Source of the DNA: a virus
Virus record (IMG/VR): IMGVR_UViG_3300046517_002960
Span: 124,001 to 188,000 of that record
Length of the DNA stretch: 64,000 nt
Direction: 5' to 3' (one strand)
Part shown: positions 1 to 64,000 of the stretch, in pieces
Position numbering within the stretch: the first letter of the stretch is position 1
Layout: each line of letters opens with the position of its first letter
The notes under the pieces: generated by a model
Database searches by the model: none
Told to the model about the DNA's origin: nothing
The model's input: only the letters and a program-made list of their open reading frames with translations
Position numbers and translations under genes: made by a program

Positions 1-84
1 CCGTCCGACCGGCCCGGCCGGGTCGCTCAGCATCGCTTCCACGTCGCCGGGGCTGATGCGGAGGCTCCCCAGGTTGCGGGGCAT
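1..84 (-). CDS. Neck-type (HK97 gp10-like) protein, N-terminal fragment
   Basis: Only the first 28 codons lie in the window; the gene continues past the left edge. The ATG at 84 follows a GGGAAC ribosome site and lies just after the tail assembly chaperone stop. The pattern I-S-P-x-D-V-x-x-M-L and G-P-V resembles the start of small head-tail joining proteins of actinophages. A tape measure gene would also be expected near here, so the identity is an inference from a short fragment. Confidence 0.35.
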   Translation of the reverse strand, partial: MPRNLGSLRISPGDVEAMLSDPAGPVGR

Positions 85-99
85 CTCAGCGTTCCCTGC

Positions 100-899
100 T
101 CATCGTTCCGGCCACCGGAAATCACCGTCCTCGTACAGGGTCTTGTCGTCCGGGGCCACCGGGGCTTCCGGGTCCTCGAACGCGATGCCGGCCGCCTCCT
201 GGTGGGCGCGCAGCGCGATGACGGCGGCCTCCTCCGGGTTCTCGGCCATCCCCAGGCTGATATCCAGCTGCTCCAGCTCCTCGTCGCTCTCGCACCGGTC
301 GGCCAGCATGGAGTACGCGACGTTGCAGGCCTGCCGCGGGGTCAGCGCCTCGAGCCCGCGCGCCGACGAGCGGAGGAGCGTGCCGTCGACCCGGCCCGCG
401 AACCTGGCTGTCCAGGCGAGGAGCGCGACGGCTGCTCGGTAGGGCGGCCGGCCACCATCTCGATGACCTTGGTCACCACGTCCATCAGGTCGTCTGCGCC
501 GGCCTTGGACTCGCAGGCGTGGTCCTCGAACGCGCGCCAGTCGCCCGCGTCGAACTCCGGGCACGCCTGGGCCGACCCGGCCTTGCAGTCCTCGCACTCC
601 CCGCAGCCGGGGCTGCCCGGGTGGATGCAGTCCTTGAGCATGGAGTACAGCGCGCCGAGCGCCCGCGGGTCCTGCACGTTCACGTCGGCGAACGCGGAGA
701 ACTTGAGCAACGGCATCAGGCCGATCTTCTCGGCGATGCGGAACCGCCGGCCGGCGAGCTCCACGGTCCGCTCGCTGGTGACGATCTTGTCCGCGACGAC
801 GATCTCGGTGGGCGGTGGCGGCTCCACGCCCGCCACGGCGCCCTGGATCCCGGCGAGCTCGGCGTCGAAGTCGATGTCCAGCCCTGCTTCCTCGGACAC
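100..899 (-). CDS. Tail assembly chaperone, long form by -1 frameshift (GT-like)
   Basis: The span is 3n+2 bases, as expected for one -1 slip. The downstream frame is open to 100 and encodes a folded-looking domain (LTPRQACNVAYSMLADR, then DEELEQLDISLG). In long-tailed phages the G gene is extended into T by programmed -1 frameshifting at a fixed low frequency. I could not pin the slippery site; candidates lie between about 345 and 470, where the first frame becomes low-complexity. The alternative is that the two frames are separate genes. Confidence 0.5.
342..899 (-). CDS. Tail assembly chaperone, short form (G-like)
   Basis: 185-residue acidic protein beginning MSEEAGLDIDFDAELAG. It contains a Cys cluster (CGECEDC, then further Cys) and ends in a low-complexity Ser/Arg tail. 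Position between the major tail protein and the next tail gene, and the overlap with an open -1 frame, match the G/GT chaperone pair of long-tailed phages, which guides tape-measure folding and tail assembly in the cytoplasm. The tail after about residue 150 (AGRPTEQPS) is typical of the short form. Confidence 0.6.
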   Translation of the reverse strand: MSEEAGLDIDFDAELAGIQGAVAGVEPPPPTEIVVADKIVTSERTVELAGRRFRIAEKIGLMPLLKFSAFADVNVQDPRALGALYSMLKDCIHPGSPGCGECEDCKAGSAQACPEFDAGDWRAFEDHACESKAGADDLMDVVTKVIEMVAGRPTEQPSRSSPGQPGSRAGSTARSSARRRAGSRR

Positions 900-964
900 G
901 GGCTGCTCCTCTCATGACGAAGGGCGCAGCTCCCCCGCGCTGCCGCGGGGGCCGTGCGTGAATG

Positions 965-978
965 TCCGGCCGGCCGGA
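965..978. repeat. Dispersed palindrome copy 1
   Basis: Core TCCGGCCGGCCGGA just 3' of the major tail protein stop (read leftward). The right flank GAGAATC is kept and the left flank is not. Four more copies lie at 3071, 37003, 48563 and 56209. Here it could end transcription of the tail gene. Confidence 0.6.
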
Positions 979-981
979 GAA

Positions 982-2007
982 TCAGGTGCCGGGCAGGCCG
1001 TAGACCGGGTAGCGCGCGATGCGGCTGGCCGCGTTCCATGTCGACTTGAGTGACACGGCTGCCGTGACACCGCCAGTGACACTGTAGTCAGGCAGAATGG
1101 TGCCGAAGAAGTACTGCGGCAGCTGTGACGGAAGCGACGACGGGTAAAGATAGAAGTTGCGCGGCAGGCCGTCAGTGGCTGATACGTACGTTTGCGTTGT
1201 AGCGGTGTCGTAGAAGCCGCTGAAGTCTCCTGAGGCGTCCGGGAGTCCTGCGACCCAGATGAGGTTCTGGTCCGATCTGTTACCTCTCGCCCCTGCGAGC
1301 GAGCGGGCCAGTCATTTCTGCTGGCCTCTGCATATCTCTATGCAGGCCGGACTGTATCTTCACCCGCGTGGGGTGCCGCGTACACAGTCTCTGAACCTTC
1401 TCGTCGGCTTGCGCCAGGCGAGCTCGGCTGCTGATTACCCCTGCTGGCTGCTTTTCGGACCGTCGCGCTCGCGCTTTCGCGCCACGCTGTGGTGCAGCCA
1501 GGTGACCCGGGCGTCCCAGCAATTCTCGCAGTTTTCACAGTAGAATCACTTCTACCGGGGGCAAACACCCATAGCAGTTACATCAACTTTCGCAACTGTA
1601 AAATTGATGCTCCAGGCGCTCAAAAACGCCATGGGACTCGCTGTTGGATTGGCGCCACCTGGGCCATCTACAGCCACATAGGCGATGCCGTTTCGCGTTC
1701 TGTTACCTCTCGCCTAAGCGAGCGGGCAGGTCGTTTCCGCCTGCCTCTGCATATCTCTATGCAGACCGGACCATATCTTCACCCGCATGGGGTGCCACGT
1801 ACATGGTCTCTGAACCTTCTCGTCGGGGCTGACCCAGGCGAGCTCGGCTGCTGATTGCCCCTGCCGGCCACTTCTCAGAACCGTCGCGCCCGGGCTTTCG
1901 CCCCACGCTGTGGTGTGACCGGGTGATGCGGGTGTTCCAGCAATTCTCGCGGTTTGCACTGAAAGATCGCTCTCTCAGGCGGCCAGCCGACCGTGAATAC
2001 GACTCAT
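982..2007 (-). CDS. Major tail (tube) protein, interrupted by two group I introns
   Basis: Three exons on the minus strand: 2007-1985, 1699-1571 and 1276-982. Joined they give 447 bases (148 residues) in frame. The protein starts MSRIHGRLTRNGIAYVAV and continues through SAWSINFTVAKVDVTAIS, DQNLIWVAGLPDASGDFSGF and FYLYP, the pattern of actinophage tail-tube proteins. Exon phases agree: both introns follow the second base of a codon and both upstream exons end in T. The start follows GGGAAAGG. The 5' junction of the upstream intron is less certain than the other three junctions. In-frame stops just past each exon end show the unspliced RNA cannot make this protein. Confidence 0.82.
1277..1570 (-). 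ncRNA. Group I intron B in major tail gene
   Basis: 294 bases ending in G after GGTAACA. Core signatures on the minus strand are AATCAGCAGCCGAG, AAGGTTCAGAGACT and GTGAAGATACAGTCC, matching the Q/R/S regions of bacterial group I introns. P7 pairs GACTGT with ACAGTC. P1 can form between the exon end ACTGCTAT and GTAGAAGT inside the intron, with a U-G pair exactly at the splice site and one mismatch. No reading frame inside looks real. It excises itself from mRNA with guanosine as cofactor. Confidence 0.85.
1700..1984 (-). ncRNA. Group I intron A in major tail gene
   Basis: 285 bases, clearly homologous to intron B along most of its length. The P7 strands differ from B but still pair (GACCAT with ATGGTC), a compensatory change that argues for a working ribozyme. 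It ends GGTAACAG as B does. The 5' boundary at GGTCGGCT is set by protein reading frame; I did not find a clean P1 helix, so it may be off by a few bases. Confidence 0.8.
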
Positions 2008-2193
2008 GTATCCACACCTTTCCCTGCCTGCGCAGAGATGCCGAGGCCAGCCAAGCTGGTAACAGCCGTTAGACCGGGCACCGGACTCCGCGGAACGTGA
2101 GTAACGGAGCCGGCTCCGCCATCCGTGCAGACCCTGGACCGGGGGCAGCTACGGGGCCACGGCAGCTATCAGGAGTAACGATAACGCAGTCAG

Positions 2194-2202
2194 TTTGTGG
2201 AC
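2194..2202. promoter_or_regulatory. Single DnaA-box-like 9-mer
   Basis: TGTGGACAA is the complement of the actinobacterial DnaA box TTGTCCACA. A near match (TGTGGACAT) lies at about 2519-2527. Two boxes are too few to call an origin. Confidence 0.2.
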
Positions 2203-2211
2203 AATGAGAGC

Positions 2212-2516
2212 ATGAGCGATCCCGGCACGGAAAGGTGGCTGCCGCTGCCCGGGTACGCGGGTTTTACGAAGTGAGCGATCAGGGCCGCGTGTACTCCCTG
2301 CCCAGGGCGGCGACACGCGGGGGCCTGCTCAGGCTGTCCGTAAATTCCCGCGGTTACCGGCACGCGGCGCTGTGCAAGTACGGCCGGGTGCGCGTCATCC
2401 CGGCCGGGCGCCTGGTCCTGATGACGTTTGACCGCCCGCCGCGGCCCGGCGAGCGGGCGCTGCACGGCCCCGGCGGGCCGGGAGATGACAGCCGGGCCAA
2501 CCTGCGGTGGGGGTAG
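2212..2516 (+). CDS. NUMOD4/HNH-type homing endonuclease, frame broken near 2265
   Basis: The ATG at 2212 reads MSDPGTERWLPLPGYAG, then a stop. The shifted frame continues FYEVSDQGRVYSL, SRGYRHAAL and GDDSRANLRWG, the NUMOD4 motif followed by the HNH_3-like C-terminus (nicking endonuclease family that spreads introns). The span is 3n+2, one base short. At the break the sequence GGGTTTT in the right register is a classic -1 slippery heptamer; loss of one T would give the same picture. Next to two group I introns it may serve their mobility. The His of the usual H-N-H is reduced to LHGPGG. Confidence 0.65.
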
Positions 2517-2555
2517 TTTGTGGACATGGCGGCCCGCCTGTGGTGAGGTGAGAGC

Positions 2556-3056
2556 GTGGACAGCGAGGCCGTCAGGTCCGCGGCGCTGATCGCTGCCTCC
2601 TCCGTCGTCCCGCGAGGGACCAGCGCGCCAGACCTGACCCAGTACGCAGGACAGCTGATCCCGTGGATTACCGCAGCCCCGACCGCCGGGCTGGACGTGA
2701 CCGTGCTCCTGGACGGCACGCTCATCCTGCACAGCTCACACGGAGGAGAAATGGCCTTCACCGCCGCCGTCACCGATACCAGCGTCGTCATCACCGGCAC
2801 CTGCAAGGACGCCGGGGGCAACGCGACCGGCGAGCAGGTCCGCTGGACTACCGACGACCCGAATGGCACCATCCTGGCCCCGTCCGTCTCCGCCAACTCC
2901 GGTACCTGGACCGGCACGGTCACCGGCACTACCGGTACCGTCAACGTCTCCGCGAACGCCGCGCAGACCGCGGGCGTGCCGCCGTTCCTGGCCCAGGTCA
3001 CGGTCGGCCCCGGCCCTACCGTCACCATCGAGGGCGATGTGGTCATTAACCACTGA
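2556..3056 (+). CDS. Ig-like-fold surface protein, hypothetical
   Basis: 166 residues from GTG 2556, Ser/Thr/Val/Gly-rich beta-type sequence ending VTVGPGPTVTIEGDVVINH. A strong GGAGGAG site precedes an in-frame ATG at 2751, giving a 101-residue Ig-like domain (GTCKDAGGNATGEQVRWTTD); that shorter product may be the main one. Likely a decoration domain as found on phage capsids or tails. It is followed directly by a palindrome plus T-run that fits a terminator. Confidence 0.6.
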   Translation: MDSEAVRSAALIAASSVVPRGTSAPDLTQYAGQLIPWITAAPTAGLDVTVLLDGTLILHSSHGGEMAFTAAVTDTSVVITGTCKDAGGNATGEQVRWTTDDPNGTILAPSVSANSGTWTGTVTGTTGTVNVSANAAQTAGVPPFLAQVTVGPGPTVTIEGDVVINH

Positions 3057-3067
3057 CCCGGGCCTGA

Positions 3068-3090
3068 TTCTCCGGCCGGCCGGATTTTTC
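3068..3090 (+). terminator. Palindrome copy 2 with T-run, likely terminator
   Basis: ATTCTCCGGCCGGCCGGA followed by TTTTTC directly after the stop at 3056. This is the only copy of the dispersed palindrome with a U-run, so here it should act as an intrinsic terminator of the rightward gene. It also lies at the 3' end of the leftward HNH gene. Confidence 0.65.
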
Positions 3091-3523
3091 AGGCAGCTTC
3101 CGCCTCATCGCAATCGCATCTCCCTGTGCGCGCCTGCGCCAGGCGGCAGTTGGCGCACAGGACCCGCCAGCCGGGCGGCCAGCCCTGCTTGCGAAGCTGG
3201 AACGCCCGGGGGAACCCGCCGCCGCTATCGCTGCCCGGTTTGTCCCGGCCCGTGCTCACCAGCATGAGCACCACGGCCCGGGACGTGCCGCAGCACTCGC
3301 ACTGGCTGTCGCCGTACACGGCCAGGGCCTCGGCGACGACTTTGGACTGGTAGGTGGCGCACCGCTCGGCGTTGCACGTGCTGCACGCCGCCGCCCGGCC
3401 GTCCTTCGCCCGCTTGTTCACCGGGAAGTCGTCTTCGAGATCCTTGACCAGCCCGCAGCCAGAGCAGCGCTTCATCCCCTCCGGCACCGGCCCGGCTGCG
3501 GCGGTATCCGTGACATCGGGCAT
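3089..3523 (-). CDS. Zinc-finger HNH / endonuclease VII-like protein
   Basis: 144 residues. Cys pairs near the N-terminus (KRCSGCGLVKDLEDDF, then CSTCNAERC) and C-terminus (CECCGTSRA, LCANCRLAQAR) match the layout of recombination endonuclease VII and HNH proteins of actinophages. It probably cleaves DNA. It lies between the tail genes and a glycosyltransferase on the same strand. Final Asp/His catalytic residues are not obvious, so activity is uncertain. Confidence 0.6.
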   Translation of the reverse strand: MPDVTDTAAAGPVPEGMKRCSGCGLVKDLEDDFPVNKRAKDGRAAACSTCNAERCATYQSKVVAEALAVYGDSQCECCGTSRAVVLMLVSTGRDKPGSDSGGGFPRAFQLRKQGWPPGWRVLCANCRLAQARTGRCDCDEAEAA

Positions 3524-3600
3524 ATTGTTAGCTTAGCTTATCTGCACTGGCAGGGCATACTGTTAGACGCCCGCCTATACGAAAGTGACCCAGGCCTGTC

Positions 3601-3768
3601 ATGAATGACGCTAATTACCGCGAGCTGATCAGCCTGCTGGAACGGATTGCGGACGCCCTGGAACGCATAGCCGCCAAGCTGACTGCTGAGGAAGGCTCAC
3701 ACGGTTCCGGCGCACGCTTGAAGGGCCTGCCCGATTTGCGCGCCCCGAAAGCGTCTGACGGCGAGTAA
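3601..3768 (+). CDS. Small coiled protein, hypothetical
   Basis: 55 residues starting MNDANYRELISLLERIAD. The first 30 residues are an amphipathic helix (LLERIADALERIAAKL), likely a short coiled coil. The ribosome site is weak. It faces the leftward gene that ends at 3778, so the two converge with 9 bases between them. Confidence 0.5.
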   Translation: MNDANYRELISLLERIADALERIAAKLTAEEGSHGSGARLKGLPDLRAPKASDGE

Positions 3769-3777
3769 CCTGGCCCC

Positions 3778-4845
3778 TTACAGCTTCTCGATCAAGCCGA
3801 GCAGCCGCTTCGCGTTGTTCTCGAACGTGCGGTCCGCGACCGCTAGCCGGGCCTTCGCCGCCATTTCCTCCCGCTCGGCGTCATGCGACAGCAGCCAGCG
3901 CAGCTTCTCCGACGCGTCGCCGGGGCCGCTGAACGACGGCAGGATCTTCCCGAACAGCTCGTCAGATTCCGGCCGCGGGTCGCGCAGGAACGGCAGGCCT
4001 GTCGCCGCCAGCTCGATCTCCCGCGGGCCGCACGCCCAGCCCTGGCCGTCCCAGTCCTCGGTGCCCTCGCGCCGGTAGAAGTTCAGCCCGGCCTTCGCGT
4101 GCCGGTACAGCTCGGCCGCCTGCGGGTTGTCGATGCAGTCCGGTTCGCCCAGCGGAGTGCCCACGTACCGGGCGGCGGGCGAGGCAGGATCCAGCTTGCC
4201 CCAGTCGTTCCCGGCCAGCAGCACGTCCAGCCCGGACAGGTCCATCTGCTCGAAGAACGCGATCCTGGAGGCGAACGCGGTGCCGATGAAGCACAGGTCG
4301 CTGGCCAGTTCCGGGTCGCGCGGCCCGCTCCGCGGATAATGCACCGATGGCCGGAAGGCATGCGGCATGTACTCAGCGGCTGTGACATCGCGGAACGCCT
4401 CCAGGTTCGCGGGATCGTTCAGCAGGGCCAGATCCGCGAATGCAGCCCGCGGCAGCTGTTCATTGTCTTGATACGGCGATTCAGTAAAGTGCATCACGGT
4501 CCTGAAGTTACGGCTGCGCATCAGCTGCATGTACGCCGCGGTCATGTAGAACCCGCTGATCATCAGGACCACGTCTGGCCAGAAGGTCAGCAGCGCGTGC
4601 GAGATGCCCTGCAGGGCCGCCATGAAGACCTGCTCCTGGGACATCGCGTTCCGCACGACCGGCAGTCCCGTCTCGTCCTTCTCGCCTGTGTCGATCAGGG
4701 CGTTGGAGTAGAAGATGAGGCGGTCATTGAGGTTGTAGATCTGCGCGTCGCAGCCGAGTTCACGCAGTCCCTCGCACCAGCCGACCGCCACGTCATGCAC
4801 GCTGAAATCGGGTAAAGGCCCGGGGTGAACGATGAGGACACGCAT
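3778..4845 (-). CDS. CgeB-like GT-B glycosyltransferase
   Basis: 355 residues. N-terminal Rossmann-like start MRVLIVHPGPLPDF, and a C-terminal half with CFIGTAFASR, HAKAGLNFYRR and a glycosyl_trans_1_2-type end (ELAATGLPFLRDPRPESDEL). This matches the CgeB / DUF3880 glycosyltransferase group. It would transfer a nucleotide-activated sugar, plausibly onto virion protein or cell-surface acceptors, and fits the other sugar genes at 24 and 40-48 kb. Intact; start chosen at the ATG before the Rossmann strand. Confidence 0.75.
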   Translation of the reverse strand: MRVLIVHPGPLPDFSVHDVAVGWCEGLRELGCDAQIYNLNDRLIFYSNALIDTGEKDETGLPVVRNAMSQEQVFMAALQGISHALLTFWPDVVLMISGFYMTAAYMQLMRSRNFRTVMHFTESPYQDNEQLPRAAFADLALLNDPANLEAFRDVTAAEYMPHAFRPSVHYPRSGPRDPELASDLCFIGTAFASRIAFFEQMDLSGLDVLLAGNDWGKLDPASPAARYVGTPLGEPDCIDNPQAAELYRHAKAGLNFYRREGTEDWDGQGWACGPREIELAATGLPFLRDPRPESDELFGKILPSFSGPGDASEKLRWLLSHDAEREEMAAKARLAVADRTFENNAKRLLGLIEKL

Positions 4846-4864
4846 GGGCTGTAACCACCCCCTC

Positions 4865-5296
4865 TTAGATCGCTCCGCAGTTCAGGTTCAGCCGGCACCC
4901 GAAGTAAATAATGCCGCTGTACTCCACGCGCCCGTAGCTGTCGGCGCTGACCGGCTCGCACCATTCCACCTGCCCGCCGAGCGAGGTGTCCTTCAGGATC
5001 GCGGCCGGGATGGACTGGCCGGACCCGTCGCCGTGGTCGATGCCGAGGTAAGCGTCCAGCGCCCGCTGGGAGGCGTCGACCGGCGCCGCGTCGGTGATCA
5101 GGATCAGCACCATCAGGTTGAGCGTGAAGGTCTCGTCCATGGTGGAGCCGTACTGCAGGAACGGGCCGGCCCGGCCGGGCAGCACGACGGCGCACGGCGG
5201 GGTGACCTGATCCCGGGCCTGCCCCATCGCGCGCAGCCCGGTGTGCGCGGTGATCTGCGCGGCCAGCGCGTTGGTGACGGCAACCAGGTCCGCGAT
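4865..5296 (-). CDS. Tail terminator-like protein
   Basis: About 143 residues. The middle (TPPCAVVLPGRAGPFLQYG) and end (VEYSGIIYFGCRLNLNC) resemble tail completion proteins of siphoviruses that cap the tail tube. It follows the upstream gene with the junction TAATC, where TAATG would be expected, so the start is unclear: an ATC codon, a downstream CTG or ATG, or a base error. Position between connector and tail tube genes supports the call. Confidence 0.55.
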   Translation of the reverse strand: MADLVAVTNALAAQITAHTGLRAMGQARDQVTPPCAVVLPGRAGPFLQYGSTMDETFTLNLMVLILITDAAPVDASQRALDAYLGIDHGDGSGQSIPAAILKDTSLGGQVEWCEPVSADSYGRVEYSGIIYFGCRLNLNCGAI

Positions 5297-5511
5297 TACT
5301 CCTCGCCCCCGTCCCACTCCCAGCCGCAGCCGCTGAGGCCGGCCCCGGCTCCCGGGACGGGATGCCAGTACAGGTGCACGGCCAGCGCCGTCAGCAGCGC
5401 GGGCGCGAGCACCCGGTGCCGCTGGCAGAGCCGGGTGACGGTCGGCAGCCTCCCGGTGGCGATCGCCGCGACCTCGTACCCGCAGATCGCTGCGGCGGCC
5501 CACTTAGCCAC
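5296..5511 (-). CDS. Hypothetical protein
   Basis: 71 residues from a GTG, overlapping the upstream gene by 8 bases. Starts VAKWAAAAICGYEVAAIATG; the middle is hydrophobic (LAPALLTALAVHLYW) and could cross a membrane once. Position among connector genes suggests a head-tail joining role, but no family is recognised. Confidence 0.55.
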   Translation of the reverse strand: MAKWAAAAICGYEVAAIATGRLPTVTRLCQRHRVLAPALLTALAVHLYWHPVPGAGAGLSGCGWEWDGGEE

Positions 5512-5773
5512 CAGGGGCCTCGCAGGCGCAGCCAGGCCCGTGCACCATGACCCCGGTGACCGACCGGTAGCAGGCAGGCGCAGGCACGAAATCGTCCTCC
5601 GGGCCGGTCTCCCAGGTCATGAACCCGGTATGCCGGAAGCCGGCGCGCTTCAGCTCCCGCACGGTCCGCGGCCACGTGATGAACTCGCGTACCTGCCAGC
5701 AGGCGTACAGCCACAGCGGCACGGTACGGTCCGGCGGCGCGGGACATCCGCTGCTGCACGCGCGGTCACCCAT
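5504..5773 (-). CDS. Hypothetical protein
   Basis: 89 residues with six Cys, starting MGDRACSSGCPAPPDRTV and ending HGPGCACEAPGG. It overlaps both neighbours by 8 bases, which argues for coupled translation. Motifs WPRTVRELKRAGFRH suggest a small folded alpha/beta domain. Function unknown. Confidence 0.55.
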   Translation of the reverse strand: MGDRACSSGCPAPPDRTVPLWLYACWQVREFITWPRTVRELKRAGFRHTGFMTWETGPEDDFVPAPACYRSVTGVMVHGPGCACEAPGG

Positions 5774-6050
5774 AGCCAGCCACTGCCCCGGGCCTGGCCC
5801 AGCCGTCCGGCGGGTCCGTCACCCAGTCCGCGGGGTCCCGGCCGGCGTTCGGGCAGCCGCCGCCGTGGCCGCCCCCGCCCTGGGCGTAGCAGACGCCGCA
5901 CTCCGGGATCCCGGTGAGGCTGCCGGTGCCGCCCGGGCCGACCTGCCCGTGATCCGGGTCGTCGTACGCGTACGGCGCCGGGCTCAGCGGGCCTGCCGCG
6001 ATCGGCCCCGGATCCGGCGGGCTGCCCCGGCGCTTGCGCGGCGGGCTCAC
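5766..6050 (-). CDS. Hypothetical Gly/Pro-rich protein
   Basis: 94 residues from a GTG that overlaps the upstream stop (GTGA). Starts VSPPRKRRGSPPDPG; one CGVCYAQGGGGHGGGC Cys/Gly segment could bind metal. Low complexity; no family recognised. Confidence 0.5.
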   Translation of the reverse strand: MSPPRKRRGSPPDPGPIAAGPLSPAPYAYDDPDHGQVGPGGTGSLTGIPECGVCYAQGGGGHGGGCPNAGRDPADWVTDPPDGWARPGAVAGYG

Positions 6051-6280
6051 TTACCCGGCTTCCTGCCCGCGGCCTTCTTCTTGCCCGCGGCCACGGGCTT
6101 GCCGGCAGCTGCCACGGGCTTGCCGGCAGCGGGGACGGGCTTGCCAGGCGCGGGCTTGCCGAAGGGCGCCGCCTGCTTGCCGCTGAATGGCAATGCCTTG
6201 CCGTCCGGGGGTGCTTTCGCCGGGGTCTTGTCCCGGGCCTTGCCCTTGGGCTTGGCGGGCGGGGGCTTGCTCGTCGCCAT
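6047..6280 (-). CDS. Lys/Ala/Pro-rich basic tail protein
   Basis: 77 residues, almost entirely K, A, P and G, with repeats of GKPVAAAGKPVAAGKKK. It resembles histone-tail-like nucleic-acid-binding segments. It could neutralise packaged DNA or be a flexible linker protein; both are inference from composition. Confidence 0.5.
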   Translation of the reverse strand: MATSKPPPAKPKGKARDKTPAKAPPDGKALPFSGKQAAPFGKPAPGKPVPAAGKPVAAAGKPVAAGKKKAAGRKPGK

Positions 6281-6334
6281 GGATCCTCCTCATCGGTTAC
6301 TGCGGGGCTCCCTCGCAGCAGTTATCGCAGCGCA

Positions 6335-6982
6335 CTACTCCCCCTCCCACTCCAGCCACCAGGCCTCCTCCGGGGCGCCGCGCCAGGGCAGCAGCGCGCA
6401 CCACGGCACCAGCAGGCCCCAGGAGATCGCCCCGGCTCCGTCCGGGTGCGCGAGGACGGCATGGTAGCCCTGCGGCAGGCTCAGCCCGTAGACCAGGCCG
6501 GGGGCCTCGGTGTCCGGGTCGCACCGCTCGAAGTGGGCTAGTTTCTCCCCGGTCCCGGGAAATCCTTCCGCCCGGACGTACTCGAGCAGGTCAGCCATGG
6601 TCGCGGCCTGGACTGATTTCCAGAGCTCGAGCACGGAGTCGTCCGCTACCCAGGTTCCGGTGAACGCGGCCAGGTGGGCGGCGACCGCGACGGGGCCGCA
6701 GACGGGCAGCGCGTGAAGATCCAGGGCCTTACCGGGCCTGACGCCGTACCGGGTCCAGGTGTCCGGGGCCGGGGCCTTCGGCTTCTTCGCCGCCTTGTAC
6801 GCCTTGCCCTGGGCGCGCAGGTGCGTCGCGGTCCGCGCCTTGGCCAGGTTCCGGCGGGACGCGGCCAGCTGCTTCTCCGTCCGCGGCCGGCCCTTCAGCG
6901 CCTTCCGGGCCTTGACCAGGTTGCCCCGGTCGGCGGCCAGCTGCTTGCCGGTGATGTGCGATCCCCGTGCCCTGGCTGTCAC
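6335..6982 (-). CDS. Hypothetical protein with basic repeats
   Basis: 215 residues from GTG, after AGGTGGTGA. The N-terminus has two repeats (KQLAADRGNLVKARKALKG and KQLAASRRNLAKARTATH), then a Lys linker, then a globular part with LPVCGPVAVAAHLAAFTG and WGLLVPWCALLPW. The Cys/His-like layout of the second part recalls peptidase-like folds but no catalytic set is certain. Confidence 0.55.
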   Translation of the reverse strand: MTARARGSHITGKQLAADRGNLVKARKALKGRPRTEKQLAASRRNLAKARTATHLRAQGKAYKAAKKPKAPAPDTWTRYGVRPGKALDLHALPVCGPVAVAAHLAAFTGTWVADDSVLELWKSVQAATMADLLEYVRAEGFPGTGEKLAHFERCDPDTEAPGLVYGLSLPQGYHAVLAHPDGAGAISWGLLVPWCALLPWRGAPEEAWWLEWEGE

Positions 6983-6985
6983 GTC

Positions 6986-7156
6986 TCACCACCTGAATTC
7001 GAAGCGCCGGTATCCGAGGGTGATCAGCACGCCGGGCCGCTCGCCGCGATGCAGCGGGTAGATCATCCAGACCGGCCAGGCGTCCGGGTCGGCCCGGTTC
7101 ACGTGCAGCTTCAGCCGCCTGCCCAGGGTCCAGGTGCGGTACGGGGTGGCGGCCAT
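6986..7156 (-). CDS. Hypothetical protein
   Basis: 56 residues, MAATPYRTWTLGRRLKLHVN to RRFEFRW. The start overlaps the upstream stop as TGATG. Basic and aromatic; function unknown. Confidence 0.5.
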   Translation of the reverse strand: MAATPYRTWTLGRRLKLHVNRADPDAWPVWMIYPLHRGERPGVLITLGYRRFEFRW

Positions 7157-7326
7157 CAGGGCAGCTCCCATCGGCGGTCCCGGCGGCCCTCGGCTATGCG
7201 GGCGGCCCGTTCAAACGCTCCGTTCCGCCCGCATAGCCAGCAGGATGGCCGGGGAAGCGGCCAGGGATGTTCCGGGCACGGCCGCTGCTGCGCGCGGATG
7301 GCAGCCGCGATTTCCCGGCCGGTCAC
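7156..7326 (-). CDS. Small CxxC protein
   Basis: 56 residues from GTG overlapping the upstream stop (GTGA). Contains CPEHPWPLPRPSCWLCGRNGAFERAARIAE, a typical small zinc-knuckle pattern (C..H..C..C) of actinophage proteins. Confidence 0.5.
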   Translation of the reverse strand: MTGREIAAAIRAQQRPCPEHPWPLPRPSCWLCGRNGAFERAARIAEGRRDRRWELP

Positions 7327-7415
7327 CGGCTCCGCCCCCCGCGGACCGCGCCGCTGGCCTTCGGGATGATCACCGGGACCAGCGCGGAGCAGTTGACGGT
7401 GGTCAGGACGAACAT
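7323..7415 (-). CDS. Very small hypothetical protein
   Basis: 30 residues, MFVLTTVNCSALVPVIIPKA then GGRSR. Both ends overlap neighbours (TGATG and GTGA), the main reason to accept it. Hydrophobic N-terminal half. Confidence 0.4.
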   Translation of the reverse strand: MFVLTTVNCSALVPVIIPKASGAVRGGRSR

Positions 7416-8359
7416 CACACGCCCACCGCCCTGGCACTGACGTACGGCCGCAGCTGCTCGATGATCCACGGGTTGGCATTCGCGCGGATTACACCGAGGT
7501 CGCTGACCCCGGCAACGCCAAATGGCGCATCCTTGTACTTGAAGACGTCCGCGGCCAGCATCCGGCAGGCCTCGCTGACCGCCCACGGTATGGCCGGCCA
7601 GCCCCACGGGCCGGTGATCTGCACCCGGTTCAGGTTCGAGTAGGGCCAGGTCAGCGGCAGCCACTTCCCGCCGCCGATGACCTGCAGCTGCCGGAACGGC
7701 CGGGCGATCCCGGTGGGGCTGCGGTTGAACTGGCCGTCGCCGTAACGCAGCACGTAGTCGGTGCCCCGGGTCCAGGCCTGCTCCCAGGCGCCGTCGCCGT
7801 CCTGGTCGACCTTCACCGTGATGGACGGGTCATCAGCCAGGTCATCGATCTCGAGCAGCCACATGCCGGACGGCTGGAACGTCCGGGCTTCGGTGACGCG
7901 GTTGAAGTGCCGGCCGCAGACTTCGTTAATCCAGCCGGTGGCCGCGGCGATGGCGTTCTGCAGCGCGTAGTCCTCATCCGGCTCATCGATGCCCAGCCGG
8001 TCCTTCATCTCCTCCAGGCCGCAGTACCACAGCTGGGAACCGCCGGCCGGGAGGACCCGCCAGGTGCCCGGCTGGACGTCGCTGACCACCCCGGTGCCGA
8101 TCCACTCGTACCCCCACAGCCCGTCCACCCCGGCGACCGAGGGCGAGCACGGCACCGACAGGGTGTACTTGCCGGTCATCACCTTGACGATGTCGGCCGG
8201 GCTCACGCCGGCGTAGGTGTGGGTGACCGACAGCCCGGACGCCTCGGTCACGGCGCAGGAGACCGTGGTCGGGTCCGCGGGGGTGCCGCTGGCGCCCGCG
8301 AATGACGCCGACAGCACGGCGATCTCGTTGACGTTGTCGTAGAAGCAGGTCGCGGTCAC
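7415..8359 (-). CDS. Head-tail connector protein
   Basis: 314 residues from GTG. The first 130 residues are a beta domain; the rest carries YCGLEEMKDRLGI, DEDYALQNAIAAATGWINEV and CGRHFNRV, the helical signature of gp6/gp15-type connector proteins that form the ring under the portal. It is placed upstream of the tail terminator and tail tube genes, as in other siphoviruses. The N-terminal extension could be a surface domain. Confidence 0.7.
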   Translation of the reverse strand: MTATCFYDNVNEIAVLSASFAGASGTPADPTTVSCAVTEASGLSVTHTYAGVSPADIVKVMTGKYTLSVPCSPSVAGVDGLWGYEWIGTGVVSDVQPGTWRVLPAGGSQLWYCGLEEMKDRLGIDEPDEDYALQNAIAAATGWINEVCGRHFNRVTEARTFQPSGMWLLEIDDLADDPSITVKVDQDGDGAWEQAWTRGTDYVLRYGDGQFNRSPTGIARPFRQLQVIGGGKWLPLTWPYSNLNRVQITGPWGWPAIPWAVSEACRMLAADVFKYKDAPFGVAGVSDLGVIRANANPWIIEQLRPYVSARAVGV

Positions 8360-8504
8360 GGCATCGGCGGCGGGCGGTCAATGCGCTGCCCATCACGACG
8401 ACCTGGCCCTGCGGCCCGCTGCCACTAGCTTACGGCGGCGCGCTGATCAGGGATAGCTCCGGGAGTTCCGGGACGCATCCTCCGGGCCGCGGCCGGGTGC
8501 CAGG

Positions 8505-8720
8505 TCAGGGGTAGCTGCCCTTCATGACGCCGTCTACCCGCAGGTGCACTGCGGCGGGCAGCGGCCCGTCCCAGCGGACCTGCGCGACCCGGCGGCCGTC
8601 CGCGGCCCAGTCCAGGTAGGCGTCCCTCCAGCCGGCGCCGGGTGTTTCCAGCTCGATCACGGCGAGCTCGGGTCCGTCGTACGGCACCCGGAGCCACCCG
8701 TCTTCTACTACCGGCCTCAT
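8505..8720 (-). CDS. Hypothetical beta-rich protein
   Basis: 71 residues, MRPVVEDGWLRVPYDGPELA to HLRVDGVMKGSYP. Alternating strands suggest a small beta sandwich. Between it and the connector lie about 140 bases with only a 17-codon frame (ATG near 8473 after GGAGG), which I do not annotate. Confidence 0.5.
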   Translation of the reverse strand: MRPVVEDGWLRVPYDGPELAVIELETPGAGWRDAYLDWAADGRRVAQVRWDGPLPAAVHLRVDGVMKGSYP

Positions 8721-8767
8721 CGCGGCTCCTCAAGCACGTGAGAACCCTCAATCCGAAAAGTTGTAAT

Positions 8768-9124
8768 TCAGGTAATCGTGAGCGTATCCACTTTCCTGAT
8801 GATGTTCTCCGACGCGGTCCTGACCAGTATCCACACCTGGTAGCTGCCTGCTGCCAGCGACGCCAGGTCCCCGGGCGAGACCCCGGATCCGCCCGGGCCG
8901 ATCTTGGTCACCACGTCGACCTGACCGGCGACGGCCAGCGGCGGCTTCGGCGTGATCGTGCCGTCTACCAGCTGCACGGTGGTGAACTGGCTGACAGCGG
9001 GAATCGTGTTCGGACTGGTATTGACGAAGATGCCGACCGAGGTGATGTCGCTGACCGCGCCGCGGCTGATGGTGAGGGTGTTGGCGATGTACTCGGTGGC
9101 GGTGCTGTAGAGCGTGGCGCTCAT
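8768..9124 (-). CDS. Virion-type beta-sandwich protein
   Basis: 118 residues, MSATLYSTATEYIANTLTIS to RKVDTLTIT. Thr/Val-rich with regular strands. It starts two bases after the upstream gene ends, so it is probably in one operon with the surface proteins at 9-21 kb. Likely a minor virion or decoration protein; no family recognised. Confidence 0.55.
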   Translation of the reverse strand: MSATLYSTATEYIANTLTISRGAVSDITSVGIFVNTSPNTIPAVSQFTTVQLVDGTITPKPPLAVAGQVDVVTKIGPGGSGVSPGDLASLAAGSYQVWILVRTASENIIRKVDTLTIT

Positions 9125-9125
9125 T

Positions 9126-10622
9126 TCAGGGGCTCCTGTCTGCGGTAACCGGGCCGGCGTGCGTCCCGTCGTCGTCGGTGAGGCCGGCCGCGGGGACTTG
9201 CGCCCGCGAAGCTGTCGGCCCGGCGGTGACGCTGATGTCGACCTGGGTGAACACGGGCGGCCAGGCTGCCGCCGCCGCGGCTGCCGCGGCCGGGTGCGCC
9301 AGGGTCGTGCCCGGGGCAGTGACGGCCGGCGCGGGTGCCAGCCCGGCGGCTGTCGCGGTGGCCGGCTGGGCCTGGCTGGCGGGCGTGACCTCGACATCGA
9401 CCCAGTAGACCTGCGTCGATCCGGCCGAGGGGCTGGCTACGGGCGCGAACAGGTACGGGTACCGGTCCGGCGGCCCCTGGGAGAACGTGGGCTGGCCGGC
9501 CTGGGTGGTCCCGTTCTGGAACGGGGGCGTGGCCCCGCCCGCGCTGCCGTCGTAGGTGTAAGCCGTGGACGCGCCCGCCAGGTTCGGCGCGGACAGCGGC
9601 CCCCAGGTGATCCCGCCGCCGCCTTCCCCGCCGCGGAAGTAGTCGGTATTGGCGTCTTTCGGCGACCAGCCGTCCGGGACGGAGGCCGCGTTGTAGACCG
9701 ACACCTTGTACTTCCCGGCAGGCAGGACGGTCCCGGAGAACGAGCAGGACACCCAGCCGGACCCGGCCGCGCCGGACCAGGAGGGGGAGGCAGCCTGCGC
9801 GGTCAGCGTCCCGGTCGTCCCCGTCCCGGTGATGTGCCAGACGCTCGCCGCGGTGGCCAGCTGCGCGGTGCCTGGCGGGCTGTAATACCACACCTTGTTC
9901 AGCGCGCAGGACTGGGACAGGGCGAATTCGGTGGCGACGTCGTAGTTGACCGCGGCGTCCTGCACGGTGGCGGGGTTGGCGTCGTACTTGTTCGGCCAGA
10001 GCCGGTAGGGGCCGCCGTACCCGGCCGGGCCGGTGTCGCTGACCGAGACGTCCATCCAGAAATTCGCGGAGTTGGATCCGCTGGCCGGCATGATCAGCGC
10101 CGGGTCATTGCCGGCGGTGGAGAAGCAGCCCTGCGCGGTGCCGTACGGCTCGGGTTTCGTGCCGCCGCCGCCGACGCCGTCGCTGAACGCCGTCAGCGGC
10201 CCGTTCGTGATCCCCGCGGTGTGCCCGCCCGTGCCGTAGCTGCCGCTTGCCCCGGTGCCGGCTCCGGTCGTGTCGGAATCGGGGAAGCCCGTTGCTGTCC
10301 ACCCGGTGCACGCGCAGTAGCCGGTGCCGATGGCCAGCGGGACCGGGGTGCCGAGCGTGACCTGGTTCCAGCTCCCGGCCGTCAGCGTGCCCGAGGTGAC
10401 GGTGGCCGCGCTGATCAGCGTGCCGGTCCCGGCGCCGCGGATCGCCCATAGCGCGAACTTGCGGGCGGTCGTGTCACCTCCGGCCGGGACCCAGTGCCAG
10501 TACCCGGTGAGCCACATGCCGCCGGAGGTGACCTTGAACAGGACCCCGGCCAGGAAATTCCCGGTGTAAGCGACCGGGGCGGACGGCCCGTTCGTGGCGG
10601 GGAACAGCCGGTACGTGGTCAT
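9126..10622 (-). CDS. Tandem DUF4082-like surface protein
   Basis: 498 residues with two copies of a domain of about 190 residues: copy one around residues 5-150 (YRLFPATNGPSAP, WNQVTLGTPVPLAIGTGY), copy two around 195-350 (LWPNKYDANPA, WVSCSFSGTVLPAGKYKVSV). The layout matches DUF4082-type carbohydrate or cell-surface domains. The last 100 residues are Ala/Pro/Thr-rich. Probably an appendage of the virion. It overlaps the next gene by one base. Confidence 0.6.
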   Translation of the reverse strand: MTTYRLFPATNGPSAPVAYTGNFLAGVLFKVTSGGMWLTGYWHWVPAGGDTTARKFALWAIRGAGTGTLISAATVTSGTLTAGSWNQVTLGTPVPLAIGTGYCACTGWTATGFPDSDTTGAGTGASGSYGTGGHTAGITNGPLTAFSDGVGGGGTKPEPYGTAQGCFSTAGNDPALIMPASGSNSANFWMDVSVSDTGPAGYGGPYRLWPNKYDANPATVQDAAVNYDVATEFALSQSCALNKVWYYSPPGTAQLATAASVWHITGTGTTGTLTAQAASPSWSGAAGSGWVSCSFSGTVLPAGKYKVSVYNAASVPDGWSPKDANTDYFRGGEGGGGITWGPLSAPNLAGASTAYTYDGSAGGATPPFQNGTTQAGQPTFSQGPPDRYPYLFAPVASPSAGSTQVYWVDVEVTPASQAQPATATAAGLAPAPAVTAPGTTLAHPAAAAAAAAAWPPVFTQVDISVTAGPTASRAQVPAAGLTDDDGTHAGPVTADRSP

Positions 10623-11215
10623 CAGGAGGCTCCTGCCATCATCGACTCCCGGGTGAGCACGCCGCTGGCCCCGGTTCCGTCGCCCTGGGTCGGCCCGGCC
10701 CGCGTCCCGTCGCCTGCCGTGTCCCCCGCGGACAGGACCTGGGCGCGGGAGACGGTCGGGCCGGCGAGCACGGTGATGTCGGCCTGGTTCCGGCCGCGCG
10801 GTCCGCTCGCATCCGGGGCCGTGCCCGCGGCGGTGGCAGCGCCCGCGACCGGGGCCGCGAACGGGATCCCGGACGGCACGTAGGTCACCGACAGCGCGGC
10901 GTAGTCCACGGAGACCGTCGTGCCGGACGGTGCCGATCCCGGGCTGGCGAAGATCTGCAGCTGAAGCCAGTACAGCGCGGCCCAGGACGGCGCCGGGAAC
11001 GTCACCTGGTCGCTGTGCGCGGGCGACGTGCTCGCCGTGCCCGTGGTGGTGCCGAGCAGCGCGCCGGTCTTGCCGTCGTGCAGCTCGTAGCCCAGCGGCC
11101 CGGCCGTGATGCCGGATGCCCAGCAGTTCACGGTCGCGGTAACGGAGTCGACCTGATCGGACGGCCCGGGACCGGTGACCCGGAACCCGGACAATACCAG
11201 TGCGGGGGAGGTCAC
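10622..11215 (-). CDS. Jelly-roll surface module protein A
   Basis: 197 residues. The first 120 (LVLSGFRVTGPGPSDQVDSV to YAALSVTYVPSG) form a beta module almost repeated at the start of the next gene upstream, so the two are paralogues. The rest is Ala/Gly/Thr-rich. Likely part of a fibre or spike. Confidence 0.55.
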   Translation of the reverse strand: MTSPALVLSGFRVTGPGPSDQVDSVTATVNCWASGITAGPLGYELHDGKTGALLGTTTGTASTSPAHSDQVTFPAPSWAALYWLQLQIFASPGSAPSGTTVSVDYAALSVTYVPSGIPFAAPVAGAATAAGTAPDASGPRGRNQADITVLAGPTVSRAQVLSAGDTAGDGTRAGPTQGDGTGASGVLTRESMMAGAS

Positions 11216-12894
11216 CGGCTGCTCACCCCGGTTACCAGGGTCCCCGCCCTGCTGACCCCGGTCTTCATTCCCGGCGCCGCGCTGACCCCGGACTCCGCGC
11301 CGCCCGGGGGAGCTGCCGCGCCCGCTGCGGCCCCGCCGCCTGCGCTCACCCCGGCGGAGGCGTACCCCCTGACCACGCGGGCTGGCGGCCCCGGCGCGAC
11401 CGCGGCGGCCTGGGCGGCCCCGGCCAGCGCGAGTACCCGCGGCAGCGGCTGCCCCGCGGTTCCCGTGACGGCGGCCAGCCCGGGGAAGATCAGGCGGCCG
11501 TAGGCAACCTGCACGATGGCAGGCGCGGCGCCCGTCGCGGCGGCCAGCCCGGCCAGCGCGATCTTCCCGCTGCCGGCGCCTGCCTGCGGCGCTGCTGCTG
11601 TCGCGGCAGCCAGCCCGGCGCTGACCGCGATCGCGTACCCGGCCGGGCTGAACGCTGCCCCGGCGGCGGCGGCGGGTCCCGGCTGGGCAGTCGCGAACGC
11701 GAACGTGAAGGCGGTCGCGGCCGGCGCGGCCCCGGCCGAGGCAGCCAGGCCGGCGGTTGCCGCGATCGCGTACCCGGCCGGGCTGAGCGCCGTCCCGGCA
11801 GCGGAAGCCGGCCCGGCGGTGATCGCGTTCGCGGCGGCCGGGGCGGCAGCAGCCCCGGCAGCGGCGGCCGGGCCTGCGCTGGCGGTGACCGCGTTCGCGG
11901 CGGCAGGCTGCGGCGCCGTCGCGGCCGAGCCGGCCGGGCCTGCGCTGGCGGCGACCGCGTTCGCCGCGGCCGGGGCAGGGGCGGTCGCTGCTGCCGCGGC
12001 GAGCCCGGCCGCCGCGGTTGCCTGGGCGGCGGTAGACACAGCCGGGGCCTGCGCGGTGCCCGTAGCGGCAGCGAGCCCGGTCAGCGTGGCGGTACCCGGC
12101 TGGGCAGCCGGGGCGGTAGCGGCGGTCGCGGCGAGCCGGGCAGCTGCCGCGGTCGCGGCCACCGGGAGCCCCGCGGCGCCCGCGGCGGCTGCTGCCCCGG
12201 CCGTCGCGGTGACCACAGCTGCGGGCGGCGGGCCGGATGCGGCTGCGGCGGCCAGCCCGGCAAGCCCGGCGCCCTGCGCGAAGATCACGGCAGCCGGAGC
12301 CGGTGCGGTGCCCGTCGCGGCTGCTGTCCCGGCGGTCGCGGTGACGGCCGGCCCGGCAGCAGCAGCAGCAGTCCCGCTCACGGCAGCTGCCCCGGGGGCC
12401 ACGGTGATGACTGCTGCCGGGGTGACCACTGCCGCGGGCTGCCGGGACGCCAGCGTTAGCAGGCCAGTGAACCGGGACGAGCCCGTCCCGCTCGCGCCCG
12501 CCGCGGCAGCAGCAGCCAGGCCAGCCAGCGCGATTGCGTACGGGATCCCGGTTGGCACGTACGACACTGCCAGCGCGGCGTAATCCACCGAGGCCACCGA
12601 GCCCGGCGCGGCCGATCCCTGGTCCGCGTAGATCAGCAGCCGGAGCCCGGCTAGCTGGTCCCAGGACGGCGCCGGGAACGCCACCGTGTCATAGTGGCCG
12701 GCGCTCGTGCTGGCCTGCCCGGACGCCGTGCCGATCAGGGTCCCGAACTGGTCGCGGAGCTCGTACCGCAGCGGGCTCATCCCGCCGATCGACATCCGGC
12801 AGTGAACCGACGCCGTTACCGAGTCGATCTCATCAGGCGGCACCGGGCCGGTGACCGTGAACCCGGACAGCTCGAGCGCGGGTGACGTGCTCAC
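11212..12894 (-). CDS. Ala/Pro repeat fibre protein with jelly-roll head
   Basis: 560 residues. The head (LELSGFTVTGPVPPDEIDSV, YAALAVSYVPTG) is paralogous to the downstream gene. After a linker GASGTGSSRFTGLLTLASRQ follow about 20 repeats of roughly 20 residues built on GLAAATGTAPAPAA. The same linker and repeats occur at the end of the giant gene upstream. Such Ala/Pro repeats suggest a long, thin stalk. Reading frames on the other strand through the repeats are composition artefacts. Confidence 0.6.
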   Translation of the reverse strand: MSTSPALELSGFTVTGPVPPDEIDSVTASVHCRMSIGGMSPLRYELRDQFGTLIGTASGQASTSAGHYDTVAFPAPSWDQLAGLRLLIYADQGSAAPGSVASVDYAALAVSYVPTGIPYAIALAGLAAAAAAGASGTGSSRFTGLLTLASRQPAAVVTPAAVITVAPGAAAVSGTAAAAAGPAVTATAGTAAATGTAPAPAAVIFAQGAGLAGLAAAAASGPPPAAVVTATAGAAAAAGAAGLPVAATAAAARLAATAATAPAAQPGTATLTGLAAATGTAQAPAVSTAAQATAAAGLAAAAATAPAPAAANAVAASAGPAGSAATAPQPAAANAVTASAGPAAAAGAAAAPAAANAITAGPASAAGTALSPAGYAIAATAGLAASAGAAPAATAFTFAFATAQPGPAAAAGAAFSPAGYAIAVSAGLAAATAAAPQAGAGSGKIALAGLAAATGAAPAIVQVAYGRLIFPGLAAVTGTAGQPLPRVLALAGAAQAAAVAPGPPARVVRGYASAGVSAGGGAAAGAAAPPGGAESGVSAAPGMKTGVSRAGTLVTGVSSR

Positions 12895-15800
12895 GGCACG
12901 GCCCAGGTCGCGACGTTGCCGTCATCGGCGAGGGCGTTGCCGGGGTTGACCCAGGTCCCGGTGCCGCCCGGCAGCACAGCTGCGGCGCCGGGCGGGAACG
13001 GCCCGGACGTGACCGCGGCGCGGATCGCCGGGGCGGGCGCGGCAGCCGTGGCCGCGGCCAGCCTGGCGGAACCCGTCCCGGCCGCGGCCGTCGTGATGAC
13101 CGGCGCGGGCGCGGTTCCTGCCGCTGCGGCCAGGCCGGGCCGTGCGATGACGGCCAGCGCCGGAGCCAGGGCCGTGCCCGCCGCTGCAGCCAGCCCGGCC
13201 AGCGCGGCTGGCGATGCGGTGCCCTGCGCGGCTGTGCCCGCCGCGGCAGCCAGCCCGGCCAGCGCGGTGGCCGCTGCCGCGGGTGCCAGCCCGGTGCCTG
13301 TCGCGGCGGCTAGCCCGGCCAGGGCTGTCGCCTGGGTGACCGTGCTCACACCCGGAGCCGGGGCCGTGCCTGTCGCGGCAGCCAGCCCGGCCGGGGCTGT
13401 CGCCTGGGTGACCGTGCTCACGGCCGGAGCCAGCGCGATGCCCGCTGCCGCGGCCAGCCCGGCCAGGCCGGTAACTGCCGGCCCCGGAGCCGGCCCGGTG
13501 CCCGCCGCAGCTGCCAGCCCGGTCAGCACGGTAATAGCACGGGCCGGACCCGGGGCGGTGCCCGCTGCGGTAGCCGGCCCGGCCAGCGCATCCGGCACTG
13601 CTGTCAGGGCCGGGGCCGTACCCGTGGCGGCGGCCAGCCCGGCGGCTGCGGTGACAGCGGCAGCCGGGGCCGGGGCAGTGCCGGATGCGCTGGCCAGCCC
13701 GGCCGGCGCAACCACGTTGGAGGAAGTCGATATGACCGGGGCCGGGGCCGTGGCAGCTGCGCTGGCCAGGCCGGGCCGCCCGGCAGCGCCCGGCGCGGGA
13801 GCGGTCGCAGCTGCCTGGGCCAGGCCCGCGCTGGCGGTGACGCCAGGAACCGGCCCGGCAGCCGTGCCCGCGGCAACGGCCAGCCCGGCCAGCGAGATGG
13901 CAGCCGCAGCCGGAGCGGGAGCCGTGCCCGCCGCCACAGCCAGGCCGGCCAGTGCGGTGACCACTGCGGCCGGGGCAGGCGCGGTCGCGGCGGCCAGCCC
14001 GGCAGCGGGGGCGGCCGTGACCGCTGCGACGGGCTGCGACGCGATGCCGGCCGCGGAAGCGAGCCCGGCCGGAGCTGTCGTCTGGGTGATCGTGCTCACG
14101 CCCGGCGCGGGAGCTGTGCCCGCCGCCAGGGCCGGGCCGGCCAGCGCGGTGACGCCCGCCGCGGGAGCCGGGGCGGTACTCGTCGCCAGGGCCGGCCCGG
14201 GCAGGGCGGTAACGGTCCGGGCCGGCCCTGGCGCTGTTCCCGTCGCGGCTGCCAGCCCGGCGGGCGCAGTGACCGCTGCTGCCGGCGCGGGCGCGGAGCC
14301 CGCCGCCGCAGCCAGCCCGGCGGGCGCAGTGATAATCGCTGCCGGCGCGGACGCGGTGCCTGTCGCGGCGGCGAGCCCGGGGAATACGGTAACTGCGCTC
14401 GTTGCCGCGATGGCTGGGACAGGCGCGGTAGCAGTTGCGGTGGCCAGCCCGGCCAGGCCCGTGACGACGGACTGCGCGGCGGGCGCGGTAGCAGTTGCGG
14501 TGGCCAGCCCGGGGAGCGCGGTGACGACGGCAGCCGGGGCGGGCGCGGTGCCTGCTGCGGTGGCCAGCCCGGGGAGCGCGGTGACCTTTGCCGCCGGCGC
14601 AGGTGCGGTAGCAGTTGCGGTGGCCAGCCCGGGGAGCGCGGTGACCTTTGCCGCCGGCGCAGGTGCGGTAGCAGTGGCGGTGGCCAGTCCGGGGAACACC
14701 GTAACTGCGCTCGTTGCCGCGATGGCCGGGGCAGGCGCAGCGGCTGATGCGGTGGCTGCGCCGGGGGCCACGGTGATGGCTGCTGCCGGGGTGACCACTG
14801 CCGCGGGCTGCCGGGACGCCAGCGCCAGCAGGCCGGTGAAACGGGACGTGCCCGTACCGCTCGCGCCCGCCGCGCTGGCAGCTGCCAGGCCGGCCTGCGC
14901 GGTCACCCCGGTGACAAACGTCTCGGTCCGGGTGACCTGCGCCACTCCGGCCGCGGCGTCCCAGCCGCTGAACGTGAGCGAGATCGCGCTGCCGGTATCG
15001 GTAACGGCAACCCGGCCGTACAGCCGGCACTCCCCGCCGCTGTTGTTGTAGAACGCGGTGAACGTGCCGGTGTAGAGGCCGCCGCCCGTGTTCAGCATCG
15101 GCGCCGCGCACCAGACCGGGAACCCGCCCCAGGTGTTAGCCGCCGCGGTGGCGTACCCGACCAGGTGCGTGTCGCCGTGCCAGAGCATGACGTTGCCCAC
15201 CTGAGCCGCGTTGGCCGCGATGTAGGCGAGGATCGCCTGCCGCTCAGTGTCGTAGGACCACCACTTGTCCGGGCCGTTGGAGGTGGTCGCCGTTCCCATC
15301 CAGCCCGGGTCGGAGATGATGATCTTCAGCGGCTCGCTCTGGATGAGCTGGGTTTTCAGCCAGGCCAGCTGAGCCGCGCCCAGCATGGTCTTGGAGCTGT
15401 CGTCGGTGGCCGCACCGGGGGACCGGTCCAGGTTCCGGACGTCGGTCATGATGTACCGGATCCGGCCCGCGACCCAGGACTGGTACAGCCCGCGCGGCGG
15501 GACGCCCGCGTCACCGAGGGTGCCGAACGGGAAGACCTGCTGGGCAGCAGCTATGTTCGTAGCGGTGTACGTGTTATTCGAGTCGCCGTTGTCCGGGCCG
15601 GCCTCATGATCGGATCTACAGTAGAAGCCCCAGCGGGTGGACACCATCGACCCCAGCGACGGCACCCCGGCGATCTGCGACTCGAAGACTCCCACCTGTG
15701 TGGGAGTGTCCGTGCTGGTCGTACCGGAGTAGTCGAAGTCCCCGGTGAAGACGTTCAGGTCAGCGTCGTAGGACACCCAGTCGGTGATGGCCGCGTCCGT

Positions 15801-17702
15801 GGCCGGCGGGGTGGTCGTGTCGTTCCCGGCGATGCAGCTCGCGAACGCGACGGTGTAGCTCTGCGGTGTCCCCGTCGCGGGCAGGGTCTTAGCCTGCCCG
15901 ACCGGGCCGATCGGCGTCTCGGCGCCGCCTGCCGGGGTGTCGGCGAGCTGGAGGTAGTACCGGGTCCTCGCGGCCAGCCCGGTGACCGAGTAGCGGACGT
16001 AGCCCAGGGAGTCCGGGGCCTGCGCCGCCACGTACGACGGCGAGGTCATGGACGGGCTGAGCGAGTAAGCCAGACGGCAGGACGTGGCGCCGGACGTCTT
16101 GGCCACGGCTTGCACGCTGGACGCGGACGCCGCGCCCGCGACTACCTGCCGGACCACGCCGGGCAGCGGGACGACCGGGGCCGCCTTGATGGCGAGCAGC
16201 AGCCCGGCACTGGTCCGCGCGTTCGTCGTTGACCCGGCCTGGCTGCCGGTCGCACCCGCGGCGGGCTGGGTCACGGTGGCGATCAGCACGCCCGTGTTAG
16301 TGGTGCCGCTGCCGGAGCTGGTGGCCTGGCTGACCCCGGACGGGACGGAGTACCCGGACGGCGGCGTGATCGTGTCGGGCACGCTGCCCTGCGCGCTGGT
16401 TGCGGTCGTCGCGCCCAGCCAGGCCAGGGCGTCCCCGGAGACGGCGGTGGTGACCGACGCGGCCGTGACGGCGGTGACGGTGAGGTTGACCTGGCCGGAC
16501 CCGGGGGTGTCGGACGGGTCGAAGGGGTGGGCCGTGCTGGTGACGGGAACCACGCCGACAACCGCGCTCCAGGCGTGCGACGTGCTGATCGTCAGCGTGT
16601 AGGAGCCGCTGGCGGCGGCCTTGGCCACGTCCGTGCTGTCGGCGATCTTGGAGAACAGCTGGGCTGACATACCGGTTCCGGACACCGCGGTCTGCGCGGT
16701 AAGGCTGTCCCCGGCCTGGCTGGTCCAGGTCATCGTCGGGAACCCGCACGCCGCCCAGATGAAGATCAGGTCCCCGGCCGCGCACTGCAGCGCGGGCACC
16801 GCCAGGGTGGCGGACCCGGCGCCGGTCGTGACGCACTGCGCGGCCCGCAGCGGCGGCGGCACGACCGGTGCCGCTGCGGGCGCGGTGGCAGCGGCAGCAG
16901 CCGTCGCGGGGGCCACGGACATCGCGAACCCGGGCCGCTGGGGCAGGGTCGGCGCCCAGGGCAGGCGCTGGAAGTTCATCGGGGAGCGCAGGCCGGGCGG
17001 GATCGCCGGCGCTCCGCCCGGGTACAGCACGGGAACGGCTCCTACGACCGCGCCGGGAATGGCGACCAGCAGCGCGCCGCCGTTCTGGGCGGTGGACAGG
17101 ATGCCGGCGGGCGCGCCCGGGTCGCCGGGGCTGGCCTGGACCAGGGTGCCGACCTGGGTGCCGACGCCGGCGCCAGCGCCACCCGTGCTGACCTGGGAGC
17201 CCTGCGCGGCATAGCCCGCCGGTACGGTGATCGCGGGATAGGGCGGGGCGCCGGAGCGGTGCGCGCCGATCCAGACCAGCAGGTCCCCGGTGCCGGTGGT
17301 GGTGCCGGGGTCGTTCGACGGGATCGACGTGCCGGTGGTAGCCAGCATCGCGCCCGAGGCCGCGGGCACGGACGGGTCGAACAGCGCGGGGTCCACGCCG
17401 GACAGGGCGATCGCGGTCAGCACGACGAACCGGTTGGTGCCGCCGGTCACGCTGACGGTCAGGGTGGCGCCCTCAGTGCCGTCCGCGGCCTTCCAGAACA
17501 GCCGGGATTCGATGTTGTTCCCGATGCTGGCCGCCGCCGCGCTGAACCCGGCGGGGCCGGTGAAGGACGCCGGGGTCTGCTGTGCCACGGCCCACAGCAA
17601 GATGAGCTGCCCGTTCGCCGTGGCCGGGTTGTTTACCGCCTGACTGGCGACGGTGGCCGCGGAGGCCGCCTGGGTGATGGCGACGAGTCCCGGGGTCGGC
17701 AC
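12891..17702 (-). CDS. Giant virion protein with PhoD-like phosphatase and 20-residue repeats
   Basis: 1603 residues. Order: two related beta domains (about 1-220 and 285-510), a fibronectin-like domain (about 515-610), a PhoD/alkaline phosphatase D-like metallophosphatase (about 610-930) with VAFASCIAG, NVFTGDFDY, CRSDHEAG, GVPPRGLYQSW and LWHGDTHLVG as metal-site motifs, then about 30 repeats of ALPGLATATGTAPAPAAxVT to about 1550. The phosphatase probably cleaves phosphodiesters such as teichoic acid in the host envelope. In the operon with an SGNH hydrolase it suggests a two-enzyme spike. Confidence 0.65.
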   Translation of the reverse strand: MPTPGLVAITQAASAATVASQAVNNPATANGQLILLWAVAQQTPASFTGPAGFSAAAASIGNNIESRLFWKAADGTEGATLTVSVTGGTNRFVVLTAIALSGVDPALFDPSVPAASGAMLATTGTSIPSNDPGTTTGTGDLLVWIGAHRSGAPPYPAITVPAGYAAQGSQVSTGGAGAGVGTQVGTLVQASPGDPGAPAGILSTAQNGGALLVAIPGAVVGAVPVLYPGGAPAIPPGLRSPMNFQRLPWAPTLPQRPGFAMSVAPATAAAAATAPAAAPVVPPPLRAAQCVTTGAGSATLAVPALQCAAGDLIFIWAACGFPTMTWTSQAGDSLTAQTAVSGTGMSAQLFSKIADSTDVAKAAASGSYTLTISTSHAWSAVVGVVPVTSTAHPFDPSDTPGSGQVNLTVTAVTAASVTTAVSGDALAWLGATTATSAQGSVPDTITPPSGYSVPSGVSQATSSGSGTTNTGVLIATVTQPAAGATGSQAGSTTNARTSAGLLLAIKAAPVVPLPGVVRQVVAGAASASSVQAVAKTSGATSCRLAYSLSPSMTSPSYVAAQAPDSLGYVRYSVTGLAARTRYYLQLADTPAGGAETPIGPVGQAKTLPATGTPQSYTVAFASCIAGNDTTTPPATDAAITDWVSYDADLNVFTGDFDYSGTTSTDTPTQVGVFESQIAGVPSLGSMVSTRWGFYCRSDHEAGPDNGDSNNTYTATNIAAAQQVFPFGTLGDAGVPPRGLYQSWVAGRIRYIMTDVRNLDRSPGAATDDSSKTMLGAAQLAWLKTQLIQSEPLKIIISDPGWMGTATTSNGPDKWWSYDTERQAILAYIAANAAQVGNVMLWHGDTHLVGYATAAANTWGGFPVWCAAPMLNTGGGLYTGTFTAFYNNSGGECRLYGRVAVTDTGSAISLTFSGWDAAAGVAQVTRTETFVTGVTAQAGLAAASAAGASGTGTSRFTGLLALASRQPAAVVTPAAAITVAPGAATASAAAPAPAIAATSAVTVFPGLATATATAPAPAAKVTALPGLATATATAPAPAAKVTALPGLATAAGTAPAPAAVVTALPGLATATATAPAAQSVVTGLAGLATATATAPVPAIAATSAVTVFPGLAAATGTASAPAAIITAPAGLAAAAGSAPAPAAAVTAPAGLAAATGTAPGPARTVTALPGPALATSTAPAPAAGVTALAGPALAAGTAPAPGVSTITQTTAPAGLASAAGIASQPVAAVTAAPAAGLAAATAPAPAAVVTALAGLAVAAGTAPAPAAAAISLAGLAVAAGTAAGPVPGVTASAGLAQAAATAPAPGAAGRPGLASAAATAPAPVISTSSNVVAPAGLASASGTAPAPAAAVTAAAGLAAATGTAPALTAVPDALAGPATAAGTAPGPARAITVLTGLAAAAGTGPAPGPAVTGLAGLAAAAGIALAPAVSTVTQATAPAGLAAATGTAPAPGVSTVTQATALAGLAAATGTGLAPAAAATALAGLAAAAGTAAQGTASPAALAGLAAAAGTALAPALAVIARPGLAAAAGTAPAPVITTAAAGTGSARLAAATAAAPAPAIRAAVTSGPFPPGAAAVLPGGTGTWVNPGNALADDGNVATWAVP

Positions 17703-17721
17703 CGTGCCTCACCCCCTGGTA

Positions 17722-18327
17722 TCAGCAGAGCATTTCGACGGCCCACTGCGTGAGCTGCACGGTCGCGTTCGCCCCGGCCAGCGTGCCGCGCAGGCTGAGG
17801 CCCTGCTGCTGGGTGGTGTCGACTGCCGCGTTCGTCTCGCCGGACACGCTCGGCGCGGGCAGGAAGGTCGCGTTGGCGGTGCCGATGGCGGGCGCGGTGA
17901 CGTTGGACTGGAAGGTGAACTCGCCCTGGGTGGCCACCGTGTTACCGGCGGTGGCCACGTTGGTACAGCGGATCAGGGCCTCGAATCGCCACTGGATGCC
18001 GGTCAGCGCGCCCGTGCCGGTGGTCAGCCCCGGCGTCGTGGCCAGCGTGATGTAGGTGGCGCCGGCGTTGCCGACCCGGGCGGCCAGCAGCCCGGTGAAT
18101 GTGGTGGAGGTGGCCGTGGTGGTGATGAACCCGCGGGCCGTGACCCGGATCTGGACGCCGTTCTCCCAGCCCTGGTAGAAACCTTCCGCGTTGACCTGGG
18201 CGACGTCGGCGCTGCCCCCGGTGACCGGGGACAGCGTGGCGGTGGCCGCGGTGCTCAGCGCGGCGCCGGCGCCGGAGCCGTGCGGGGTGGCCGGGGAGAG
18301 CAGCGACACCCAGTTCTGTGACGTCAT
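17722..18327 (-). CDS. Virion-type beta protein
   Basis: 201 residues, MTSQNWVSLLSPATPHGSGA to QWAVEMLC. Thr/Ala/Val-rich with strands typical of phage surface proteins (GFYQGWENGVQIRVTARG). Translation is probably coupled to the 15-codon frame upstream through an ATGA overlap. Function unknown. Confidence 0.55.
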   Translation of the reverse strand: MTSQNWVSLLSPATPHGSGAGAALSTAATATLSPVTGGSADVAQVNAEGFYQGWENGVQIRVTARGFITTTATSTTFTGLLAARVGNAGATYITLATTPGLTTGTGALTGIQWRFEALIRCTNVATAGNTVATQGEFTFQSNVTAPAIGTANATFLPAPSVSGETNAAVDTTQQQGLSLRGTLAGANATVQLTQWAVEMLC

Positions 18328-18371
18328 CGCGGCCTCACGTTCGCTGTCTGGTTCGCCGGGTACCCGGGCAT
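18324..18371 (-). CDS. 15-residue coupled leader peptide
   Basis: MPGYPANQTANVRPR behind a strong GGAGGAG site, ending with an ATGA overlap into the next gene. The following gene has no good site of its own, so this peptide may load ribosomes for it. Confidence 0.4.
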   Translation of the reverse strand: MPGYPANQTANVRPR

Positions 18372-18390
18372 GGCTCCTCCTGGAAAACCG

Positions 18391-20169
18391 CTAGTTGATC
18401 TTGAACCCGATGCACGGGCAGGATCCGGCGGCGGTCCCGGCGGTGGCCGCCGCGCCGGCCGGGAAGGTGCCGGGCAGCACGCCGGCCGACTGGCCGGTGA
18501 GCTGCCAGGCCATCGCCTTGCCGGGGGTGCCGGCCACCCAGGCGGCGGCGGGCAGGTAGGGGGACGGGCCGTTGATGGCGCGGAGCTGGGAGGCGGTGGT
18601 GCCGAGCGCGTCGATCTTGGCCACCAGCCAGTACAAGCCGGGGTCCAGCGGCTGGTTCAGCGAGCCGCCGCCGGAGGCCGGGGACTGCTTCATCCCGGTG
18701 GTGGTGCCGAGCGCGAGCGCCCCGCCGCCAGTGAGCTCGGTGATCAGGCAGCAGGGGTACCCGGACCACAGCACGTCGTCGTAGACGGCCCACCGGATCG
18801 AGGACCCGGAGGTGGCCGGCGCGTTGATCTGCTCTACCTGCAGCCCGATCCACCGCTCGCGGCCTTCGGTGACCACGACCGGGATAGCGAACATGTGCCC
18901 GGCCACGGCGGTGTAGGCGGTGGCGTCCCACGCGCCGATCTCGGGGATGCACCACTGCCCGGACTGGCGGGGCAGCCGCATCCCGGCGGCCAGCGGCGCA
19001 TCCGTATTGAGGTAGGCGGCGTCGCCCAGCGGCCCCTCGGGGTACAGGGTCCGCACCGCGGCGATCACCGCGTCGGCGCAGCGGGCCGCGCCGTACTCGT
19101 TAGGGTGCACGCCGTCCGGGCAGATCGTGGTGGTGACCCCGGCCGGGGCTCCCGCGGGAGGGACGCCCTTGGCCAGGGCGGTGTCCAGGTCAGCTATCTG
19201 CACCATGGACCCGAACTCGGCCACCACGGCCAGCAGGTCGGCGTTGAAGTTGTTCACGTCGGCGTCCGCGCCGGCCTGGCTGCCGGACCAGGTGGGGTAC
19301 CCGGCGTAGCCGGCGGTGGTCAGCCTGGCGACGTTGCACACAATGACCGGGCCGGGGTTGTCCGCTTCCAGCCACCAGGCGTCGAACCCGACGCCGCCGC
19401 TGGCGTCCACGCTGGCAACGGTCATGATGATGGTCTTGTTAACATCGGCGGCGGTGCCCCGGACCCGGACGGTGACCGGGCAGTGCGTCCCGGCCGTCAT
19501 GATGTTGCTCACGGACAGCGGCTGGATGGCCTGCAGGGCCGGGACGACCGAGGCGGTCCCGGTGAAGGTGACGGTGCCGCCGAACACGCCGCCCGCGCCG
19601 ACGAAGGACAGCGCGATCATCTCGCCGGCGTAGTCCGCGGGCAGCGTGATGGTGCCGTTGGCGTTAGTGGTGGCGGTGGCGTTGCGGATGGTGGTCCCGC
19701 TCGCGAAGTCCTGGGTGCCGCCCGCGCTGGTCCAGCCGGCCCCCCAGGCGATGGAGGCGTCCGAGTCTTCCTTAACCGAGGTAGCCCGCCACCGGGAAAT
19801 GCAGGTGCGCAGAGCGTACTTCCAGGCCGTGCGGATCTGCGTGGTGTTGCCGGAGAACCCGATGTCGTTGATGCCCCAGCACAGCATGACACCACCGCCC
19901 TGAGCCGCGTACGGCGCGGTGCGCTGAGACTTGAGAACCTCCTGCAGCACCCGCGCGTAGCCGCCCTGAGAGCGGCCCTGCTGGACTAGCTGGGAGCCGG
20001 TCACGCAGTGGTTGCGCCAGCTGACGTGCTCGATGTCCAGCGCAGTCCGCAGCACCGCGTCCATCCGCCCCGTCTGGTACAGCGTCCCCACTGTCGTCAT
20101 CAGGTAACTGTGGCCGAACGCCTCCCAGTAGCCGGGGAGCTGGCGGACGGGAGCCGGGGTCAGCGGCAC
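18391..20169 (-). CDS. SGNH/GDSL-type hydrolase, virion-associated
   Basis: 592 residues. The N-terminal third carries the family blocks GHSYL (nucleophile Ser), a later Gly/Asn region and WGINDIG (the GxND block); CPDGVHPN near residue 350 fits the C-terminal DxxH (catalytic Asp and His). The C-terminal part is a beta-rich carbohydrate-like domain (VTEGRERWIGLQVEQINAP). Such enzymes remove acyl groups from surface glycans. Set among large surface proteins, it is probably a tail-spike or capsid-fibre esterase. Confidence 0.7.
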   Translation of the reverse strand: MPLTPAPVRQLPGYWEAFGHSYLMTTVGTLYQTGRMDAVLRTALDIEHVSWRNHCVTGSQLVQQGRSQGGYARVLQEVLKSQRTAPYAAQGGGVMLCWGINDIGFSGNTTQIRTAWKYALRTCISRWRATSVKEDSDASIAWGAGWTSAGGTQDFASGTTIRNATATTNANGTITLPADYAGEMIALSFVGAGGVFGGTVTFTGTASVVPALQAIQPLSVSNIMTAGTHCPVTVRVRGTAADVNKTIIMTVASVDASGGVGFDAWWLEADNPGPVIVCNVARLTTAGYAGYPTWSGSQAGADADVNNFNADLLAVVAEFGSMVQIADLDTALAKGVPPAGAPAGVTTTICPDGVHPNEYGAARCADAVIAAVRTLYPEGPLGDAAYLNTDAPLAAGMRLPRQSGQWCIPEIGAWDATAYTAVAGHMFAIPVVVTEGRERWIGLQVEQINAPATSGSSIRWAVYDDVLWSGYPCCLITELTGGGALALGTTTGMKQSPASGGGSLNQPLDPGLYWLVAKIDALGTTASQLRAINGPSPYLPAAAWVAGTPGKAMAWQLTGQSAGVLPGTFPAGAAATAGTAAGSCPCIGFKIN

Positions 20170-20179
20170 GGCGGCCTCC

Positions 20180-20572
20180 TCACGCGCATGTCGCCGCCGC
20201 GCCCAGCATCAGCCCGCCGGCGCTCATCCCGGCCCAGGACTGGGCGAGCTGGGTGAACTGGACCGGGACCTCCCACCGGTCCCCGGGGTTGAGCAGCCAG
20301 TCGTACGTGGTGCTGATGGGTATGGTGGCGTCGAACCGGATCCACACCGCGGCGGACGCCGCGCAGGACAGGATGAGCCCGACCCGGGTCACGTCCGCCG
20401 GGATCACGCCGGACAGCCCGGCTGTGGTGACCGTCCACGGCAGGTTGGACAGCGTGCCCTTGGCCGTGCCGCGCACCTCCCGCACGTACTGGTCGTAATC
20501 ACCGCTGACCTTCTGGAACGCGCGGACGAGCGTGCCGGAGCCCGCGGTGACCGGGATATCGACATCAGGCAC
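20180..20572 (-). CDS. Virion-type protein
   Basis: 130 residues from GTG, VPDVDIPVTAGSGTLVRAFQ to GLMLGAAATCA. Beta-type sequence (PGDRWEVPVQFTQLAQSW). It lies 10 bases upstream of the SGNH gene in the same direction. Function unknown. Confidence 0.55.
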   Translation of the reverse strand: MPDVDIPVTAGSGTLVRAFQKVSGDYDQYVREVRGTAKGTLSNLPWTVTTAGLSGVIPADVTRVGLILSCAASAAVWIRFDATIPISTTYDWLLNPGDRWEVPVQFTQLAQSWAGMSAGGLMLGAAATCA

Positions 20573-20605
20573 GGGAACCCCGTCAGGTTGTCACAGTATT
20601 GACGC

Positions 20606-21109
20606 CTATACCGCTACTTGCATCAGGCCCGCAGCGTTCCACTGGATCGTGAAGGTCCCGGCCGTGACCTGCTGCACACCGCCGAAGCTGTGGAACGCGC
20701 AGCCCTGCTTGGCGACCGGGGTGGCCAGGGTGAAGTCGTAGAGCAGGTCGCCGTACACGTTCGCCAGCGTGACGTTGCCGGCGCCGCTCGTGTCGGCCCC
20801 GTCGAAGGTGATCTGGTTGGTCGCGGAGATGCCGGTTCCGGAGGTGTAGCCGCCGCCGGAGCCGGTGCCGGTCACGGTCACCCCGCCGGCCGGCCAGTTC
20901 GTGTCGGTGATCTCGTTCGCCGTGATCCACACGCCCGTGTTGTACGCCGAGGCCGCGGCGGCGACCGTCTTGTCCGGCGTCGTGGTGTTGTTGAACAGCG
21001 CCGCCTTGAACACGTCGGTGCTGTTCCACTTGCCGACGAAGCTGCCGGTCGGTGCGAGGGAGTCGGCGATCCACTGCCGGAAGATGTTGCTGTTGGCCCC
21101 GAATGCCAT
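20606..21109 (-). CDS. Minor virion protein, hypothetical
   Basis: 167 residues, MAFGANSNIFRQWIADSL to AAGLMQVAV. The layout (FVGKWNSTDVFKAALFNN, TNQITFDGADTSGAGNVT, DFTLATPVAKQGCAFHSFGG) is that of a known but uncharacterised virion protein type in actinophages. First of the surface-protein block, after a 90-residue coiled protein. Confidence 0.55.
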   Translation of the reverse strand: MAFGANSNIFRQWIADSLAPTGSFVGKWNSTDVFKAALFNNTTTPDKTVAAAASAYNTGVWITANEITDTNWPAGGVTVTGTGSGGGYTSGTGISATNQITFDGADTSGAGNVTLANVYGDLLYDFTLATPVAKQGCAFHSFGGVQQVTAGTFTIQWNAAGLMQVAV

Positions 21110-21111
21110 GG

Positions 21112-21384
21112 CTAGGCCTCCTTCTCCAGCTTGTCCTCAGCAGCCAGGGCGGCGGCCTTGTCGGTCGCGGCCTGCTCCTCGATCGCGTCCGCGGAGACGT
21201 TGAGCGAGTGCGCGTGCTCGCGGGTCGCCTGCGCGGAGGCCATGGCCCCGTCGTAGTCGGCCTGGACCTGATCGCGGCGGGCCTTCGCGGCAGCCGCTGC
21301 GTCATCAGCGGGCGGGCCTTCCCCGTTGCCGAGGTGGACGTCAGGCGGCGGGGCGGCTCCGCCGGCTCCTGGGAGTTCGGGCAT
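21112..21384 (-). CDS. Ala-rich coiled-coil protein
   Basis: 90 residues. Pro/Gly-rich start, then a long helix (residues 33-88, KARRDQVQADYDGAMASAQ) of coiled-coil type with many Ala, Glu and Lys. Possibly a scaffold or linker. Two bases from the next gene. Confidence 0.5.
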   Translation of the reverse strand: MPELPGAGGAAPPPDVHLGNGEGPPADDAAAAAKARRDQVQADYDGAMASAQATREHAHSLNVSADAIEEQAATDKAAALAAEDKLEKEA

Positions 21385-21396
21385 GGGGCAGCCCCT

Positions 21397-21717
21397 TCAG
21401 TCGGTGGAGAGGATGGCGCGGGCGACCGGCGCGTTGACGACGCAGTCGTTGCGGCCGTCCGCGTAGACGGTGTAGACGGACATGTACGGACGGCCGTCAT
21501 CCCCGGTGGCCTGGATCTCCCGGCCCAGGTACTCCTGGCGCTCGTTGGCGACCAGCTTGCAGTCGCTGCCGGCCCGGACCAGGGGCGCGCTCAGGTCATG
21601 CAGGGAGGGGCAGGGATGAAACCGGGCGGAATTCGGCGGCACGGGCCGCGTCCGGTCCTCTTTCCCGCAGGCAGGGCAGAACCAGTCGGTGTACGCGTCA
21701 AGCAGCACGGCCGGCAT
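21397..21717 (-). CDS. Zinc-ribbon hypothetical protein
   Basis: 106 residues. WFCPACGKEDRTRPVPPNSA then FHPCPSLHDL gives a likely Cys/His zinc site; the rest (YLGREIQATGDDGRPYMSVY) is an alpha/beta domain. Common type in GC-rich phages; function unknown. Confidence 0.55.
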   Translation of the reverse strand: MPAVLLDAYTDWFCPACGKEDRTRPVPPNSARFHPCPSLHDLSAPLVRAGSDCKLVANERQEYLGREIQATGDDGRPYMSVYTVYADGRNDCVVNAPVARAILSTD

Positions 21718-21765
21718 CGGCGGGGACTTTCGGGGGAGTAATCCGCCCGGCTCACCCGCTCGCGC

Positions 21766-21915
21766 TCAGCGCCAGGATGCCTCGGCTGATCTAAGATTAC
21801 GCTGCGCAGGGGCAGCGCGCCATGGGCCGCCAGGCGCGGACGGTCCGCAGGCCAGCGACCAGATCTCCTGGGCAGTGGACAGGGGACCACCCGGCTCCGT
21901 CCGCGCCCGGCCCAT
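21766..21915 (-). CDS. Possible small protein
   Basis: 49 residues, MGRARTEPGGPLSTAQEIWS to SAEASWR. The 280 bases between the two larger genes are otherwise empty. No clear ribosome site; accepted only because the frame spans the gap. Confidence 0.3.
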   Translation of the reverse strand: MGRARTEPGGPLSTAQEIWSLACGPSAPGGPWRAAPAQRNLRSAEASWR

Positions 21916-21997
21916 CACAGGGCAAACCGGCGGCCTCGATCTGGTACGGCCACGCTACCAGCCGGTTACCCCGCCGTCATCGCCCGCGCTGGATGAA

Positions 21998-22255
21998 TTA
22001 AGCCCGGCCGTCGTCTTCGGCTAGGTACTCCAGGCAGCGCGGGCAGCCGACCTCAGCGCGGTCGCCGGGAATCCGCAGCGCCCGCGCGCCGCAGTAGGTG
22101 CGTGCCTGGAACGCGTTGTCGCCCGGGTGCAGGGAACTGATGCCGAACAGGCGGTGATCCCAGAGCTGGTCAGCCGCGCGGCAGGTAACCAGGGGTGTAA
22201 TCTCGAACGGCGGCGTCCACTCGCCCTGGTGATCAAGCAGCCGTGCGGCCGGCAT
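21998..22255 (-). CDS. Cys-containing hypothetical protein
   Basis: 85 residues. Motif CGARALRIPGDRAEVGCPRCLEYL near the end has three Cys of zinc-ribbon type and recalls small actinobacterial proteins that open with a His/Cys pair. The start overlaps the upstream stop (TAATG). Confidence 0.5.
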   Translation of the reverse strand: MPAARLLDHQGEWTPPFEITPLVTCRAADQLWDHRLFGISSLHPGDNAFQARTYCGARALRIPGDRAEVGCPRCLEYLAEDDGRA

Positions 22256-22569
22256 TAGTCTTCACGCGATAGCGGCAGGAGGCCGGAGCTCCTGACCCCG
22301 AAGTCATCCGGCACGGTGAGCAGGCCGGTCTCCACCAGGTGCAGCACGCCGGCCGAGACCACCCGCCTGACGAACTCCTGCGGCGTCTCGGGCTGCTGCT
22401 CGCCGCGCGGCCCGCGGATGCTAATCGGCGGGCCGCCGCGCAGCGCCTCCATGTCGGCCGCCATTGACGCGAAGTAGATCAGCGCCTGCGCTACGTCGTC
22501 CGGTACCTGGCCGCGCTGGAACTCCGCGGGATCGTGCACCACCCGGGACGGATCCCTGCCCCGCCGCAT
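22255..22569 (-). CDS. Hypothetical protein
   Basis: 104 residues, mainly helical (VPDDVAQALIYFASMAADME, EFVRRVVSAGVLHLVETG). The start overlaps the methyltransferase stop (TGATG). Function unknown. Confidence 0.55.
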   Translation of the reverse strand: MRRGRDPSRVVHDPAEFQRGQVPDDVAQALIYFASMAADMEALRGGPPISIRGPRGEQQPETPQEFVRRVVSAGVLHLVETGLLTVPDDFGVRSSGLLPLSRED

Positions 22570-23135
22570 CAGTTCCCGTCCCCGCCGTACGGCTTGATCC
22601 AGGACCCGCGGTGCAGCGAGTCCCAGCTGTCGTTGATGATGATCCAGTCATCCGGCGGTTTCAGCTCCAGGTTCGCGCACATGAACACCGTTCCGGGCGC
22701 CATGGCGCCGAGCACCTTGCGCTCCAGGTCCGCCTCGGCCTGGCGGTCGCGCCGCGGGCGGTTCATCCAGATTGCGGCGTACTTGCCGTAGCCCTCCCAG
22801 GCGGCGGCGTCGGCTGTCTCGATGGGCACCCCATGCCGCGCGCCTATTCGGGCTAGCGCGTCGCTGATCTCGATGCCGTACACATTCAGGCCCAGCGCCC
22901 GGGCTAGGATCAGGTTCCCCCCGGCACCCGCGCCGACCTCGAGCAGCGTGCCCTCATCCGGGATCAGCGCCCATGACTCCAGCAGCAGCGCGCCGAAGTC
23001 GAACAGGTTGAACGGCATGAACCCGGTGTCCTGCGCGGTCCCCCGGCCCTGCCCGGCCCGGCTCGCCTCCCGGATCACCCCCTGGGCCTGCTCGATCGCC
23101 AGCGCGAGCTCGCGGAAGCGGGTCAGGTCAGTCAA
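22569..23135 (-). CDS. SAM-dependent methyltransferase
   Basis: 188 residues from a TTG start behind GAGGTGAT. Motif I is LLEVGAGAGGNLILARALG, followed by NVYGIEISDALARIGARHG (acidic end of strand 2) and YAAIWMNRPRRDRQ, the class I Rossmann methyltransferase pattern. The substrate is unknown; neighbours give no hint beyond the nearby sugar dehydratase. Could act on glycan or small molecule. Confidence 0.7.
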   Translation of the reverse strand: MTDLTRFRELALAIEQAQGVIREASRAGQGRGTAQDTGFMPFNLFDFGALLLESWALIPDEGTLLEVGAGAGGNLILARALGLNVYGIEISDALARIGARHGVPIETADAAAWEGYGKYAAIWMNRPRRDRQAEADLERKVLGAMAPGTVFMCANLELKPPDDWIIINDSWDSLHRGSWIKPYGGDGN

Positions 23136-23168
23136 CGAAGATCACCTCGCGTGTCTCGCCGTTAGCTG

Positions 23169-23312
23169 TCAGTTGACGCGGGGGTCGCCCGGCGGGTCCC
23201 ACAGCTCCGGGTCCGGGCTGTCCGGCAGCTCCTCGCCGGGCCGGGCGCGGTCCCAGTCCGGGTCCGCGCCGCCGCGGGCCTCGGTGGCCGGCCGGCCGGG
23301 TACCTCGGTCAC
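23169..23312 (-). CDS. Acidic Pro-rich small protein
   Basis: 47 residues from GTG overlapping the upstream stop (GTGA): VTEVPGRPATEARGGADPDW to PPGDPRVN. Disordered composition. Confidence 0.45.
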   Translation of the reverse strand: MTEVPGRPATEARGGADPDWDRARPGEELPDSPDPELWDPPGDPRVN

Positions 23313-23515
23313 GGGCGCTCCTGCGGCCCGACGCTGTACTGGTCAGCCAGCTGCCGGCTGTCCGTGCGGACGGAGAAGCCCGGGTCGTCGCCCGGGTACA
23401 CCGCGGCCATCACCGGCCCGCGATTCCCGGCGTCCATGCGCAGCTCGTCAGCGGCTTCGGTCATCCGCACGTCCCAGCCGGTCTCGAGCCCGTCGTCCTG
23501 GCTGCGCTGTCCCAT
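23309..23515 (-). CDS. Hypothetical protein
   Basis: 68 residues starting MGQRSQDDGLETGWDVRMTE behind GGCAGGAGAG. An upstream in-frame start exists but has no such site. Function unknown. Confidence 0.5.
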   Translation of the reverse strand: MGQRSQDDGLETGWDVRMTEAADELRMDAGNRGPVMAAVYPGDDPGFSVRTDSRQLADQYSVGPQERP

Positions 23516-23549
23516 AATGTCTCTCCTGCCGTATCCTGCCTGGTCTCTC

Positions 23550-23855
23550 CTAGTCAGGTACCCTAGCGACATAATACGGCCGTCCGGCGTTCGCGGCCGA
23601 AAACCGCCGGGCCACGATCATGTAGATGATGCAGCCCGCGGCCGGGGCCTGCGGGACCTTGCCGAACCGCAGCAGCGCTCCGATCCACGGGCCGCCGCCG
23701 TTCCCGGCCAGCACGGACTGCACCAGCTCCGGGTTCTTCCCGCCGTATTCCTCCAGCGTCGCGGCGTCGATCCACACCTCGGGGTCGCCGATGCCGCCCG
23801 GCGACTCAGCCGGGATCCACCACGGCTCGCGCCATCCTCCGGTCACAGGATCCAT
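23550..23855 (-). CDS. Hypothetical protein
   Basis: 101 residues, MDPVTGGWREPWWIPAESPG to RPYYVARVPD. Trp-rich start, then GKNPELVQSVLAGNGGGPWI and a hydrophobic GCIIYMIVARRF strand. Function unknown. Confidence 0.5.
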   Translation of the reverse strand: MDPVTGGWREPWWIPAESPGGIGDPEVWIDAATLEEYGGKNPELVQSVLAGNGGGPWIGALLRFGKVPQAPAAGCIIYMIVARRFSAANAGRPYYVARVPD

Positions 23856-23953
23856 TATCGGGGCTGCGCGGTGCGGCGGCCAGGTCGGACGCGCCGGGTA
23901 CAGTATGCTGACCGGGTCCAGTCCGTTACTTACTGTAGCTAGGCGGTAAGCAC

Positions 23954-24082
23954 GTGTATTGCTTCGGTAACTCCAAGGCCTGCTCCACCGGGTTCCCCGG
24001 CGAGACCGACATACTGCCCCAGCCCGGCCCGGCATGGCTGCTGACCGCCGCGGGCGTCCAGGACCGGCCGCCGGGCATGTAA
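23954..24082 (+). CDS. Possible small protein
   Basis: 42 residues from GTG: VYCFGNSKACSTGFPGETDI to DRPPGM. Rightward and convergent with the dehydratase gene. Cys pair and aromatic start look protein-like; the ribosome site is weak. Confidence 0.4.
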   Translation: MYCFGNSKACSTGFPGETDILPQPGPAWLLTAAGVQDRPPGM

Positions 24083-24088
24083 CCCGGC

Positions 24089-25135
24089 CTAGCCCATCAG
24101 CCAGGACGGGTGCGCCATCGTCCAGGCGACCGTGCGGCGCAGCGATTCCTCGAAGGCGACCGGCGGCTTCCAGCCGAGGCCGAGGATCCTGGCCGGGTCC
24201 AGCCCGTAGTGCGCGTCGTGGCCCGGCCTGGTCAGGTGGAAATCCTCCCACCGCCAGCGCAGGTCGCGGCCCGCGAAATGCGCGATCATCGCGGCCAGCT
24301 CCAGGTTGTCCACCCGGTCCGGGGACGCGATGTTGTACCGGTCCGGCCGGTCCGTGTCCGGGTCGTGCGCGGCGTACATCGCCGGCCGGGTGTTCCGCAG
24401 CAGCCAGATCACCGCGTCCGCCAGGTTCCTGGCGTGCAGGTAGTGCCGGGACCCGGCGTGCCCGGGGCTGCCGTGGATGACGGCTTCGGTCCCGGCCAGC
24501 ACCGCGCGCAGCGTCTTCGGCACGAACTTGGAGACGTCCTGGCGCTCGCCGATCATGTTCATCGTATTCGTGAGGATGACCGGGACGCTGTACGTTCTCC
24601 AGTACGCTATCGAAATAGCCTCCTGAGCTGCCTTGGAAGCACTGTACGGGTTCGACGGGAGGACGGGCGCCCACTCGGCGTGCGCCTGGCCGGGCTCCAC
24701 CGGGCCGTACACCTCGTCGGTGGAGATGATCACCACGGCCCGCGGCTTCAGCACCCGGGCCAGCTCCAGGGTGTTCAGGATCACCGCGACGTTGTTCTCG
24801 GTGAACACGACCGGGGACTCGATCGAGTCATCGACGTGGCTCATCGACGCCATCGCCACGATGTAGTCGCACCCGTCCGGCCCGGCGACCAGGTGCTGCT
24901 CGGCCGGGCTGAACGGCGCGGTCAGGTCATGAGTGAGCACCCGCACCCGGTCCCGCCACGGGGGGTCCGAGCTCCAGGCCGGGCCGCCCTTCAGCACCTC
25001 GGCGATCCGGTCGCAGGTGCCGCGGTGCCGGAACGAGCCGGTCGCGACGACATCCCAGCCGGTGGTGATCAGGGCGTGCTCGAGAAAGTGATGACCGACA
25101 AAACCAGAGGCCCCTGTCAGGAGCAGGCGTTTCAT
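24089..25135 (-). CDS. dTDP-glucose 4,6-dehydratase-like SDR (RmlB family)
   Basis: 348 residues. NAD-binding TGASGFVGHHFLEHAL at the N-terminus, STDEVYG (catalytic Asp/Glu pair of RmlB) and YSASK (Tyr/Lys) are all present, followed by TNTMNMIGERQDVSKFVP and RHYLHARNLADA. Length matches the family. It would convert an NDP-hexose to its 4-keto-6-deoxy form, feeding the glycosyltransferases in this window. Intact. Confidence 0.85.
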   Translation of the reverse strand: MKRLLLTGASGFVGHHFLEHALITTGWDVVATGSFRHRGTCDRIAEVLKGGPAWSSDPPWRDRVRVLTHDLTAPFSPAEQHLVAGPDGCDYIVAMASMSHVDDSIESPVVFTENNVAVILNTLELARVLKPRAVVIISTDEVYGPVEPGQAHAEWAPVLPSNPYSASKAAQEAISIAYWRTYSVPVILTNTMNMIGERQDVSKFVPKTLRAVLAGTEAVIHGSPGHAGSRHYLHARNLADAVIWLLRNTRPAMYAAHDPDTDRPDRYNIASPDRVDNLELAAMIAHFAGRDLRWRWEDFHLTRPGHDAHYGLDPARILGLGWKPPVAFEESLRRTVAWTMAHPSWLMG

Positions 25136-25290
25136 GCTGCACGGCCTCCGCGGCCCGTCAGAGCTGTGCAGCTCCTCCGGCTCGAGACGCCGCGGAGGCC
25201 GTGCCTGAGCCTTCAGGATAACCGGTTGACAGCTACGTGCCCAGCTGTAACATAGGTGTCCGTGCAGGTCAGTAAGCTGAAAAAGCTGAT

Positions 25291-25319
25291 TTGCATACAG
25301 CGGAAGACAGTGCTAAGGT
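25291..25319 (+). promoter_or_regulatory. Sigma-70-like promoter
   Basis: TTGCAT, 17 bases, TAAGGT. Clear against the GC-rich background. An ATG lies seven bases after the -10, so any message from here is leaderless or nearly so. Confidence 0.5.
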
Positions 25320-25325
25320 GGGACC

Positions 25326-25427
25326 ATGATGTTCTGGGCAGCGATCAGCAAGCGAGACGGGTTCCGTACCCCGTCCTCGCAGCCCTGCGCTGCCGGGAGG
25401 AACCTAGAGGCGGCAGACCTGGAGTAG
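25326..25427 (+). CDS. Possible 33-residue protein or untranslated RNA
   Basis: MMFWAAISKRDGFRTPSSQP to AADLE, starting right after the promoter. The frame may be chance; the promoter-to-terminator interval of about 160 bases could instead be a small RNA. Confidence 0.3.
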   Translation: MMFWAAISKRDGFRTPSSQPCAAGRNLEAADLE

Positions 25428-25444
25428 CCAGACCAAGGCACCAG

Positions 25445-25484
25445 AAGGCCGGCCGCCCAGGGAAACCCCCAGGAGCGGCCTTTC
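25445..25484 (+). terminator. Hairpin terminator
   Basis: AAGGCCG pairs with CGGCCTT across a loop of 24 bases (25452-25475), followed by TCT. It closes the short transcript started at 25.32 kb. Confidence 0.45.
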
Positions 25485-25562
25485 TCATGTGCCCAGGACA
25501 ATTCCACATAGGGATCAGCCAGCGGATAGGCAAGTGGTGTTCAAAGCAGGTAAGCTGAGAAC

Positions 25563-25961
25563 ATGCCGACAAGAGACTGGTGGGCGACCGAGTGGGATCG
25601 TTCAGCTTACGACCGGCAGCGGTACGAAGCAGCGAAACAGCAGCTCATCGCCCTGCTAGGCGGTAAATGTGCTAGATGCGGAACAACTGAAAACCTCCAG
25701 TTCGACCACGTAAATCGTGAACTCAAGGACTTTGCGATTACGGGCCGGTGGAACCGCAGCCAGGCTGAACTGGAAGCGGAACTAGCGAAGTGCCAGCTAC
25801 TTTGCCAGCCTCACCATCTGGAGAAGACCCGGCAAGAGATCGGTAACGAACACGGAGGCGGTAAAACAGGGATCAGGAAGTGCAAATGCGAACTCTGTCG
25901 GAACCGCAGAAGCGAACACATGATCGAATATCGGCGTGAGCGTAAGAAGCAAACTACATAG
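25563..25961 (+). CDS. HNH endonuclease
   Basis: 132 residues. CARCGTTENLQFDHVNRELK gives the first Cys pair and the D-H of the HNH core; LCQPHHLEKTRQEIGNEHGG supplies the second Cys and the His pair; a last CKCELCRNRRSEH adds another Cys pair. Complete HNH metal and catalytic set. It stands at the upstream edge of the tRNA array, directly before tRNA-Trp, and is more AT-rich than its neighbours, as expected for a mobile gene. Confidence 0.85.
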   Translation: MPTRDWWATEWDRSAYDRQRYEAAKQQLIALLGGKCARCGTTENLQFDHVNRELKDFAITGRWNRSQAELEAELAKCQLLCQPHHLEKTRQEIGNEHGGGKTGIRKCKCELCRNRRSEHMIEYRRERKKQTT

Positions 25962-26031
25962 GAGTGACCCACCGGTTCGGGAACCGCTCTCCAAAAGCGG
26001 TAAAAACAGCGTTCGACTCGCTGCACTCCTG
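25960..26031 (+). tRNA. tRNA-Trp(CCA)
   Basis: Acceptor AGGAGTG/CACTCCT, anticodon loop CTCCAAA on stem CCGCT/AGCGG, T loop TTCGACT. First tRNA of the array; overlaps the HNH stop by two bases. Confidence 0.9.
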
Positions 26032-26107
26032 CGACCGTCAGCCAAGGCGAGAGCCGCGGCAGGCGAATGTCACCGACATTTGAGAACTCCATAGCGTGAG
26101 CACCACG

Positions 26108-26241
26108 ACGGGGGCGCCATCCCCCGTCACCTGGTGCGGTCCCCAGGCGCGATCAGCGGGCGAGTCGCCCCCGTGCCATGGCACCGCACCAATCCGTGCT
26201 GACCTGGCCGGGCCGGTTGTTGCTAGACGGCCCGGCCAGGT
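26108..26241 (+). other. Three strong hairpins before the tRNA array
   Basis: GACGGGGG/CCCCCGTC (26108-26131), a 62-base unit closed by GGTGCGG/CCGCACC (26133-26190), and a perfect 14-bp stem at 26202-26215/26228-26241. No gene fits. Likely RNA processing or termination structures. Confidence 0.5.
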
Positions 26242-26256
26242 ACGGCACGATCCGAT

Positions 26257-26329
26257 GGGGCTGTAGCTCAGCTGGGAGAGCGTCTGCGTGGCACGCAGAA
26301 GGCCAGGGGTTCAAGTCCCCTTAGCTCCA
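26257..26329 (+). tRNA. tRNA-Ala(GGC)
   Basis: GGGGCTG/TAGCTCC acceptor with the G3-U70 identity pair, loop GTGGCAC, T loop TTCAAGT. Confidence 0.95.
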
Positions 26330-26423
26330 CGCGGAGAGATCAGGGTGCAAGGTAGCGCGCCGTCGATGGAGGGCGGCGATGCTCCTGGGCAGCGGCCTGG
26401 CCGCGGACCACCCTTGCAGGCAC

Positions 26424-26496
26424 GGGGCTAGGGCGCGGCTGGTAGCGCAACTCGTTCGCACTGAGAAGGTGAGGGGTTCGAATCCCCTTAGCTCCA
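26424..26496 (+). tRNA. tRNA-Ala(CGC)
   Basis: Acceptor GGGGCTA/TAGCTCC with G3-U70, loop TTCGCAC. One A-A mismatch at the base of the anticodon stem. Confidence 0.9.
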
Positions 26497-26541
26497 CAAT
26501 CCAGGGAGATCCGGGGATCGCGTCCCGGCAGGGGTCCTGGT

Positions 26542-26578
26542 GCCCCTGTAGCTCAAGTGCAGAGCGCCTGGAGTACAA
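26542..26578 (+). pseudogene. 5' half of a tRNA-Val(UAC)-like sequence
   Basis: GCCCCTGTAGCTC, D arm and a 5' anticodon strand CCTGG with loop AGTACAA, then abrupt entry into tRNA-Pro(CGG). No matching 3' half follows. Confidence 0.5.
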
Positions 26579-26650
26579 CGGGACCGAGGAAGGCGGAAAT
26601 CCGCCTCGTTCGGGGCGAGGAGAAGCCGGGTTCAACTCCCGGGGTCCCGA
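26579..26650 (+). tRNA. tRNA-Pro(CGG)
   Basis: CGGGACC/GGTCCCG acceptor, loop TTCGGGG on CCTCG/CGAGG, T loop TTCAACT. The D stem is only three pairs. Confidence 0.85.
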
Positions 26651-26666
26651 CTATGCTTTCGATTTA

Positions 26667-26741
26667 CGGGCTGTAGCTCAGTTTGGTCAGAGCATCCGGC
26701 TGGGGGCCGGGAGGCCGCCGTTTCAAATACGGCCAGCCCGA
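26667..26741 (+). tRNA. tRNA-Pro(GGG)
   Basis: CGGGCTG/CAGCCCG acceptor, loop CTGGGGG on TCCGG/CCGGG, T loop TTCAAAT. Confidence 0.9.
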
Positions 26742-26784
26742 CGAGGAGGAAGACGCGGTTCGAATCCGCCTGGCGGCTGAGAAT

Positions 26785-26819
26785 GCCAACGGTAGCTCAA
26801 TGGTAGAGCACCCTCCGTA
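26785..26819 (+). pseudogene. Second 5' half of a tRNA-Val(UAC)-like sequence
   Basis: GCCAACGGTAGCTC, D arm and CCCTC with loop start CGTAC, running straight into tRNA-Pro(TGG), whose first base is the C of the anticodon. A stray T-arm-like piece (GCGGTTCGAATCCGC) lies just upstream at 26755. Confidence 0.5.
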
Positions 26820-26892
26820 CGGGGCGTAGCGCAGTTGGCCGCGCGCCTGATTTGGGATCAGGAGGACGTCAGTTCGAGCCTGGCCGCCCCGA
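26820..26892 (+). tRNA. tRNA-Pro(TGG)
   Basis: CGGGGCG/CGCCCCG acceptor, loop TTTGGGA on CCTGA/TCAGG, T loop TTCGAGC. Confidence 0.92.
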
Positions 26893-26900
26893 CTGCACGA

Positions 26901-26972
26901 GGTCACCTAGCTGAGACGGATTAGCGGCTGCCTGAAAAGCAGCAGAGGCAGGGTCGCTACCTGCGGTGACCA
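26901..26972 (+). tRNA. tRNA-Phe(GAA), unusual T loop
   Basis: GGTCACC/GGTGACC acceptor, loop CTGAAAA on GCTGC/GCAGC. The T loop is GTCGCTA instead of TTCRANN. CCA follows the discriminator in the DNA (26973-26975). Confidence 0.8.
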
Positions 26973-27173
26973 CCATGGCATGACGGCGGATGGGCGCACG
27001 GGCAAACCGGGTCAGCCATCTTCCGCCTGGCCAGGCGAGTAGCGCTCCGCCTGGTAAGCCAGGCTGCTGCAGCGGCCCGGTCTCATGCCGCCCGGAGACG
27101 GGCCTGGTCACACCTGCGGTCAGCCTCGCAAGGGCGCCTGCCGGTCCCTGCTATCAGGTGGTCTCCGGGACTC

Positions 27174-27246
27174 GCGGATGAGTCCCAAACGGAAGGGTGC
27201 CGGCCCTCCAAGCCGGCTGCTGCGGGTTCGAGTCCCGTCATCCGCT
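27174..27246 (+). tRNA. tRNA-Gly(TCC), C33
   Basis: GCGGATG/CATCCGC acceptor, loop CCTCCAA on CCGGC/GCCGG with C at position 33, T loop TTCGAGT. The 200 bases upstream hold only hairpins (for example 27029-27109, closed by GGCCAGG/CCTGGTC). Confidence 0.88.
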
Positions 27247-27345
27247 CACGTGGGCTGCCACCGCCTCCCTACTAGGCAGCAGCTGGCCCGGCATACGCGG
27301 AGTGACCCCAGCCGGGGAATAACTGGTCACCAGGGGAGGCACCTC

Positions 27346-27417
27346 AGTCCGGTAGCTCAGCGGCAGAGCGGCGGGCTCTTAACCCGCGCGGCCTCGGTTC
27401 GATCCCGAGTCGGACTA
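27346..27417 (+). tRNA. tRNA-Lys(CTT)
   Basis: AGTCCGG/TCGGACT acceptor, loop CTCTTAA on GCGGG/CCCGC, T loop TTCGATC. Confidence 0.93.
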
Positions 27418-27605
27418 CGCAATGGGGGGCTTGTACTGCGGTACTGGCCTTAAACGGTGTCCCGGCTCGGCAATACGCGCGTGTTGCCCTGCACCTGGAG
27501 CGCCCCGCCGTGCCCTGTGCAGGGGCACGAGAACCCGCAGGGACCGTGCGTCAGCTGCGGGCGCCAACGGCTGGCTCGCACGGCCGGCCGGCGGCACTGC
27601 ACGAC

Positions 27606-27690
27606 GGGCGGGTGGCGCAGCAGGATGACGCACCGGATTCAAGTCCCGGCGTCCGTAAGGACATTGAGGGTTCAACTCCCTCCTCGCCCA
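27606..27690 (+). tRNA. tRNA-Leu(CAA)
   Basis: GGGCGGG/CTCGCCC acceptor, loop TTCAAGT, long variable arm with GTCCGTAAGGAC, T loop TTCAACT, encoded CCA at 27691-27693. The 185 bases upstream are hairpin-rich without a gene. Confidence 0.9.
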
Positions 27691-27695
27691 CCATT

Positions 27696-27713
27696 CTCCG
27701 GTCAGCCGGAGAA
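27696..27713 (+). repeat. Looped variant of the dispersed palindrome
   Basis: TCTCCGG/CCGGAGA with loop TCAG, between tRNA-Leu and tRNA-Gln. Confidence 0.4.
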
Positions 27714-27718
27714 TTCCA

Positions 27719-27793
27719 TGCGGTATGGGGGAACTGGCAGACCCGCCGGGCTCTGAACCCGGAGTTTTCCTGGTTCGAAGCCAGGTACCGCAG
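27719..27793 (+). tRNA. tRNA-Gln(CTG)
   Basis: TGCGGTA/TACCGCA acceptor, loop CTCTGAA on CCGGG/CCCGG, T loop TTCGAAG. Confidence 0.92.
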
Positions 27794-27795
27794 CT

Positions 27796-27871
27796 GGAGT
27801 TGCTGGATAGCGCATGGGCAAGGCGCTTAGAGCTGGCCAGCTACCCGTTCGATTCGGGAACGGCAACTCCG
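27796..27871 (+). pseudogene. Degenerate tRNA-like element
   Basis: 76 bases with a perfect acceptor GGAGTTG/CAACTCC and a T loop TTCGATT, but no usable anticodon arm (palindromic AGCTGGCCAGCT) and two competing T stems. Looks like a decayed tRNA. Confidence 0.5.
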
Positions 27872-27940
27872 CACAAGGTGTCCGGCGATTTCGCGTAGGA
27901 GCCGTCCAGCCTTTAACTGGATCGGGGCAACGCGAGCAGT

Positions 27941-28015
27941 GCCCCGGTAGCTCAGGTCGGCCAGAGCGACGGCTTCGTAACCCGTGGGTCCCCAGTTCGA
28001 TTCTGGGTCGGGGCT
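27941..28015 (+). tRNA. tRNA-Thr(CGT)
   Basis: GCCCCGG/TCGGGGC acceptor, loop TTCGTAA, T loop TTCGATT. One C-C mismatch next to the loop. Confidence 0.9.
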
Positions 28016-28017
28016 CT

Positions 28018-28083
28018 GTGCCGGTGCTGGCCTCAATAAGCCGGGCCTTCGGGTCACGCGCCCAACCGGGCTGGTACCGGCAC
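28018..28083 (+). other. tRNA-sized closed hairpin element
   Basis: GTGCCGGT pairs with ACCGGCAC 66 bases apart, with inner helices, but no canonical tRNA arms. One of several such spacers in the array. Confidence 0.4.
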
Positions 28084-28088
28084 TTCAC

Positions 28089-28174
28089 GTCCGGGTGATG
28101 GAATCGGAAGACGTGCTAGCTTGAGGAGCTGGTGCCCCGGAAGGGGCGTGCGGGTTCAAGTCCCGCCTCGGACA
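28089..28174 (+). tRNA. tRNA-Leu(GAG)
   Basis: GTCCGGG/CTCGGAC acceptor, loop TTGAGGA on CTAGC/GCTGG, variable arm GCCCCGGAAGGGGC, T loop TTCAAGT. Confidence 0.9.
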
Positions 28175-28179
28175 CAGGG

Positions 28180-28251
28180 GAAGCAGTAGCTTAACGGACA
28201 GAGCACGGCTGATCACCGACTGGTGAGGGGTTCGAGTCCCTTCCTGCTCCC
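28180..28251 (+). pseudogene. tRNA-Ile(GAT)-like, degenerate
   Basis: D and T arms are present, but the acceptor needs a bulged A and the anticodon stem around CTGATCA has only three pairs. A sound tRNA-Ile(GAT) exists at 29714, so this copy may be dead. Confidence 0.5.
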
Positions 28252-28257
28252 CCGTTC

Positions 28258-28332
28258 GCCGGCCTAGCTCATCGCAGGCAGAGCGTCCGCCTTGTAAGCG
28301 GAGGGTGGCCGGTTTGAGCCCGGCGGCCGGCT
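28258..28332 (+). tRNA. tRNA-Thr(TGT)
   Basis: GCCGGCC/GGCCGGC acceptor, loop CTTGTAA on TCCGC/GCGGA, T loop TTTGAGC. Confidence 0.92.
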
Positions 28333-28336
28333 CCGG

Positions 28337-28409
28337 TGGGGACTGGGGTAACTGGCAGCCCGCCGGCCTTTGAAGCCGCGTAGTGCCCGTCCGAATCGGG
28401 CGTCCCCAG
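28337..28409 (+). tRNA. tRNA-Gln(TTG)
   Basis: TGGGGAC/GTCCCCA acceptor, loop CTTTGAA, T loop TCCGAAT. Confidence 0.9.
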
Positions 28410-28418
28410 CAATAACAC

Positions 28419-28492
28419 GCCCCGGTAGCTCAGCCGGTAGATGCGTCGGCATGGTAAGCCGAAGGTCCGCGGTTCAAATCCGCGTCGGGGCT
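28419..28492 (+). tRNA. tRNA-Thr(GGT)
   Basis: GCCCCGG/TCGGGGC acceptor, loop ATGGTAA on TCGGC/GCCGA, T loop TTCAAAT. One base from the RNase P RNA. Confidence 0.92.
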
Positions 28493-28493
28493 C

Positions 28494-28839
28494 GAGCCGG
28501 CCGGACGGCCGCGGTACCTGCACGTCAGGTACTGAGGAAAGTCCGGGCTCCAACGGGCAGGACGGTTGTTAACGGCAACCCGGGGCAACCCGCGGGAAAG
28601 CGTCACAGAAAGCAGACCGCCCCGGCGACGGGGTAAGGGTGAAACGGCGGTGTAAGAGACCACCAGCGGACCGGGTGACCGGCCCGGCTCGGCAAGCCCC
28701 GTCCGGAGCAAGATCGCAAGGCCGAGGGCGGCCCGCCCGCTGACGCCTGGTGGATCGCACGAGCTCGCCGGCGACGGCAGGCCTAGATGGATGGCCGTCC
28801 CCCTGCGGCGGGGACAGAACCCGGCTTACAGGCCGGCTC
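28494..28839 (+). ncRNA. rnpB: RNase P RNA
   Basis: 346 bases closed by P1 (GAGCCGGCC with GGCCGGCTC). In order the conserved blocks are GAGGAAAGTCCGGGCTCC (CR-I with P4 5' strand), CACAGAAA, AGGGTGAAACGG, GTAAGAGACCACC, a GGTGGA segment where the CCA-binding loop is expected, CTAGATGGATGGCCGTC and GACAGAACCCGGCTTACA (CR-V with P4 3' strand). All parts needed for catalysis seem present, in bacterial type A order and slightly shorter than typical actinobacterial versions. It removes 5' leaders from pre-tRNA together with the host (or a phage) RnpA; no rnpA is seen in this window. It sits between tRNA-Thr(GGT) and tRNA-Gly(GCC), so it may be cut from the same transcript. Confidence 0.93.
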
Positions 28840-28905
28840 AATGCCCGCTCCCCGGAGCGGATGTGCGGCGTAAGACCCGGCCGGCCGCGCGGCCCGGGCA
28901 GTCAT

Positions 28906-28978
28906 GCGGACGTGGCGCAGCTGGTAGCGCACGTGCTTGCCAAGCATGAGGTCGCGGGTTCAAATCCCGTCGTCCGCT
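28906..28978 (+). tRNA. tRNA-Gly(GCC)
   Basis: GCGGACG/CGTCCGC acceptor, loop TTGCCAA on CGTGC/GCATG, T loop TTCAAAT. Confidence 0.95.
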
Positions 28979-28980
28979 CT

Positions 28981-29048
28981 GAGATCACGCGGGATACTGG
29001 AGTGGCCCTGTCTGAACCGCATCCGCGAACAGCGATCGCCGTGATCTC
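28981..29048 (+). other. tRNA-sized closed hairpin element
   Basis: GAGATCAC pairs with GTGATCTC 68 bases apart; the inside lacks a canonical T loop. Confidence 0.4.
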
Positions 29049-29050
29049 GC

Positions 29051-29134
29051 GCCCCGCTGGCGAAGCTGGAAGACGCGCACGGTTCAGGACCGTGTGTCCG
29101 TGAGGACGGGAGGGTTCAAATCCCTCGTGGGGCA
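29051..29134 (+). tRNA. tRNA-Leu(CAG)
   Basis: GCCCCGC/GTGGGGC acceptor, loop TTCAGGA on CACGG/CCGTG, variable arm GTCCGTGAGGAC, T loop TTCAAAT. Confidence 0.92.
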
Positions 29135-29139
29135 CTTCA

Positions 29140-29230
29140 GGAGGGTTGGCCCGGAGCTGGCGTACTGGGACCGCACTGCTAATGCGGCAGTCTGGAGACA
29201 GGCTCGCGAGTTCGATTCTCGCACCTTCCG
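29140..29230 (+). tRNA. tRNA-Ser(GCT)
   Basis: GGAGGGT/ACCTTCC acceptor, loop CTGCTAA on CCGCA/TGCGG, long variable arm, T loop TTCGATT. Followed by a hairpin GGCTCTCCC/GGGAGAGCC. Confidence 0.92.
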
Positions 29231-29386
29231 CGAGCAGGACAGGCTCTCCCCGCTGGCGGGCAGGTTACCCGCAGGGAGAGCCGGCCGGCGGCGGTAATCG
29301 GCCACCCCACCTGCCCTAGACGCTCTCCGGAATCCGCACCGGGAAGCGCCAAGCCCGGCGTCCCGGGCACTGCAGATTCTACCCCT

Positions 29387-29474
29387 GGAGGGTTCGCCTA
29401 GTGGCCTATGGCGCCGGCCCGGAAAGCCGGTTGGGACGAAAGTACCCTCGCGAGTTCGACTCTCGCACCCTCCG
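29387..29474 (+). tRNA. tRNA-Ser(GGA), C33
   Basis: GGAGGGT/ACCCTCC acceptor, loop CCGGAAA on CCGGC/GCCGG with C33, T loop TTCGACT. Nearly identical to the Ser(CGA) gene at 29604, so one arose by duplication. Confidence 0.9.
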
Positions 29475-29512
29475 CCAGCCTGGCCGTCCGGAGAATGGCG
29501 GCTGGGCCTGCT

Positions 29513-29599
29513 GGAGGATTCGCCTAGCGGCCAGGGCAGCCGATTTGAAACCGGCCAGGGGTCTTGCAGCCCTCGCGAGTTCGAGTCTCGCATCCTCCG
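29513..29599 (+). tRNA. tRNA-Ser(TGA)
   Basis: GGAGGAT/ATCCTCC acceptor, loop TTTGAAA, T loop TTCGAGT. A-C mismatch beside the loop. Confidence 0.9.
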
Positions 29600-29603
29600 C
29601 CCG

Positions 29604-29691
29604 GGAGGGTTCGCCTAGTGGCCTATGGCGCCGGCTTCGAAACCCGGTTGGGACGAAAGTACCCTCGCGAGTTCGACTCTCGCACCCTCCG
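29604..29691 (+). tRNA. tRNA-Ser(CGA)
   Basis: Same body as Ser(GGA) with loop TTCGAAA; C-C mismatch beside the loop. Confidence 0.9.
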
Positions 29692-29713
29692 CTTCACACC
29701 GTGCTTCACACAT

Positions 29714-29788
29714 GGGCCGGCAGCGTAGCCCGGTTCTCGCAGCTGGCTGATAACCAGTTTGGCGGAGGTTCAAATCCTCCCCGGCCCA
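29714..29788 (+). tRNA. tRNA-Ile(GAT)
   Basis: GGGCCGG/CCGGCCC acceptor, loop CTGATAA on GCTGG/CCAGT, T loop TTCAAAT, encoded CCA. Confidence 0.9.
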
Positions 29789-29792
29789 CCAT

Positions 29793-29866
29793 GGCGAGAT
29801 AGCTCAGGCTGGCAGAGCGCCGGACTCATACCCCGGAGGTCGGGATCTCGGTATTCCCTCTCGCTA
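29793..29866 (+). tRNA. tRNA-Met(CAT), elongator type or Ile2
   Basis: GGCGAGA/TCTCGCT acceptor, loop CTCATAC on CCGGA/CCCGG, T loop CTCGGTA, encoded CCA. It lacks initiator features. A lysidine-modified tRNA-Ile2 cannot be excluded. Confidence 0.75.
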
Positions 29867-29869
29867 CCA

Positions 29870-29945
29870 CGGCCCGTAGTTCAGCCTGGCTTAGAACGGC
29901 ACCCTTATGAAGTGTGCGTCAGGGGTTCAAATCCCCTCGGGCCCA
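29870..29945 (+). tRNA. tRNA-Ile(TAT)
   Basis: CGGCCCG/CGGGCCC acceptor with a C1-C72 mismatch, loop CTTATGA, T loop TTCAAAT, encoded CCA. Bacteria normally read AUA with a CAU tRNA, so UAU is unusual. A shifted reading gives anticodon ATG, which I consider less likely. Confidence 0.7.
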
Positions 29946-29949
29946 CCAT

Positions 29950-30525
29950 TCAGGAAGCACCGGCTAGCGGCACCTGCCGGGCGTTCCAGGCGCTGACGGC
30001 GGACAGCGTGAACCCGTCCGTGATCTCCCCGGCAGCGATCATCGCGGTGAGCCCGGAAAAGGTCAGCCACCGGATCTCGGTGATCTCCTCGGTGTCGGCC
30101 GGCACGGCCTGCATGGCCGCGGCACCTACCCGGGCCGCGTACATGTGCACCGCGGTCCCGAGGTGCGCGGAGTCCGGATGGACGCAGCCCAGGAATACCA
30201 GGTCCAGGGCCGCGGCGCCGATCTCCTCGATCAGCTCGGCGCGGGCGGTGGTCTCAGGGCAGGGGCCGTGCGCGTAGCCGCGGGGGAAGCCCCATTCCCA
30301 TTCCTGGGTGGCGTAACGCCAGGTCCGGACCAGGGCGGTATGCTCGCCGGTCACCGGCATGACGACCACGCCGGGATGGCCGCTCCCGGAGATGATGCGG
30401 TAGTAGCGGCCCTGCCGTCCGGAGGAGAACCGGACGTGATCATCAAATACGGTGACGAACCGGTTCCGGTAGACGATCTCCTCGGCGATTCTCTCGATCG
30501 GCGGCGCGCTGGCAGGTGCAGTCAT
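29950..30525 (-). CDS. Nudix hydrolase with divergent box
   Basis: 191 residues. WEWGFPRGYAHGPCPETT followed by AELIEEIGA matches the Nudix box except that the usual R before E is A and the first E is replaced. The flanks (VFDDHVRFSSGRQGRYYRI, IRWLTFSGLTAMIAAGEITD) fit ADP-ribose pyrophosphatase-like members. It would hydrolyse a nucleoside diphosphate linked to another group, in the cytoplasm. It lies inside the tRNA array on the opposite strand, convergent with tRNA-Ile. Loss of the Arg leaves activity uncertain. Confidence 0.7.
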   Translation of the reverse strand: MTAPASAPPIERIAEEIVYRNRFVTVFDDHVRFSSGRQGRYYRIISGSGHPGVVVMPVTGEHTALVRTWRYATQEWEWGFPRGYAHGPCPETTARAELIEEIGAAALDLVFLGCVHPDSAHLGTAVHMYAARVGAAAMQAVPADTEEITEIRWLTFSGLTAMIAAGEITDGFTLSAVSAWNARQVPLAGAS

Positions 30526-30603
30526 GATCTTCCGTTCCCGCTCCCTGCCCCTGACAACGTGTCACAGCGAAGATACGTTCAGTGAGTAGCCTTATGTAAG
30601 CAG

Positions 30604-30675
30604 GGTCCGCTAGCTCAACGGCAGAGCATCCGACTTTTAATCGGCTGGTTCAGGGTTCGAGCCCCTGGTGGACCA
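30604..30675 (+). tRNA. tRNA-Lys(TTT)
   Basis: GGTCCGC/GTGGACC acceptor, loop CTTTTAA, T loop TTCGAGC. Confidence 0.95.
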
Positions 30676-30676
30676 C

Positions 30677-30880
30677 TCAGCCCCAGGACACCATCTGCGG
30701 GGCCGGGTGCTTGGTCCAGGTGTCGGCGAGCGCCGGGTGCGCGTGCTTGGTCCAGGTGTCGGCGACGGTCGCGTGATGCGGAGCGGGCGGGGTGCCCCAG
30801 GACACCATCGCGGCACCGGAGCCCGTGGCAACGGCGGCTGCGAGGACGAGAGCGGCGATCCTGGCCTTGGCGGATTTCAT
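30677..30880 (-). CDS. Small secreted protein with short repeats
   Basis: 67 residues, MKSAKARIAALVLAAAVATG then GSGAA: a typical signal peptide. The mature part repeats MVSWG and ADTWTKH. The start follows GGGAAGG. Probably exported; role unknown. It is nested in the tRNA array on the minus strand. Confidence 0.6.
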   Translation of the reverse strand: MKSAKARIAALVLAAAVATGSGAAMVSWGTPPAPHHATVADTWTKHAHPALADTWTKHPAPQMVSWG

Positions 30881-30987
30881 AGCGTTACCTTCCCCGTTAC
30901 TAGGTGTTCTCATAACTGAGCGTACAGACCGGTCACAGCGTGTCAATAGCTTGCGCGGCACTTTCCGTAGCCGTAAGGTGACAGGAT

Positions 30988-31060
30988 GCGCCTGTAGCTC
31001 AAGGGGATAGAGTCTCGCCTTCTAAGCGAGGGGATGGGGGTTCGATGCCTCCCGGGCGCG
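30988..31060 (+). tRNA. tRNA-Arg(TCT)
   Basis: GCGCCTG/CGGGCGC acceptor, loop CTTCTAA on CTCGC/GCGAG, T loop TTCGATG. Confidence 0.93.
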
Positions 31061-31064
31061 CTGG

Positions 31065-31123
31065 GGACCCCGGCCTGCGAGGCGGCCCGTGAGCCGTCGC
31101 CGGCAGATCCGGCACCGGGGTCC
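31065..31123 (+). other. Closed hairpin element
   Basis: GGACCCCGG pairs with CCGGGGTCC, 59 bases in all, after tRNA-Arg. May end the transcript or be a processing unit. Confidence 0.4.
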
Positions 31124-31191
31124 TCAACTAGTCTCAGCTGAGATATCGCGTAGTAGCCTCTTGAGACATCGGTCATTGCTATACTGAAAAC

Positions 31192-31686
31192 ATGACCATG
31201 CCCACGCCGCACTTCTGCGACTGTGGATGTGGTGAGAAAACAGCTGTTGCCCCGAGGAATAATACGAAGCGGGGATACGTCAAGGGCTTGTCGTTCCGGT
31301 TCGTCGGACGGCATCATGCCTGGAAAGGCGACGAGGCCAGCTATCGTGTCTTGCACACAGCTCTGAACCTGCACTACCCGAAGTCAGGCGTGTGCGAGGA
31401 GTGCGGCGCGGAAGCAGAGACCGAGTACTCACTGATTCATGGCCGTCAAGTGTCTCGGCGGCGCGAGGATTACAGGGAGCTCTGCAAACCCTGTCACCAT
31501 GGTTACGACACGGGCGGGGAGCGCAGCCTGAACGCTAAGCTGACGGAAGCGAACGTGCGTGATCTCAGAGTGCGCTTCGATGACGGGCAAGGCGAGCCTA
31601 TTGAAGTTCTTGCTCGCGAGTACGGCGTTTCTCCCGCGGCGGCTTACCGGGCTGCGACGCGCAAGTCCTGGCGTCACGTCGCTTGA
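31192..31686 (+). CDS. HNH endonuclease with C-terminal helix-turn-helix
   Basis: 164 residues. N-terminal Cys cluster FCDCGCGEKT, a second pair CEECGAEAE followed by the H-G-R segment, and LCKPCHHGYD, the HNH-type zinc and catalytic set. The C-terminus (IEVLAREYGVSPAAAYRAAT) is a helix-turn-helix that could recognise the target. A TATACT -10 box lies about 10 bases before the ATG, so the message is nearly leaderless. More AT-rich than neighbours; a mobile gene between tRNA genes. Confidence 0.8.
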   Translation: MTMPTPHFCDCGCGEKTAVAPRNNTKRGYVKGLSFRFVGRHHAWKGDEASYRVLHTALNLHYPKSGVCEECGAEAETEYSLIHGRQVSRRREDYRELCKPCHHGYDTGGERSLNAKLTEANVRDLRVRFDDGQGEPIEVLAREYGVSPAAAYRAATRKSWRHVA

Positions 31687-31722
31687 CGGATGTACCTGAA
31701 GATTGCTTCTGAACGCTTACAT

Positions 31723-31797
31723 GGTCCTGCAGGCCAGCCAGGAGTGGCCGTCTGCCCCTCAAGCAGGAGATCGCGGGTTCGAATCCCGCCAGGACTA
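31723..31797 (+). tRNA. tRNA-Glu(CTC), C33
   Basis: GGTCCTG/CAGGACT acceptor (G1-U72), loop CCCTCAA with C33, T loop TTCGAAT, encoded CCA. Confidence 0.88.
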
Positions 31798-31801
31798 CCA
31801 T

Positions 31802-31876
31802 GGCCCCATAGTGCTAGCGGTCCAGGCCGCCTGCCTTTCAAGCAGGAGATCACGGGTTCGAATCCCGTTGGGGCTA
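31802..31876 (+). tRNA. tRNA-Glu(TTC)
   Basis: GGCCCCA/TGGGGCT acceptor, loop CTTTCAA on CCTGC/GCAGG, T loop TTCGAAT. Close paralogue of the preceding Glu tRNA. Confidence 0.93.
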
Positions 31877-31890
31877 CGGTGTAAATGCGA

Positions 31891-31962
31891 CGCGGAGGGT
31901 GCTAGGTCAACCAGCCAGGCTCATAACCTCGGCAAACGCGGGTTCAAATCCCGCCTCCGCTA
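31891..31962 (+). tRNA. tRNA-Met(CAT), initiator-like
   Basis: CGCGGAG/CTCCGCT gives an unpaired C1-U72 end, the hallmark position of bacterial initiator tRNA. Loop CTCATAA, T loop TTCAAAT. The three G-C pairs usual in the anticodon stem are only AGG/CCT, so the initiator call is tentative. Confidence 0.65.
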
Positions 31963-31966
31963 CTAA

Positions 31967-32034
31967 GGTGCCCTGGAGCGTTTCCGGCTGACTACCGGTC
32001 GTCGCCCCGGGTTCGTCGCCGGGATCAGGGCACC
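31967..32034 (+). other. tRNA-sized closed element, D-arm-less tRNA-like
   Basis: GGTGCCCTG pairs with CAGGGCACC. Inside are CCGG-CTGACTA-CCGG, which looks like an anticodon arm (GAC), and CCCGG-GTTCGTCG-CCGGG, which looks like a T arm, but there is no D arm. A normal tRNA-Val(GAC) exists at 32311. Confidence 0.4.
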
Positions 32035-32038
32035 CCAG

Positions 32039-32110
32039 TCCCCCATAGCTCAATGGCAGTAGCGCCCGGCCGTTAACCGGTGGATCTTGGTTCGAGTCCA
32101 GGTGGGGGAG
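32039..32110 (+). tRNA. tRNA-Asn(GTT), C33
   Basis: TCCCCCA/TGGGGGA acceptor, loop CCGTTAA with C33, T loop TTCGAGT. Confidence 0.9.
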
Positions 32111-32123
32111 CGCAGAAACACAA

Positions 32124-32197
32124 GGTGGCGTAACTCAGCAGGTCAGAGTGCTGGACTGTCTATCCGGAAGTCGCGGGTTCGAATCCCGTCGTCACCG
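32124..32197 (+). tRNA. tRNA-Asp(GTC)
   Basis: GGTGGCG/CGTCACC acceptor, loop CTGTCTA on CTGGA/TCCGG, T loop TTCGAAT. Confidence 0.93.
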
Positions 32198-32310
32198 CTA
32201 GCACCCAGTCCCTGGTGCTTGCCCGGAAGGTCTTCCGCACACTGCGCGCGGCAGCGGAAGCGCCTGGCCGGGGAACCCGCGACAGCGTAACAGCGGCGGA
32301 TGGGACACAC

Positions 32311-32384
32311 GGTCGCTTAGCTCAGTTCGGGAGAGCGTCGTCCTGACGCGACGAAGGCCACTGGTTCAATCCCAGTAGCGACCA
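32311..32384 (+). tRNA. tRNA-Val(GAC)
   Basis: GGTCGCT/AGCGACC acceptor, loop CTGACGC on TCGTC/GACGA, T loop TTCAATC. Confidence 0.93.
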
Positions 32385-32398
32385 CGCAGTACCAGCAA

Positions 32399-32471
32399 GT
32401 CCCCGTAGCTCAACGGATAGAGCTGCTGCCTACGGAGCAGTGCGTTGCAGGTTCGAGTCCTGCCGGGGATG
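32399..32471 (+). tRNA. tRNA-Arg(ACG)
   Basis: GTCCCCG/CGGGGAT acceptor (G1-U72), loop CTACGGA on CTGC/GCAG, T loop TTCGAGT. Confidence 0.93.
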
Positions 32472-32540
32472 CCAGCGGAGAGGTATCGGCAGTACCGTAA
32501 AGCCAGGTCACGTGCCCGAGGACCTGCGCCTCTCCGTCAA

Positions 32541-32616
32541 GGGCGGTTAGCTCAGCGGGAGAGCGCTGGGTCCACACCCCGGGACATTTGCGCCGGTTCG
32601 ATCCCGGCACCGCCTA
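32541..32616 (+). tRNA. tRNA-Val(CAC), C33
   Basis: GGGCGGT/ACCGCCT acceptor, loop TCCACAC on CTGGG/CCCGG with C33, slightly long variable loop, T loop TTCGATC. Confidence 0.87.
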
Positions 32617-32618
32617 CT

Positions 32619-32690
32619 GTGGCCGTAGCTCAATGGTCAGAGCAACGGGCCGTGAACCCGAATATGCGCGTTCAATTCGCGTCGGCCACC
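32619..32690 (+). tRNA. tRNA-His(GTG), C33
   Basis: GTGGCCG/CGGCCAC acceptor, discriminator C as in His tRNAs, loop CCGTGAA on ACGGG/CCCGA with C33. The base before position 1 is T, so the extra G of His tRNA is not encoded there. Confidence 0.88.
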
Positions 32691-32692
32691 CC

Positions 32693-32776
32693 GGCAGGTT
32701 ACCCAAGCGGACAAAGGGAGCTGTCTGTAAAACAGTCGGCATTACGCCTGCGCTGGTTCGAACCCAGCACCTGCCA
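32693..32776 (+). tRNA. tRNA-Tyr(GTA)
   Basis: GGCAGGT/ACCTGCC acceptor, loop CTGTAAA on GCTGT/ACAGT (G-U closing), variable arm, T loop TTCGAAC. Confidence 0.93.
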
Positions 32777-32777
32777 C

Positions 32778-33197
32778 ATGAACACGAAAACGAGAATCGG
32801 CCTGGACTACTGGCAGGTCTGCAGCCACTGGCCGTACTTCGGCGAGCTGGCGGCGGCCCTGCGGGCGGCAGGCCATGAGGTGCACGTCATCTCGGCGGTC
32901 GGCCGGAAATCCGCCGGCACCGTCGCGCCCGGGCTAGCTGAGCTCGGTATCGCCGTTGACGGCGTGCACGAGCGGCTGTTCCGCCATCCGCGGGAGTCGC
33001 CGCAGCTGAAGCTGGCCGCGTGCCGGGAACTGGGCATCGGGGTCTTCTACGACGACCGGCAGGACGTGACCGACCTGCTGAACGCGAACGGGATCCTGGC
33101 CCTGCGGGTGCCGCGGCGCCAGGCCGGGCTGTCGGACACTGAGGGAGAACGGCGGGGCTCGCCGCCGCGGGGTGATCGTGACCCGGCAGCCGTCTAA
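32778..33197 (+). CDS. HAD-like (NIF-type) protein, catalytic motif incomplete
   Basis: 139 residues from the ATG directly after tRNA-Tyr. RIGLDYWQVCSHWPYFGELA, then LRAAGHEVHVISAVG and VFYDDRQDVTDLLNANGI follow the layout of phage HAD phosphatases (DxD motif, motif II strand, DDR motif). The second Asp of DxD is replaced by Trp, so hydrolysis may be lost. It lies between tRNA genes in the same direction and could be involved in RNA end metabolism, but that is only context. Confidence 0.55.
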   Translation: MNTKTRIGLDYWQVCSHWPYFGELAAALRAAGHEVHVISAVGRKSAGTVAPGLAELGIAVDGVHERLFRHPRESPQLKLAACRELGIGVFYDDRQDVTDLLNANGILALRVPRRQAGLSDTEGERRGSPPRGDRDPAAV

Positions 33198-33262
33198 GGT
33201 CGTGACCCGGCTGAACGAGAAAGACCCGCCAGCCTCAGGGCACAGCGGGCCGCAGTAAGCAG

Positions 33263-33336
33263 GACCCCATAGCTCAGCGGATAGAGCACCGCCCTCCGGA
33301 GGCGGGTTGTCGCAGGTTCGAATCCTGCTGGGGCCA
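33263..33336 (+). tRNA. tRNA-Arg(CCG)
   Basis: GACCCCA/TGGGGCC acceptor with an A2-C71 mismatch, loop CTCCGGA on CCGCC/GGCGG, T loop TTCGAAT. The same mismatch recurs in Arg(CCT). Confidence 0.9.
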
Positions 33337-33395
33337 CTGGCTGGCAGGTGAGCAGGCTGACACCGCCTTCGGGCTCAGCCCCCTGCCGGCCGTAC

Positions 33396-33468
33396 CGCCG
33401 AGTGACCGAGCTGGCTAGGTGAACGCCTGCAAAGCGTTTTGACACGGGTTCAAGTCCCGTCTCGGCGT
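33396..33468 (+). tRNA. tRNA-Cys(GCA)
   Basis: CGCCGAG/CTCGGCG acceptor, loop CTGCAAA on AACGC/GCGTT, T loop TTCAAGT, encoded CCA. Confidence 0.93.
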
Positions 33469-33472
33469 CCAC

Positions 33473-33546
33473 GACCCTGTAGCTCAGCCGGATAGAGCAG
33501 GCGCCCCCTAAGCGCTATGTCGCGGGTTCGAATCCCCCCAGGGCCA
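33473..33546 (+). tRNA. tRNA-Arg(CCT), C33
   Basis: GACCCTG/CAGGGCC acceptor with A2-C71 mismatch, loop CCCCTAA on GGCGC/GCGCT with C33, T loop TTCGAAT. Last tRNA before the Y RNAs. Confidence 0.85.
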
Positions 33547-33560
33547 CGTATGATGAGGAC

Positions 33561-33629
33561 GGCACGGGCCGGAGGCAGTCGGTTATCTTCGAACAAGTCA
33601 AGCCGGTTACCGCACACATGCCCGCTGCC
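33561..33629 (+). ncRNA. Y RNA-like element Y1
   Basis: 69 bases. Outer stem GGCACGGGC with GCCCG(C)TGCC. 5' block GGGCCGGA-6-CGGTTATC and 3' block ACATGCCCG shared with all six copies. The insert is short, without a tRNA-like part. Confidence 0.8.
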
Positions 33630-33661
33630 CTTCCCCTGGTGCTCACGCTATGAAAGAACGC

Positions 33662-33774
33662 GAGACGGGCCGGAAGGAAATCGGTTACCGGAAAACGGGA
33701 CTCACACTCCTGCAGAGGGATTCGAAGCCCTCACCCCCGCAAGGGGAACCGGTTCCCGGCAACACGCCCGTCTC
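33662..33774 (+). ncRNA. Y RNA-like element Y2
   Basis: 113 bases. Outer stem GAGACGGGC/GCCCGTCTC. 5' block GGGCCGGA-7-CGGTTACC, 3' block ACACGCCCG. The insert holds a T-arm-like hairpin (GAGGG, TTCGAAG, CCCTC) and CCCC-GCAA-GGGG. Confidence 0.85.
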
Positions 33775-33776
33775 TC

Positions 33777-33926
33777 AGCTTGAGCCCGGCGGGCCGGACG
33801 TGATGCCGGTTATCGAAGGTTCGACTCCTCCAGGCCCCACTCTCACGGGGCCTCCCGTTCGGCGGGATCCCTCCCTGACACGGAGGGAAGCCCGGTGTCC
33901 ACTCACATGCCCGCCGGCCTCAAGCT
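33777..33926 (+). ncRNA. Y RNA-like element Y3 with tRNA-like domain
   Basis: 150 bases. 17 of 18 positions of the outer stem pair (AGCTTGAG...CCGGCGGGC with its complement). 5' block GGGCCGGA-8-CGGTTATC. The insert reads like a circularly permuted tRNA: T arm (GGTTCGACTCC), AGGCCCC-loop-GGGGCCT as joined acceptor, CCCG-TTCG-GCGGG as D arm, CCCTCC-CTGACAC-GGAGGG as anticodon arm. Confidence 0.85.
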
Positions 33927-33934
33927 GCAAGCCC

Positions 33935-34017
33935 CTGGCGGGCCGGATGAGGGTCGGTTATCACCAGACTCCTAATCTGGCGCGATAGCGCTCCGGTCCC
34001 CGTAACACGCCCGCCAG
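33935..34017 (+). ncRNA. Y RNA-like element Y4
   Basis: 83 bases. Outer stem CTGGCGGGC/GCCCGCCAG. 5' block GGGCCGGA-7-CGGTTATC, 3' block ACACGCCCG. The insert has a perfect anticodon-arm look-alike (CCAGA, CTCCTAA, TCTGG) and GCGC-GATA-GCGC. Confidence 0.85.
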
Positions 34018-34033
34018 CCACAATTTCATAGAC

Positions 34034-34173
34034 CTGACGGGCCGGACGAGAATCGGTTACCGCCTTGGGAGCGCGTGGTTGCAGGTTCGAGTCCTGTCAG
34101 CCCTCCGGAAGGGGGGCTGTAGCTCAATTGGCAGAGCGCGTAAACGGCCGGTTCACAAGCACACGCCCGTCAG
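34034..34173 (+). ncRNA. Y RNA-like element Y5 with permuted tRNA-Pro(UGG)
   Basis: 140 bases. Outer stem CTGACGGGC/GCCCGTCAG. 5' block GGGCCGGA-7-CGGTTACC, 3' block ACACGCCCG. The insert is a nearly complete tRNA in permuted order: loop CTTGGGA (anticodon TGG), 3' anticodon strand GCGCG, T arm GCAGG-TTCGAGT-CCTGT, acceptor CAGCCCTC joined through CGGAAG to GGGGGCTG, then TA, D arm GCTC-AATTGGCA-GAGC and 5' anticodon strand CGCGT. The two anticodon strands pair. Confidence 0.87.
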
Positions 34174-34184
34174 CTAACTGAAGA

Positions 34185-34289
34185 CAAGCCCCCGCGGGCC
34201 GGAAGCGGAGCCGGTTATCGCCAACCATCCAACACTGGTACCGCGGCCACGTGCCGCACCGGTTCCCGTCAACATGCCCGCGGGGCTTG
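34185..34289 (+). ncRNA. Y RNA-like element Y6
   Basis: 105 bases. Outer stem CAAGCCCC(C)GCGGGC with GCCCGCGGGGCTTG. 5' block GGGCCGGA-8-CGGTTATC, 3' block ACATGCCCG. The insert has GCGGC-CACGT-GCCGC. It ends 31 bases before the Ro60 start. Confidence 0.87.
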
Positions 34290-34319
34290 CCTTCACAGAT
34301 CAGGAGGAGGAACACGATC

Positions 34320-35972
34320 ATGACCAACGACGCGCTGACGCAGATCCGGACCCGGGGCCGGGCCACGCCGCAGTCCGAGCAGGCCCACCCGGCGCAGATC
34401 CGGAACGACGCAGGCGGCTGGGCGTTCCAGGCTTCCGACGAGACCCGGGTGCACCGGTTCCTGACCATCGGCACCACGGGCGGCACCTTCTACACCGACG
34501 AGCGCAAGGCGACGCGGGACAACGGCGAGCTGATCATCGAGTTCGCCCGGGCCAACGCGTCCCGGCTGGTCCAGATGGCCACTGAGGTGTCCGTCGCGGG
34601 CCGCGCGCCGCGCAACCAGCAGGCGATCCTGGCCCTGATGGCCGCCATGGCCCTGGGGGACACTGAGGGCCGGCAGGCCGCGGAGCGTGCCTTCACCGAC
34701 GTCGTGCGGACCGGCACGCACCTGTTCACGGCGGCCAGGTACGCCGAGCAGTTCCGCGGCTGGGGCCGTATCGCCCGGCGCGCGTTCGCCCGGTGGTACC
34801 TGGACAAGGACGCCGAGCCGCTGTCCTACCAGCTGGTCAAGTACCGGCAGCGGGACGGCTGGACGCACCGTGACGTGCTCCGTTCCGCGCACTCCACCAG
34901 CGGCTGCGACGCCGCCCACGCGCAGCTGTTCGACTGGCTGTGCGGCCGGGAGGCGGACGGCGAGCGGCCGAAGTGGATCGCCGCGTACGAGCGCGCCCGG
35001 GAGATCGAGCGCGGCTCCGAGCCGGCCGGCGCCAGGACGGCTGCCTACGTGCGCCTCATCGAGGAGTACCCGGGCATCCCGTGGGAGGCGCTGCCGGACG
35101 AGGCCACCTCGCAGGCAGACGTCATGCGGGCGCTGATCGAGGCCGGCATGCCGGTCACGGCGCTGATCCGGAACCTGCCGAAGCTGACCCGGCTCGGCGT
35201 GATCGCCCCGATGAGCACGCACCTGCGGCTCGTCACGGAGCGGCTGACCAACGCTGAGCTGCTGCGCAAGGGCCGGGTCCACCCGGTTTCCCTGATGGTC
35301 GCAGCCAAGGTGTACGCCTCCGGCCGGTCCGAGCCGCGCCCGAACAGGCCGGTAGTCACGTGGACCCCGGTGCCGCAGGTCTCCGACGCGCTGACCGGCG
35401 CGTTCTACGCCGCCTTCCCGGCGGTGGAGCCGGCCGGCAAGAGGACCATGGTCAACCTGGACATCTCGGGTTCCATGACCAGCTCGGCCGCGGGCTACTG
35501 CGTCTCGGCGCGGGAGGTCGTGGCGGGCATGGCCCTGGTGACCATGAACACCGAGCCGGCCTGGGGCGTGTACGGCTTCAGCACCCAGTTCATGCCGCTG
35601 CAGCTGTCCCCGGGCATGCGGCTGGATGAGGCGATGCGGTACATGTCGCGACTGCCGTACGGCGGCACCGACGCCTCGCTGCCGATGCAGTGGGCGGCCC
35701 AGACCCGTACCGAGGTGGATGTCTTCCAGATCTCCACCGACTACGAGACCTGGGCGGGCTCCATGCACCCGCACGAGGCGCTGGAGAACTACCGCCAGAA
35801 GATGGGCATCAACGCCCGGATGCAGATGATCGCGGTCGCCCCGAACGAGTACTCGTTCTGGCCGCACTCCGCTCCGGGGTCCATCGCTGCCGACCTGGGC
35901 GTCCTGGACGTCAGCGGTTTCGACACCGACGTCCCGGTGCTCCTGGCCAACCACGCCCGGGGCGACATCTGA
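34320..35972 (+). CDS. rsr: Ro60 ortholog (TROVE + VWA domain RNA-binding protein)
   Basis: 550 residues. Start chosen at the ATG behind AGGAGGAGGA, not an upstream ATG without a site. Residues 1-350 are the TROVE ring of helical repeats (ETRVHRFLTIGTTGGTFYTD is the family signature near the N-terminus). Residues 365-545 are the von Willebrand A domain with a complete MIDAS: LDISGSMTS, then GGTDASLPMQW, then ISTDYE. Ro60 is a doughnut-shaped cytoplasmic protein that binds misfolded RNA ends in its hole and Y RNA on its outside; in Deinococcus it tethers to PNPase through Y RNA for rRNA and RNA decay. Six Y RNA genes lie directly upstream in the same direction, as expected for a Ro/Y unit. Intact and of typical length. 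Confidence 0.92.
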   Translation: MTNDALTQIRTRGRATPQSEQAHPAQIRNDAGGWAFQASDETRVHRFLTIGTTGGTFYTDERKATRDNGELIIEFARANASRLVQMATEVSVAGRAPRNQQAILALMAAMALGDTEGRQAAERAFTDVVRTGTHLFTAARYAEQFRGWGRIARRAFARWYLDKDAEPLSYQLVKYRQRDGWTHRDVLRSAHSTSGCDAAHAQLFDWLCGREADGERPKWIAAYERAREIERGSEPAGARTAAYVRLIEEYPGIPWEALPDEATSQADVMRALIEAGMPVTALIRNLPKLTRLGVIAPMSTHLRLVTERLTNAELLRKGRVHPVSLMVAAKVYASGRSEPRPNRPVVTWTPVPQVSDALTGAFYAAFPAVEPAGKRTMVNLDISGSMTSSAAGYCVSAREVVAGMALVTMNTEPAWGVYGFSTQFMPLQLSPGMRLDEAMRYMSRLPYGGTDASLPMQWAAQTRTEVDVFQISTDYETWAGSMHPHEALENYRQKMGINARMQMIAVAPNEYSFWPHSAPGSIAADLGVLDVSGFDTDVPVLLANHARGDI

Positions 35973-36053
35973 CCCGGGTACCCCTCATCCGCCGCCCGGC
36001 CGCTATCCTGATCGCGGGATAGCGGCCGGGCCTTTCACGTTCAGGAGACCGAT

Positions 36054-36479
36054 ATGACCGAATGGCCCTGGCACCCGGACCGCGAGCCTGCCCCGCGGCG
36101 GCGCACCCGCAGGGACCCTGCCCCGCAGCCCGGTCGCTGCCCTGGCCCGCCGCACGCCGGGCATGCCAGCTCGGACTGGACCTGCCCGCTGGACCGGCAG
36201 CCGGGCGACCCGCTGAGCGCCGAGCAGGTCCGGTACCTTCCGGGCACGCCGGAGACCGCCTCCGAGCGAGACCGGCGGCTGCAGCGGCCCGGCCTGCGCG
36301 GCGCGAACGTGGACTACCCGGACGTCTACCGGCAGGCGTGCGACGCGGCCGTCTACGCCGGCATCGCGGAGGAGGCGCTGAACCTGCTCGGGGAGCTGGA
36401 CCGGCATCCCGGCAACCGGGTGCTCGTCATGCAGCGGGCCGCTGAGCTGCGCCGGGCGCTGGACAGCATGGAAGCCTGA
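36054..36479 (+). CDS. Hypothetical protein
   Basis: 141 residues, ATG behind CAGGAGA. Basic Pro/Arg/His-rich N-terminus with possible metal ligands (RCPGPPHAGHASSDWTCPLD), then a helical C-terminal half (YRQACDAAVYAGIAEEALNL). Directly downstream of Ro60 and probably cotranscribed, but no RNA-binding family is recognised. Confidence 0.55.
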   Translation: MTEWPWHPDREPAPRRRTRRDPAPQPGRCPGPPHAGHASSDWTCPLDRQPGDPLSAEQVRYLPGTPETASERDRRLQRPGLRGANVDYPDVYRQACDAAVYAGIAEEALNLLGELDRHPGNRVLVMQRAAELRRALDSMEA

Positions 36480-36565
36480 GCAAAGGCCCGGCCCCCGTAC
36501 CATGCCTGCCGTATCCAGGCACGGGCCGGGGGCCTGACGGAACCTCTCACTAAGGTGTTCCCAGG

Positions 36566-36871
36566 TTAGGTCATCTCGGTGCCGTGCGCGATGCCCAGCC
36601 GCTCGTCGGCCAGCCCGGCCTCCCGCCACGCGAAGCAGGCCGCGCACAGCGGCAGCGCCGCGGCGTGCTCGTATTCCGCCTGGCTGCCGGTGCCGAGCCA
36701 GCCGTCGTAGTCCCGGAACCGGAGGGCAGTCCGGCAGGTCGCCTCGCGCAGGTGCGCCTCCCGCCCGCGGAACCGGTAGATTCGCGTGTAGGCGGGCGGC
36801 GTGACGTGCGTGCGGGCCGGGCTGCTGTACGCGTCAGCGCTCAGGGTGAGCTCGTCGTAGGTGAGCGACAT
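36566..36871 (-). CDS. Hypothetical Cys-containing protein
   Basis: 101 residues from the ATG behind AGGAGG: MSLTYDELTLSADAYSSPAR to GIAHGTEMT. Contains LPLCAACFAWREAGLADERL, a small Cys pair motif. Convergent with the gene at 36054. Confidence 0.5.
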   Translation of the reverse strand: MSLTYDELTLSADAYSSPARTHVTPPAYTRIYRFRGREAHLREATCRTALRFRDYDGWLGTGSQAEYEHAAALPLCAACFAWREAGLADERLGIAHGTEMT

Positions 36872-37002
36872 GATGGCCTCCTGCCGTCTGGTCTCCTGTA
36901 CCTGAGTCGTGCGGGGGCGGCAGCGTGCACCCCCCTGGAACCTGAGTCCCGTATAAGAGGTCCCTGACACGGCCGGATCGTGACCTCACCGGGCGGGAAT
37001 TC

Positions 37003-37016
37003 TCCGGCCGGCCGGA
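37003..37016. repeat. Dispersed palindrome copy 3
   Basis: Core TCCGGCCGGCCGGA with left flank GAATTC. It stands in a 500-base gap (36.97-37.47 kb) with no convincing gene; the rest of the gap holds GC-rich hairpins. Confidence 0.6.
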
Positions 37017-37258
37017 GGATCCCGGAGGATCCCGGACGGCACGCTGCCCCGTCCTGGCTGGAGCGGAGGCCGCGTGCCGCCGGCTGAAACGGAGGGTGAA
37101 AGGAGCAAAGCCCTCCTGGCCGCCGGGCAGAGCGGCCCTCACCCTGATAGACGACGGGAGGGGTACAGGATTCACGACCGGGCCGGAAATTCCTGGCCGG
37201 ATGTTAAGCGGCCCCGCGCCGCTCCGACCCGGCTGCGGGGCCTCAGCCCGGACACCGC

Positions 37259-37290
37259 GAGGCCCGGCCGCATCCCGCAGGCCGGGCCTC
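37259..37290. terminator. GC-rich hairpin, no T-run
   Basis: GAGGCCCGGCC pairs with GGCCGGGCCTC around a 10-base loop. Strong stem in a gap without genes; terminator or RNA end by position only. Confidence 0.4.
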
Positions 37291-37475
37291 GGTGGAGGTG
37301 GTCACTGGTACACGCACAGGACACCTGGCTGCTCTGGCAGGAACAGCACCGCCAGCGAGTCTACCCGTGCAGCCCCGCACCGCCAGCGGCGGGCGCAGCA
37401 CGGCCCCGGACCGATGGCGAACCGGGGCCGTGTGCGTCGCGCTATTTCGACGTCCCCAGCATACCAGGTAATCAG

Positions 37476-37505
37476 TTGCGTATACCGCGTAGGACTGCGT
37501 ATGAT
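37476..37505 (+). promoter_or_regulatory. Sigma-70-like promoter
   Basis: TTGCGT, 18 bases, TATGAT. One of the best promoter matches in the window; it drives the hairpin-rich RNA below. Confidence 0.6.
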
Positions 37506-37511
37506 GGATGC

Positions 37512-37632
37512 ATAAGCCCCCGGTCCGGCTCTCCGCCGCCAGGCGCCTGGTGACGTGATTCCTGCCGGGGGCACCGCACCCCCGCTCGCTTCGGTGAGCG
37601 GGTGCAGGCCCCCGTCTCGAGCGGGGGCTTTG
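37512..37632 (+). ncRNA. Candidate structured RNA with three hairpins
   Basis: About 120 bases from the promoter to a hairpin followed by TTTG. H1: GCCCCCGG (37516) with CCGGGGGC (37565). H2: GCACCC...GGGTGC at 37576-37605. H3: GCCCCCG/CGGGGGC at 37608-37628. The 5' and 3' strands of H1 and H3 are near-identical, so alternative pairings are possible. May be a small RNA or the leader of the gene at 37738. Confidence 0.5.
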
Positions 37633-37670
37633 CGCTGTCGGCAGGCAATCCAGGCTCAGAGGAGGAAAGA

Positions 37671-37706
37671 GTGCGCGTTCTGCGCGATCTCCTGACGGAC
37701 CCGTAG
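37671..37706 (+). CDS. 11-residue leader peptide
   Basis: GTG behind GAGGAGG: VRVLRDLLTDP then TAG. Its codons overlap the 5' strand of a 10-bp hairpin whose 3' strand contains the AGGAGA ahead of the next gene, a layout typical of translational attenuation. Confidence 0.45.
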   Translation: MRVLRDLLTDP

Positions 37707-37736
37707 GTCTCGTCAGGAGAGGGGGTGAAACCACCC
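37688..37736 (+). promoter_or_regulatory. Attenuator-like hairpins
   Basis: TCTCCTGACG (37688) pairs with CGTCAGGAGA (37711-37720), hiding AGGAGA. A second hairpin GGGGTG-AAAC-CACCCC ends right at the start codon of the basic protein gene. Confidence 0.5.
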
Positions 37737-37737
37737 C

Positions 37738-37923
37738 ATGCCCAAGCGCAAGGAAGGCAAGAAGAACCGCAAGCACAACCGGAACCGTGCCAAGTGCGCC
37801 CGGTACGCCGCCCAGCACAGGCGGACGAAGAACAACCCGGCGCGCACCCAGCGGAACCCGGAGCGCACCCCGGGCCGCACGCGGAAGATCAGCAACGCGC
37901 CGCGTCCCCAGCGGGGAAGGTGA
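37738..37923 (+). CDS. Highly basic 61-residue protein
   Basis: MPKRKEGKKNRKHNRNRAKC to PRPQRGR: about half Lys/Arg/His/Asn, with no hydrophobic core. It should bind nucleic acid, probably RNA or DNA backbone. The leader peptide and two hairpins just upstream suggest regulated translation. Its nearest analogues by composition are small basic phage proteins and ribosomal-protein tails; identity unknown. Confidence 0.6.
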   Translation: MPKRKEGKKNRKHNRNRAKCARYAAQHRRTKNNPARTQRNPERTPGRTRKISNAPRPQRGR

Positions 37924-38641
37924 TTCCCGTGAGTACCGCCGTCATCCAGGAGCAGGCCCGGCCGCCGCACCGGGCCTGCTCGCTGTCTAGGCTGAGCTCG
38001 TGGTCACGTTCACGTGCACCGGCCAGGGAGGCGCCGGCACCGCGGTAACCTGGCCCTGGCCACAGAGCGCGTAAGCGAGTCGGACAGCCTCCTCCCGCGG
38101 GTGAAACAGGGGCGCGGCGAGGCGAACCGGGAACCGCCCGGCATCCGCCAGCAGATCACTGGCAGGAGATCCGGGGAAGCTCGCAGTAGCTGACCCTGGG
38201 AGCCGTTCAGCCCGCAGTAGCTGCCCCTGGGAGCCGTGCGCATTCACGGGGCGCGACTGGTCACTGCTGGACACCGCAAGGTCGCTCGCTGTACGGTACT
38301 GGTGAGGCCAGCTGCCAAGAAGGCCCGGTCACCTCCCGGAGCGGCGCAGGTACACGACAGCTGGCTTCGCAAGACATCCGGGGTCATTCAGGTAGAGCAC
38401 TAGAGGCGATGGCGATCGAGCCCCGGTGAAGTCCCGGTGCGGCACAGGCAAGGATGCCGCGGGAACCGGGCACGGGGAGCCTGGAGGGCTTGCACCCCCG
38501 AGGGCACCAGACTGGGAGGCTAACTCCCGTCGCGGCGAGCCGCGGGTCCCGCCCGGGCTCGGCTCGCCCGGCCGGGACACTGGCCCCGGACCACGCTACG
38601 GTTACGAGGTGCGTAATCCCCGGCGGGGCTCAGGTCGTCGC
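37924..38641. other. Gene-poor, structure-rich interval
   Basis: 718 bases with no convincing gene. A direct repeat CGCAGTAGCTGACCCTGGGAGCC / CGCAGTAGCTGCCCC... lies at about 38191 and 38215. The stretch 38400-38530 (GGTGAAGTCCCGGTGCGG and neighbours) looks folded and faintly cobalamin-riboswitch-like, but the core boxes are missing. I cannot assign a function. Confidence 0.4.
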
Positions 38642-39310
38642 CTAGCGCTCTGATTCCGGGTCCGGCGGGTACTCCCGGGTCATCGCGCCGAGCACCCGGT
38701 ACAGCGTCGCCTGCGGGTACAGCGCGGCGATGCGGGCCTCGGCCGCAGCGTGCCAGTCCGGGGACAGGCCGCACTCCGGCAGGTGCAGCGCCCGGATCCG
38801 CACCTGCGCGCAGCGGAACCCGGTCTCGCCGATCAGCGTCTTGCCGGACCCCTCGATTACCCCGGTTACGGGCAGCATCGCGCCCATCGAGTGCCGGGGC
38901 GGCATGTCCCAGTACCCCCAGAACCCGCAGCTGCAGCCGTCGAAGGGCGTGTCAGCCGGGGCATGCTCCGGAGCGCCGCCGGTCAGGTCGCCGATGCAGC
39001 GCGCGGTGAGCAGCCCGGGTCCCCAGGTACCGTGCATGCCGCGCAGCTCCCCGGACTCCCAGTTCCCGCCCGCCGGGCCACCTGGCCGCGGCAGCGCCCA
39101 CCAGCGGTAGCCGGTGACCGAGCCCATCGCGAAGCCCGGCTCCGGTGCCTGACCCCGCCCGGCGAAGCCCGGCTCGCCCTGCCAGGAGCGAGGCAGCGCC
39201 TGCGCGCTCTTGCGCTTCTCGAGCTCCGGCGGCAGCCGGGTCACCGACACGGACAGCATCGGCTGGCCCTCCGCCATCCGCAGGCTCTCCCGGAGCCACC
39301 CGCTGCTCAT
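38642..39310 (-). CDS. Hypothetical protein with CGFWGYW motif
   Basis: 222 residues, MSSGWLRESLRMAEGQPMLS to DPESER. The middle has CIGDLTGGAPEHAPADTPFD then CSCGFWGYWDMPP, and later SGKTLIGETGFRCAQVRIRA, a pattern seen in a family of actinobacterial and phage proteins of unknown role. The start overlaps the upstream stop as ATGA. Confidence 0.6.
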   Translation of the reverse strand: MSSGWLRESLRMAEGQPMLSVSVTRLPPELEKRKSAQALPRSWQGEPGFAGRGQAPEPGFAMGSVTGYRWWALPRPGGPAGGNWESGELRGMHGTWGPGLLTARCIGDLTGGAPEHAPADTPFDGCSCGFWGYWDMPPRHSMGAMLPVTGVIEGSGKTLIGETGFRCAQVRIRALHLPECGLSPDWHAAAEARIAALYPQATLYRVLGAMTREYPPDPESER

Positions 39311-39429
39311 GCGGGGACAGCCTCCCGGTCCGGCGCCGTCACCGGCTCGGGGGACGGCTCCGCGAGCGGGATGTCATCCGGCATCGGCTCGAAAATAATG
39401 GTGCGCTTGGTCTCTCCGATTTTCCCCAC
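39307..39429 (-). CDS. 40-residue hypothetical protein
   Basis: GTG behind AGAAGGGAT: VGKIGETKRTIIFEPMPDDI to REAVPA. It overlaps the next gene by ATGA, supporting translation. A TAAGAT -10-like box upstream (about 39450) suggests the promoter for this pair. Confidence 0.5.
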   Translation of the reverse strand: MGKIGETKRTIIFEPMPDDIPLAEPSPEPVTAPDREAVPA

Positions 39430-39439
39430 GATAAATCCC

Positions 39440-39624
39440 TTCTGACCTGTGGTTTAATCTTACCCGTATAGCTGGCGCTAATCATCTCCGGCGCATTTTT
39501 CCCGGTGTCCGCAAACTATTCCGCGGGGTAATTGCCGCCGGTATGCCCGGGTAATCCGGGTCAGGCTGACTGGCTGCGGTGCCCGCGGATGCTACGATAC
39601 GGGCAGTAGCGAAAGGGGAACACC
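39440..39624. promoter_or_regulatory. Divergent intergenic region
   Basis: AT-richer 185 bases between a leftward and a rightward gene. Leftward: TAAGAT near 39450. Rightward: TACGAT near 39595. Exact promoters are uncertain. Confidence 0.4.
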
Positions 39625-39756
39625 ATGTATGCACACGGAAACAGCTTCGGGTCCAGCGCGGCCTCGGTCCGCGAGCCCGGCGTTGAACGTCCCGGCAACA
39701 CCTGGCTGTTCACGGCCAGCCCGGTGCCGGGCAAGCACGCGGTCAGTGACATCTGA
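39625..39756 (+). CDS. 43-residue hypothetical protein
   Basis: ATG behind AAAGGGGA: MYAHGNSFGSSAASVREPGV to KHAVSDI. Short and polar. Good ribosome site; function unknown. Confidence 0.5.
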   Translation: MYAHGNSFGSSAASVREPGVERPGNTWLFTASPVPGKHAVSDI

Positions 39757-39786
39757 CCATCGCGCCGGCCGCGTGATAATGGGCGG

Positions 39787-40020
39787 GTGAGCTCCCCGCC
39801 TGCCCCGCTGGTCCCGGCCTGGCTGGATGAGATGCCGCTGGACACCGCGGATCACGTCCGGCACGCCTGGCACATGATCGGCCACCCGGTGATCCGCGGC
39901 AGGCTGCGCCAGTTCGACGGGCTGTCCCCGGACGAGGCTGCCGCGGTGATCGAGGTGATGCGCCGCCGGATCCGCCGGGCGGCCTGGGAGCACGGCGTGA
40001 CGCTGTTCGGCGGCGCCTGA
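39787..40020 (+). CDS. Hypothetical helical protein
   Basis: 77 residues from GTG: VSSPPAPLVPAWLDEMPLDT to GVTLFGGA. Helices (VRHAWHMIGHPVIRGRLRQF, DEAAAVIEVMRRRIRRAAWE). Function unknown. Confidence 0.5.
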   Translation: MSSPPAPLVPAWLDEMPLDTADHVRHAWHMIGHPVIRGRLRQFDGLSPDEAAAVIEVMRRRIRRAAWEHGVTLFGGA

Positions 40021-40140
40021 CCTGGCTCCGGCGTGCCGTTACCGTATCGTGACCTGAAATGGCACGGGGTGACCGCGGGTCGGCGACCTATAGACAGCTA
40101 GGAGGCCGGGTACAGGCGGGTATAACCCGGGAGACAGCAA

Positions 40141-40183
40141 GTCCCCGGACGCGCGGAAGCCTCAGAACCTCGCGTCCGGGGAC
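40141..40183. terminator. Perfect 13-bp hairpin between convergent genes
   Basis: GTCCCCGGACGCG pairs with CGCGTCCGGGGAC around a 17-base loop, between a rightward and a leftward gene. No T-run, but its place suits a two-way terminator or RNA end. Confidence 0.55.
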
Positions 40184-40309
40184 CCGGCTGGTCGGCGGGG
40201 ATGGCGCCGGAGCTAGCCCCGCCTGGTTGTGAGGGGCCTGCCCGGTGATCGTGAGCAGGCGCCCGGTGTGTGTACCGGTTGCGACCATATCACTGCGCCC
40301 CGTGACCTG

Positions 40310-41411
40310 TCACCCCCCGGGCACGCTGGGTGACTGGCTGCCGGCCTGCCGCGCGAACAGCCCGGCGTAGGCGGCTTCCCACTGCTGCCAGTGGTCCTCG
40401 ATCAGGTGCCGGCGGGCCATCTCCCGGGCCGCCTCGCCCATCTTGGCGCGCAGCGCGTCGTCGCCGGCCAGCTCGGACAGGTACTTCAGCCATTCGTGGT
40501 CGCGCTTCACCAGGAAGCCGTCGACCCCGTGGGTGATCACGGCCCGGTACGGCTCGATGTCGCTGGCGACGGTCGGGATCCCGCGGGCGCCGTACTCGAT
40601 CGCCTTAATTGCCGATTTACTTTTCGAAAACGAGGTGGGCCACAGCGGGGCCAGGCCGATGTCGAAGTTGATCCCGGCGAAGTACTTCTCCGGGTGCTTG
40701 TAAACCGGCACCCAGCCGATGTAGGACATCCGGTCGTACGGCACGCCCTCGTCCCCGAAGGTCTCCCGGTAATCCGAGCCGTTCAGCTGCAGGTCCCAGC
40801 CCGGAAACCGCTTGAGGAACCGGTGGACCGGCGATGCCACCTGGCCGATGTCGACGCCATGGCTCGCGCCGCCCTGCCAGCCGACCCGCGGCCGTTTCCG
40901 GCCGGGCCGCGGCAGCCGGGTAGCCCAGCCCGGGACGCAGTTAGGCAGCACGGCAACCCGGTCGTGCCCGGCTACCTCGCGCATTACCCGCGCCAGCGGC
41001 TCGGTGGTGACGGTAACCAGGTCGGCGGTCTCGGCGGCGTGCTGGGTCGCATCCCGGATCTCCGGGCGGCCGTACAGGTGGTAGGCGTTCCAGTTCTCGG
41101 CCGTCACGTTCCACAGGTCGTCATCGAGCTCGTAGACCAAGCGGCTGAACGGGCCGCGGGCGCGCCGCCACACATGCAGCCCGTCGTGCTTGTTCCACCG
41201 CTGCGCCACGATCACGTCATAGCCCGCCAGGTCGCCCAGGGTGACCGAGACCGGGTGACCGTCATCGCCGGCGTCGGTGAAATGCACCTCGTGCCCGCCG
41301 TACCGGGCCAGCGCGTCCAGGGGTGCTTTCATGCGATACCAAGCCTAAAGCGCACCCCGAGCCGCCATCGTGCCCGGCGAAAATCTTCAAGGGTGCAGGG
41401 TTCACCGGCAT
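40310..41411 (-). CDS. GT-B glycosyltransferase, N-terminus out of frame
   Basis: The main frame (340 residues from 41332) starts MKAPLDALARYGGHEVHFTD and has VAVLPNCVPGWATRLPR, PRVGWQGGASHGVDIGQV, DIGLAPLWPTSFSKSKSAIK and EYGARGIPTVASDIEPYRAV: a GT4-type sugar transferase. The true start seems to be the ATG at 41411 behind GGAAGGAG (MPVNPAPLKIFAGHDGGSGC), one frame off; the shift lies at TTTAGGC near 41355. The span is 3n+1, consistent with one extra base. It transfers sugar from a nucleotide donor, probably to virion or envelope. Confidence 0.72.
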
Positions 41412-41519
41412 GTTACCGCTCCTTCCGCTCTACACATCAACTTGGCATCCCGGATGCCGTGCATCTGCAGCCAGCTGTAGGCACACCCTGAACCGCCATC
41501 ATGTCCAGCGAAGATTCTA
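41402..41519 (-). pseudogene. Duplicated glycosyltransferase N-terminus
   Basis: IRIFAGHDGGSGCAYSW and a short tail repeat the start of the next gene (KIFAGHDGGSGCA) at both DNA and protein level (about 44 bases). No clear start codon. Looks like a remnant of a tandem duplication. Confidence 0.5.
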
Positions 41520-41549
41520 ATCAGGGGACTCCCTCGCTAAGCTGGCGCC

Positions 41550-41792
41550 ATGAGTGCCATGCCAGGTGATAACAGGGCCAGGGACGCCTACGGCGACTGG
41601 TGCGCGCAGATGGGCGGCGTTGATGCCGATGGCCGGGTACTGCGCCGCTGGGAGCAGCTGAACGGCCAGGAGCGGGCCGCGTGGGAGACCGTGATCGAGA
41701 ACGCCGGGCTGGCCGCCGCCCGGGCCGCCGACCGGGTGAACCAGGCGGCGGCCGGGGCGCCGGGCTGGCCGCCGCCCGCGGAACTGCGCTAG
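41550..41792 (+). CDS. Hypothetical protein
   Basis: 80 residues, MSAMPGDNRARDAYGDWCAQ to PPPAELR. Helical, with WEQLNGQERAAWETVIENAG. Rightward, between leftward genes; function unknown. Confidence 0.5.
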   Translation: MSAMPGDNRARDAYGDWCAQMGGVDADGRVLRRWEQLNGQERAAWETVIENAGLAAARAADRVNQAAAGAPGWPPPAELR

Positions 41793-41795
41793 CCC

Positions 41796-42119
41796 TCACG
41801 GCCGCTCCCGGTCGGCCAGCGCGGCCAGCCGCGCCCGCTCGCGCTGCAGGTACCAGATGGCCTTGGCCAGGTCGGTGTCCGCGTCCGCGCCGGGCTTGAG
41901 CCCGTGCCGCCAGGCGTACTTGACGGCGCTGCCGACATTGAACGACATCGCCTCGGTGACGTCGATGCACTCGATCTGCTCGCCGCAGCCGTGGCACTGC
42001 GCGCCGAGGCTGCCATAGTGCGCCGGGTGGCTGACCTGCTCGCCCTGCCCGGGCTGGCCCGTGTCGTCCGTGACGGACGTGACGGGCTGCAGCATCGTCG
42101 CGGGCCGCGGATCGTTCAT
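41796..42119 (-). CDS. DUF3310 protein (SaV-like nucleotide kinase fold)
   Basis: 107 residues. HPAHYGSLGAQCHGCGEQIE, then CIDVTEAMSFNVGSAVKYAW and HGLKPGADADTDLAKAIWYL are the DUF3310 signature in order. The family is widespread in phages, often near nucleotide genes; the role is not settled. An inserted CHGCGEQIEC adds a small Cys knuckle not usual in the family. Confidence 0.8.
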   Translation of the reverse strand: MNDPRPATMLQPVTSVTDDTGQPGQGEQVSHPAHYGSLGAQCHGCGEQIECIDVTEAMSFNVGSAVKYAWRHGLKPGADADTDLAKAIWYLQRERARLAALADRERP

Positions 42120-42385
42120 GGCCGCAGCAGCGCGTTCGCCGGGGTGGCGACCAGCAGGCCGGACCCGCCGAGGGAGTCGCCCAGCTCACGGATCAGCCCG
42201 GCCCAGGCCAGGATGTCGGCCTTGGGCAGCTGGAGGGTCAGCGTGGTGGTCGGGGTCCGGACGGTGAGCACCCCGAGCGCGCCGCTGACCCCGGTGAACA
42301 GCTGGGCCGGGCCGGGAGCCAGCAGCGTGTTGGCCTCATCGACTACCGGCGGCAGCCCGGCGTCCGGGGCGGCGGGCATGGACAT
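42116..42385 (-). CDS. Hypothetical protein
   Basis: 89 residues, MSMPAAPDAGLPPVVDEANT to LLRP. Ends overlapping the DUF3310 start (ATGA). A beta-type middle (LGVLTVRTPTTTLTLQLPKA). Function unknown. Confidence 0.5.
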   Translation of the reverse strand: MSMPAAPDAGLPPVVDEANTLLAPGPAQLFTGVSGALGVLTVRTPTTTLTLQLPKADILAWAGLIRELGDSLGGSGLLVATPANALLRP

Positions 42386-42398
42386 GATCAGCCTCCGT

Positions 42399-43091
42399 TC
42401 ACGTAACGGGCCGGGCAGTAACAGGAGCGCGCCCGGCGCCGGGCTGGCCTTCTGGCACGGGGTCCCAGCCGGGGCCGCGCCAGACCGAGGGCCACGCGTC
42501 GCAGGTGTCAGCCTCCACCCGGACGTAGCCGATCCCGGCGCGGAGCCAGGCCCAGACCAGCTCCCAGTCCTCGTACGCCCCGCCCGCCCACGCCGCGACC
42601 TCCGTGAGCCCCGCCCGGTGCATGATCATCGGCGTGCCGACGTTACCCAGCGCCAGCTCGCCGTGCCCGACCGACTGGTCGCCGTGCGGGGCGTGCTGGA
42701 GCATCCGCGACACAGCGAACCCCGCCTCCGGGTGAGCGTCCAGCGCGGCGGCCAGCCGGTAGCAGTGATCCGGGCGCAGCGAGTCGTCGTCATCGCAGTA
42801 GGTGACGTACTGCCCGGCCACCAGTCCGAGCCCGGCGTTGCGGACCGCGCCGCCCCAGTGCGGTTCCTCGTCGTGCGCCGGCAGCGCGTGGAACCACAGG
42901 TCCTTCCAGCCGTGCAGCCACGGCATCGACAGGTCCGCGGCCAGCTGCGGGTCCGGGCCGTCGCTGACCACGATGTGCTCCACCCGGGGGTAGCCCTGAG
43001 CCTGGACGCTCGGGATGCACCGGGCCAGCAGCAGCTGGCGGCGCTGCCAGGTCGGCGTGATCACCGATACCAGCGGCATCTCATCCGTCAC
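42399..43091 (-). CDS. GT2-type glycosyltransferase
   Basis: 230 residues from GTG. GT-A fold markers: PLVSVITPTWQRRQLL, then VEHIVVSDGPDPQL and VTYCDDDDSLRPDHCYRLAA (DxD metal site). KHWGG-like acceptor site EPHWGGAVRNAGL present. It would add one sugar from an NDP donor. First of three GT2 genes in this cassette. Confidence 0.8.
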   Translation of the reverse strand: MTDEMPLVSVITPTWQRRQLLLARCIPSVQAQGYPRVEHIVVSDGPDPQLAADLSMPWLHGWKDLWFHALPAHDEEPHWGGAVRNAGLGLVAGQYVTYCDDDDSLRPDHCYRLAAALDAHPEAGFAVSRMLQHAPHGDQSVGHGELALGNVGTPMIMHRAGLTEVAAWAGGAYEDWELVWAWLRAGIGYVRVEADTCDAWPSVWRGPGWDPVPEGQPGAGRAPVTARPVT

Positions 43092-43245
43092 GGGACCGCC
43101 TCCGGGCCGGCTTGAAGATGCGGACCCGGACCCGCCAGGCCGCGATGTAGAGCGCGTCGTGCCCGCGGAACAGCAGCCGCCACCGGGACCGGTCCGACAG
43201 CCAGACCCGGTGCCGCTGCTTCCCCCAGCTCGCGAGGGTGGTCAT
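43081..43245 (-). CDS. Small basic protein
   Basis: 54 residues, MTTLASWGKQRHRVWLSDRS to RRSRDG, Arg/Trp-rich. Overlaps both neighbours by a few bases (ATGA with the upstream one). Confidence 0.45.
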   Translation of the reverse strand: MTTLASWGKQRHRVWLSDRSRWRLLFRGHDALYIAAWRVRVRIFKPARRRSRDG

Positions 43246-43505
43246 CCCGTCACCCGCCGCCCGGTGATGACGGGCCGCGCGCCCTCTTGCGCCGGCAGGG
43301 CCAGGACCAGCTCCACCCGGCGGCCGTCCAGCTCCGGCGGCGCGCCGGCGTCGGTGAACCGGTGCCAGTGCGCCACGGATTCCGTGCCCAGGTAACCCGG
43401 CTCCGGGCAGATGCCCTCGTTCAGCACCAGCCCCTCCGGCAGCAGGTCAGGGTCGAGGTCCGCGGCCAGCGCGTCGGAGACCAGCACCCAGTACGTCGTG
43501 GTCAC
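43242..43505 (-). CDS. Hypothetical protein
   Basis: 87 residues from GTG overlapping the upstream stop (GTGA): VTTTYWVLVSDALAADLDPD to GRRVTG. Beta/alpha with WHRFTDAGAPPELDGRRVEL. Function unknown. Confidence 0.5.
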   Translation of the reverse strand: MTTTYWVLVSDALAADLDPDLLPEGLVLNEGICPEPGYLGTESVAHWHRFTDAGAPPELDGRRVELVLALPAQEGARPVITGRRVTG

Positions 43506-43819
43506 AGCAGGTCCTCCGGGGGCAGCGCGTCCAGCCAGACAACCCGCGGCGGCTCGCGGGCGACGTCGCACTGATCATGGTCGTGCGCCCCCCGGCGGTG
43601 GCTGCCCGACCAGTGCGGCCGGCCTGACGCGTCCAGGGCATAGCAGAAGACCCGCGCCACGGGCATGTCGCCGTCGCGGGCGTAGAACTCGGCCCGGTAC
43701 ATCCTGTGCACGGGCAGGGCGTGCGCCTTCAGCCAGGCGGACCGCTGCCGGGACGGCCCGCGGAACCAGTCAGCATCCGTGGCGTCCCAGACGGCTACCG
43801 GGATCACGGTCTCAGCCAT
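43502..43819 (-). CDS. Hypothetical protein
   Basis: 105 residues, MAETVIPVAVWDATDADWFR to LPPEDLL. Contains VARVFCYALDASGRPHWSGS and HDHDQCDVA. Function unknown. Confidence 0.5.
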   Translation of the reverse strand: MAETVIPVAVWDATDADWFRGPSRQRSAWLKAHALPVHRMYRAEFYARDGDMPVARVFCYALDASGRPHWSGSHRRGAHDHDQCDVAREPPRVVWLDALPPEDLL

Positions 43820-43841
43820 GACGGCCCCCAGTACGTGACGC

Positions 43842-44021
43842 TCACGGTGGCTCCCAGGGCCACTCGTCGCACGGCCCGTCGTGGCCGTAGGGCTGCTCGC
43901 AGATCGCGGCGTGCCGCTGCGTCAGGCAGTGCTCGCACCACCGGATGTCCGGGCCGGCCAGGGCGCGCTGCCCGCAGTCCGCGCACCGGATCTCGATCTT
44001 CCAGCCGTACGGCACGCTCAT
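43842..44021 (-). CDS. Zinc-ribbon protein
   Basis: 59 residues, MSVPYGWKIEIRCADCGQRA to DEWPWEPP. Four Cys in two CxxC pairs (CADC, CEHC) plus CxxxxxxxxxxC near the end. Start chosen at the ATGA overlap. Confidence 0.55.
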   Translation of the reverse strand: MSVPYGWKIEIRCADCGQRALAGPDIRWCEHCLTQRHAAICEQPYGHDGPCDEWPWEPP

Positions 44022-44392
44022 TCCCATAGCCGCCCCGGGCGCTTCGGCTTGACCGGCGGGTGCCAGTTCCCGGTCGCCGGGTCGTGATCCAGCATCCAGC
44101 CGACGTCCCCGGTATCCGGGTCGTACCACCAGTACCGGCCGCACGGCGAGCAGTGCCCGGCGACCGGCGCGTCCTCCATGTCCACGTGCCGCATCGCGTC
44201 GCGGTGCACCGGGCAGAACCCCTCGGCGACCGCGGCGACCTCATGGGCGTACTGCGCCCGGTACGCGGCCAGCCGCTGCTCCACGCCGTCCCCGGCGAGC
44301 ACGTGCACCGAGCCGGGCGCCAGCGGCGGCCTGCCGCGGGTGACGCTCTCCGCGCACTGCGGGACCCGCTCAGGCGGGCCGGCGCAGCTCAT
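44018..44392 (-). CDS. Small protein with CGRYWWYDP motif
   Basis: 124 residues, MSCAGPPERVPQCAESVTRG to KPKRPGRLWE. C-terminal HCSPCGRYWWYDPDTGDVGW is nearly repeated in the next gene upstream, so the two are paralogues with a Cys/Trp zinc-like module. ATGA overlaps at both ends. Confidence 0.55.
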   Translation of the reverse strand: MSCAGPPERVPQCAESVTRGRPPLAPGSVHVLAGDGVEQRLAAYRAQYAHEVAAVAEGFCPVHRDAMRHVDMEDAPVAGHCSPCGRYWWYDPDTGDVGWMLDHDPATGNWHPPVKPKRPGRLWE

Positions 44393-44625
44393 GATGACTC
44401 CCCTCGCGACGGCATCGGCGTCCCGGCGAACGGGGACCGGGCGCTGAACGAGCCGGCCTGGCTGGTGCCGGGGTCGTGCCACCAGTACCGGCCGCAGGCG
44501 GCGCAGAGCCCGCCCGTGCTGTCGTCGCCGGTCCCGGCCCGGCTCAGCGGCGTGCCGTGCGCCGGGCAGGTCCCGGCGGCGAGCGCGGCAGCGATGTCGT
44601 CCGCGGGCGGGCGCGCGGTCACCAT
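44389..44625 (-). CDS. Small protein with CGRYWWHDP motif
   Basis: 78 residues, MVTARPPADDIAAALAAGTC to PSRGESS. LCAACGRYWWHDPGTSQAGS pairs it with the downstream paralogue. Overlaps the glycosyltransferase stop by 7 bases. Confidence 0.55.
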   Translation of the reverse strand: MVTARPPADDIAAALAAGTCPAHGTPLSRAGTGDDSTGGLCAACGRYWWHDPGTSQAGSFSARSPFAGTPMPSRGESS

Positions 44626-45365
44626 GGCTGCCACCCGGGGATGGCCAGCCCGTTGTTGAAGGCGTCCAGCCGCTCCGCGGTGAACGGGTGCCCGCCCAGC
44701 TTGGCGATGTCGGCGTTGAGGCCGCCGGGCGCGCCGTCGTCCAGGCCCCGGCGCGAGTAGGCGTGCCAGGCGGCCAGGCCGGACCCGGTGAGCGCGAGGC
44801 TGCGCGCGTAGGTCTCGTCGTGCGGCGCCCCGGTGGTGTAATGGTGATGCGGCAGCAGCACGCTGGCCAGGAACTCGTGCCCGCAGGCCAGGCACCAGGC
44901 GTACCAGGCGACGTCCACGAACATGTGGGCCAGTTCCGGCGGCCCCATGTAGCCCAGGGTCTCGATGACCTCGGTGCGCATGAAGATGTGGCAGGACAGC
45001 GAGCCCGGCGCGCGGAACGGGTACAGGTCGTTGCCGAACGCGAACGGCTGCCGCTCCAGCGCGGCCAGGATGGCGGTGTCCCAGCCGTCGCTGGAGCAGG
45101 TGTTGTCATCGCCCACGGTGCCCACCGCGGCGTAGGCGCCCAGGGTCAGCAGGGCCAGGTGGTTGACCCAGGCGGTGACGTAGCGCAGGCCGTCCCGGAT
45201 GACGTAGCCCGGCCCGGCGGGATAGCTGTCCCGGCTCGGGTCGTCGGCGTCCAGGCCGATCAGCAGCTGGGTGGGCGCGGTGCAGGTGCGGCGCATGGAC
45301 TCCCACAGCCGCGCCGCGCCGGCCGGGCGGCCCCGGGACGGCACCAGCAGCCCGAGCTCGCTCAC
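44619..45365 (-). CDS. GT2-like glycosyltransferase
   Basis: 248 residues. ELGLLVPSRGRPAGAARLWE, then TQLLIGLDADDPSRDSYPAG and AAVGTVGDDNTCSSDGWDTA (DxD) follow the GT-A plan used by phage glycosyltransferases. HVFVDVAWYAWC-like region AHMFVDVAWYAWCLACGHEF supports an intact fold. Four-base overlap with the next GT2 gene. Confidence 0.72.
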   Translation of the reverse strand: MSELGLLVPSRGRPAGAARLWESMRRTCTAPTQLLIGLDADDPSRDSYPAGPGYVIRDGLRYVTAWVNHLALLTLGAYAAVGTVGDDNTCSSDGWDTAILAALERQPFAFGNDLYPFRAPGSLSCHIFMRTEVIETLGYMGPPELAHMFVDVAWYAWCLACGHEFLASVLLPHHHYTTGAPHDETYARSLALTGSGLAAWHAYSRRGLDDGAPGGLNADIAKLGGHPFTAERLDAFNNGLAIPGWQPW

Positions 45366-46030
45366 GGCAGGCTCCGGTCATGCCAGCGGAACGCCGGGCT
45401 GCCCACCGCGGGGCGCGGGCAGGCGGGTACCGGGCGGGCTCCCGGCGCGGACCACTGCCGGTGGCCGTCCGCGGTGCTGGAGTAGTACAGGTACAGCACC
45501 CGCGGGATGTACTCGTCGGCGTGCAGCAGGTGGGCGATCTGCCCGCGGAAGTCGTAGTCCTCGCCGAGCTCGCGGCACGCGCGGAAGTCCCCCTTGCGGG
45601 CGATCGCGGCCCGGACCGGGTTGAGCAGGGTCCAGTCCCGGTAGGCGCCGCCGCTGTCCGCGGCCCACTGGCGGGTGAAGCGCAGGCTGTGGAACGCCAG
45701 CTGGACCGGCTCGCCGTCCTCGAAGACGCGGACCTGGAAGCCGACCGCCTCAGTGGCGGGGTCGCCCATGGCCATGATCACCGTGTAGACGAAGTCCGGG
45801 ACGACCAGGTCGTCGTCATCGATGAAGCTGATGAACTCGCCGCGGGCGTCGTCCAGCAGTGCCTGGCGGATCTCGGTCAGCGGCGCGCTGCCGTCATTCA
45901 GCAGGGCCACCACTTCCACCCCGGGCACCGCCTCGGCCTGCGGCAGCAGCACCGCGAGCAGCCGCAGCAGCGCCGCCTGGCGGGTGGCCAGGGTAGGGAT
46001 CAGGATGGACCACTGCAGCGCCGCGCTCAT
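45362..46030 (-). CDS. GT2-type glycosyltransferase
   Basis: 222 residues. QWSILIPTLATRQAALLRLL, VEVVALLNDGSAPLTEIRQA and FISFIDDDDLVVPDFVYTVI (DxD) are standard GT2 blocks. EDYDFRGQIAHLLHADEYIP could hold the catalytic Asp (ED). Overlaps both neighbours by four bases, so the cassette is translated as a block. Confidence 0.8.
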   Translation of the reverse strand: MSAALQWSILIPTLATRQAALLRLLAVLLPQAEAVPGVEVVALLNDGSAPLTEIRQALLDDARGEFISFIDDDDLVVPDFVYTVIMAMGDPATEAVGFQVRVFEDGEPVQLAFHSLRFTRQWAADSGGAYRDWTLLNPVRAAIARKGDFRACRELGEDYDFRGQIAHLLHADEYIPRVLYLYYSSTADGHRQWSAPGARPVPACPRPAVGSPAFRWHDRSLP

Positions 46031-46380
46031 GTCAGGATCGGCACCGCCAGCCGCTGCGTGTCGCTCTCGTAGGCCGCCGCCGAGCGCGGCCCGCGGGTGA
46101 ACACCAGCACGACGGTGTCCTCCAGGGCCTTCCAGGCGTGCGGGATGCCGGCCTGCTCGGTGACCAGCTCACCCGGCCCGCGGACCTGCATGTGCACGCC
46201 GTCGTCCTCGGTCCAGGCCACCTGCATCAGCCCGGATACGATGTAGGTCCACTGGGTGGTCTGCAGGTGGACGTGGTTCCCGCGCACGCTCCCGCGCCGG
46301 GTCCGGATCTCGGTGATCGCGTCGATGTTCTCCAGCAGGTCCTGGATGACGCCGCGGTCGTCTTCGTGCCTGCTAGCCAT
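46027..46380 (-). CDS. Cupin protein, NDP-sugar isomerase/epimerase type
   Basis: 117 residues from the ATG at 46380 (MASRHEDDRGVIQDLLENID). Cupin motifs GNHVHLQTTQWTYIVSGLMQ and VTEQAGIPHAWKALEDTVVL have the His/Glu/His pattern. Such small cupins act on 4-keto sugars or on their isomers. It lies between a sugar methyltransferase and a GT2 gene. Confidence 0.72.
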   Translation of the reverse strand: MASRHEDDRGVIQDLLENIDAITEIRTRRGSVRGNHVHLQTTQWTYIVSGLMQVAWTEDDGVHMQVRGPGELVTEQAGIPHAWKALEDTVVLVFTRGPRSAAAYESDTQRLAVPILT

Positions 46381-47500
46381 TCCAGAGCCTCGCACGGGGG
46401 AGGGGGACGATGAACTTGCCGTCGTAGCCGGACGCGCGCAGCTTCGGCACGATGTCGGCGGCGACGTGCCAGGCCAGCAGCAGCGCGTGCGGCGGCTGGT
46501 TCTCGGCCAGCTCGCGCTCATCCACCACCGCGATGCTCGTGCCGGGCAGCAGGGTGCCGATCTTGTCCGAGCCGCGGACCTCGCAGATCCGGTCGATGTA
46601 GGACTCGATGCCGGCCCAGTGCAGCAGCGGGGTGGCCCGGGTGGACGCGGAGATCCCGTAGATCGCCCCGGCCCCGGCCGCGGCCTCCATGGCCCGGCAC
46701 AGGTACCCGCGGGCGGCGTCGGCGCGGACCTGCAGCCCGGGCCGCTGCTGCACGGCGACGGCGCGGAACGAGCCGCCGTGCACCGGGATGCGGTCCAGCG
46801 CCCTGATCAGGAACCCGTGCATGGACAGCACGTAGCCGAGCGAGGCGGGGGAGTAGTAGCGCAGGTGCTCGTGGTAGACGGTGTCGACCTGCAGCTCGTC
46901 CACCACCGAGGCCCAGTCGTGGTTCTCGGTGATGAACAGGCCGCCCTCGTCCAGCGCCTCGGCCACCCCGGACAGGAAGTCGTGCTGGTCGCCGGCGTGC
47001 GCGAGCACGTTGCACGCGACGATCACCCTGGCCCGGCCGAGGTAGCGCGCGATGTCGCGGGCCAGCTTCCGGGACCAGAACGCCCGCTCCACCGGGATGC
47101 CCCGGCCGCTGGCCCTGGCGGCCTGCCCGGTCGGCTCCACCGCCAGCACCCGGGCGTGCGGCGCGTGGCGGCGGACCGCCTCGAGGAACGTGCCGTCGTT
47201 GGCGCCGATGTCGATCACCAGGTCGCCAGGGCGCAGCTCGGCCGCGACCAGGGCAGCCAGGTCATCGAAGTGCCTGCGCAGCGCGGCGGTGTTGCCGGTG
47301 GTGTACGGGTGCCCGGGCGGGAACACCACGTCCCGGTCCACCGCGTAGGTGAGCTGGGCCAGCCCGCACTGGGCGCACTCGGCGACCTGCAGCGGGTAGC
47401 GGCCCCCGTCGTCCCGCTCGGCCAGCGGCTGCTCCCCCATGTCCAGCACGGCCTTCAGCCGGGGGTCCCCGCAGGTCGCGCAGGCGGTTACCTTACTCAC
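46373..47500 (-). CDS. NDP-sugar C-methyltransferase (TylCIII/CloU type)
   Basis: 375 residues. N-terminal zinc module (ACATCGDPRLKAVLDMGEQP, then AECAQCGLAQL), central SAM domain (DLVIDIGANDGTFLEAV, then VLAVEPTGQAARAS) and C-terminal domain with ENHDWASVVDELQVDTVYHE and YYSPASLGYVL: the three-part plan of sugar C-methyltransferases. The His/Glu pair near YHEH fits the catalytic base. It adds a C-branch methyl to a keto-sugar and so marks an unusual deoxysugar. Intact. Confidence 0.88.
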   Translation of the reverse strand: MSKVTACATCGDPRLKAVLDMGEQPLAERDDGGRYPLQVAECAQCGLAQLTYAVDRDVVFPPGHPYTTGNTAALRRHFDDLAALVAAELRPGDLVIDIGANDGTFLEAVRRHAPHARVLAVEPTGQAARASGRGIPVERAFWSRKLARDIARYLGRARVIVACNVLAHAGDQHDFLSGVAEALDEGGLFITENHDWASVVDELQVDTVYHEHLRYYSPASLGYVLSMHGFLIRALDRIPVHGGSFRAVAVQQRPGLQVRADAARGYLCRAMEAAAGAGAIYGISASTRATPLLHWAGIESYIDRICEVRGSDKIGTLLPGTSIAVVDERELAENQPPHALLLAWHVAADIVPKLRASGYDGKFIVPLPRARLWNG

Positions 47501-48458
47501 CGTCGTGCTCCCGGTACCAGGCAGCGGTATGCGCCAGCCCGTCCGCGAACGGCGTCACCGGCAGGCTGCCCCCGGCCAGGGCGGCGATCTTGGCGGTATC
47601 CGGGAGCCGCCGCGGCGGGCTGCCCGGCGGCAGCGAGCCGGGCTCGACCTTGATCTCCCGGCCCCAGCAGGCCGCGACCGCGTGCGCGACCTCGGTGATC
47701 GTCTTCTCGTCTCCGGTGCCGACGTGGTAGATGCCGCCGGGGGCATCCGGCCGGGCCAGCAGCATCAGCTGGTCGGCGCAGTCCCCGATCCAGCAGAACG
47801 AGCGGGTCTCGGCCCCGCTGCCCTGGATCGGGAACGGCAGGACGCCGTGCGGCTGGGCCGCGGCCAGCCGGGCCATCCGCAGGCAGAACTCCGGGATCAC
47901 GTGCTCGCGGCCCATGTCCGGGCCGTAGATGTTGTGCGGCCGGGCGATCACCGCGCGGTCCAGCACGCCGGCCCGCTGCCAGGCCAGCACCGCGAGCTCG
48001 CACGCGATCTTGCCGCCGCCGTAGGAGTACCGCGGGTTCAGCGGGTCCGGCACGGTGAGCGGCACCGTCTCCGGCGTCGGCACCGCGGGCGCCACCTGGT
48101 AGGCCTCGGAGGAGGACACCAGCACCAGGTCGCCGCACCCGGTCGCCGCGCACGCGTCCAGCACGGCCAGGATCCCGCGCAGCGCGGTGTCCAGCACGGC
48201 CCGCGGCTCGGCGTAGAACGTCTGGGTGCCCTGCACGTACGCCAGGTGCCAGGCCTGGTCGCAGCCCTGCATGGCGCGGATCACGTCATCGCGGTCGCGG
48301 ACGTCGCCGCTGACGATCTCGATCCCGGCGGACCGCAGCCGGTCACGCCGCCCGCGGCTGAAGTCGTCCAGTACCCGGACCTGGTGCCCGGACTGCGTCA
48401 TCTGCCGGGCCAGCGCGGATCCGATGAACCCGGCGCCGCCCGTGACCAGGGTCTTCAA
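47493..48458 (-). CDS. NAD-dependent sugar epimerase/dehydratase (SDR)
   Basis: 321 residues. TGGAGFIGSALARQMTQSGH (NAD binding), SSSEAYQVA (Ser) and YSYGGGKIACELAVLAW (Tyr and Lys) are all present. IARPHNIYGPDMGREHVIPE and RSFCWIGDCADQLMLLA fit UDP-glucose 4-epimerase or dTDP-sugar 4-reductase relatives. It overlaps the methyltransferase by 8 bases. First gene of the cassette; a palindrome copy lies upstream. Confidence 0.87.
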   Translation of the reverse strand: MKTLVTGGAGFIGSALARQMTQSGHQVRVLDDFSRGRRDRLRSAGIEIVSGDVRDRDDVIRAMQGCDQAWHLAYVQGTQTFYAEPRAVLDTALRGILAVLDACAATGCGDLVLVSSSEAYQVAPAVPTPETVPLTVPDPLNPRYSYGGGKIACELAVLAWQRAGVLDRAVIARPHNIYGPDMGREHVIPEFCLRMARLAAAQPHGVLPFPIQGSGAETRSFCWIGDCADQLMLLARPDAPGGIYHVGTGDEKTITEVAHAVAACWGREIKVEPGSLPPGSPPRRLPDTAKIAALAGGSLPVTPFADGLAHTAAWYREHDGE

Positions 48459-48562
48459 CCGGGACCTCCAAGCAGGGAAGATCCCGGCTCCGGCGGTGGA
48501 CCGGCCGCGGGTGCTGTGCTAAGCGTACTCCGCTGCCGCGTCCTGTCATCACCCCGGCTTCT

Positions 48563-48576
48563 TCCGGCCGGCCGGA
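48563..48576. repeat. Dispersed palindrome copy 4
   Basis: Core TCCGGCCGGCCGGA with right flank GAGAATCC, between the membrane protein gene and the sugar cassette (both leftward). Confidence 0.6.
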
Positions 48577-48625
48577 GAATCCGCGGCGGGCACGGCCGGG
48601 CCGCCCGGCCACGGCCGGCGGGGGG

Positions 48626-48808
48626 TCAGTGCCAGAGCTGGGCGAGCATGAACAGCGCCAGCCCGGCGGCCACGAAGGTCGCCCAGACCGCCCGCGGCGC
48701 GATCACCCAGGCGACGACGGCGGCCACCAGGAACAGCAGGAACGCGAGCAGGATGAGCACGCCGTGCGCGCCGGAGACGGTGAACGAGGCGGCCAGGTAC
48801 GGGGTCAT
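48626..48808 (-). CDS. Small membrane protein
   Basis: 60 residues with two clear membrane segments (GVLILLAFLLFLVAAVVAWV and ATFVAAGLALFMLAQLW). Size and shape fit a small holin, but there is no endolysin nearby. Overlaps the upstream stop (ATGA). Confidence 0.6.
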   Translation of the reverse strand: MTPYLAASFTVSGAHGVLILLAFLLFLVAAVVAWVIAPRAVWATFVAAGLALFMLAQLWH

Positions 48809-49227
48809 ATCGTGAGCTCCTGAGTGCTGTCGCCGGTCTGCAGGGCTGAGTCGGTGACGGTCAGCGTGACCGGGAACGTGCCGGCCTTGTTAGGCAGCTT
48901 CCACGTCACGACCATGCCGGAGCCGGTGTCCTTGTTATCGAACAGCCAGGCCCAGTTAGTGATGACCAGCTCCGGGTCGCCGGGCGCCGAGGCGGACCCG
49001 TCGAACGTCACGGTGATGTTCTTAGTCGGGATCGGCGGGGTGTAGGTGAACGCCGCGACGGGCGGCCCGCCCGGCAGCGGCCCCGGGTCGATCGCGGGGG
49101 GCGCGTCCGGCATCCCGGGGAACCGGTCGGCCCAGTCCCGGGCGGCCTCCGCGCCGTGGATCTCCATGATCCCCAGGTCGGCTTCCGGGATTTCCGGCTC
49201 GGTGCCGGGCGGCCATTGCTGTGCCAC
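48805..49227 (-). CDS. PKD-domain surface protein
   Basis: 140 residues. From residue 55 a PKD fold: VAAFTYTPPIPTKNITVTFD, GSASAPGDPELVITNWAWLF and TFPVTLTVTD. The usual WDFGDG strand is replaced by NWAWLFDNKD. Likely a decoration protein on the capsid or tail. Confidence 0.65.
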   Translation of the reverse strand: MAQQWPPGTEPEIPEADLGIMEIHGAEAARDWADRFPGMPDAPPAIDPGPLPGGPPVAAFTYTPPIPTKNITVTFDGSASAPGDPELVITNWAWLFDNKDTGSGMVVTWKLPNKAGTFPVTLTVTDSALQTGDSTQELTI

Positions 49228-49233
49228 GGCACC

Positions 49234-49377
49234 TCACCAGACCAGGTTCGCGTAGCTGGCGTTGGCCAGGTCGCCGTTCTTGACCGTGGCCAGCTCCTGC
49301 CCGGCCGGCTTGGAGGACGGGCTCGGGTTGCCGGCGTTGGCCTTGCCGGAGTTGCCGGCGTGGGAGACGTTGGACAT
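49234..49377 (-). CDS. 47-residue hypothetical protein
   Basis: MSNVSHAGNSGKANAGNPSP to SYANLVW. Asn/Gly/Ala-rich. The next gene upstream ends 7 bases away. Accepted for frame and packing; no family. Confidence 0.45.
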   Translation of the reverse strand: MSNVSHAGNSGKANAGNPSPSSKPAGQELATVKNGDLANASYANLVW

Positions 49378-49383
49378 CGCTGG

Positions 49384-49596
49384 TCAGGTCTGCTTCCACG
49401 GCGCGGGGCCGTCCTCGAAGCCGCCTTCGGCCTCCCCGCTGTCCGGGCTGGCCGGGCCGGCGTCCTCCTCGCACGCGGACCAGCCCCGGCCGGGCCACCG
49501 CGGCGAGCTGGTCGGCTGCTTGCTGGTCGCGTCCCAGGGCTGGTCCGGCATCACCGGGCCGCCCGGGGCGATCCCGCGTCCGGGCTTGATGGTCAT
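49384..49596 (-). CDS. Pro/Ser-rich protein ending PWKQT
   Basis: 70 residues, MTIKPGRGIAPGGPVMPDQP to GPAPWKQT. The C-terminal PWKQT also ends the next gene upstream and both have PWDAT, so they are paralogues. Low complexity. Confidence 0.5.
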   Translation of the reverse strand: MTIKPGRGIAPGGPVMPDQPWDATSKQPTSSPRWPGRGWSACEEDAGPASPDSGEAEGGFEDGPAPWKQT

Positions 49597-49597
49597 C

Positions 49598-49849
49598 TCA
49601 GGTCTGCTTCCACGGGCCGGCGCTGCTGGACCCGTCGTCCGGCCAGTTGCCGGGCTGGGACGCGCCGGAGCTCATGTCGATCTGGCCGCCGTCGCGGATC
49701 TTGACCCACGGGTCGGCCCCGGAGCCGCCCTTGGCGTCGTAGACCGTGCCGGCCTGGGTCTGCGGGTCCCCGCTGCCGGACTCGGTGGCGTCCCACGGCT
49801 GCCACGGCTGCGACGGGGTGGAGGTGATCGGGTTCGGGGCGTCAGGCAT
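49598..49849 (-). CDS. Pro/Ser-rich protein ending PWKQT
   Basis: 83 residues, MPDAPNPITSTPSQPWQPWD to SSAGPWKQT. Paralogue of the downstream gene. Two bases between them. Confidence 0.5.
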   Translation of the reverse strand: MPDAPNPITSTPSQPWQPWDATESGSGDPQTQAGTVYDAKGGSGADPWVKIRDGGQIDMSSGASQPGNWPDDGSSSAGPWKQT

Positions 49850-49858
49850 GGTCTTCTC

Positions 49859-50143
49859 CTATCGGGGCTGGTCCTTGCCGGCGGCCGGGGTGCTGGCCCA
49901 GGAGTGGCTGCCGCCGGGCAGCGGACCGGGCCGGGGGGCGGGCTTGCCGGTGTCGCCGGGCTCGCGCCGGCCGCCGGGGGAGAACTCCACCTTCGGGTCG
50001 CCCTGCTTGGCGGAAGGCGGCAGCGGGTCGACGGGCGGGCTGCCCGGCGCGGACATCGCCTTGTCCCGGCCGCTGGTCATGTTGCCCGCGGCCTGGCTGG
50101 TCGGCCACATGGCGTCCTCGGCGAGGCTGCTCAGGTCCTGCAC
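49859..50143 (-). CDS. Pro-rich hypothetical protein
   Basis: 94 residues, MQDLSSLAEDAMWPTSQAAG to AAGKDQPR. Short helix then a disordered Pro/Gly tail. Two bases from the next gene. Confidence 0.45.
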   Translation of the reverse strand: MQDLSSLAEDAMWPTSQAAGNMTSGRDKAMSAPGSPPVDPLPPSAKQGDPKVEFSPGGRREPGDTGKPAPRPGPLPGGSHSWASTPAAGKDQPR

Positions 50144-50145
50144 GG

Positions 50146-50685
50146 CTATCCGTGGTACCGGCCGCCGCGCATGACCGAGCCGCCGCCCGGCTGGAACCGG
50201 CCCTCGCCGGCCTGCGGCTCGTTGCCCTTGATGCCGGGCAGCTGCGGCCCGCCCGTGGCGTAGCCGTGGTCGTTGGCCTGAGTCCAGTCCCCCGGGCCGT
50301 CGATCTCGTCGCTGACCGTGGTCGTGCCGTAGGTGCCGCCCAGGAAGCTGCCCGGGTCGGTGAAGCTGACCTGGGTCCCGCCGCCGCCGAGATCAGGCGA
50401 GATGCCGGTGCTGCCCGGCGCCCCGGTGTCGGTGATCTCGGAGGTGGTCAGCCCGGCGAAGTCACCGGTCAGCTGGCCGGCCTCCACGGTCGGGTCGGCG
50501 TTCGCGCCGGCCCCGCCGGACGTGCCGGGGGCGCCGGTCCCGGAGGGCAGCGGCCCGCCGAAGATGCCGTGGTCGGTGCCGGGCGGGTACTGGCCCGGCT
50601 GGGTGGTGTCGTCGCCGCTGCCGGCCCGGCCGGCCCGGCCGGACTCATCGGCCCGGCGTGCGCCCGAATAGCTCGGATGCGTCAT
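50146..50685 (-). CDS. Gly/Thr-rich hypothetical protein
   Basis: 179 residues, MTHPSYSGARRADESGRAGR to GGRYHG. Repetitive Gly/Asp/Thr sequence with no membrane segment. Downstream of the capsid region, so perhaps a decoration or linker protein. Confidence 0.5.
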   Translation of the reverse strand: MTHPSYSGARRADESGRAGRAGSGDDTTQPGQYPPGTDHGIFGGPLPSGTGAPGTSGGAGANADPTVEAGQLTGDFAGLTTSEITDTGAPGSTGISPDLGGGGTQVSFTDPGSFLGGTYGTTTVSDEIDGPGDWTQANDHGYATGGPQLPGIKGNEPQAGEGRFQPGGGSVMRGGRYHG

Positions 50686-50755
50686 CAGGAGCTCCTATTC
50701 TCGAGCCCGGCTCCTGACGAGGCCGCGGGCGCATCGTGTCTTCCAGGATAGGCCG

Positions 50756-51313
50756 TTACAGCCTGCCGCCGTACTTGCTCATCAGGTCCGCCTTGGTCAT
50801 GTCCCGGGCGGTGTCCGGGTTCTCGCCGCACAGCACCGCGTAGTCGATCCACTTCTGCTTGATGTCGTGCGGGGCGGGGGGCTCGGCCAGGCCGCGCTCG
50901 TCCGTCTCCAGCTCCATGTCCATTTCCGCGGCCAGGTCCATCTCCGTGACCGGCTCCGGTTCCGGTTCCGGCGTGACGCGGGGTTCCGGGGCTGCCGCCG
51001 TCTCCGGCGCCCCGGCGAGGGGCGAGACCTCGGCGACCGGCGATACCTCGGGCGGCGGGACCGGGGCGGGCGGGCGCCCGGGCAGGGACGTGGCGGAGGC
51101 CCCGGCCCCGGGCTCGGGAGGAGCCGGGATCTCCGCCTGCGGGGCGGCAGCGGCGGAACTGCCGGTCCCGCTCCCCACCGGGACGGCGAGGTGCCCCGCG
51201 ATGAGGTCCCTCGCTTCCCAGTCGGGAACCTCGATCTCGCCGTAGGCCGGGGGCCATTCCCGGCCGTCCCAGCGCCCGCCGGAGATGTGGTCTTGCATGC
51301 GGACCACGGGCAT
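50756..51313 (-). CDS. Capsid-adjacent protein with SAP/HeH-like C-terminus
   Basis: 185 residues. N-terminal Trp-rich patch (GGRWDGREWPPAYGEIEVPD), a long Pro/Ala/Glu linker, then a small helical end (HDIKQKWIDYAVLCGENPDT, MTKADLMSKYGGRL) that resembles SAP/HeH helix-extended-loop modules found after capsid genes. Confidence 0.55.
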   Translation of the reverse strand: MPVVRMQDHISGGRWDGREWPPAYGEIEVPDWEARDLIAGHLAVPVGSGTGSSAAAAPQAEIPAPPEPGAGASATSLPGRPPAPVPPPEVSPVAEVSPLAGAPETAAAPEPRVTPEPEPEPVTEMDLAAEMDMELETDERGLAEPPAPHDIKQKWIDYAVLCGENPDTARDMTKADLMSKYGGRL

Positions 51314-51443
51314 GGCTTCCTCCTGTTCCCTGAGCTGTCACCGGGCGGCTGGTTCCCCGCCCGTCTGGTGGTCACTCACCGGGCGGGCGGGGCCACTGCC
51401 GCCTGCTGTACTCGAATACGTGTACTGAGTACTCGAACAGTTG

Positions 51444-52709
51444 TTAGGTAGCCGCTCCTACATAGAGCTTGATGGCGCCCGTGCGATCGACAAGGGTGCC
51501 GTCACCTCGAAGAATGGCCCGGAAGGTCACCAGGTCGGACCCGAAGGCGAAGTCGTCACTGCGTTCGAATCGTACCCCGCCAACTAGGCGGACGAAGAAC
51601 TGGCTGAAGTCGCCGAAGGCGATCGACTTCGCGGTGGTGGCCTGGGCGGGCATGAACGGGTCCGCCACCAGCGGCTTCCCGAGCAGCAGGTCCGGAGAAC
51701 CCAAGACAGCGGACGGTTCCCAGATAGGACGTCCGACTGTATCGGTAATTTTCCGGAAGCCTCCGATAGTTTTATCGGCTGCCAGCCAGTAGCAGGAACG
51801 ACTCTGCCTGTAGGGCGCGATGACGCTGTACTCGAGGTCCACGAGGTTGGCGTAGCTGGGCGCGCCCGACACGCCGGTCACCGAGCCGGTGACACCCGTG
51901 GTCGCGGTGCCGATGATGCCGGCTGGCTGCCCGGTTCCGGTCCCGTTCACGAGGTCGTTTCCGAACGCGTTGCCGAGAGCGCGGCCAGCCTGCATGGCCA
52001 AATAGCCCAGCAGGTCTACTGCTGTATCATCGATGAGCTCCCGTGCCACCTGCAACAGGATCCCGTACTTGAATGCGGAGAGTGGCTGCATGCTGAACGC
52101 AGGGTCACTGGTCGGCAGGGATCCGGCCTGAGCGGCCGACGCGGCACTCGAATGTGCTGTCGTTTTCGGCACCTGGAGGGTCTCGCCGCCACCAGTGTTA
52201 AGCACGGTAGGCCCGCACTGCATGACACCGGAGACCTCAATGAGGTGCGCGATGAGCATGTCGTAGAAGTCAGTGGGGATGATCGATGAGGCGGATGTGG
52301 TTGCGCCGCCACCCGCGGTGGTGAGGACGCGGTAGTTGATCGGCCCGAGCGCGGGGTCGCGCCGGACCTCGAGCACCCGGCCGGCGCCGTCGTCGCCGCG
52401 TGCCCAGGCGCGGATCTCCTGGAGCATCTTCGGGCCGCCCGCGGTAGCCTGCGCCTGGCCCCGGGCAGGCACTTTGCCACTGAGCGCGTCGTAGGCGTCG
52501 TCGGCCTCCTTCGCGCGCTTCTCGGTGTCCAGGACCGCGCGGATCCTCACATCGAGCTTCTGCATCTCCTCCTGCAGAGCGTCCCAGCGGCCCTGTTCCT
52601 CCTCGGACAGCGCCCTGTTCTCCTCTGCTGCCTTCTCGGCAATTCCCTTCGCTTCTTCCCACACATTGAGCCTGCGGTCCCTCAACCGCTTGGCGACCTC
52701 AGAAGGCAT
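51444..52709 (-). CDS. HK97-type major capsid protein
   Basis: 421 residues. N-terminal scaffold-like coiled segment (residues 1-75, NVWEEAKGIAEKAAEENRAL), then the HK97 shell: VLTTAGGGATTSASSIIPTD, VSGVMQCGPTVLNTGGGETL, FKYGILLQVARELIDDTAVD and IAFGDFSQFFVRLVGGVRFE. The protease two genes upstream would remove the scaffold part. Start behind GAAAGGAA. The gene is visibly less GC-rich than neighbours. Confidence 0.92.
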   Translation of the reverse strand: MPSEVAKRLRDRRLNVWEEAKGIAEKAAEENRALSEEEQGRWDALQEEMQKLDVRIRAVLDTEKRAKEADDAYDALSGKVPARGQAQATAGGPKMLQEIRAWARGDDGAGRVLEVRRDPALGPINYRVLTTAGGGATTSASSIIPTDFYDMLIAHLIEVSGVMQCGPTVLNTGGGETLQVPKTTAHSSAASAAQAGSLPTSDPAFSMQPLSAFKYGILLQVARELIDDTAVDLLGYLAMQAGRALGNAFGNDLVNGTGTGQPAGIIGTATTGVTGSVTGVSGAPSYANLVDLEYSVIAPYRQSRSCYWLAADKTIGGFRKITDTVGRPIWEPSAVLGSPDLLLGKPLVADPFMPAQATTAKSIAFGDFSQFFVRLVGGVRFERSDDFAFGSDLVTFRAILRGDGTLVDRTGAIKLYVGAAT

Positions 52710-52822
52710 GTGTTTTCCTTTCGTTGTGTGCCTTCTGCACCTGCGCTGGCTCCGTCCGTGGGTTAGCTACGGCCCTTCAGCGCGCTTGCGAGCTGTATTC
52801 GGTTACTGCTTCCCTGCTGCTG

Positions 52823-53851
52823 CTACTCCTCGTCGGCCCAGGGGTCGTCCATGTTGGCCTGCAGGGCCAGCAGGGCCTGGGCACCGGTCATGACCGGCTT
52901 CTTCGGCGGCTTGAGCCGCTCGGCCGGCCGCGGGCGCCATCCGTCGACATCGCGGTAGCGCTTGAAGAACTCCATCGCCCGGCCCTCGGTCAGCCGGGAG
53001 CGGACCTCCTCCACGTCGGTCTGCACCCAGTCCGCGAGTGACTGCACGGCACCGTTGAGCGCCCGTGCGCCTGCCGTGGCGTCCGGGTACGCCGGGTCCA
53101 GGACGGGCGCGACATCCACGAGCTGGACGGACAGCAGCGTCCTCATGGGATAGTTGAACTCCGACACGCCCCACTCGTCCCCGCCGGGGAAGACCCGGAA
53201 GGCGAACGAGCTGTGCCGCACGTCGCCGCGGGACACGTACTCGAGCACGTCGGCCCGGGCGTGCGGCGGCTCCACCTCGTACGCCAGGCCGGTGGTGTCC
53301 GTCGCCAGCCGCAGCGTGCGGGCGTGCGTGGTGCCGAGCAGGGCGTCGTCGCGGTGGTTGTACCGGCAGACCACGTCCGGCCAGCCCAGCGTCTTGCACT
53401 CGTTGAACGCGGTCGTGTCCACCTGCTCAACGAAGCCCCCCAGCTTCCTGCTCAGCTTGCCGAACGCCGCGGCGTAGCCGTAGATGAACGACGGGCCGGC
53501 ATCGCCGTTCGCGGCGCGGATCTCCGGGGGGAACCGGGTGAACCGGCGCTCCGGGATGCCGTCCGGCTCCACGATCCCGAACGCCGCGCGGTTATCGCCC
53601 GTCACGGTGATCCCGAAGCGCTTCGCGGCGGCGAGGATCTTGCCCATCGCGTTCTTGCCGAAGGGCGATTGCGGAGCGCGGGCCAGCGCATTCCTGGCGT
53701 GAGCCTCGTCATGCACAGGAAAGTGGCGCTTGCTCCTGGGAACCGTCTTTCCCGACTGGTCCTTGCTGCCACCGGGCTCGATATAAGCAAAAGCAGAATC
53801 AGGAAGATCATTGATAGCCTGATTGCTCATAGCTGCACGTGACTGGTTCAT
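52823..53851 (-). CDS. Prohead protease with N-terminal DUF6582-like domain
   Basis: 342 residues. Residues 15-85 (SKRHFPVHDEAHARNALARA) match the small domain often found before phage proteases. From 105 on: SFIYGYAAAFGKLSRKLGGF, VVCRYNHRDDALLG (catalytic His), VRHSSFAFRVFPGG (catalytic Ser) and VQLVDVAPVLDPAYPD: the HK97 U35 protease. It cuts scaffold and itself inside the prohead. The extra N-terminal domain and C-terminal tail (VMTGAQALLALQANMDD) are unusual but seen in actinophages. Confidence 0.88.
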   Translation of the reverse strand: MNQSRAAMSNQAINDLPDSAFAYIEPGGSKDQSGKTVPRSKRHFPVHDEAHARNALARAPQSPFGKNAMGKILAAAKRFGITVTGDNRAAFGIVEPDGIPERRFTRFPPEIRAANGDAGPSFIYGYAAAFGKLSRKLGGFVEQVDTTAFNECKTLGWPDVVCRYNHRDDALLGTTHARTLRLATDTTGLAYEVEPPHARADVLEYVSRGDVRHSSFAFRVFPGGDEWGVSEFNYPMRTLLSVQLVDVAPVLDPAYPDATAGARALNGAVQSLADWVQTDVEEVRSRLTEGRAMEFFKRYRDVDGWRPRPAERLKPPKKPVMTGAQALLALQANMDDPWADEE

Positions 53852-53875
53852 GTCACATCCTTCTCATGCGGCACG

Positions 53876-55431
53876 TCAATGCCTCCCATTGCTGCCATGG
53901 CCGTTGAGCACCAGGTCCTGCCGCGACGGGATCCACGCCCCGACGAACTCCGGCGGGCTGGCCTGGACGTGCGCCCGAGCCCTCCGGCGCGTCTCCAGGA
54001 AATCGAGGATGAGCTGGGCATCCTCGCGTTCTTCGCGGGTCGCGCCGTAGTGGCGCTGGGACGCGATGATCTGGCCGAGCTCCTGCTCAGCGGACGGCAC
54101 CTGGGGGACCGCACCCGGCGTCGGCTCGGCCAGCCCCTGCTTGGCCAGCTGCTGCAGCTTGTCCGCGGCCAGGTCCATCTCCAGGTCGATCGACGGCTCC
54201 ATCGACTTGGGGATGCCGCGGATCGACCGGGCCATCGCGACCATGACTTCCAGCGGGATGAACTCGTTGCCGGCCCCGCCGGGCAGCGGCTCGAGGTCTT
54301 CCAGGTCACGGATCTCATCGACGCTGCGCAGGCCCATCTCCCGCTGCGCGTGGTAGATCTCTGTCCGCGTCTTCAGGTCCGTCTTCAGCAGGGCATCGGA
54401 GTTGAAGCGGCAGTACCGGTTCTGCGGCAGCAGCTGGAAGAAGGCCGTTTCCAGTCTCACCAGCCACGGACGCAGCGCCTCGATCACCTGCAGGGTGCTC
54501 TGCTCCACTGTGTTGTAGGTGAGGCTGTCGCCGCGGGTGCCACCGATGCGGTCCGGGGGGAGGTTGAGGATGGAGGCGATCTGCGTGGCGTTCATGCGCA
54601 GCGCCTCGATGAACTGGCTCTCGCTCGGCGGCACGACCACCGGGGAGTACTTCCAGTCGCGGCCGTAGACCAGCGGCTCGCGGCGCCGGATGGTGGCGGT
54701 GAGCATGGACCGGATCTCCTCGGCCTGCTCGCGCGTGATCTCGATCTCGGTATTCTCGAACGTCCCGGGCGGGAAGCCCCCGGCGAGATACCAGTCCGTG
54801 CCGTAGCGCTCGGCTTCCAGGCCGGACAAGATGGTCAGCGCGAACGCGCGCAGCGGGGAGATGCCCTCCATCCGGCCCGGCAGGCTGAACGCCCTGATGT
54901 GGAACAGCTCGGAACGGTCCATCAGGCGGCCGTAGCAGTAGATCCGGGTGCGCAGCGGATTGAACGGCTGCGCCTGGTCCGGCACGACGTCAACGTCCTC
55001 GGGCGGCATCCACTCGATCGACCGCGGCAGCCCGTAGCCGTCCCGGGAGGTGATCAGGCCCCAGGCATTGCCCTGCAGGAGCAGGCTGGACATGCACTGG
55101 AACAGCCAGTCGAACAGGGTGCCGTCGATGCTGGGCTGGTCGAAGATGGACGGGCCGTCGTACCGGCGGGTGCGCTGGTCGCCGCTGCCGGGCTTGAGGT
55201 AGATCTTCAGCGGCAGCGCGGCGGTGGAGTTGGCCAGCAGCGACACGCCGGAGTACAGCGCGGGCAGCGCGAGCGCCCGGTCAGTGCCGAAGAACGCCCG
55301 GGAGGGATGCACCGGGCCGCCCGTATCGAACTTCCGGGTAACCAGTAGGGATTATCCCAGGGCCTCCACGGCACCCCGCCGATCGCCCGGGCCTCTGTAC
55401 GGCTCGCGCGTATCTTCTCGATCAATCCCAT
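53876..55431 (-). CDS. HK97-type portal protein, frame shift near 55335
   Basis: The main frame from 55312 has HPSRAFFGTDRALALPALYS and VSLLANSTAALPLKIYL, later PDRIGGTRGDSLTYNTVEQS and LRPWLVRLETAFFQLL: a complete phage_portal protein. The normal start of the family is in another frame from ATG 55431 (MGLIEKIRASRTEARAIGGV, then PWRPWDNPYWLPG). The span is 3n+2; one G restored in CCCGGAAG gives one 518-residue protein. It forms the dodecamer through which DNA enters. Either a base error, a mutation or an unusual -1 shift. Confidence 0.85.
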
Positions 55432-55634
55432 AACTGCTGTATCACCCCCTCCCATCACAAGGGGGCGCAGAAGGGAACCGCTGACGCGGCAGGACTGGCT
55501 CGGACCTCAACAGTCCCACGGACCTGGGACTCCCCTGCGGACGGAACGGCGGACCCGGCTCCGTTCGGCCGCGGGCTAAGGACTAGCTCACAGCGTACGC
55601 CCTGACAGCCGTATTGTGTTAGGGCCGGGCATTC

Positions 55635-55829
55635 TCATGTCTGGCCGCACGTCACCCGCATGCCGGAAAGCCCGCTCGAGGCCCGCTCGGTGAGCATGTT
55701 CACGATCGCCTCGGCGAACGCCTTCCGGTCAGCGCCCAGCAGGTCCCGGTCCGGGTTGCACGCAGCCGTGTAGGCGATGGCGAACTCGATCTCGCCGGCC
55801 AGCGCCTCGCGCGGGATGACGATCCTCAT
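55635..55829 (-). CDS. Hypothetical protein
   Basis: 64 residues, MRIVIPREALAGEIEFAIAY to GMRVTCGQT. The start overlaps the upstream stop (TGATG). Helical middle with DRDLLGADRKAFAEAIVNML. Between it and the portal are 200 bases with only hairpins. Confidence 0.5.
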   Translation of the reverse strand: MRIVIPREALAGEIEFAIAYTAACNPDRDLLGADRKAFAEAIVNMLTERASSGLSGMRVTCGQT

Positions 55830-56056
55830 CACGCCTGCGCGGTAGCACCGCCTATCTGCACGTTGACGGTGTTGCCTTCCACGCTCGTGAACTGCAGGCT
55901 GCCGGCCTCGCGGATCGCGGCGGCTATCTCGGCTGCCTGCTCGTCGCTGATCTCCAGCAGGTCCAGCGTGATCGTGGCCATGCCGTCTGCTCCTTCCTGT
56001 ACCCGGGTTGCCTCGCGCTCCGCCCGGACCGCGCGCTTGAGATCGCGGTTCGTCAT
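55829..56056 (-). CDS. Hypothetical protein
   Basis: 75 residues from ATG 56056 (MTNRDLKRAVRAEREATRVQ). A second ATG at 55981 (MATITLDLLEISDEQAAEIA) has the stronger GGAAGGAG site, so a 50-residue form is equally likely. Overlaps both neighbours. Function unknown. Confidence 0.5.
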   Translation of the reverse strand: MTNRDLKRAVRAEREATRVQEGADGMATITLDLLEISDEQAAEIAAAIREAGSLQFTSVEGNTVNVQIGGATAQA

Positions 56057-56490
56057 CAGCCCTCCGTGATCTCGCACGGCGGCAGGTACCACCGCGCATC
56101 CGCGGCGAACCAGGTCCCGTCCGCCGTGCGGAACACTGCCTCATCATCGCTCACCGGGTCCTCGCGCGCCAGGTCATCGAGATCAGCCTGGTGCCAGCGC
56201 GGAGATTCTCCGGCCGGCCGGAGATTAGCGGCCCCGGCAGGCGGGCCGGACAGCTCGCGCAGCCGGGCGCACTCGGCCCTGTACCGGCAGCTCTCAGCGC
56301 GTACCCGGCGGCGGTGCTCCAGCAGGGCCAGGTGCCAGGCCTCCTCAGCTTCCTGCCCGTGGACGACGGGGCCGTCAGCTACGGGCAGGACCGCGCCGCG
56401 GACGTACGGGCGGAACGCCGCCAGCGCGTCCAGGATCGCGGCCAGCTGGTCCCGGCCGGTGGCGTCGTCCAGCTCAACGATCAGCTTCAC
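56056..56490 (-). CDS. Hypothetical protein containing a palindrome copy
   Basis: 144 residues, MKLIVELDDATGRDQLAAIL to LPPCEITEG. C-terminus has TADGTWFAADARWYLP. The dispersed palindrome at 56209 lies inside the frame and is read as NLRPAGESP, so here it cannot be a plain terminator. Confidence 0.5.
   Translation of the reverse strand: MKLIVELDDATGRDQLAAILDALAAFRPYVRGAVLPVADGPVVHGQEAEEAWHLALLEHRRRVRAESCRYRAECARLRELSGPPAGAANLRPAGESPRWHQADLDDLAREDPVSDDEAVFRTADGTWFAADARWYLPPCEITEG
56209..56222. repeat. Dispersed palindrome copy 5, inside a gene
   Basis: GATTCTCCGGCCGGCCGGAGATT, the most complete copy, in the coding region of the gene at 56056-56490. Confidence 0.6.
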
Positions 56491-56663
56491 TTGCCCAGGT
56501 TAGACTTCCTGCCGTCCGGCTTGCCGCCGTGCTCCACCATCTCGAGCAGCCGGAACTGCTTGACGGCCGTCGCGTGATCCAGCGGGCGGGTGCTGGCGGC
56601 CTTCCCGGTCTCGGTGTTGAAGACCTTCTCCCCGCCGTCGACCTTCCTGATCTCGTACGGCAT
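56487..56663 (-). CDS. Hypothetical protein
   Basis: 58 residues from ATG behind GAGGAGG: MPYEIRKVDGGEKVFNTETG to SNLGK. This is a common small domain of actinophage proteins (KVFNTETGKAASTRPLDHAT). Overlaps the next gene by ATGA. Confidence 0.6.
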   Translation of the reverse strand: MPYEIRKVDGGEKVFNTETGKAASTRPLDHATAVKQFRLLEMVEHGGKPDGRKSNLGK

Positions 56664-56673
56664 GGCGCCTCCT

Positions 56674-56970
56674 CTAGGCCCGGGCAGGGGCAGGGACCGG
56701 GCCGGGCGGGGTGCTGGCGGCCTGGTGCGCGGCGAGCCCGGCGGCGATCTCCTCATCGCTGCGGCCCAGGCCCTTCCAGTAGCCGTACCGGGCCGAGACC
56801 GCGCAGAACGCCAGGCCGCGCCACAGGCCGCCGGCGACGAAGCCGATGCCGAAGAACAGCCCGGCGACCACGGTGGCGGCCACCCGGCCGGGCGAGGGGG
56901 CGGCCCGTGCCTGGGCGCCCAGCTCCTCCACCGGCAGGGTGTCGCGCCGGGACCTGAGCGTGGTGGCCAT
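56674..56970 (-). CDS. Membrane protein
   Basis: 98 residues, MATTLRSRRDTLPVEELGAQ to VPAPARA. One or two membrane segments (VAATVVAGLFFGIGFVAGGL). Start overlaps the upstream stop (TGATG). Could be a holin-like protein; unproven. Confidence 0.55.
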   Translation of the reverse strand: MATTLRSRRDTLPVEELGAQARAAPSPGRVAATVVAGLFFGIGFVAGGLWRGLAFCAVSARYGYWKGLGRSDEEIAAGLAAHQAASTPPGPVPAPARA

Positions 56971-57326
56971 CAGGCCTTCTCCCGCTTGCGGTCCCGCTCG
57001 GCCTCGGCGGATTCGGGCTGTGCTTCGCCGGCTTTGTTCCCGGACGCGGGCACCGTCTCGGACCCGGCTTCCGGCGCGGCAGCCGAGGCGGCAGCTGCCT
57101 CGGCGGCGTCCTGCGGCGGGCCGCCTGGCGCCCGCGCGATCTCCTGCTCGGCGAGCGGGTCCGCGGCGATCGCGGTGTTCTCCGGCATCCGGGACTCTAT
57201 CTCGCGTTCCTGCTGCGCCAGGACCTCGGCCGGCGGGTGCTCGGCCTCCCACTGGCTATCTGGCACGCCGTGATGCTCCTGCGCGGCGGCCTGGTCCTTC
57301 TCGTCCTTCTTGGCCTTGTCAGCCAT
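56970..57326 (-). CDS. Glu/Ala/Lys-rich hypothetical protein
   Basis: 118 residues, MADKAKKDEKDQAAAQEHHG to RDRKREKA. Highly charged and probably disordered. Overlaps the next gene by 8 bases. Confidence 0.5.
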   Translation of the reverse strand: MADKAKKDEKDQAAAQEHHGVPDSQWEAEHPPAEVLAQQEREIESRMPENTAIAADPLAEQEIARAPGGPPQDAAEAAAASAAAPEAGSETVPASGNKAGEAQPESAEAERDRKREKA

Positions 57327-57540
57327 CTGCCTTCCCTTCGCTCTCATCCTCATCCTGCTTCGCCCGCTTGCCCCGGGCGGGGGGCTCGTCCTGCTGCGGG
57401 GGCTGGCTTACCGGCGCCGCCGCCCCGGACTCCGGTGCCCGCAGGTCAGCCCACACCCGGGGATCCATGGCGGCCTGGTCATGCGCGGCCCGGGCCGCTT
57501 CCTCGTCGTGCGCCCGGTCCCTGGCCTTCTTCGCGGTCAT
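57319..57540 (-). CDS. Charged hypothetical protein
   Basis: 73 residues, MTAKKARDRAHDEEAARAAH to GKADG. Similar charged style to the downstream gene; both lie between terminase and portal. Confidence 0.5.
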   Translation of the reverse strand: MTAKKARDRAHDEEAARAAHDQAAMDPRVWADLRAPESGAAAPVSQPPQQDEPPARGKRAKQDEDESEGKADG

Positions 57541-57567
57541 CGTCCTCCTCTATCCCGCAGATTCGGG

Positions 57568-59264
57568 TCAACCCACTGATTTCAGGGGGTCGTAGCTGTA
57601 CCGCTTCCTGTTCAGCCCCCACAGCGCGTCGGTGCCGGAGCTGACCGGGGTGATGTCCGATTCGCTGTCGCGGCGGGACCAGGCCCGGCCGCCGTCGCCG
57701 ACGTCGCGGGTCTCCGCGCTGGCCACCGCGCTGTGCAGCCCGGGAGCCTGCTCGCGGCCCAGGTGGATGAGCCGCTGGTGCGGGTCCGGGTGCCGGGCGG
57801 TCGTGACGAACAGCGCGAACGCGGCGGCCTCGTCGGCGGAGCTCATCGCGGTCACCTCGATGCCGGCCTTCTCCAGGTCCGGGATCAGCGCGGCGGCCGG
57901 GCCGTTCTTCGGCACCACGACGGCGGCCGGCTTCCAGGCCCGCTTCAGCCGCAGCAGCTCCGGCACGACCCACCTGGCGCCCTCCCGGTGGCAGCCGCGC
58001 GGGATCTCGATGACCGGCCGCTGCCTGCCGTCCGGGCCGGGCCGGTACCAGCAGGCGGAGATCGCGGCCGAGAGCATGTCCGGGTCGATGTCGACGGCGA
58101 ACACCACCGGCCGGGTGGCGCCGCCGGGGTCAGCCATGGCGCAGGCCTGCCAGGACTCCTCGCTGATCACCGCCCAGGCCTCGTCGCCGGCCGGCCAGTC
58201 TCCCACTCCCAGCCGCTCGCGGTCGAACGTGTTCCCCAGGGTCATCGCGGCCAGCTCGTGCGCGACGTGGTCCGCGGAGATCCGCACGCCGAGCGCGGGG
58301 TTGGCCTTAGCCCAGGCCCGCGGGTCGTCCCGGTCATCGTGCAGCGCGCAGGTGATGTACCGGTTGGTTTTCCGGCCGCGGATCTCGTCGCGGGAGCAGG
58401 TATCGAGGTGCGGGTTGATGCTCCACTCGGCGCCCATCAGCCGCGGGTCGCGCTGCAGCACCCGGCGGCGCACCGAGGCGAGCTGGACGCTGTCCTTGTA
58501 GCCGGCGCTGGCCGTGTAGATGACCTGCGGGTTCGGCACCGCGGACAGGGTGGGCAGGGACGCGCCGACCACCTCGTCGGACAAGATCATCGCCTCGTCG
58601 TAGACCACCGTGTCCGCGGTGAAGGCCCGGCCGGAGCCGCGGGAGCGGGCCAGGAACCGCAGCCGCCCCGCGACGTTGCGGCGGATGCGCCGCCCGCCGG
58701 GGCCGAAGATCAGCGTCGACTTGGGCTTGAGCTCGATCGCCTCGTCGCCGTGGGACGTGGTGACCGCCTTGACCCGGCGGCGGAGCTCGTCGTAGGCGGT
58801 CACCACGTCCCGGACCCGGCGGAAGTGCTCGGCAGCGGCCTTGAACTCAGTAATTCGTGGGCTGTATGGATAATCATCGATTCTCCGAACAAAAACAGCC
58901 CAGCGAGTTCCCTCACCTCCAGACATGTGTTCTTGCCGTTCTGCCGGCTGAGGACCAGGTAGTTCTCGAACGACGCCCAGCGCCCGTCCGGGCGGGTGCC
59001 GCACAGCTCGGTCAGGAACCAGCCCTGCCACGGGTCCAGCTCGTAGCCGAAGTTCGGCGCCCACCCGAGCATGTCGGCGGAGGTGCGCTCGCCGCACCCG
59101 GCCCGGTAACCGGGATCGGCGCAGGCCGGGCAGTCCGCGGCCTTGTCCCGGTGCCGCGCCGGCGCGGTCCAGAACCGGGGCGCCTGGCCGCCGAGCGCGT
59201 CGGCGCCGCGCAGCACGGAGCCGTCTGGCAGCCAGACATCGCCGATAACGGACAGCGCGGACAT
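57568..59264 (-). CDS. terL: Terminase large subunit, frame shift near 58855
   Basis: The upstream frame (from ATG 59264) has WAPNFGYELDPWQGWFLTEL, VLSRQNGKNTCLEVRELAGL (Walker A type) and FGESMIIHTAHE. The downstream frame has FKAAAEHFRRVRD, VVYDEAMILSDEVV (Walker B), PNPQVIYTASAGYKDSVQLA and the nuclease half with VFAVDIDPDMLSAAISACWY, IEVTAMSSADEAAAFALFVT and ALWGLNRKRYSYDPLKSVG. Joined they give 565 residues of a complete TerL. The span is 3n+2, one base short near CTGAGTTC; adding one A gives an unbroken frame. It packages DNA into the prohead. Confidence 0.87.
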
Positions 59265-59495
59265 AACCGGGGCCGGGGCCTCCTGACGGGACGAGGGAGG
59301 TCCCCGGCTCCGCGTGCGGCCTCGGGGGGCATCGCTGCTGCTAAGAGTAACGCTAACCCCGGTACGCGGACAGGCCCCGCGCGGCTAGGGGGGGAAGCCG
59401 GCACGGGGCCTGCGGCGAACGTCTTCTATGCCGCGGTCCGCCGGCGCGGCGCTCCTTGCGGGATTGCCGGTCCAGCGTACCGCAAGAAACGGGAC

Positions 59496-59588
59496 TCAGG
59501 CAGCGGGCGAGGTGGGGACCGCCAGGTAGGCGATGTCCTCGGCCGCCTCACCGGTCGTCGGCTCGCTGCGGTCGATGCTGAATTTCAT
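59496..59588 (-). CDS. 30-residue hypothetical protein
   Basis: MKFSIDRSEPTTGEAAEDIA to TSPAA, ATG behind GGGAGAAG. Clear site; function unknown. Confidence 0.5.
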   Translation of the reverse strand: MKFSIDRSEPTTGEAAEDIAYLAVPTSPAA

Positions 59589-59601
59589 GCTTCTCCCTTA
59601 T

Positions 59602-59766
59602 TCAGCTACGGCCGCTCCTGGCGTGAAAGGAGTACGCCTTCCGGGCTATCCGCTCGGCCTCGTCCAGCTCGGCCCGCTGGGCGGGGGTCCAGTACCAGCC
59701 GAGCAGGAACCGCGCGCTCCGGGCCAGCCAGAGCACGCTCAGGTCCTTAACCTGCTTCCGGTTCAT
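59602..59766 (-). CDS. Small helical protein
   Basis: 54 residues, MNRKQVKDLSVLWLARSARF to SGRS. Hydrophobic/basic helix (LLGWYWTPAQRAELDEAERI). Overlaps the upstream gene by ATGA. Confidence 0.5.
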   Translation of the reverse strand: MNRKQVKDLSVLWLARSARFLLGWYWTPAQRAELDEAERIARKAYSFHARSGRS

Positions 59767-59852
59767 GACGTCCTCACCTGGTCTATCTCGGCGAGGATGC
59801 CCTGGACCTTGCTGATCACGGTCCGGCGGCGCTCATTCTCGGCCGTGAGCAC
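59763..59852 (-). CDS. 29-residue hypothetical protein
   Basis: GTG behind CTGGAAG: VLTAENERRRTVISKVQGIL to VRTS, one helix. ATGA overlap supports translation. Confidence 0.4.
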   Translation of the reverse strand: MLTAENERRRTVISKVQGILAEIDQVRTS

Positions 59853-59898
59853 GGCTTCCAGCTGCGTCCCGAACGGGCGCCCGCGCCGCTAACCCGGG

Positions 59899-60123
59899 TC
59901 ACCGCGGGCTCCTGGCGCGCTCCACGGCCCGGCGGCGGCGCTCGGCGGCCTGGCCCAGCTTGCGCACCGCGGCGCGCAGGTCGGCGTCCCGGTGCCGTCC
60001 GGTGAACCAGCCGCGGTTGCTGCGGCGGTCGCTCTCCAGCTCAGCCAGCAGAGCGCTGAGCTGGTACAGGTTCAGGTACACGCCGGCCGGCCAGCGCGCG
60101 GCCCGCTCCTCCCGGGCGGTCAC
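59899..60123 (-). CDS. Hypothetical protein
   Basis: 74 residues, MTAREERAARWPAGVYLNLY to ERARSPR. Helical and basic (RHRDADLRAAVRKLGQAAER). Overlaps the upstream gene by ATGA. Confidence 0.55.
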   Translation of the reverse strand: MTAREERAARWPAGVYLNLYQLSALLAELESDRRSNRGWFTGRHRDADLRAAVRKLGQAAERRRRAVERARSPR

Positions 60124-60359
60124 AGGATCTCCGGCGCGGGCTCGTGGACGATATAGTCCGGGACCGTGCCCTGGCCGATCTTGCTCAGCGGGGCCTTGAC
60201 GCAGACCTCCAGGCCGTTCTCGTCCTCCCAGGTGCCCCGGGAGGTCCAGTGGATCTTATGATCGCCGTGCCTGCAGCGCGCGGTCCCGGCCCGCAGGCCT
60301 GCCTCGATCCCCGCCAGAGCGTCTTCCCAGTCGCGCTCGTCTCCCGCCGTGGCGGCCAT
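60120..60359 (-). CDS. Hypothetical protein
   Basis: 79 residues from the ATG behind AGGAGACAG: MAATAGDERDWEDALAGIEA to PAPEIL. CRHGDHKIHWTSRGTWEDEN has Cys/His ligands of a small metal site. Confidence 0.5.
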   Translation of the reverse strand: MAATAGDERDWEDALAGIEAGLRAGTARCRHGDHKIHWTSRGTWEDENGLEVCVKAPLSKIGQGTVPDYIVHEPAPEIL

Positions 60360-60446
60360 AGGCTGTCTCCTGTCCGGTGGCATCTCACTGTCAGGATACC
60401 GCGTGATACAGGCAGCCGCACCTCATCCCGTGCTGCGCGATACGGG

Positions 60447-60887
60447 TCAGGTGTCCCCGGTAGCCGCCAGGCGGCGCTCCCGGCGGTCCCGCACCTCATC
60501 GGTGACGTCGCCCGCCGACCCGCCCGGCGCGGAGTCGAACAGCTGGGTCATGTGCATGCGCAGCTCGCGGGCGTGCCCGGCCAGGTCCCGGGCGGTCAGC
60601 GCCCCGGTGTCGATCTCCCGGGCCAGCCGCAGCGCGGTCGCGGCCAGCGCCCCGGCGCGCATCGACGGCGGCAGGGCCTTCAGGTCCCGGGCAGCGGCGG
60701 CCTCCACCGGGCCTTTGCGGTGGGCAGGCTGGCGCGGCGGGCGGGGCTCCGCGGGCGGCTCGGCGCGGGCCGTGCTGTAGGCGGCGTCCGGGCCGAGCGC
60801 AAGCCGGTCCAACTCGCTCGCCTGCTCCAGGTCGCCCGGATCGTCCAGCACGGCGTTGATCCGGTCCGTGATATCCGGCTCGGGCAT
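60447..60887 (-). CDS. Terminase small subunit candidate
   Basis: 146 residues, MPEPDITDRINAVLDDPGDL to RLAATGDT. The helical C-terminal half (LRLAREIDTGALTARDLAGH, ARELRMHMTQLFDSAPGG) resembles small terminase proteins of actinophages, and it lies upstream of TerL on the same strand. No classic helix-turn-helix was seen, so the call is tentative. Confidence 0.5.
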   Translation of the reverse strand: MPEPDITDRINAVLDDPGDLEQASELDRLALGPDAAYSTARAEPPAEPRPPRQPAHRKGPVEAAAARDLKALPPSMRAGALAATALRLAREIDTGALTARDLAGHARELRMHMTQLFDSAPGGSAGDVTDEVRDRRERRLAATGDT

Positions 60888-60945
60888 CAGGTCCTCATCT
60901 CGAAGACCCGGCTCCGTATGGCCGCGGGGCAGTTACAGGGCAATT

Positions 60946-61437
60946 CTAGGCCTGCTGCTCCCGCCAGGCCTGCAGGAGCGCGGCAGCCTCACTGTCGCCG
61001 GGATAGGTGACGCGGGTCACGCGCACCCCGCCGGAGCCGGATTCGATGCTCACCCAGTCACCGGCTTCCACAGCGGCCCGGGCTACGTCCCCGGTGAGGG
61101 TCTCGGTCAGCTCCCACTCCCGGAGCCCGGGAACCATTACCGTTCCAGGGCCTGTCGTCCCGGGGGTAATGACCTCACCGCAGAGCGGGCATTCGTAGTG
61201 ATCGAGCGGCTGGTAATCCCCGTCGCACTGGCTGCACCAGTGATTCTCGTCGTAGACGGCGCGCAGGGTGGGGTAGTAGTCACCAGCTTCGTAGTCGCAC
61301 CAGTGATCATGGCCGGCCCGGTCGGTCCAGCGCCAGTTCCGGTCCAGGTCGCTCAGGTAGGCGACCTCGGTGAGCGCCTGGCGGAAAGTGAGCACCTGCC
61401 CGGCCGGGCCTGTGCAGCTGAAGCTGGCCTGCGCCAT
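60946..61437 (-). CDS. Zinc-ribbon hypothetical protein
   Basis: 163 residues. CSQCDGDYQPLDHYECPLCG is a clean zinc ribbon in the middle; flanks are WRWTDRAGHDHWCDYEAGDY and DWVSIESGSGGVRVTRVTYP. Function unknown. Confidence 0.6.
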   Translation of the reverse strand: MAQASFSCTGPAGQVLTFRQALTEVAYLSDLDRNWRWTDRAGHDHWCDYEAGDYYPTLRAVYDENHWCSQCDGDYQPLDHYECPLCGEVITPGTTGPGTVMVPGLREWELTETLTGDVARAAVEAGDWVSIESGSGGVRVTRVTYPGDSEAAALLQAWREQQA

Positions 61438-61441
61438 GCCG

Positions 61442-61639
61442 TCAGCTTATGCCGATACCGAAAACAGGCAGGTTATCGCCTTCAACGGGAATCGGGTACA
61501 GGTACAATCCCCGCGATGTCAGCCACTCCCGGAACGGCCCCTGGATTTCCGGTATCATGACCACCTGGATCAGCAGCGGCTCCGCAGCGCGACTGCCCCC
61601 GGCCCGCGATTCCCGGGCTTGCTCACGCGCGTCCTCCAT
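61442..61639 (-). CDS. Hypothetical protein
   Basis: 65 residues, MEDAREQARESRAGGSRAAE to FGIGIS. Helix then strands (LLIQVVMIPEIQGPFREWLT). The upstream gene ends next to its start. Confidence 0.5.
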   Translation of the reverse strand: MEDAREQARESRAGGSRAAEPLLIQVVMIPEIQGPFREWLTSRGLYLYPIPVEGDNLPVFGIGIS

Positions 61640-61640
61640 G

Positions 61641-61940
61641 TCACTCGCCCAGGGTAAACGGGGCCAGCTCGATCTCGAAGACCTGCCACACCGGGATGCC
61701 GTCCTCGCCAGGCGGTCCCCACTGCGCGTGCACGGGCCGCCAGGACTGGCGGATCAGCGGCTGCGGGCAGTGCCATTCCCGCCAGTAGGTGCCGGGCGGC
61801 TCGCCTTCGACCAGCTCGCGCCACTGCACGGCCCGGTCATCCTTGCGGGCGCGCAGGGTCGCGGCAAAGTCCCGCATCACCGCGGCGTCTTCCGGGCTCA
61901 GCGGCCGACCGTCGAAATTGCACCGTGCCCACCCGGTCAT
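61641..61940 (-). CDS. Hypothetical protein
   Basis: 99 residues, MTGWARCNFDGRPLSPEDAA to FTLGE. Trp-rich (YWREWHCPQPLIRQSWRPVH). Overlaps the upstream gene by ATGA. Confidence 0.55.
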   Translation of the reverse strand: MTGWARCNFDGRPLSPEDAAVMRDFAATLRARKDDRAVQWRELVEGEPPGTYWREWHCPQPLIRQSWRPVHAQWGPPGEDGIPVWQVFEIELAPFTLGE

Positions 61941-62080
61941 GTTCCCGGCCCGTCCTGAATCTCCGCCCTGGGCCTGGTCCTGCGCTCGGCCTTCTCCAGC
62001 GCGCGGATCTCGTTGTAATCAGCCGGGGGACGACGGGCGATCTGGCGCAGGGCCTTCTCATGCAGCCCGTAGATGATCAC
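61937..62080 (-). CDS. 47-residue hypothetical protein
   Basis: GTG behind GGGGGAGC: VIIYGLHEKALRQIARRPPA to IQDGPGT, mostly helical and basic. GTGA overlap upstream and ATGA overlap downstream. Confidence 0.5.
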   Translation of the reverse strand: MIIYGLHEKALRQIARRPPADYNEIRALEKAERRTRPRAEIQDGPGT

Positions 62081-62354
62081 GAGCTCCCCCACAGCGCCGC
62101 GCCGATCCGGACCCGCCTGCCAAGCCGGTACTTGCGGATGACAGCGACCTCCGCCGGCGTCCTGTCCTTGTCAGCCATTGCTCACGCTCACTTTCACTCC
62201 AGGCTACCGAGCCCTGGCCCTGCGGGCACTCGTATCCGAGGAACTGGTGCAGCGCCTGGTCACTGCCGCATTCCGGGCAGCCGCGGCGGCGCTTCATCGG
62301 GCCGTGCACCTCGCACTCGAGCGGGACGGCCAGCAGGTCCTCGCGCAGGCTCAC
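62058..62354 (-). CDS. Zinc-knuckle hypothetical protein
   Basis: 98 residues from GTG (GTGA overlap with the HNH stop). CEVHGPMKRRRGCPECGSDQ is a clear C..H..C..C site. The last 40 residues overlap two other small genes and look random, so the true end may be earlier. Confidence 0.45.
   Translation of the reverse strand: MSLREDLLAVPLECEVHGPMKRRRGCPECGSDQALHQFLGYECPQGQGSVAWSESEREQWLTRTGRRRRSLSSASTGLAGGSGSARRCGGARDHLRAA
62077..62178 (-). CDS. 33-residue basic protein
   Basis: MADKDRTPAEVAVIRKYRLG to LWGSS. In conflict with the longer frame at 62058-62354; the tight overlaps downstream favour this one. Confidence 0.4.
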   Translation of the reverse strand: MADKDRTPAEVAVIRKYRLGRRVRIGAALWGSS

Positions 62355-62692
62355 AGCGTGTCCCGCAGGCCGAGCAGGGCCTTGACCGCCTCAGCCCCGG
62401 CGATGGCGGTGAACCGGACCCCGGCGACGGCCAGCCGGTCCAGCCGGGCCGCATCGGCGGCGTTGCACAGCCAGTGCGCCGCGCGCAGGTTCCGCAGGGT
62501 GTTGGTGCCGCCGTCGCAGCGCCGGATCTTGTGATCGACAGACGGCCGCCAGTCATCGGCGGAGCCGGCCAGCGCTTTGTCGATGACCCGGCCGCCCAGC
62601 TCATCCGGATGCAGGCACCGGGGCATCATGCACTGCCAGTGGTAGTACTCCAGCACCTTGAGTTTCTTGTCCCGCTTCAGCTTGGCTGCCAT
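62351..62692 (-). CDS. HNH endonuclease
   Basis: 113 residues. CMMPRCLHPDELGGRVIDKA, then VDHKIRRCDGGTNTLRNLRA and HWLCNAADAARLD give the HNH core (D-H, N, H with Cys). HNH proteins next to terminase often help packaging by cutting DNA; the distance of about 3 kb to TerL leaves this open. Confidence 0.75.
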   Translation of the reverse strand: MAAKLKRDKKLKVLEYYHWQCMMPRCLHPDELGGRVIDKALAGSADDWRPSVDHKIRRCDGGTNTLRNLRAAHWLCNAADAARLDRLAVAGVRFTAIAGAEAVKALLGLRDTL

Positions 62693-62753
62693 GGCCCGTC
62701 CCGGGTGCTCTTGCCCATGTGCGTCTCCTGATCGTGTCTTGCGTCATATCGTA

Positions 62754-62972
62754 TTACCGGACCGTCTCAGCCTGGGTGTGCACGACCACGCGGACCGGTC
62801 TCCCGGCCAGGACCGAAAGCCGCGCCCGCCACGGCATGTGCCCGGGCAGGACCGATGCGAACGGAGGTTCCGCGCAGGCACCCTGGCACTCGTCCTGCCA
62901 GTCCCGGGTGTACCCGCGGCACCCGGGGCAGTGCGTGACACCGGAGCCAGGGAAATGATCGCCGCTCTCCAT
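62754..62972 (-). CDS. Zinc-knuckle hypothetical protein
   Basis: 72 residues, MESGDHFPGSGVTHCPGCRG to QAETVR. HCPGCRGYTRDWQDECQGAC has four Cys. Divergent from the gene at 63015. Confidence 0.5.
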   Translation of the reverse strand: MESGDHFPGSGVTHCPGCRGYTRDWQDECQGACAEPPFASVLPGHMPWRARLSVLAGRPVRVVVHTQAETVR

Positions 62973-63014
62973 GCGTTCAGTATACTGCGTAAGACAGCGA
63001 GATCAGGAGACCAG

Positions 63015-63173
63015 ATGCCAGGCTACGCAGACGAAAATCCCGGCTCCGGGCAGGCCCCTGCCCCCGATGAGGACACCGCGGGCGAACCGGCGGGGCAGGA
63101 AGCGGAACTCCCGGCTGACCAGCCTGAGCCCGCCGTGCTCAACCCGGAGCTGATCATCCGGGGCACATGGTGA
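63015..63173 (+). CDS. 52-residue acidic protein
   Basis: ATG behind CAGGAGA: MPGYADENPGSGQAPAPDED to LIIRGTW. Acidic Pro-rich. It overlaps the repressor-like gene, so the two are coupled. Confidence 0.5.
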   Translation: MPGYADENPGSGQAPAPDEDTAGEPAGQEAELPADQPEPAVLNPELIIRGTW

Positions 63174-63586
63174 GCGACGGGTACGTGCTGACCGTCAAGG
63201 TGCCCAGCGAGCTGATGGACCTGCTGCTGCAGACGGCGCGGCGCGACCTGCGCACTCCCGAGGACCAGGCGCTGTGGCTGATCCGCGACGGGCTGTTCCG
63301 GGCTGATCCCGGCCCGCTGGCACGCACCTCCCGGAAAGACCGGCTCCGCGCCGCCGGGCCGCTGACCGCCCAGCTGCGCGCCGCGTTCCGGCAGGCGGGG
63401 CAGCCCTCGCACCGCGCGGTCGCCCGGCAGGCGATCGCCCGGCAGCACCAGATCAGCCACACGACGCTCAGCGAGGTCATGCGGGGCACGCACTTCCCGT
63501 CCTGGCAGCTGGTGGAGGCGATCGCCGCCGGGCTGGGCACGGACCCGGACCGGTTCAGGTCCGCGTGGGAGCAGGCGCTGACATGA
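63167..63586 (+). CDS. Helix-turn-helix DNA-binding protein
   Basis: 139 residues. Short N-terminal strand-helix part (YVLTVKVPSELMDLLLQTAR), then an XRE-like helix-turn-helix near residues 75-130 (AIARQHQISHTTLSEVMRG, then HFPSWQLVEAIAAGLG). Probably binds DNA to regulate the rightward genes beyond the window. No integrase is seen, so a lysogeny role is not supported. Confidence 0.7.
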   Translation: MVSDGYVLTVKVPSELMDLLLQTARRDLRTPEDQALWLIRDGLFRADPGPLARTSRKDRLRAAGPLTAQLRAAFRQAGQPSHRAVARQAIARQHQISHTTLSEVMRGTHFPSWQLVEAIAAGLGTDPDRFRSAWEQALT

Positions 63587-64000
63587 CGGCGCCCAGCTCG
63601 CTGCACCGCCAGCTGTCCGGTGCGATCACGGCGACGCAACTGGATGCGCCGTGGCTGGCGCTGCCGCCCGTCGATGCCGTCGCGTTCACCGCTGGGCGGG
63701 AGCTCGATCACGCCGGGGCGCAGCTGATCATGAGCACCTGCGACCGGATCGTGCCGCACGCCGGCCGGTACGTCACCGGGGGCGCCCGCGGCGGCGACGC
63801 GCTGATCGGCCACTACCTGGCGGTCACCCGGCGGCAGGCCGAGCATGTCATCGTGCTGCCCGCCAACCGGTCCCAGGTCGACCCGTGGTGGGAGGGTTTC
63901 CTGGCCGTGCAGGGCGCTTGCGCCTTCCAGCCGCAGATCACCCTCATCGAGATGCCGGCCGGCACGGATTACGCGGACCGCAACGCCGAGCTGGTGAAAC
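63583..64000 (+). CDS. SLOG/Rossmann-type nucleotide-binding protein, partial
   Basis: 139 codons to the right edge. AVAFTAGRELDHAGAQLIMS, YVTGGARGGDALIGHYLAVT and HVIVLPANRSQVDPWWEG, with YADRNAELVK near the edge, fit the SLOG family (DprA/DUF2493-like) that binds or makes nucleotide ligands. ATGA overlap with the helix-turn-helix gene makes a regulator-sensor pair likely. Confidence 0.65.
   Translation, partial: MTAPSSLHRQLSGAITATQLDAPWLALPPVDAVAFTAGRELDHAGAQLIMSTCDRIVPHAGRYVTGGARGGDALIGHYLAVTRRQAEHVIVLPANRSQVDPWWEGFLAVQGACAFQPQITLIEMPAGTDYADRNAELVK

What the first reader, a model, noticed from the sequence alone, without database searches (positions are those of the whole stretch)
33561..35972. 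Six tandem Y RNAs next to a phage Ro60
Six elements in 730 bases share GGGCCGGA-(6-8)-CGGTTAYC near the 5' end and ACAYGCCCG near the 3' end, each closed by its own outer stem. The stems differ but stay paired (GAGACGGGC, CCGGCGGGC, CTGGCGGGC, CTGACGGGC, CCCGCGGGC with their complements), a strong sign of selected RNA structure. A complete Ro60 gene follows in the same direction. Ro60/Y RNA pairs are known in bacteria and some phages; a six-member array with different inserts is, as far as I know, not described.
Basis: partly seen in the sequence, partly recalled or inferred. Interest (0 to 1): 0.9.

Follow-up and report, generated by a model that had tools for sequence, protein, structure and literature searches.

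The report
Phage Y RNAs carrying tRNA anticodon arms
A large tailed phage encodes, between its 38 tRNA genes and its own Ro60 protein gene, six Ro60-partner RNAs, four of which display a copy of a transfer-RNA anticodon arm; arrays like this turn out to be common in related phages, but the anticodon arm is not part of the standard description of these RNAs and makes testable the idea that they lure enzymes that act on tRNA.

Summary
All six elements are at the stated places (0 expected by chance), their outer stems covary, and a complete Ro60 gene follows in the same direction. They are Y RNAs of a phage Ro60 system. The claim of uniqueness does not hold: 91 phage-contig Ro60 loci carry 1-9 such elements, almost always upstream of Ro60, and bacterial Ro60 loci have them too.

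They are pieces of tRNA, and four of six carry an anticodon arm with a 7-nt loop: element 2 (Val CAC), 3 (Val GAC), 4 (Arg CCU), 5 (Pro UGG). Three of these loops are identical to cellular actinobacterial tRNA loops (shuffled expectation 0.01). Element 5 is a complete four-armed, circularly permuted tRNA: the Ro60-binding stem is inserted between anticodon-stem nucleotides 28 and 29. This split stem is supported by compensatory changes across phages and appears in many bacterial Y RNAs. Literature I could read describes only D, T and acceptor arms; the primary 2014 and 2018 papers were not readable.

Most likely function (inferred): Ro60-anchored tRNA mimics that engage tRNA-recognising enzymes, possibly as bait for anticodon nucleases. 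One prediction of the bait idea failed, another held.

The parts
33561..33629 (+). Y element 1 (short; outer stem with one-base bulge; no anticodon-like loop found)
   Evidence: motifs; fold (z -0.13, weakest of the six)
33662..33774 (+). Y element 2: 9-bp outer stem; head = anticodon arm + T-arm-like hairpin + small acceptor-like hairpin, no D arm
   Evidence: (E 3e-7)
33696..33712 (+). anticodon-arm mimic in element 2: CGGGA-CTCACAC-TCCTG, anticodon CAC (Val), loop identical to Mycolicibacterium tRNA-Val(CAC)
33786..33917 (+). Y element 3: head = T arm, acceptor-like hairpin, UUCG hairpin, anticodon arm (tRNA order permuted to start at the T arm)
   Evidence: (E 1.8e-7)
33868..33888 (+). anticodon-arm mimic in element 3: TCCCTCC-CTGACAC-GGAGGGA, anticodon GAC (Val), loop identical to cellular tRNA-Val(GAC); relative L005 has CTTACAC (UAC, also Val)
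33935..34017 (+). Y element 4: 9-bp outer stem; head = isolated anticodon arm + GCGC(GATA)GCGC hairpin
   Evidence: E 6e-8
33964..33980 (+). anticodon-arm mimic in element 4: CCAGA-CTCCTAA-TCTGG, anticodon CCU (Arg); conserved in L006 and L035 (CCU) and L008 (UCU) with a compensatory third base pair
34034..34173 (+). Y element 5: complete four-armed circularly permuted tRNA head
   Evidence: Rfam YrlA partial match; alignment and covariation
34061..34075 (+). element 5 anticodon arm, nt 29-43: CGC-CTTGGGA-GCG + CG, anticodon UGG (Pro)
34081..34097 (+). element 5 T arm GCAGG-TTCGAGT-CCTGT
34098..34119 (+). element 5 acceptor stem, ends sealed by a loop
34121..34140 (+). element 5 D arm followed by nt 26 and 27-28 (G, CG), which complete the split anticodon stem
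34191..34284 (+). Y element 6, 35 nt before the Ro60 start codon; no clear anticodon loop
   Evidence: z -4.0; E 1e-5
34320..35972 (+). Ro60 (TROVE + vWA), 550 aa; Y RNA contact residues K174, R178, H191 and MIDAS residues kept
25960..33547 (+). 38 tRNA genes in the same direction directly upstream; 7 have C33 in the anticodon loop

Best explanation
A phage Ro60 ribonucleoprotein locus. Six Y RNAs are encoded in one direction between a 38-tRNA cluster and ro60, and presumably transcribed together (inferred). Each has a shared lower stem that binds the phage Ro60 ring (inferred from conserved motif, covariation and conserved Ro60 contact residues) and a different head built from tRNA parts. Shown by sequence: four heads carry an anticodon arm (Val CAC, Val GAC, Arg CCU, Pro UGG), and one head is a complete circularly permuted tRNA whose anticodon stem is split 2+3 by the Y stem. 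Most likely mechanism (inferred): Ro60 holds out tRNA mimics that engage enzymes recognising tRNA. Because canonical, varied anticodon loops are kept, the favoured partners are anticodon-reading enzymes, in particular host anticodon nucleases, which the RNAs would occupy while the phage's own tRNAs sustain translation.
For: Identity. Anticodon arm: among 291 phage elements a hairpin next to CGGTTAYC has a 7-nt loop in 144 versus 32-65 for other sizes, with U33 in 123. With the loop defined by sequence alone, exactly 3 bp flank it (71, 68, 73 of 85; redealt means 28, 34, 43) and outer positions do not pair. Split stem: pair 28-42 forms in 59 of 71, redealt mean 25, maximum 38, in CT/AG, CG/CG and CC/GG variants. 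With no condition on loop letters, 57 of 74 D-arm elements fit the split stem with a 7-nt loop, at most 6 for other sizes in the same register; U33 55/57, R37 56/57. Window: 3 of 6 elements have a hairpin whose loop equals a cellular actinobacterial anticodon loop, shuffled mean 0.0125. Function: no C33 in 57 mimic loops versus 36 of 257 phage tRNAs, p 8e-4. Published context: phage tRNAs have anticodon-loop changes predicted to evade host nucleases (PMC10264068); the YrlA tRNA-like domain was proposed as a competitive inhibitor of an anticodon nuclease (PMC7790460).
Against: No RNA or binding data. Mimic loops are not more cell-like overall than the phages' own tRNAs (28/47 versus 143/240 exact matches to two actinobacterial genomes), which the bait idea would predict. 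The anticodons cover many amino acids with no clear enrichment for known nuclease targets. Cellular bacteria carry the same architecture, so it is not a phage-only counter-defence. YrlA was not cleaved by the Salmonella RecA-dependent tRNA nuclease (PMC7790460). Elements 1 and 6 have no clear anticodon loop; the arms of 2 and 3 are found only here or in one close relative.
Confidence: 0.5

Rival explanations
1. Tether model (RYPER-like): the heads are docking modules that attach Ro60 to host PNPase or a similar exonuclease and make a structured-RNA degrading machine during infection; the anticodon arm merely completes a tRNA-shaped handle.
For: Demonstrated role of Y RNA in Deinococcus, with YrlA as the stated adaptor (PMC7790460, PMC8394870); Ro60 Y RNA contact residues conserved.
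Against: Does not explain why loop positions 33, 37 and 38 stay canonical while 34-36 vary, nor heads made of an anticodon arm alone (element 4 and relatives).
Confidence: 0.3
2. Maturation or modification handle: the tRNA shape recruits tRNA-modifying enzymes that stabilise the Y RNAs; anticodon-loop modifications at 34, 37 and 38 explain the conserved letters.
For: YrlA is modified by DusA and TruB through its D and T loops (PMC8394870); U33, R37 and A38 are conserved.
Against: Short elements with only an anticodon arm lack D and T loops.
Confidence: 0.12
3. Leader control: the last element is a Ro60 binding site in the ro60 leader that limits Ro60 synthesis; the others are free Y RNAs.
For: The last element ends within 60 nt of the Ro60 start in 65 of 91 phage loci.
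Against: Adjacency is also expected from co-transcription; in about a fifth of the loci the last element is over 100 nt away. Explains only one element.
Confidence: 0.06
4. Debris: degenerate tRNA fragments trapped between Y stems in a tRNA-rich region, without function.
For: They lie beside 38 tRNA genes and are built from tRNA parts.
Against: Compensatory changes in the outer, T, acceptor and split anticodon stems across divergent phages, and the same design in distant bacteria.
Confidence: 0.02

Closest known systems
Bacterial Y RNAs (YrlA type, Rfam RF02553; Chen et al. 2014, Wang et al. 2018, both read only through citing papers)
   Same: Encoded next to Ro60; lower stem closed by the RNA ends; circularly permuted tRNA-like domain with T, acceptor and D arms (PMC8394870, PMC11472068).
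   Different: Element 5 scores below the YrlA cut-off and the other five get no YrlA match. The Rfam consensus has no anticodon loop; here it is retained by splitting the anticodon stem 2+3. Three gammaproteobacterial RF02553 matches also fit the split arm and two have an intact stem without it, so the arm looks like an overlooked family feature rather than a phage invention.
Ro60 and Y RNAs reported or suggested in mycobacteriophages and a Listeria phage (PMC12282133, citing Chen 2014)
   Same: Phage Ro60 with neighbouring Y RNA genes.
   Different: Here six elements with heads from different tRNA parts; mycobacteriophage relatives such as Cane17 and ET08 show one recognisable element.
Deinococcus Rsr-Y RNA-PNPase machine (RYPER)
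   Same: Ro60 of the same fold family (PDB 2nvo, E 2.5e-94) with Y RNA partners.
   Different: No evidence here on PNPase.
Phage tRNAs that evade anticodon nucleases (PMC10264068)
   Same: tRNA-rich actinophage; several own tRNAs have altered anticodon loops.
   Different: The Y RNA heads are not tRNA genes and keep canonical position 33.

Membership tests
Ro60-linked bacterial Y RNA | encoded beside a Ro60 gene | tested here: met
   287 of 291 phage elements lie upstream of Ro60
Ro60-linked bacterial Y RNA | conserved, covarying terminal stem with shared motif | tested here: met
Ro60-linked bacterial Y RNA | at least one member with a tRNA-like domain | tested here: met
   element 5, T, acceptor and D arms with covariation
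Ro60-linked bacterial Y RNA | expressed RNA bound to Ro60 in cells | not testable with these tools
   no RNA or binding data
Rfam RF02553 YrlA | score above the curated cut-off of 69 bits | tested here: not met
   best 38.7 bits for element 5, none for the others; also below cut-off in Methylobacterium, Mycolicibacterium and a Verrucomicrobia genome. Not filed under RF02553.
Ro60 (TROVE/vWA) protein | TROVE and Ro60 vWA domains | tested here: met
   both above curated cut-offs
Ro60 (TROVE/vWA) protein | Y RNA contact residues and MIDAS | tested here: met
   K174, R178 and MIDAS D381, S383, S385, T450, D474 in 14/14, H191 in 12/14; the residue roles are from memory of the Xenopus Ro work
Circularly permuted tRNA with anticodon arm (structural class) | split 5-bp anticodon stem with 7-nt loop, U33, R37 | tested here: met
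   bacterial loci
Anticodon-nuclease bait (functional class) | loops more like host tRNAs than the phage's own tRNAs are | tested here: not met
   60% versus 60% exact matches; only position 33 differs (0/57 versus 36/257 C33)
Anticodon-nuclease bait (functional class) | binds a nuclease and protects tRNA | not testable with these tools
   needs experiment
RYPER-type PNPase tether | head binds PNPase | not testable with these tools
   needs experiment

The most novel reading that the evidence does not exclude
Bacterial and phage Y RNAs are anticodon-bearing, circularly permuted tRNAs, and phages keep arrays of them with different anticodons as Ro60-held baits against host anticodon nucleases.
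Probability: 0.25. Interest if true: 0.88.

Novelty: new variant of a known kind. Interest (0 to 1): 0.7.

Why it matters
It changes the picture of the tRNA mimicry of bacterial Y RNAs from an elbow-and-acceptor imitation to a complete tRNA with a displayed anticodon. It gives a concrete sequence handle (positions 33-38 of the mimic loop) for asking which enzyme the Y RNA head talks to, an open question since Y RNAs were found in bacteria. It also makes the proposal of Hughes et al. 2020, that YrlA inhibits an anticodon nuclease, directly testable in phages that can be grown in M. smegmatis or Gordonia. For annotation: these RNAs lie in stretches without fitting annotation before the Ro60 gene in the phage records inspected.

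Tried and rejected
Uniqueness of the six-member array: rejected. Rfam as a sufficient test: its YrlA model misses five of six elements. Bait prediction that mimic loops are more host-like than phage tRNA loops: tested, no difference. The apparent match between mimic anticodons and phage tRNAs with deviant loops in this window (Val CAC, Val GAC, Arg CCU all deviate) is not significant, since about half of this phage's tRNAs deviate from the two reference genomes. RNAalifold on the 30-element alignment did not draw the anticodon arm because MAFFT misregistered it and the stem is split; arm-anchored tests were used instead. My first idea that gammaproteobacterial YrlA lacks the anticodon hairpin was wrong for three of five sequences. 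Near-identity search for a reference phage: no match. Promoter and terminator scan: one weak promoter-like site and one terminator-like site on the other strand, not informative. The Rfam match of elements 1 and 2 to a nematode sRNA is sub-threshold and taken as chance. The bacterial host is unknown. Structure prediction was not used: the Ro60 fold is clear from sequence.

Full report
WHAT IS THERE. The window is part (124001-188000) of a 190,216-bp virus record. It has a capsid, a prohead protease and a portal gene, so it is a tailed phage; no phage of the reference collection is near it in DNA over the 24 kb tested. On the + strand 38 tRNA genes (25960-33547) run directly into six repeated elements (33561-34284) and then a complete Ro60 gene (34320-35972). 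The six-fold motif is exact and has no chance expectation. Five outer stems are perfect 9-bp helices; the first has a bulge. Four elements fold clearly better than shuffles (z -2.9 to -4.0), element 5 moderately in a 3'-trimmed stretch (-1.9), element 1 not at all.

THE PROTEIN. 550 aa, TROVE plus Ro60 vWA domain above curated cut-offs, aligned over its length to Deinococcus Rsr and vertebrate Ro60. The residues aligned with Xenopus K170, R174 and H187, which I recall as Y RNA contacts, and the MIDAS residues are kept here and in nearly all of 14 phage Ro60 proteins aligned.

RELATIVES. A pattern scan of viral contigs and two Ro60 searches gave 91 phage-contig Ro60 loci with upstream elements, 1 to 9 per locus, 32 with four or more and 8 with six or more. 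A Ro60 search of bacterial genomes gave 80 loci in which a covariance model built from 30 phage elements finds strong matches in Mycolicibacterium, Nocardia, Herbidospora, Kribbella, Methylobacterium, Chloroflexi and others. So the array as such is a common arrangement. In the reference records inspected (Cane17, ET08, Sparky, BearBQ, Sixama) the elements lie in stretches without a fitting annotation; in Samisti12 and Zooman my scan found none.

THE INSERTS ARE tRNA PARTS. In element 5 the head reads, 5' to 3': anticodon hairpin, variable loop, T arm, acceptor stem sealed by a loop, D arm. That is a tRNA cut in its anticodon arm and rejoined at its ends. Alignment of 30 such elements shows compensatory changes in the outer, T, acceptor and D stems. 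The circular permutation is known for Salmonella YrlA (PMC11472068); the accessible description mentions D, T and acceptor arms only (PMC8394870).

THE ANTICODON ARM. Three tests with different selection. (a) Free search: next to CGGTTAYC, hairpins with 7-nt loops are two to four times commoner than any other size, and 123 of 144 have U at loop position 2 (U33). (b) Loop defined by letters only: exactly three flanking positions pair, far above redealt controls, and positions 4 and 5 do not. (c) The missing two base pairs are supplied from the other end of the head: the two nucleotides after position 26 at the foot of the D arm pair with 42-43, in three main compensating variants; 28-42 forms in 59 of 71, redealt mean 25, maximum 38, slid at most 20. 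Without any condition on the loop, 57 of 74 D-arm elements fit this split 5-bp stem with a 7-nt loop; among them U33 is 55/57 and purine 37 is 56/57 while 34-36 vary. Anchoring only on T and D arms gives the same answer in phage elements (40 of 67 at loop 7, variable loop 5; at most 12 at any other setting) and in bacterial ones (23 of 42 versus at most 4). 36 of the 57 loops equal real tRNA anticodon loops found in the same set of loci; in the wider set, 64 of 105 match against a column-shuffled mean of 37.

THIS WINDOW. Element 5: split arm CG+CGC / CTTGGGA / GCG+CG (Pro UGG). Element 4: an isolated 5-bp arm with CTCCTAA (Arg CCU); its relatives have CCTGA/TCAGG in place of CCAGA/TCTGG and in one case CTTCTAA (Arg UCU). 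Element 3: T arm, acceptor hairpin, UUCG hairpin, then a 7-bp arm with CTGACAC (Val GAC); relative L005 has CTTACAC (Val UAC) on the same stem. Element 2: arm with CTCACAC (Val CAC), then a T-arm-like and an acceptor-like hairpin. The loops of elements 2, 3 and 4 are identical to loops in the tRNAs of a Mycolicibacterium genome, one of them also in Kribbella. Three of six against a shuffled mean of 0.0125, never above 1 in 2000. Elements 1 and 6 have no clear arm.

HOW IT LIKELY WORKS. Shown: structure and conservation. Inferred: co-transcription with tRNAs and Ro60, binding of the lower stem by Ro60, and engagement of tRNA-recognising enzymes by the head. Retention of U33 and R37 with varied anticodons points to partners that read the anticodon loop. 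Anticodon nucleases are the attractive candidate because tRNA-rich actinophages are thought to fight them (PMC10264068) and because an inhibitor role for YrlA has been proposed (PMC7790460). I tested two consequences. Mimic loops never have C33 whereas 14% of the phages' tRNAs do (p 8e-4), which fits. They are not more host-like overall (60% versus 60%), which does not. The known PNPase tether role remains a serious rival.

LIMITS. The two primary papers on bacterial Y RNA tRNA mimicry were not in the library, so I cannot exclude that the anticodon arm has been noted. There are no expression data. Cell-like loops were taken from two actinobacterial genomes, not from the unknown host. The number of elements per locus depends on my motif scan and is a lower bound. 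The covariance model contains element 5, so its match to element 5 is by construction, and tandem tRNA genes reach E 1e-6 with it, so the matches of elements 2-4 and 6 rest on the motifs and stems as much as on the model.

Noticed in passing
window 25960-33547: 38 phage tRNA genes covering nearly all amino acids; seven have C instead of U at loop position 33 (Gly TCC, Ser GGA, Glu CTC, Asn GTT, Val CAC, His GTG, Arg CCT).
   Followed up: partly
L019 (upstream of Ro60): At least nine Y elements in one phage contig, the largest array seen.
   Followed up: partly
L194 4702-6364: An Anaerolineales genome has an array of Y-like elements downstream of Ro60 with a diverged motif (GGGTCGA...GGGTTATC) and stretches of masked N.
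   Followed up: no
L293, L295, L296: Gammaproteobacterial Rfam YrlA matches also fit the split anticodon arm (loops TCCATAA, TTGTCAC, TTTTGGA), although the Rfam consensus structure does not draw it; L294 and L297 have an intact stem instead.
   Followed up: partly
phage elements with loops CTGCGGA and ATGCGGA (e.g. L063, L114, L115): The mimic anticodon GCG, rare in real tRNAs, is among the commonest in phage Y RNAs; unexplained.
   Followed up: no
91 phage Ro60 loci: The last Y element ends within 60 nt of the Ro60 start codon in 65 loci, which would allow control of Ro60 synthesis by Ro60 binding.
   Followed up: partly
window 3778-4845, 22569-25135, 40310-48458: Minus-strand genes for glycosyltransferases, NAD-dependent epimerases and methyltransferases, looking like a sugar-modification set.
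   Followed up: no
L283 4678-4809 (Gordonia phage Sixama): A Y element lies downstream of Ro60, next to tRNA genes, in addition to one upstream.
   Followed up: no
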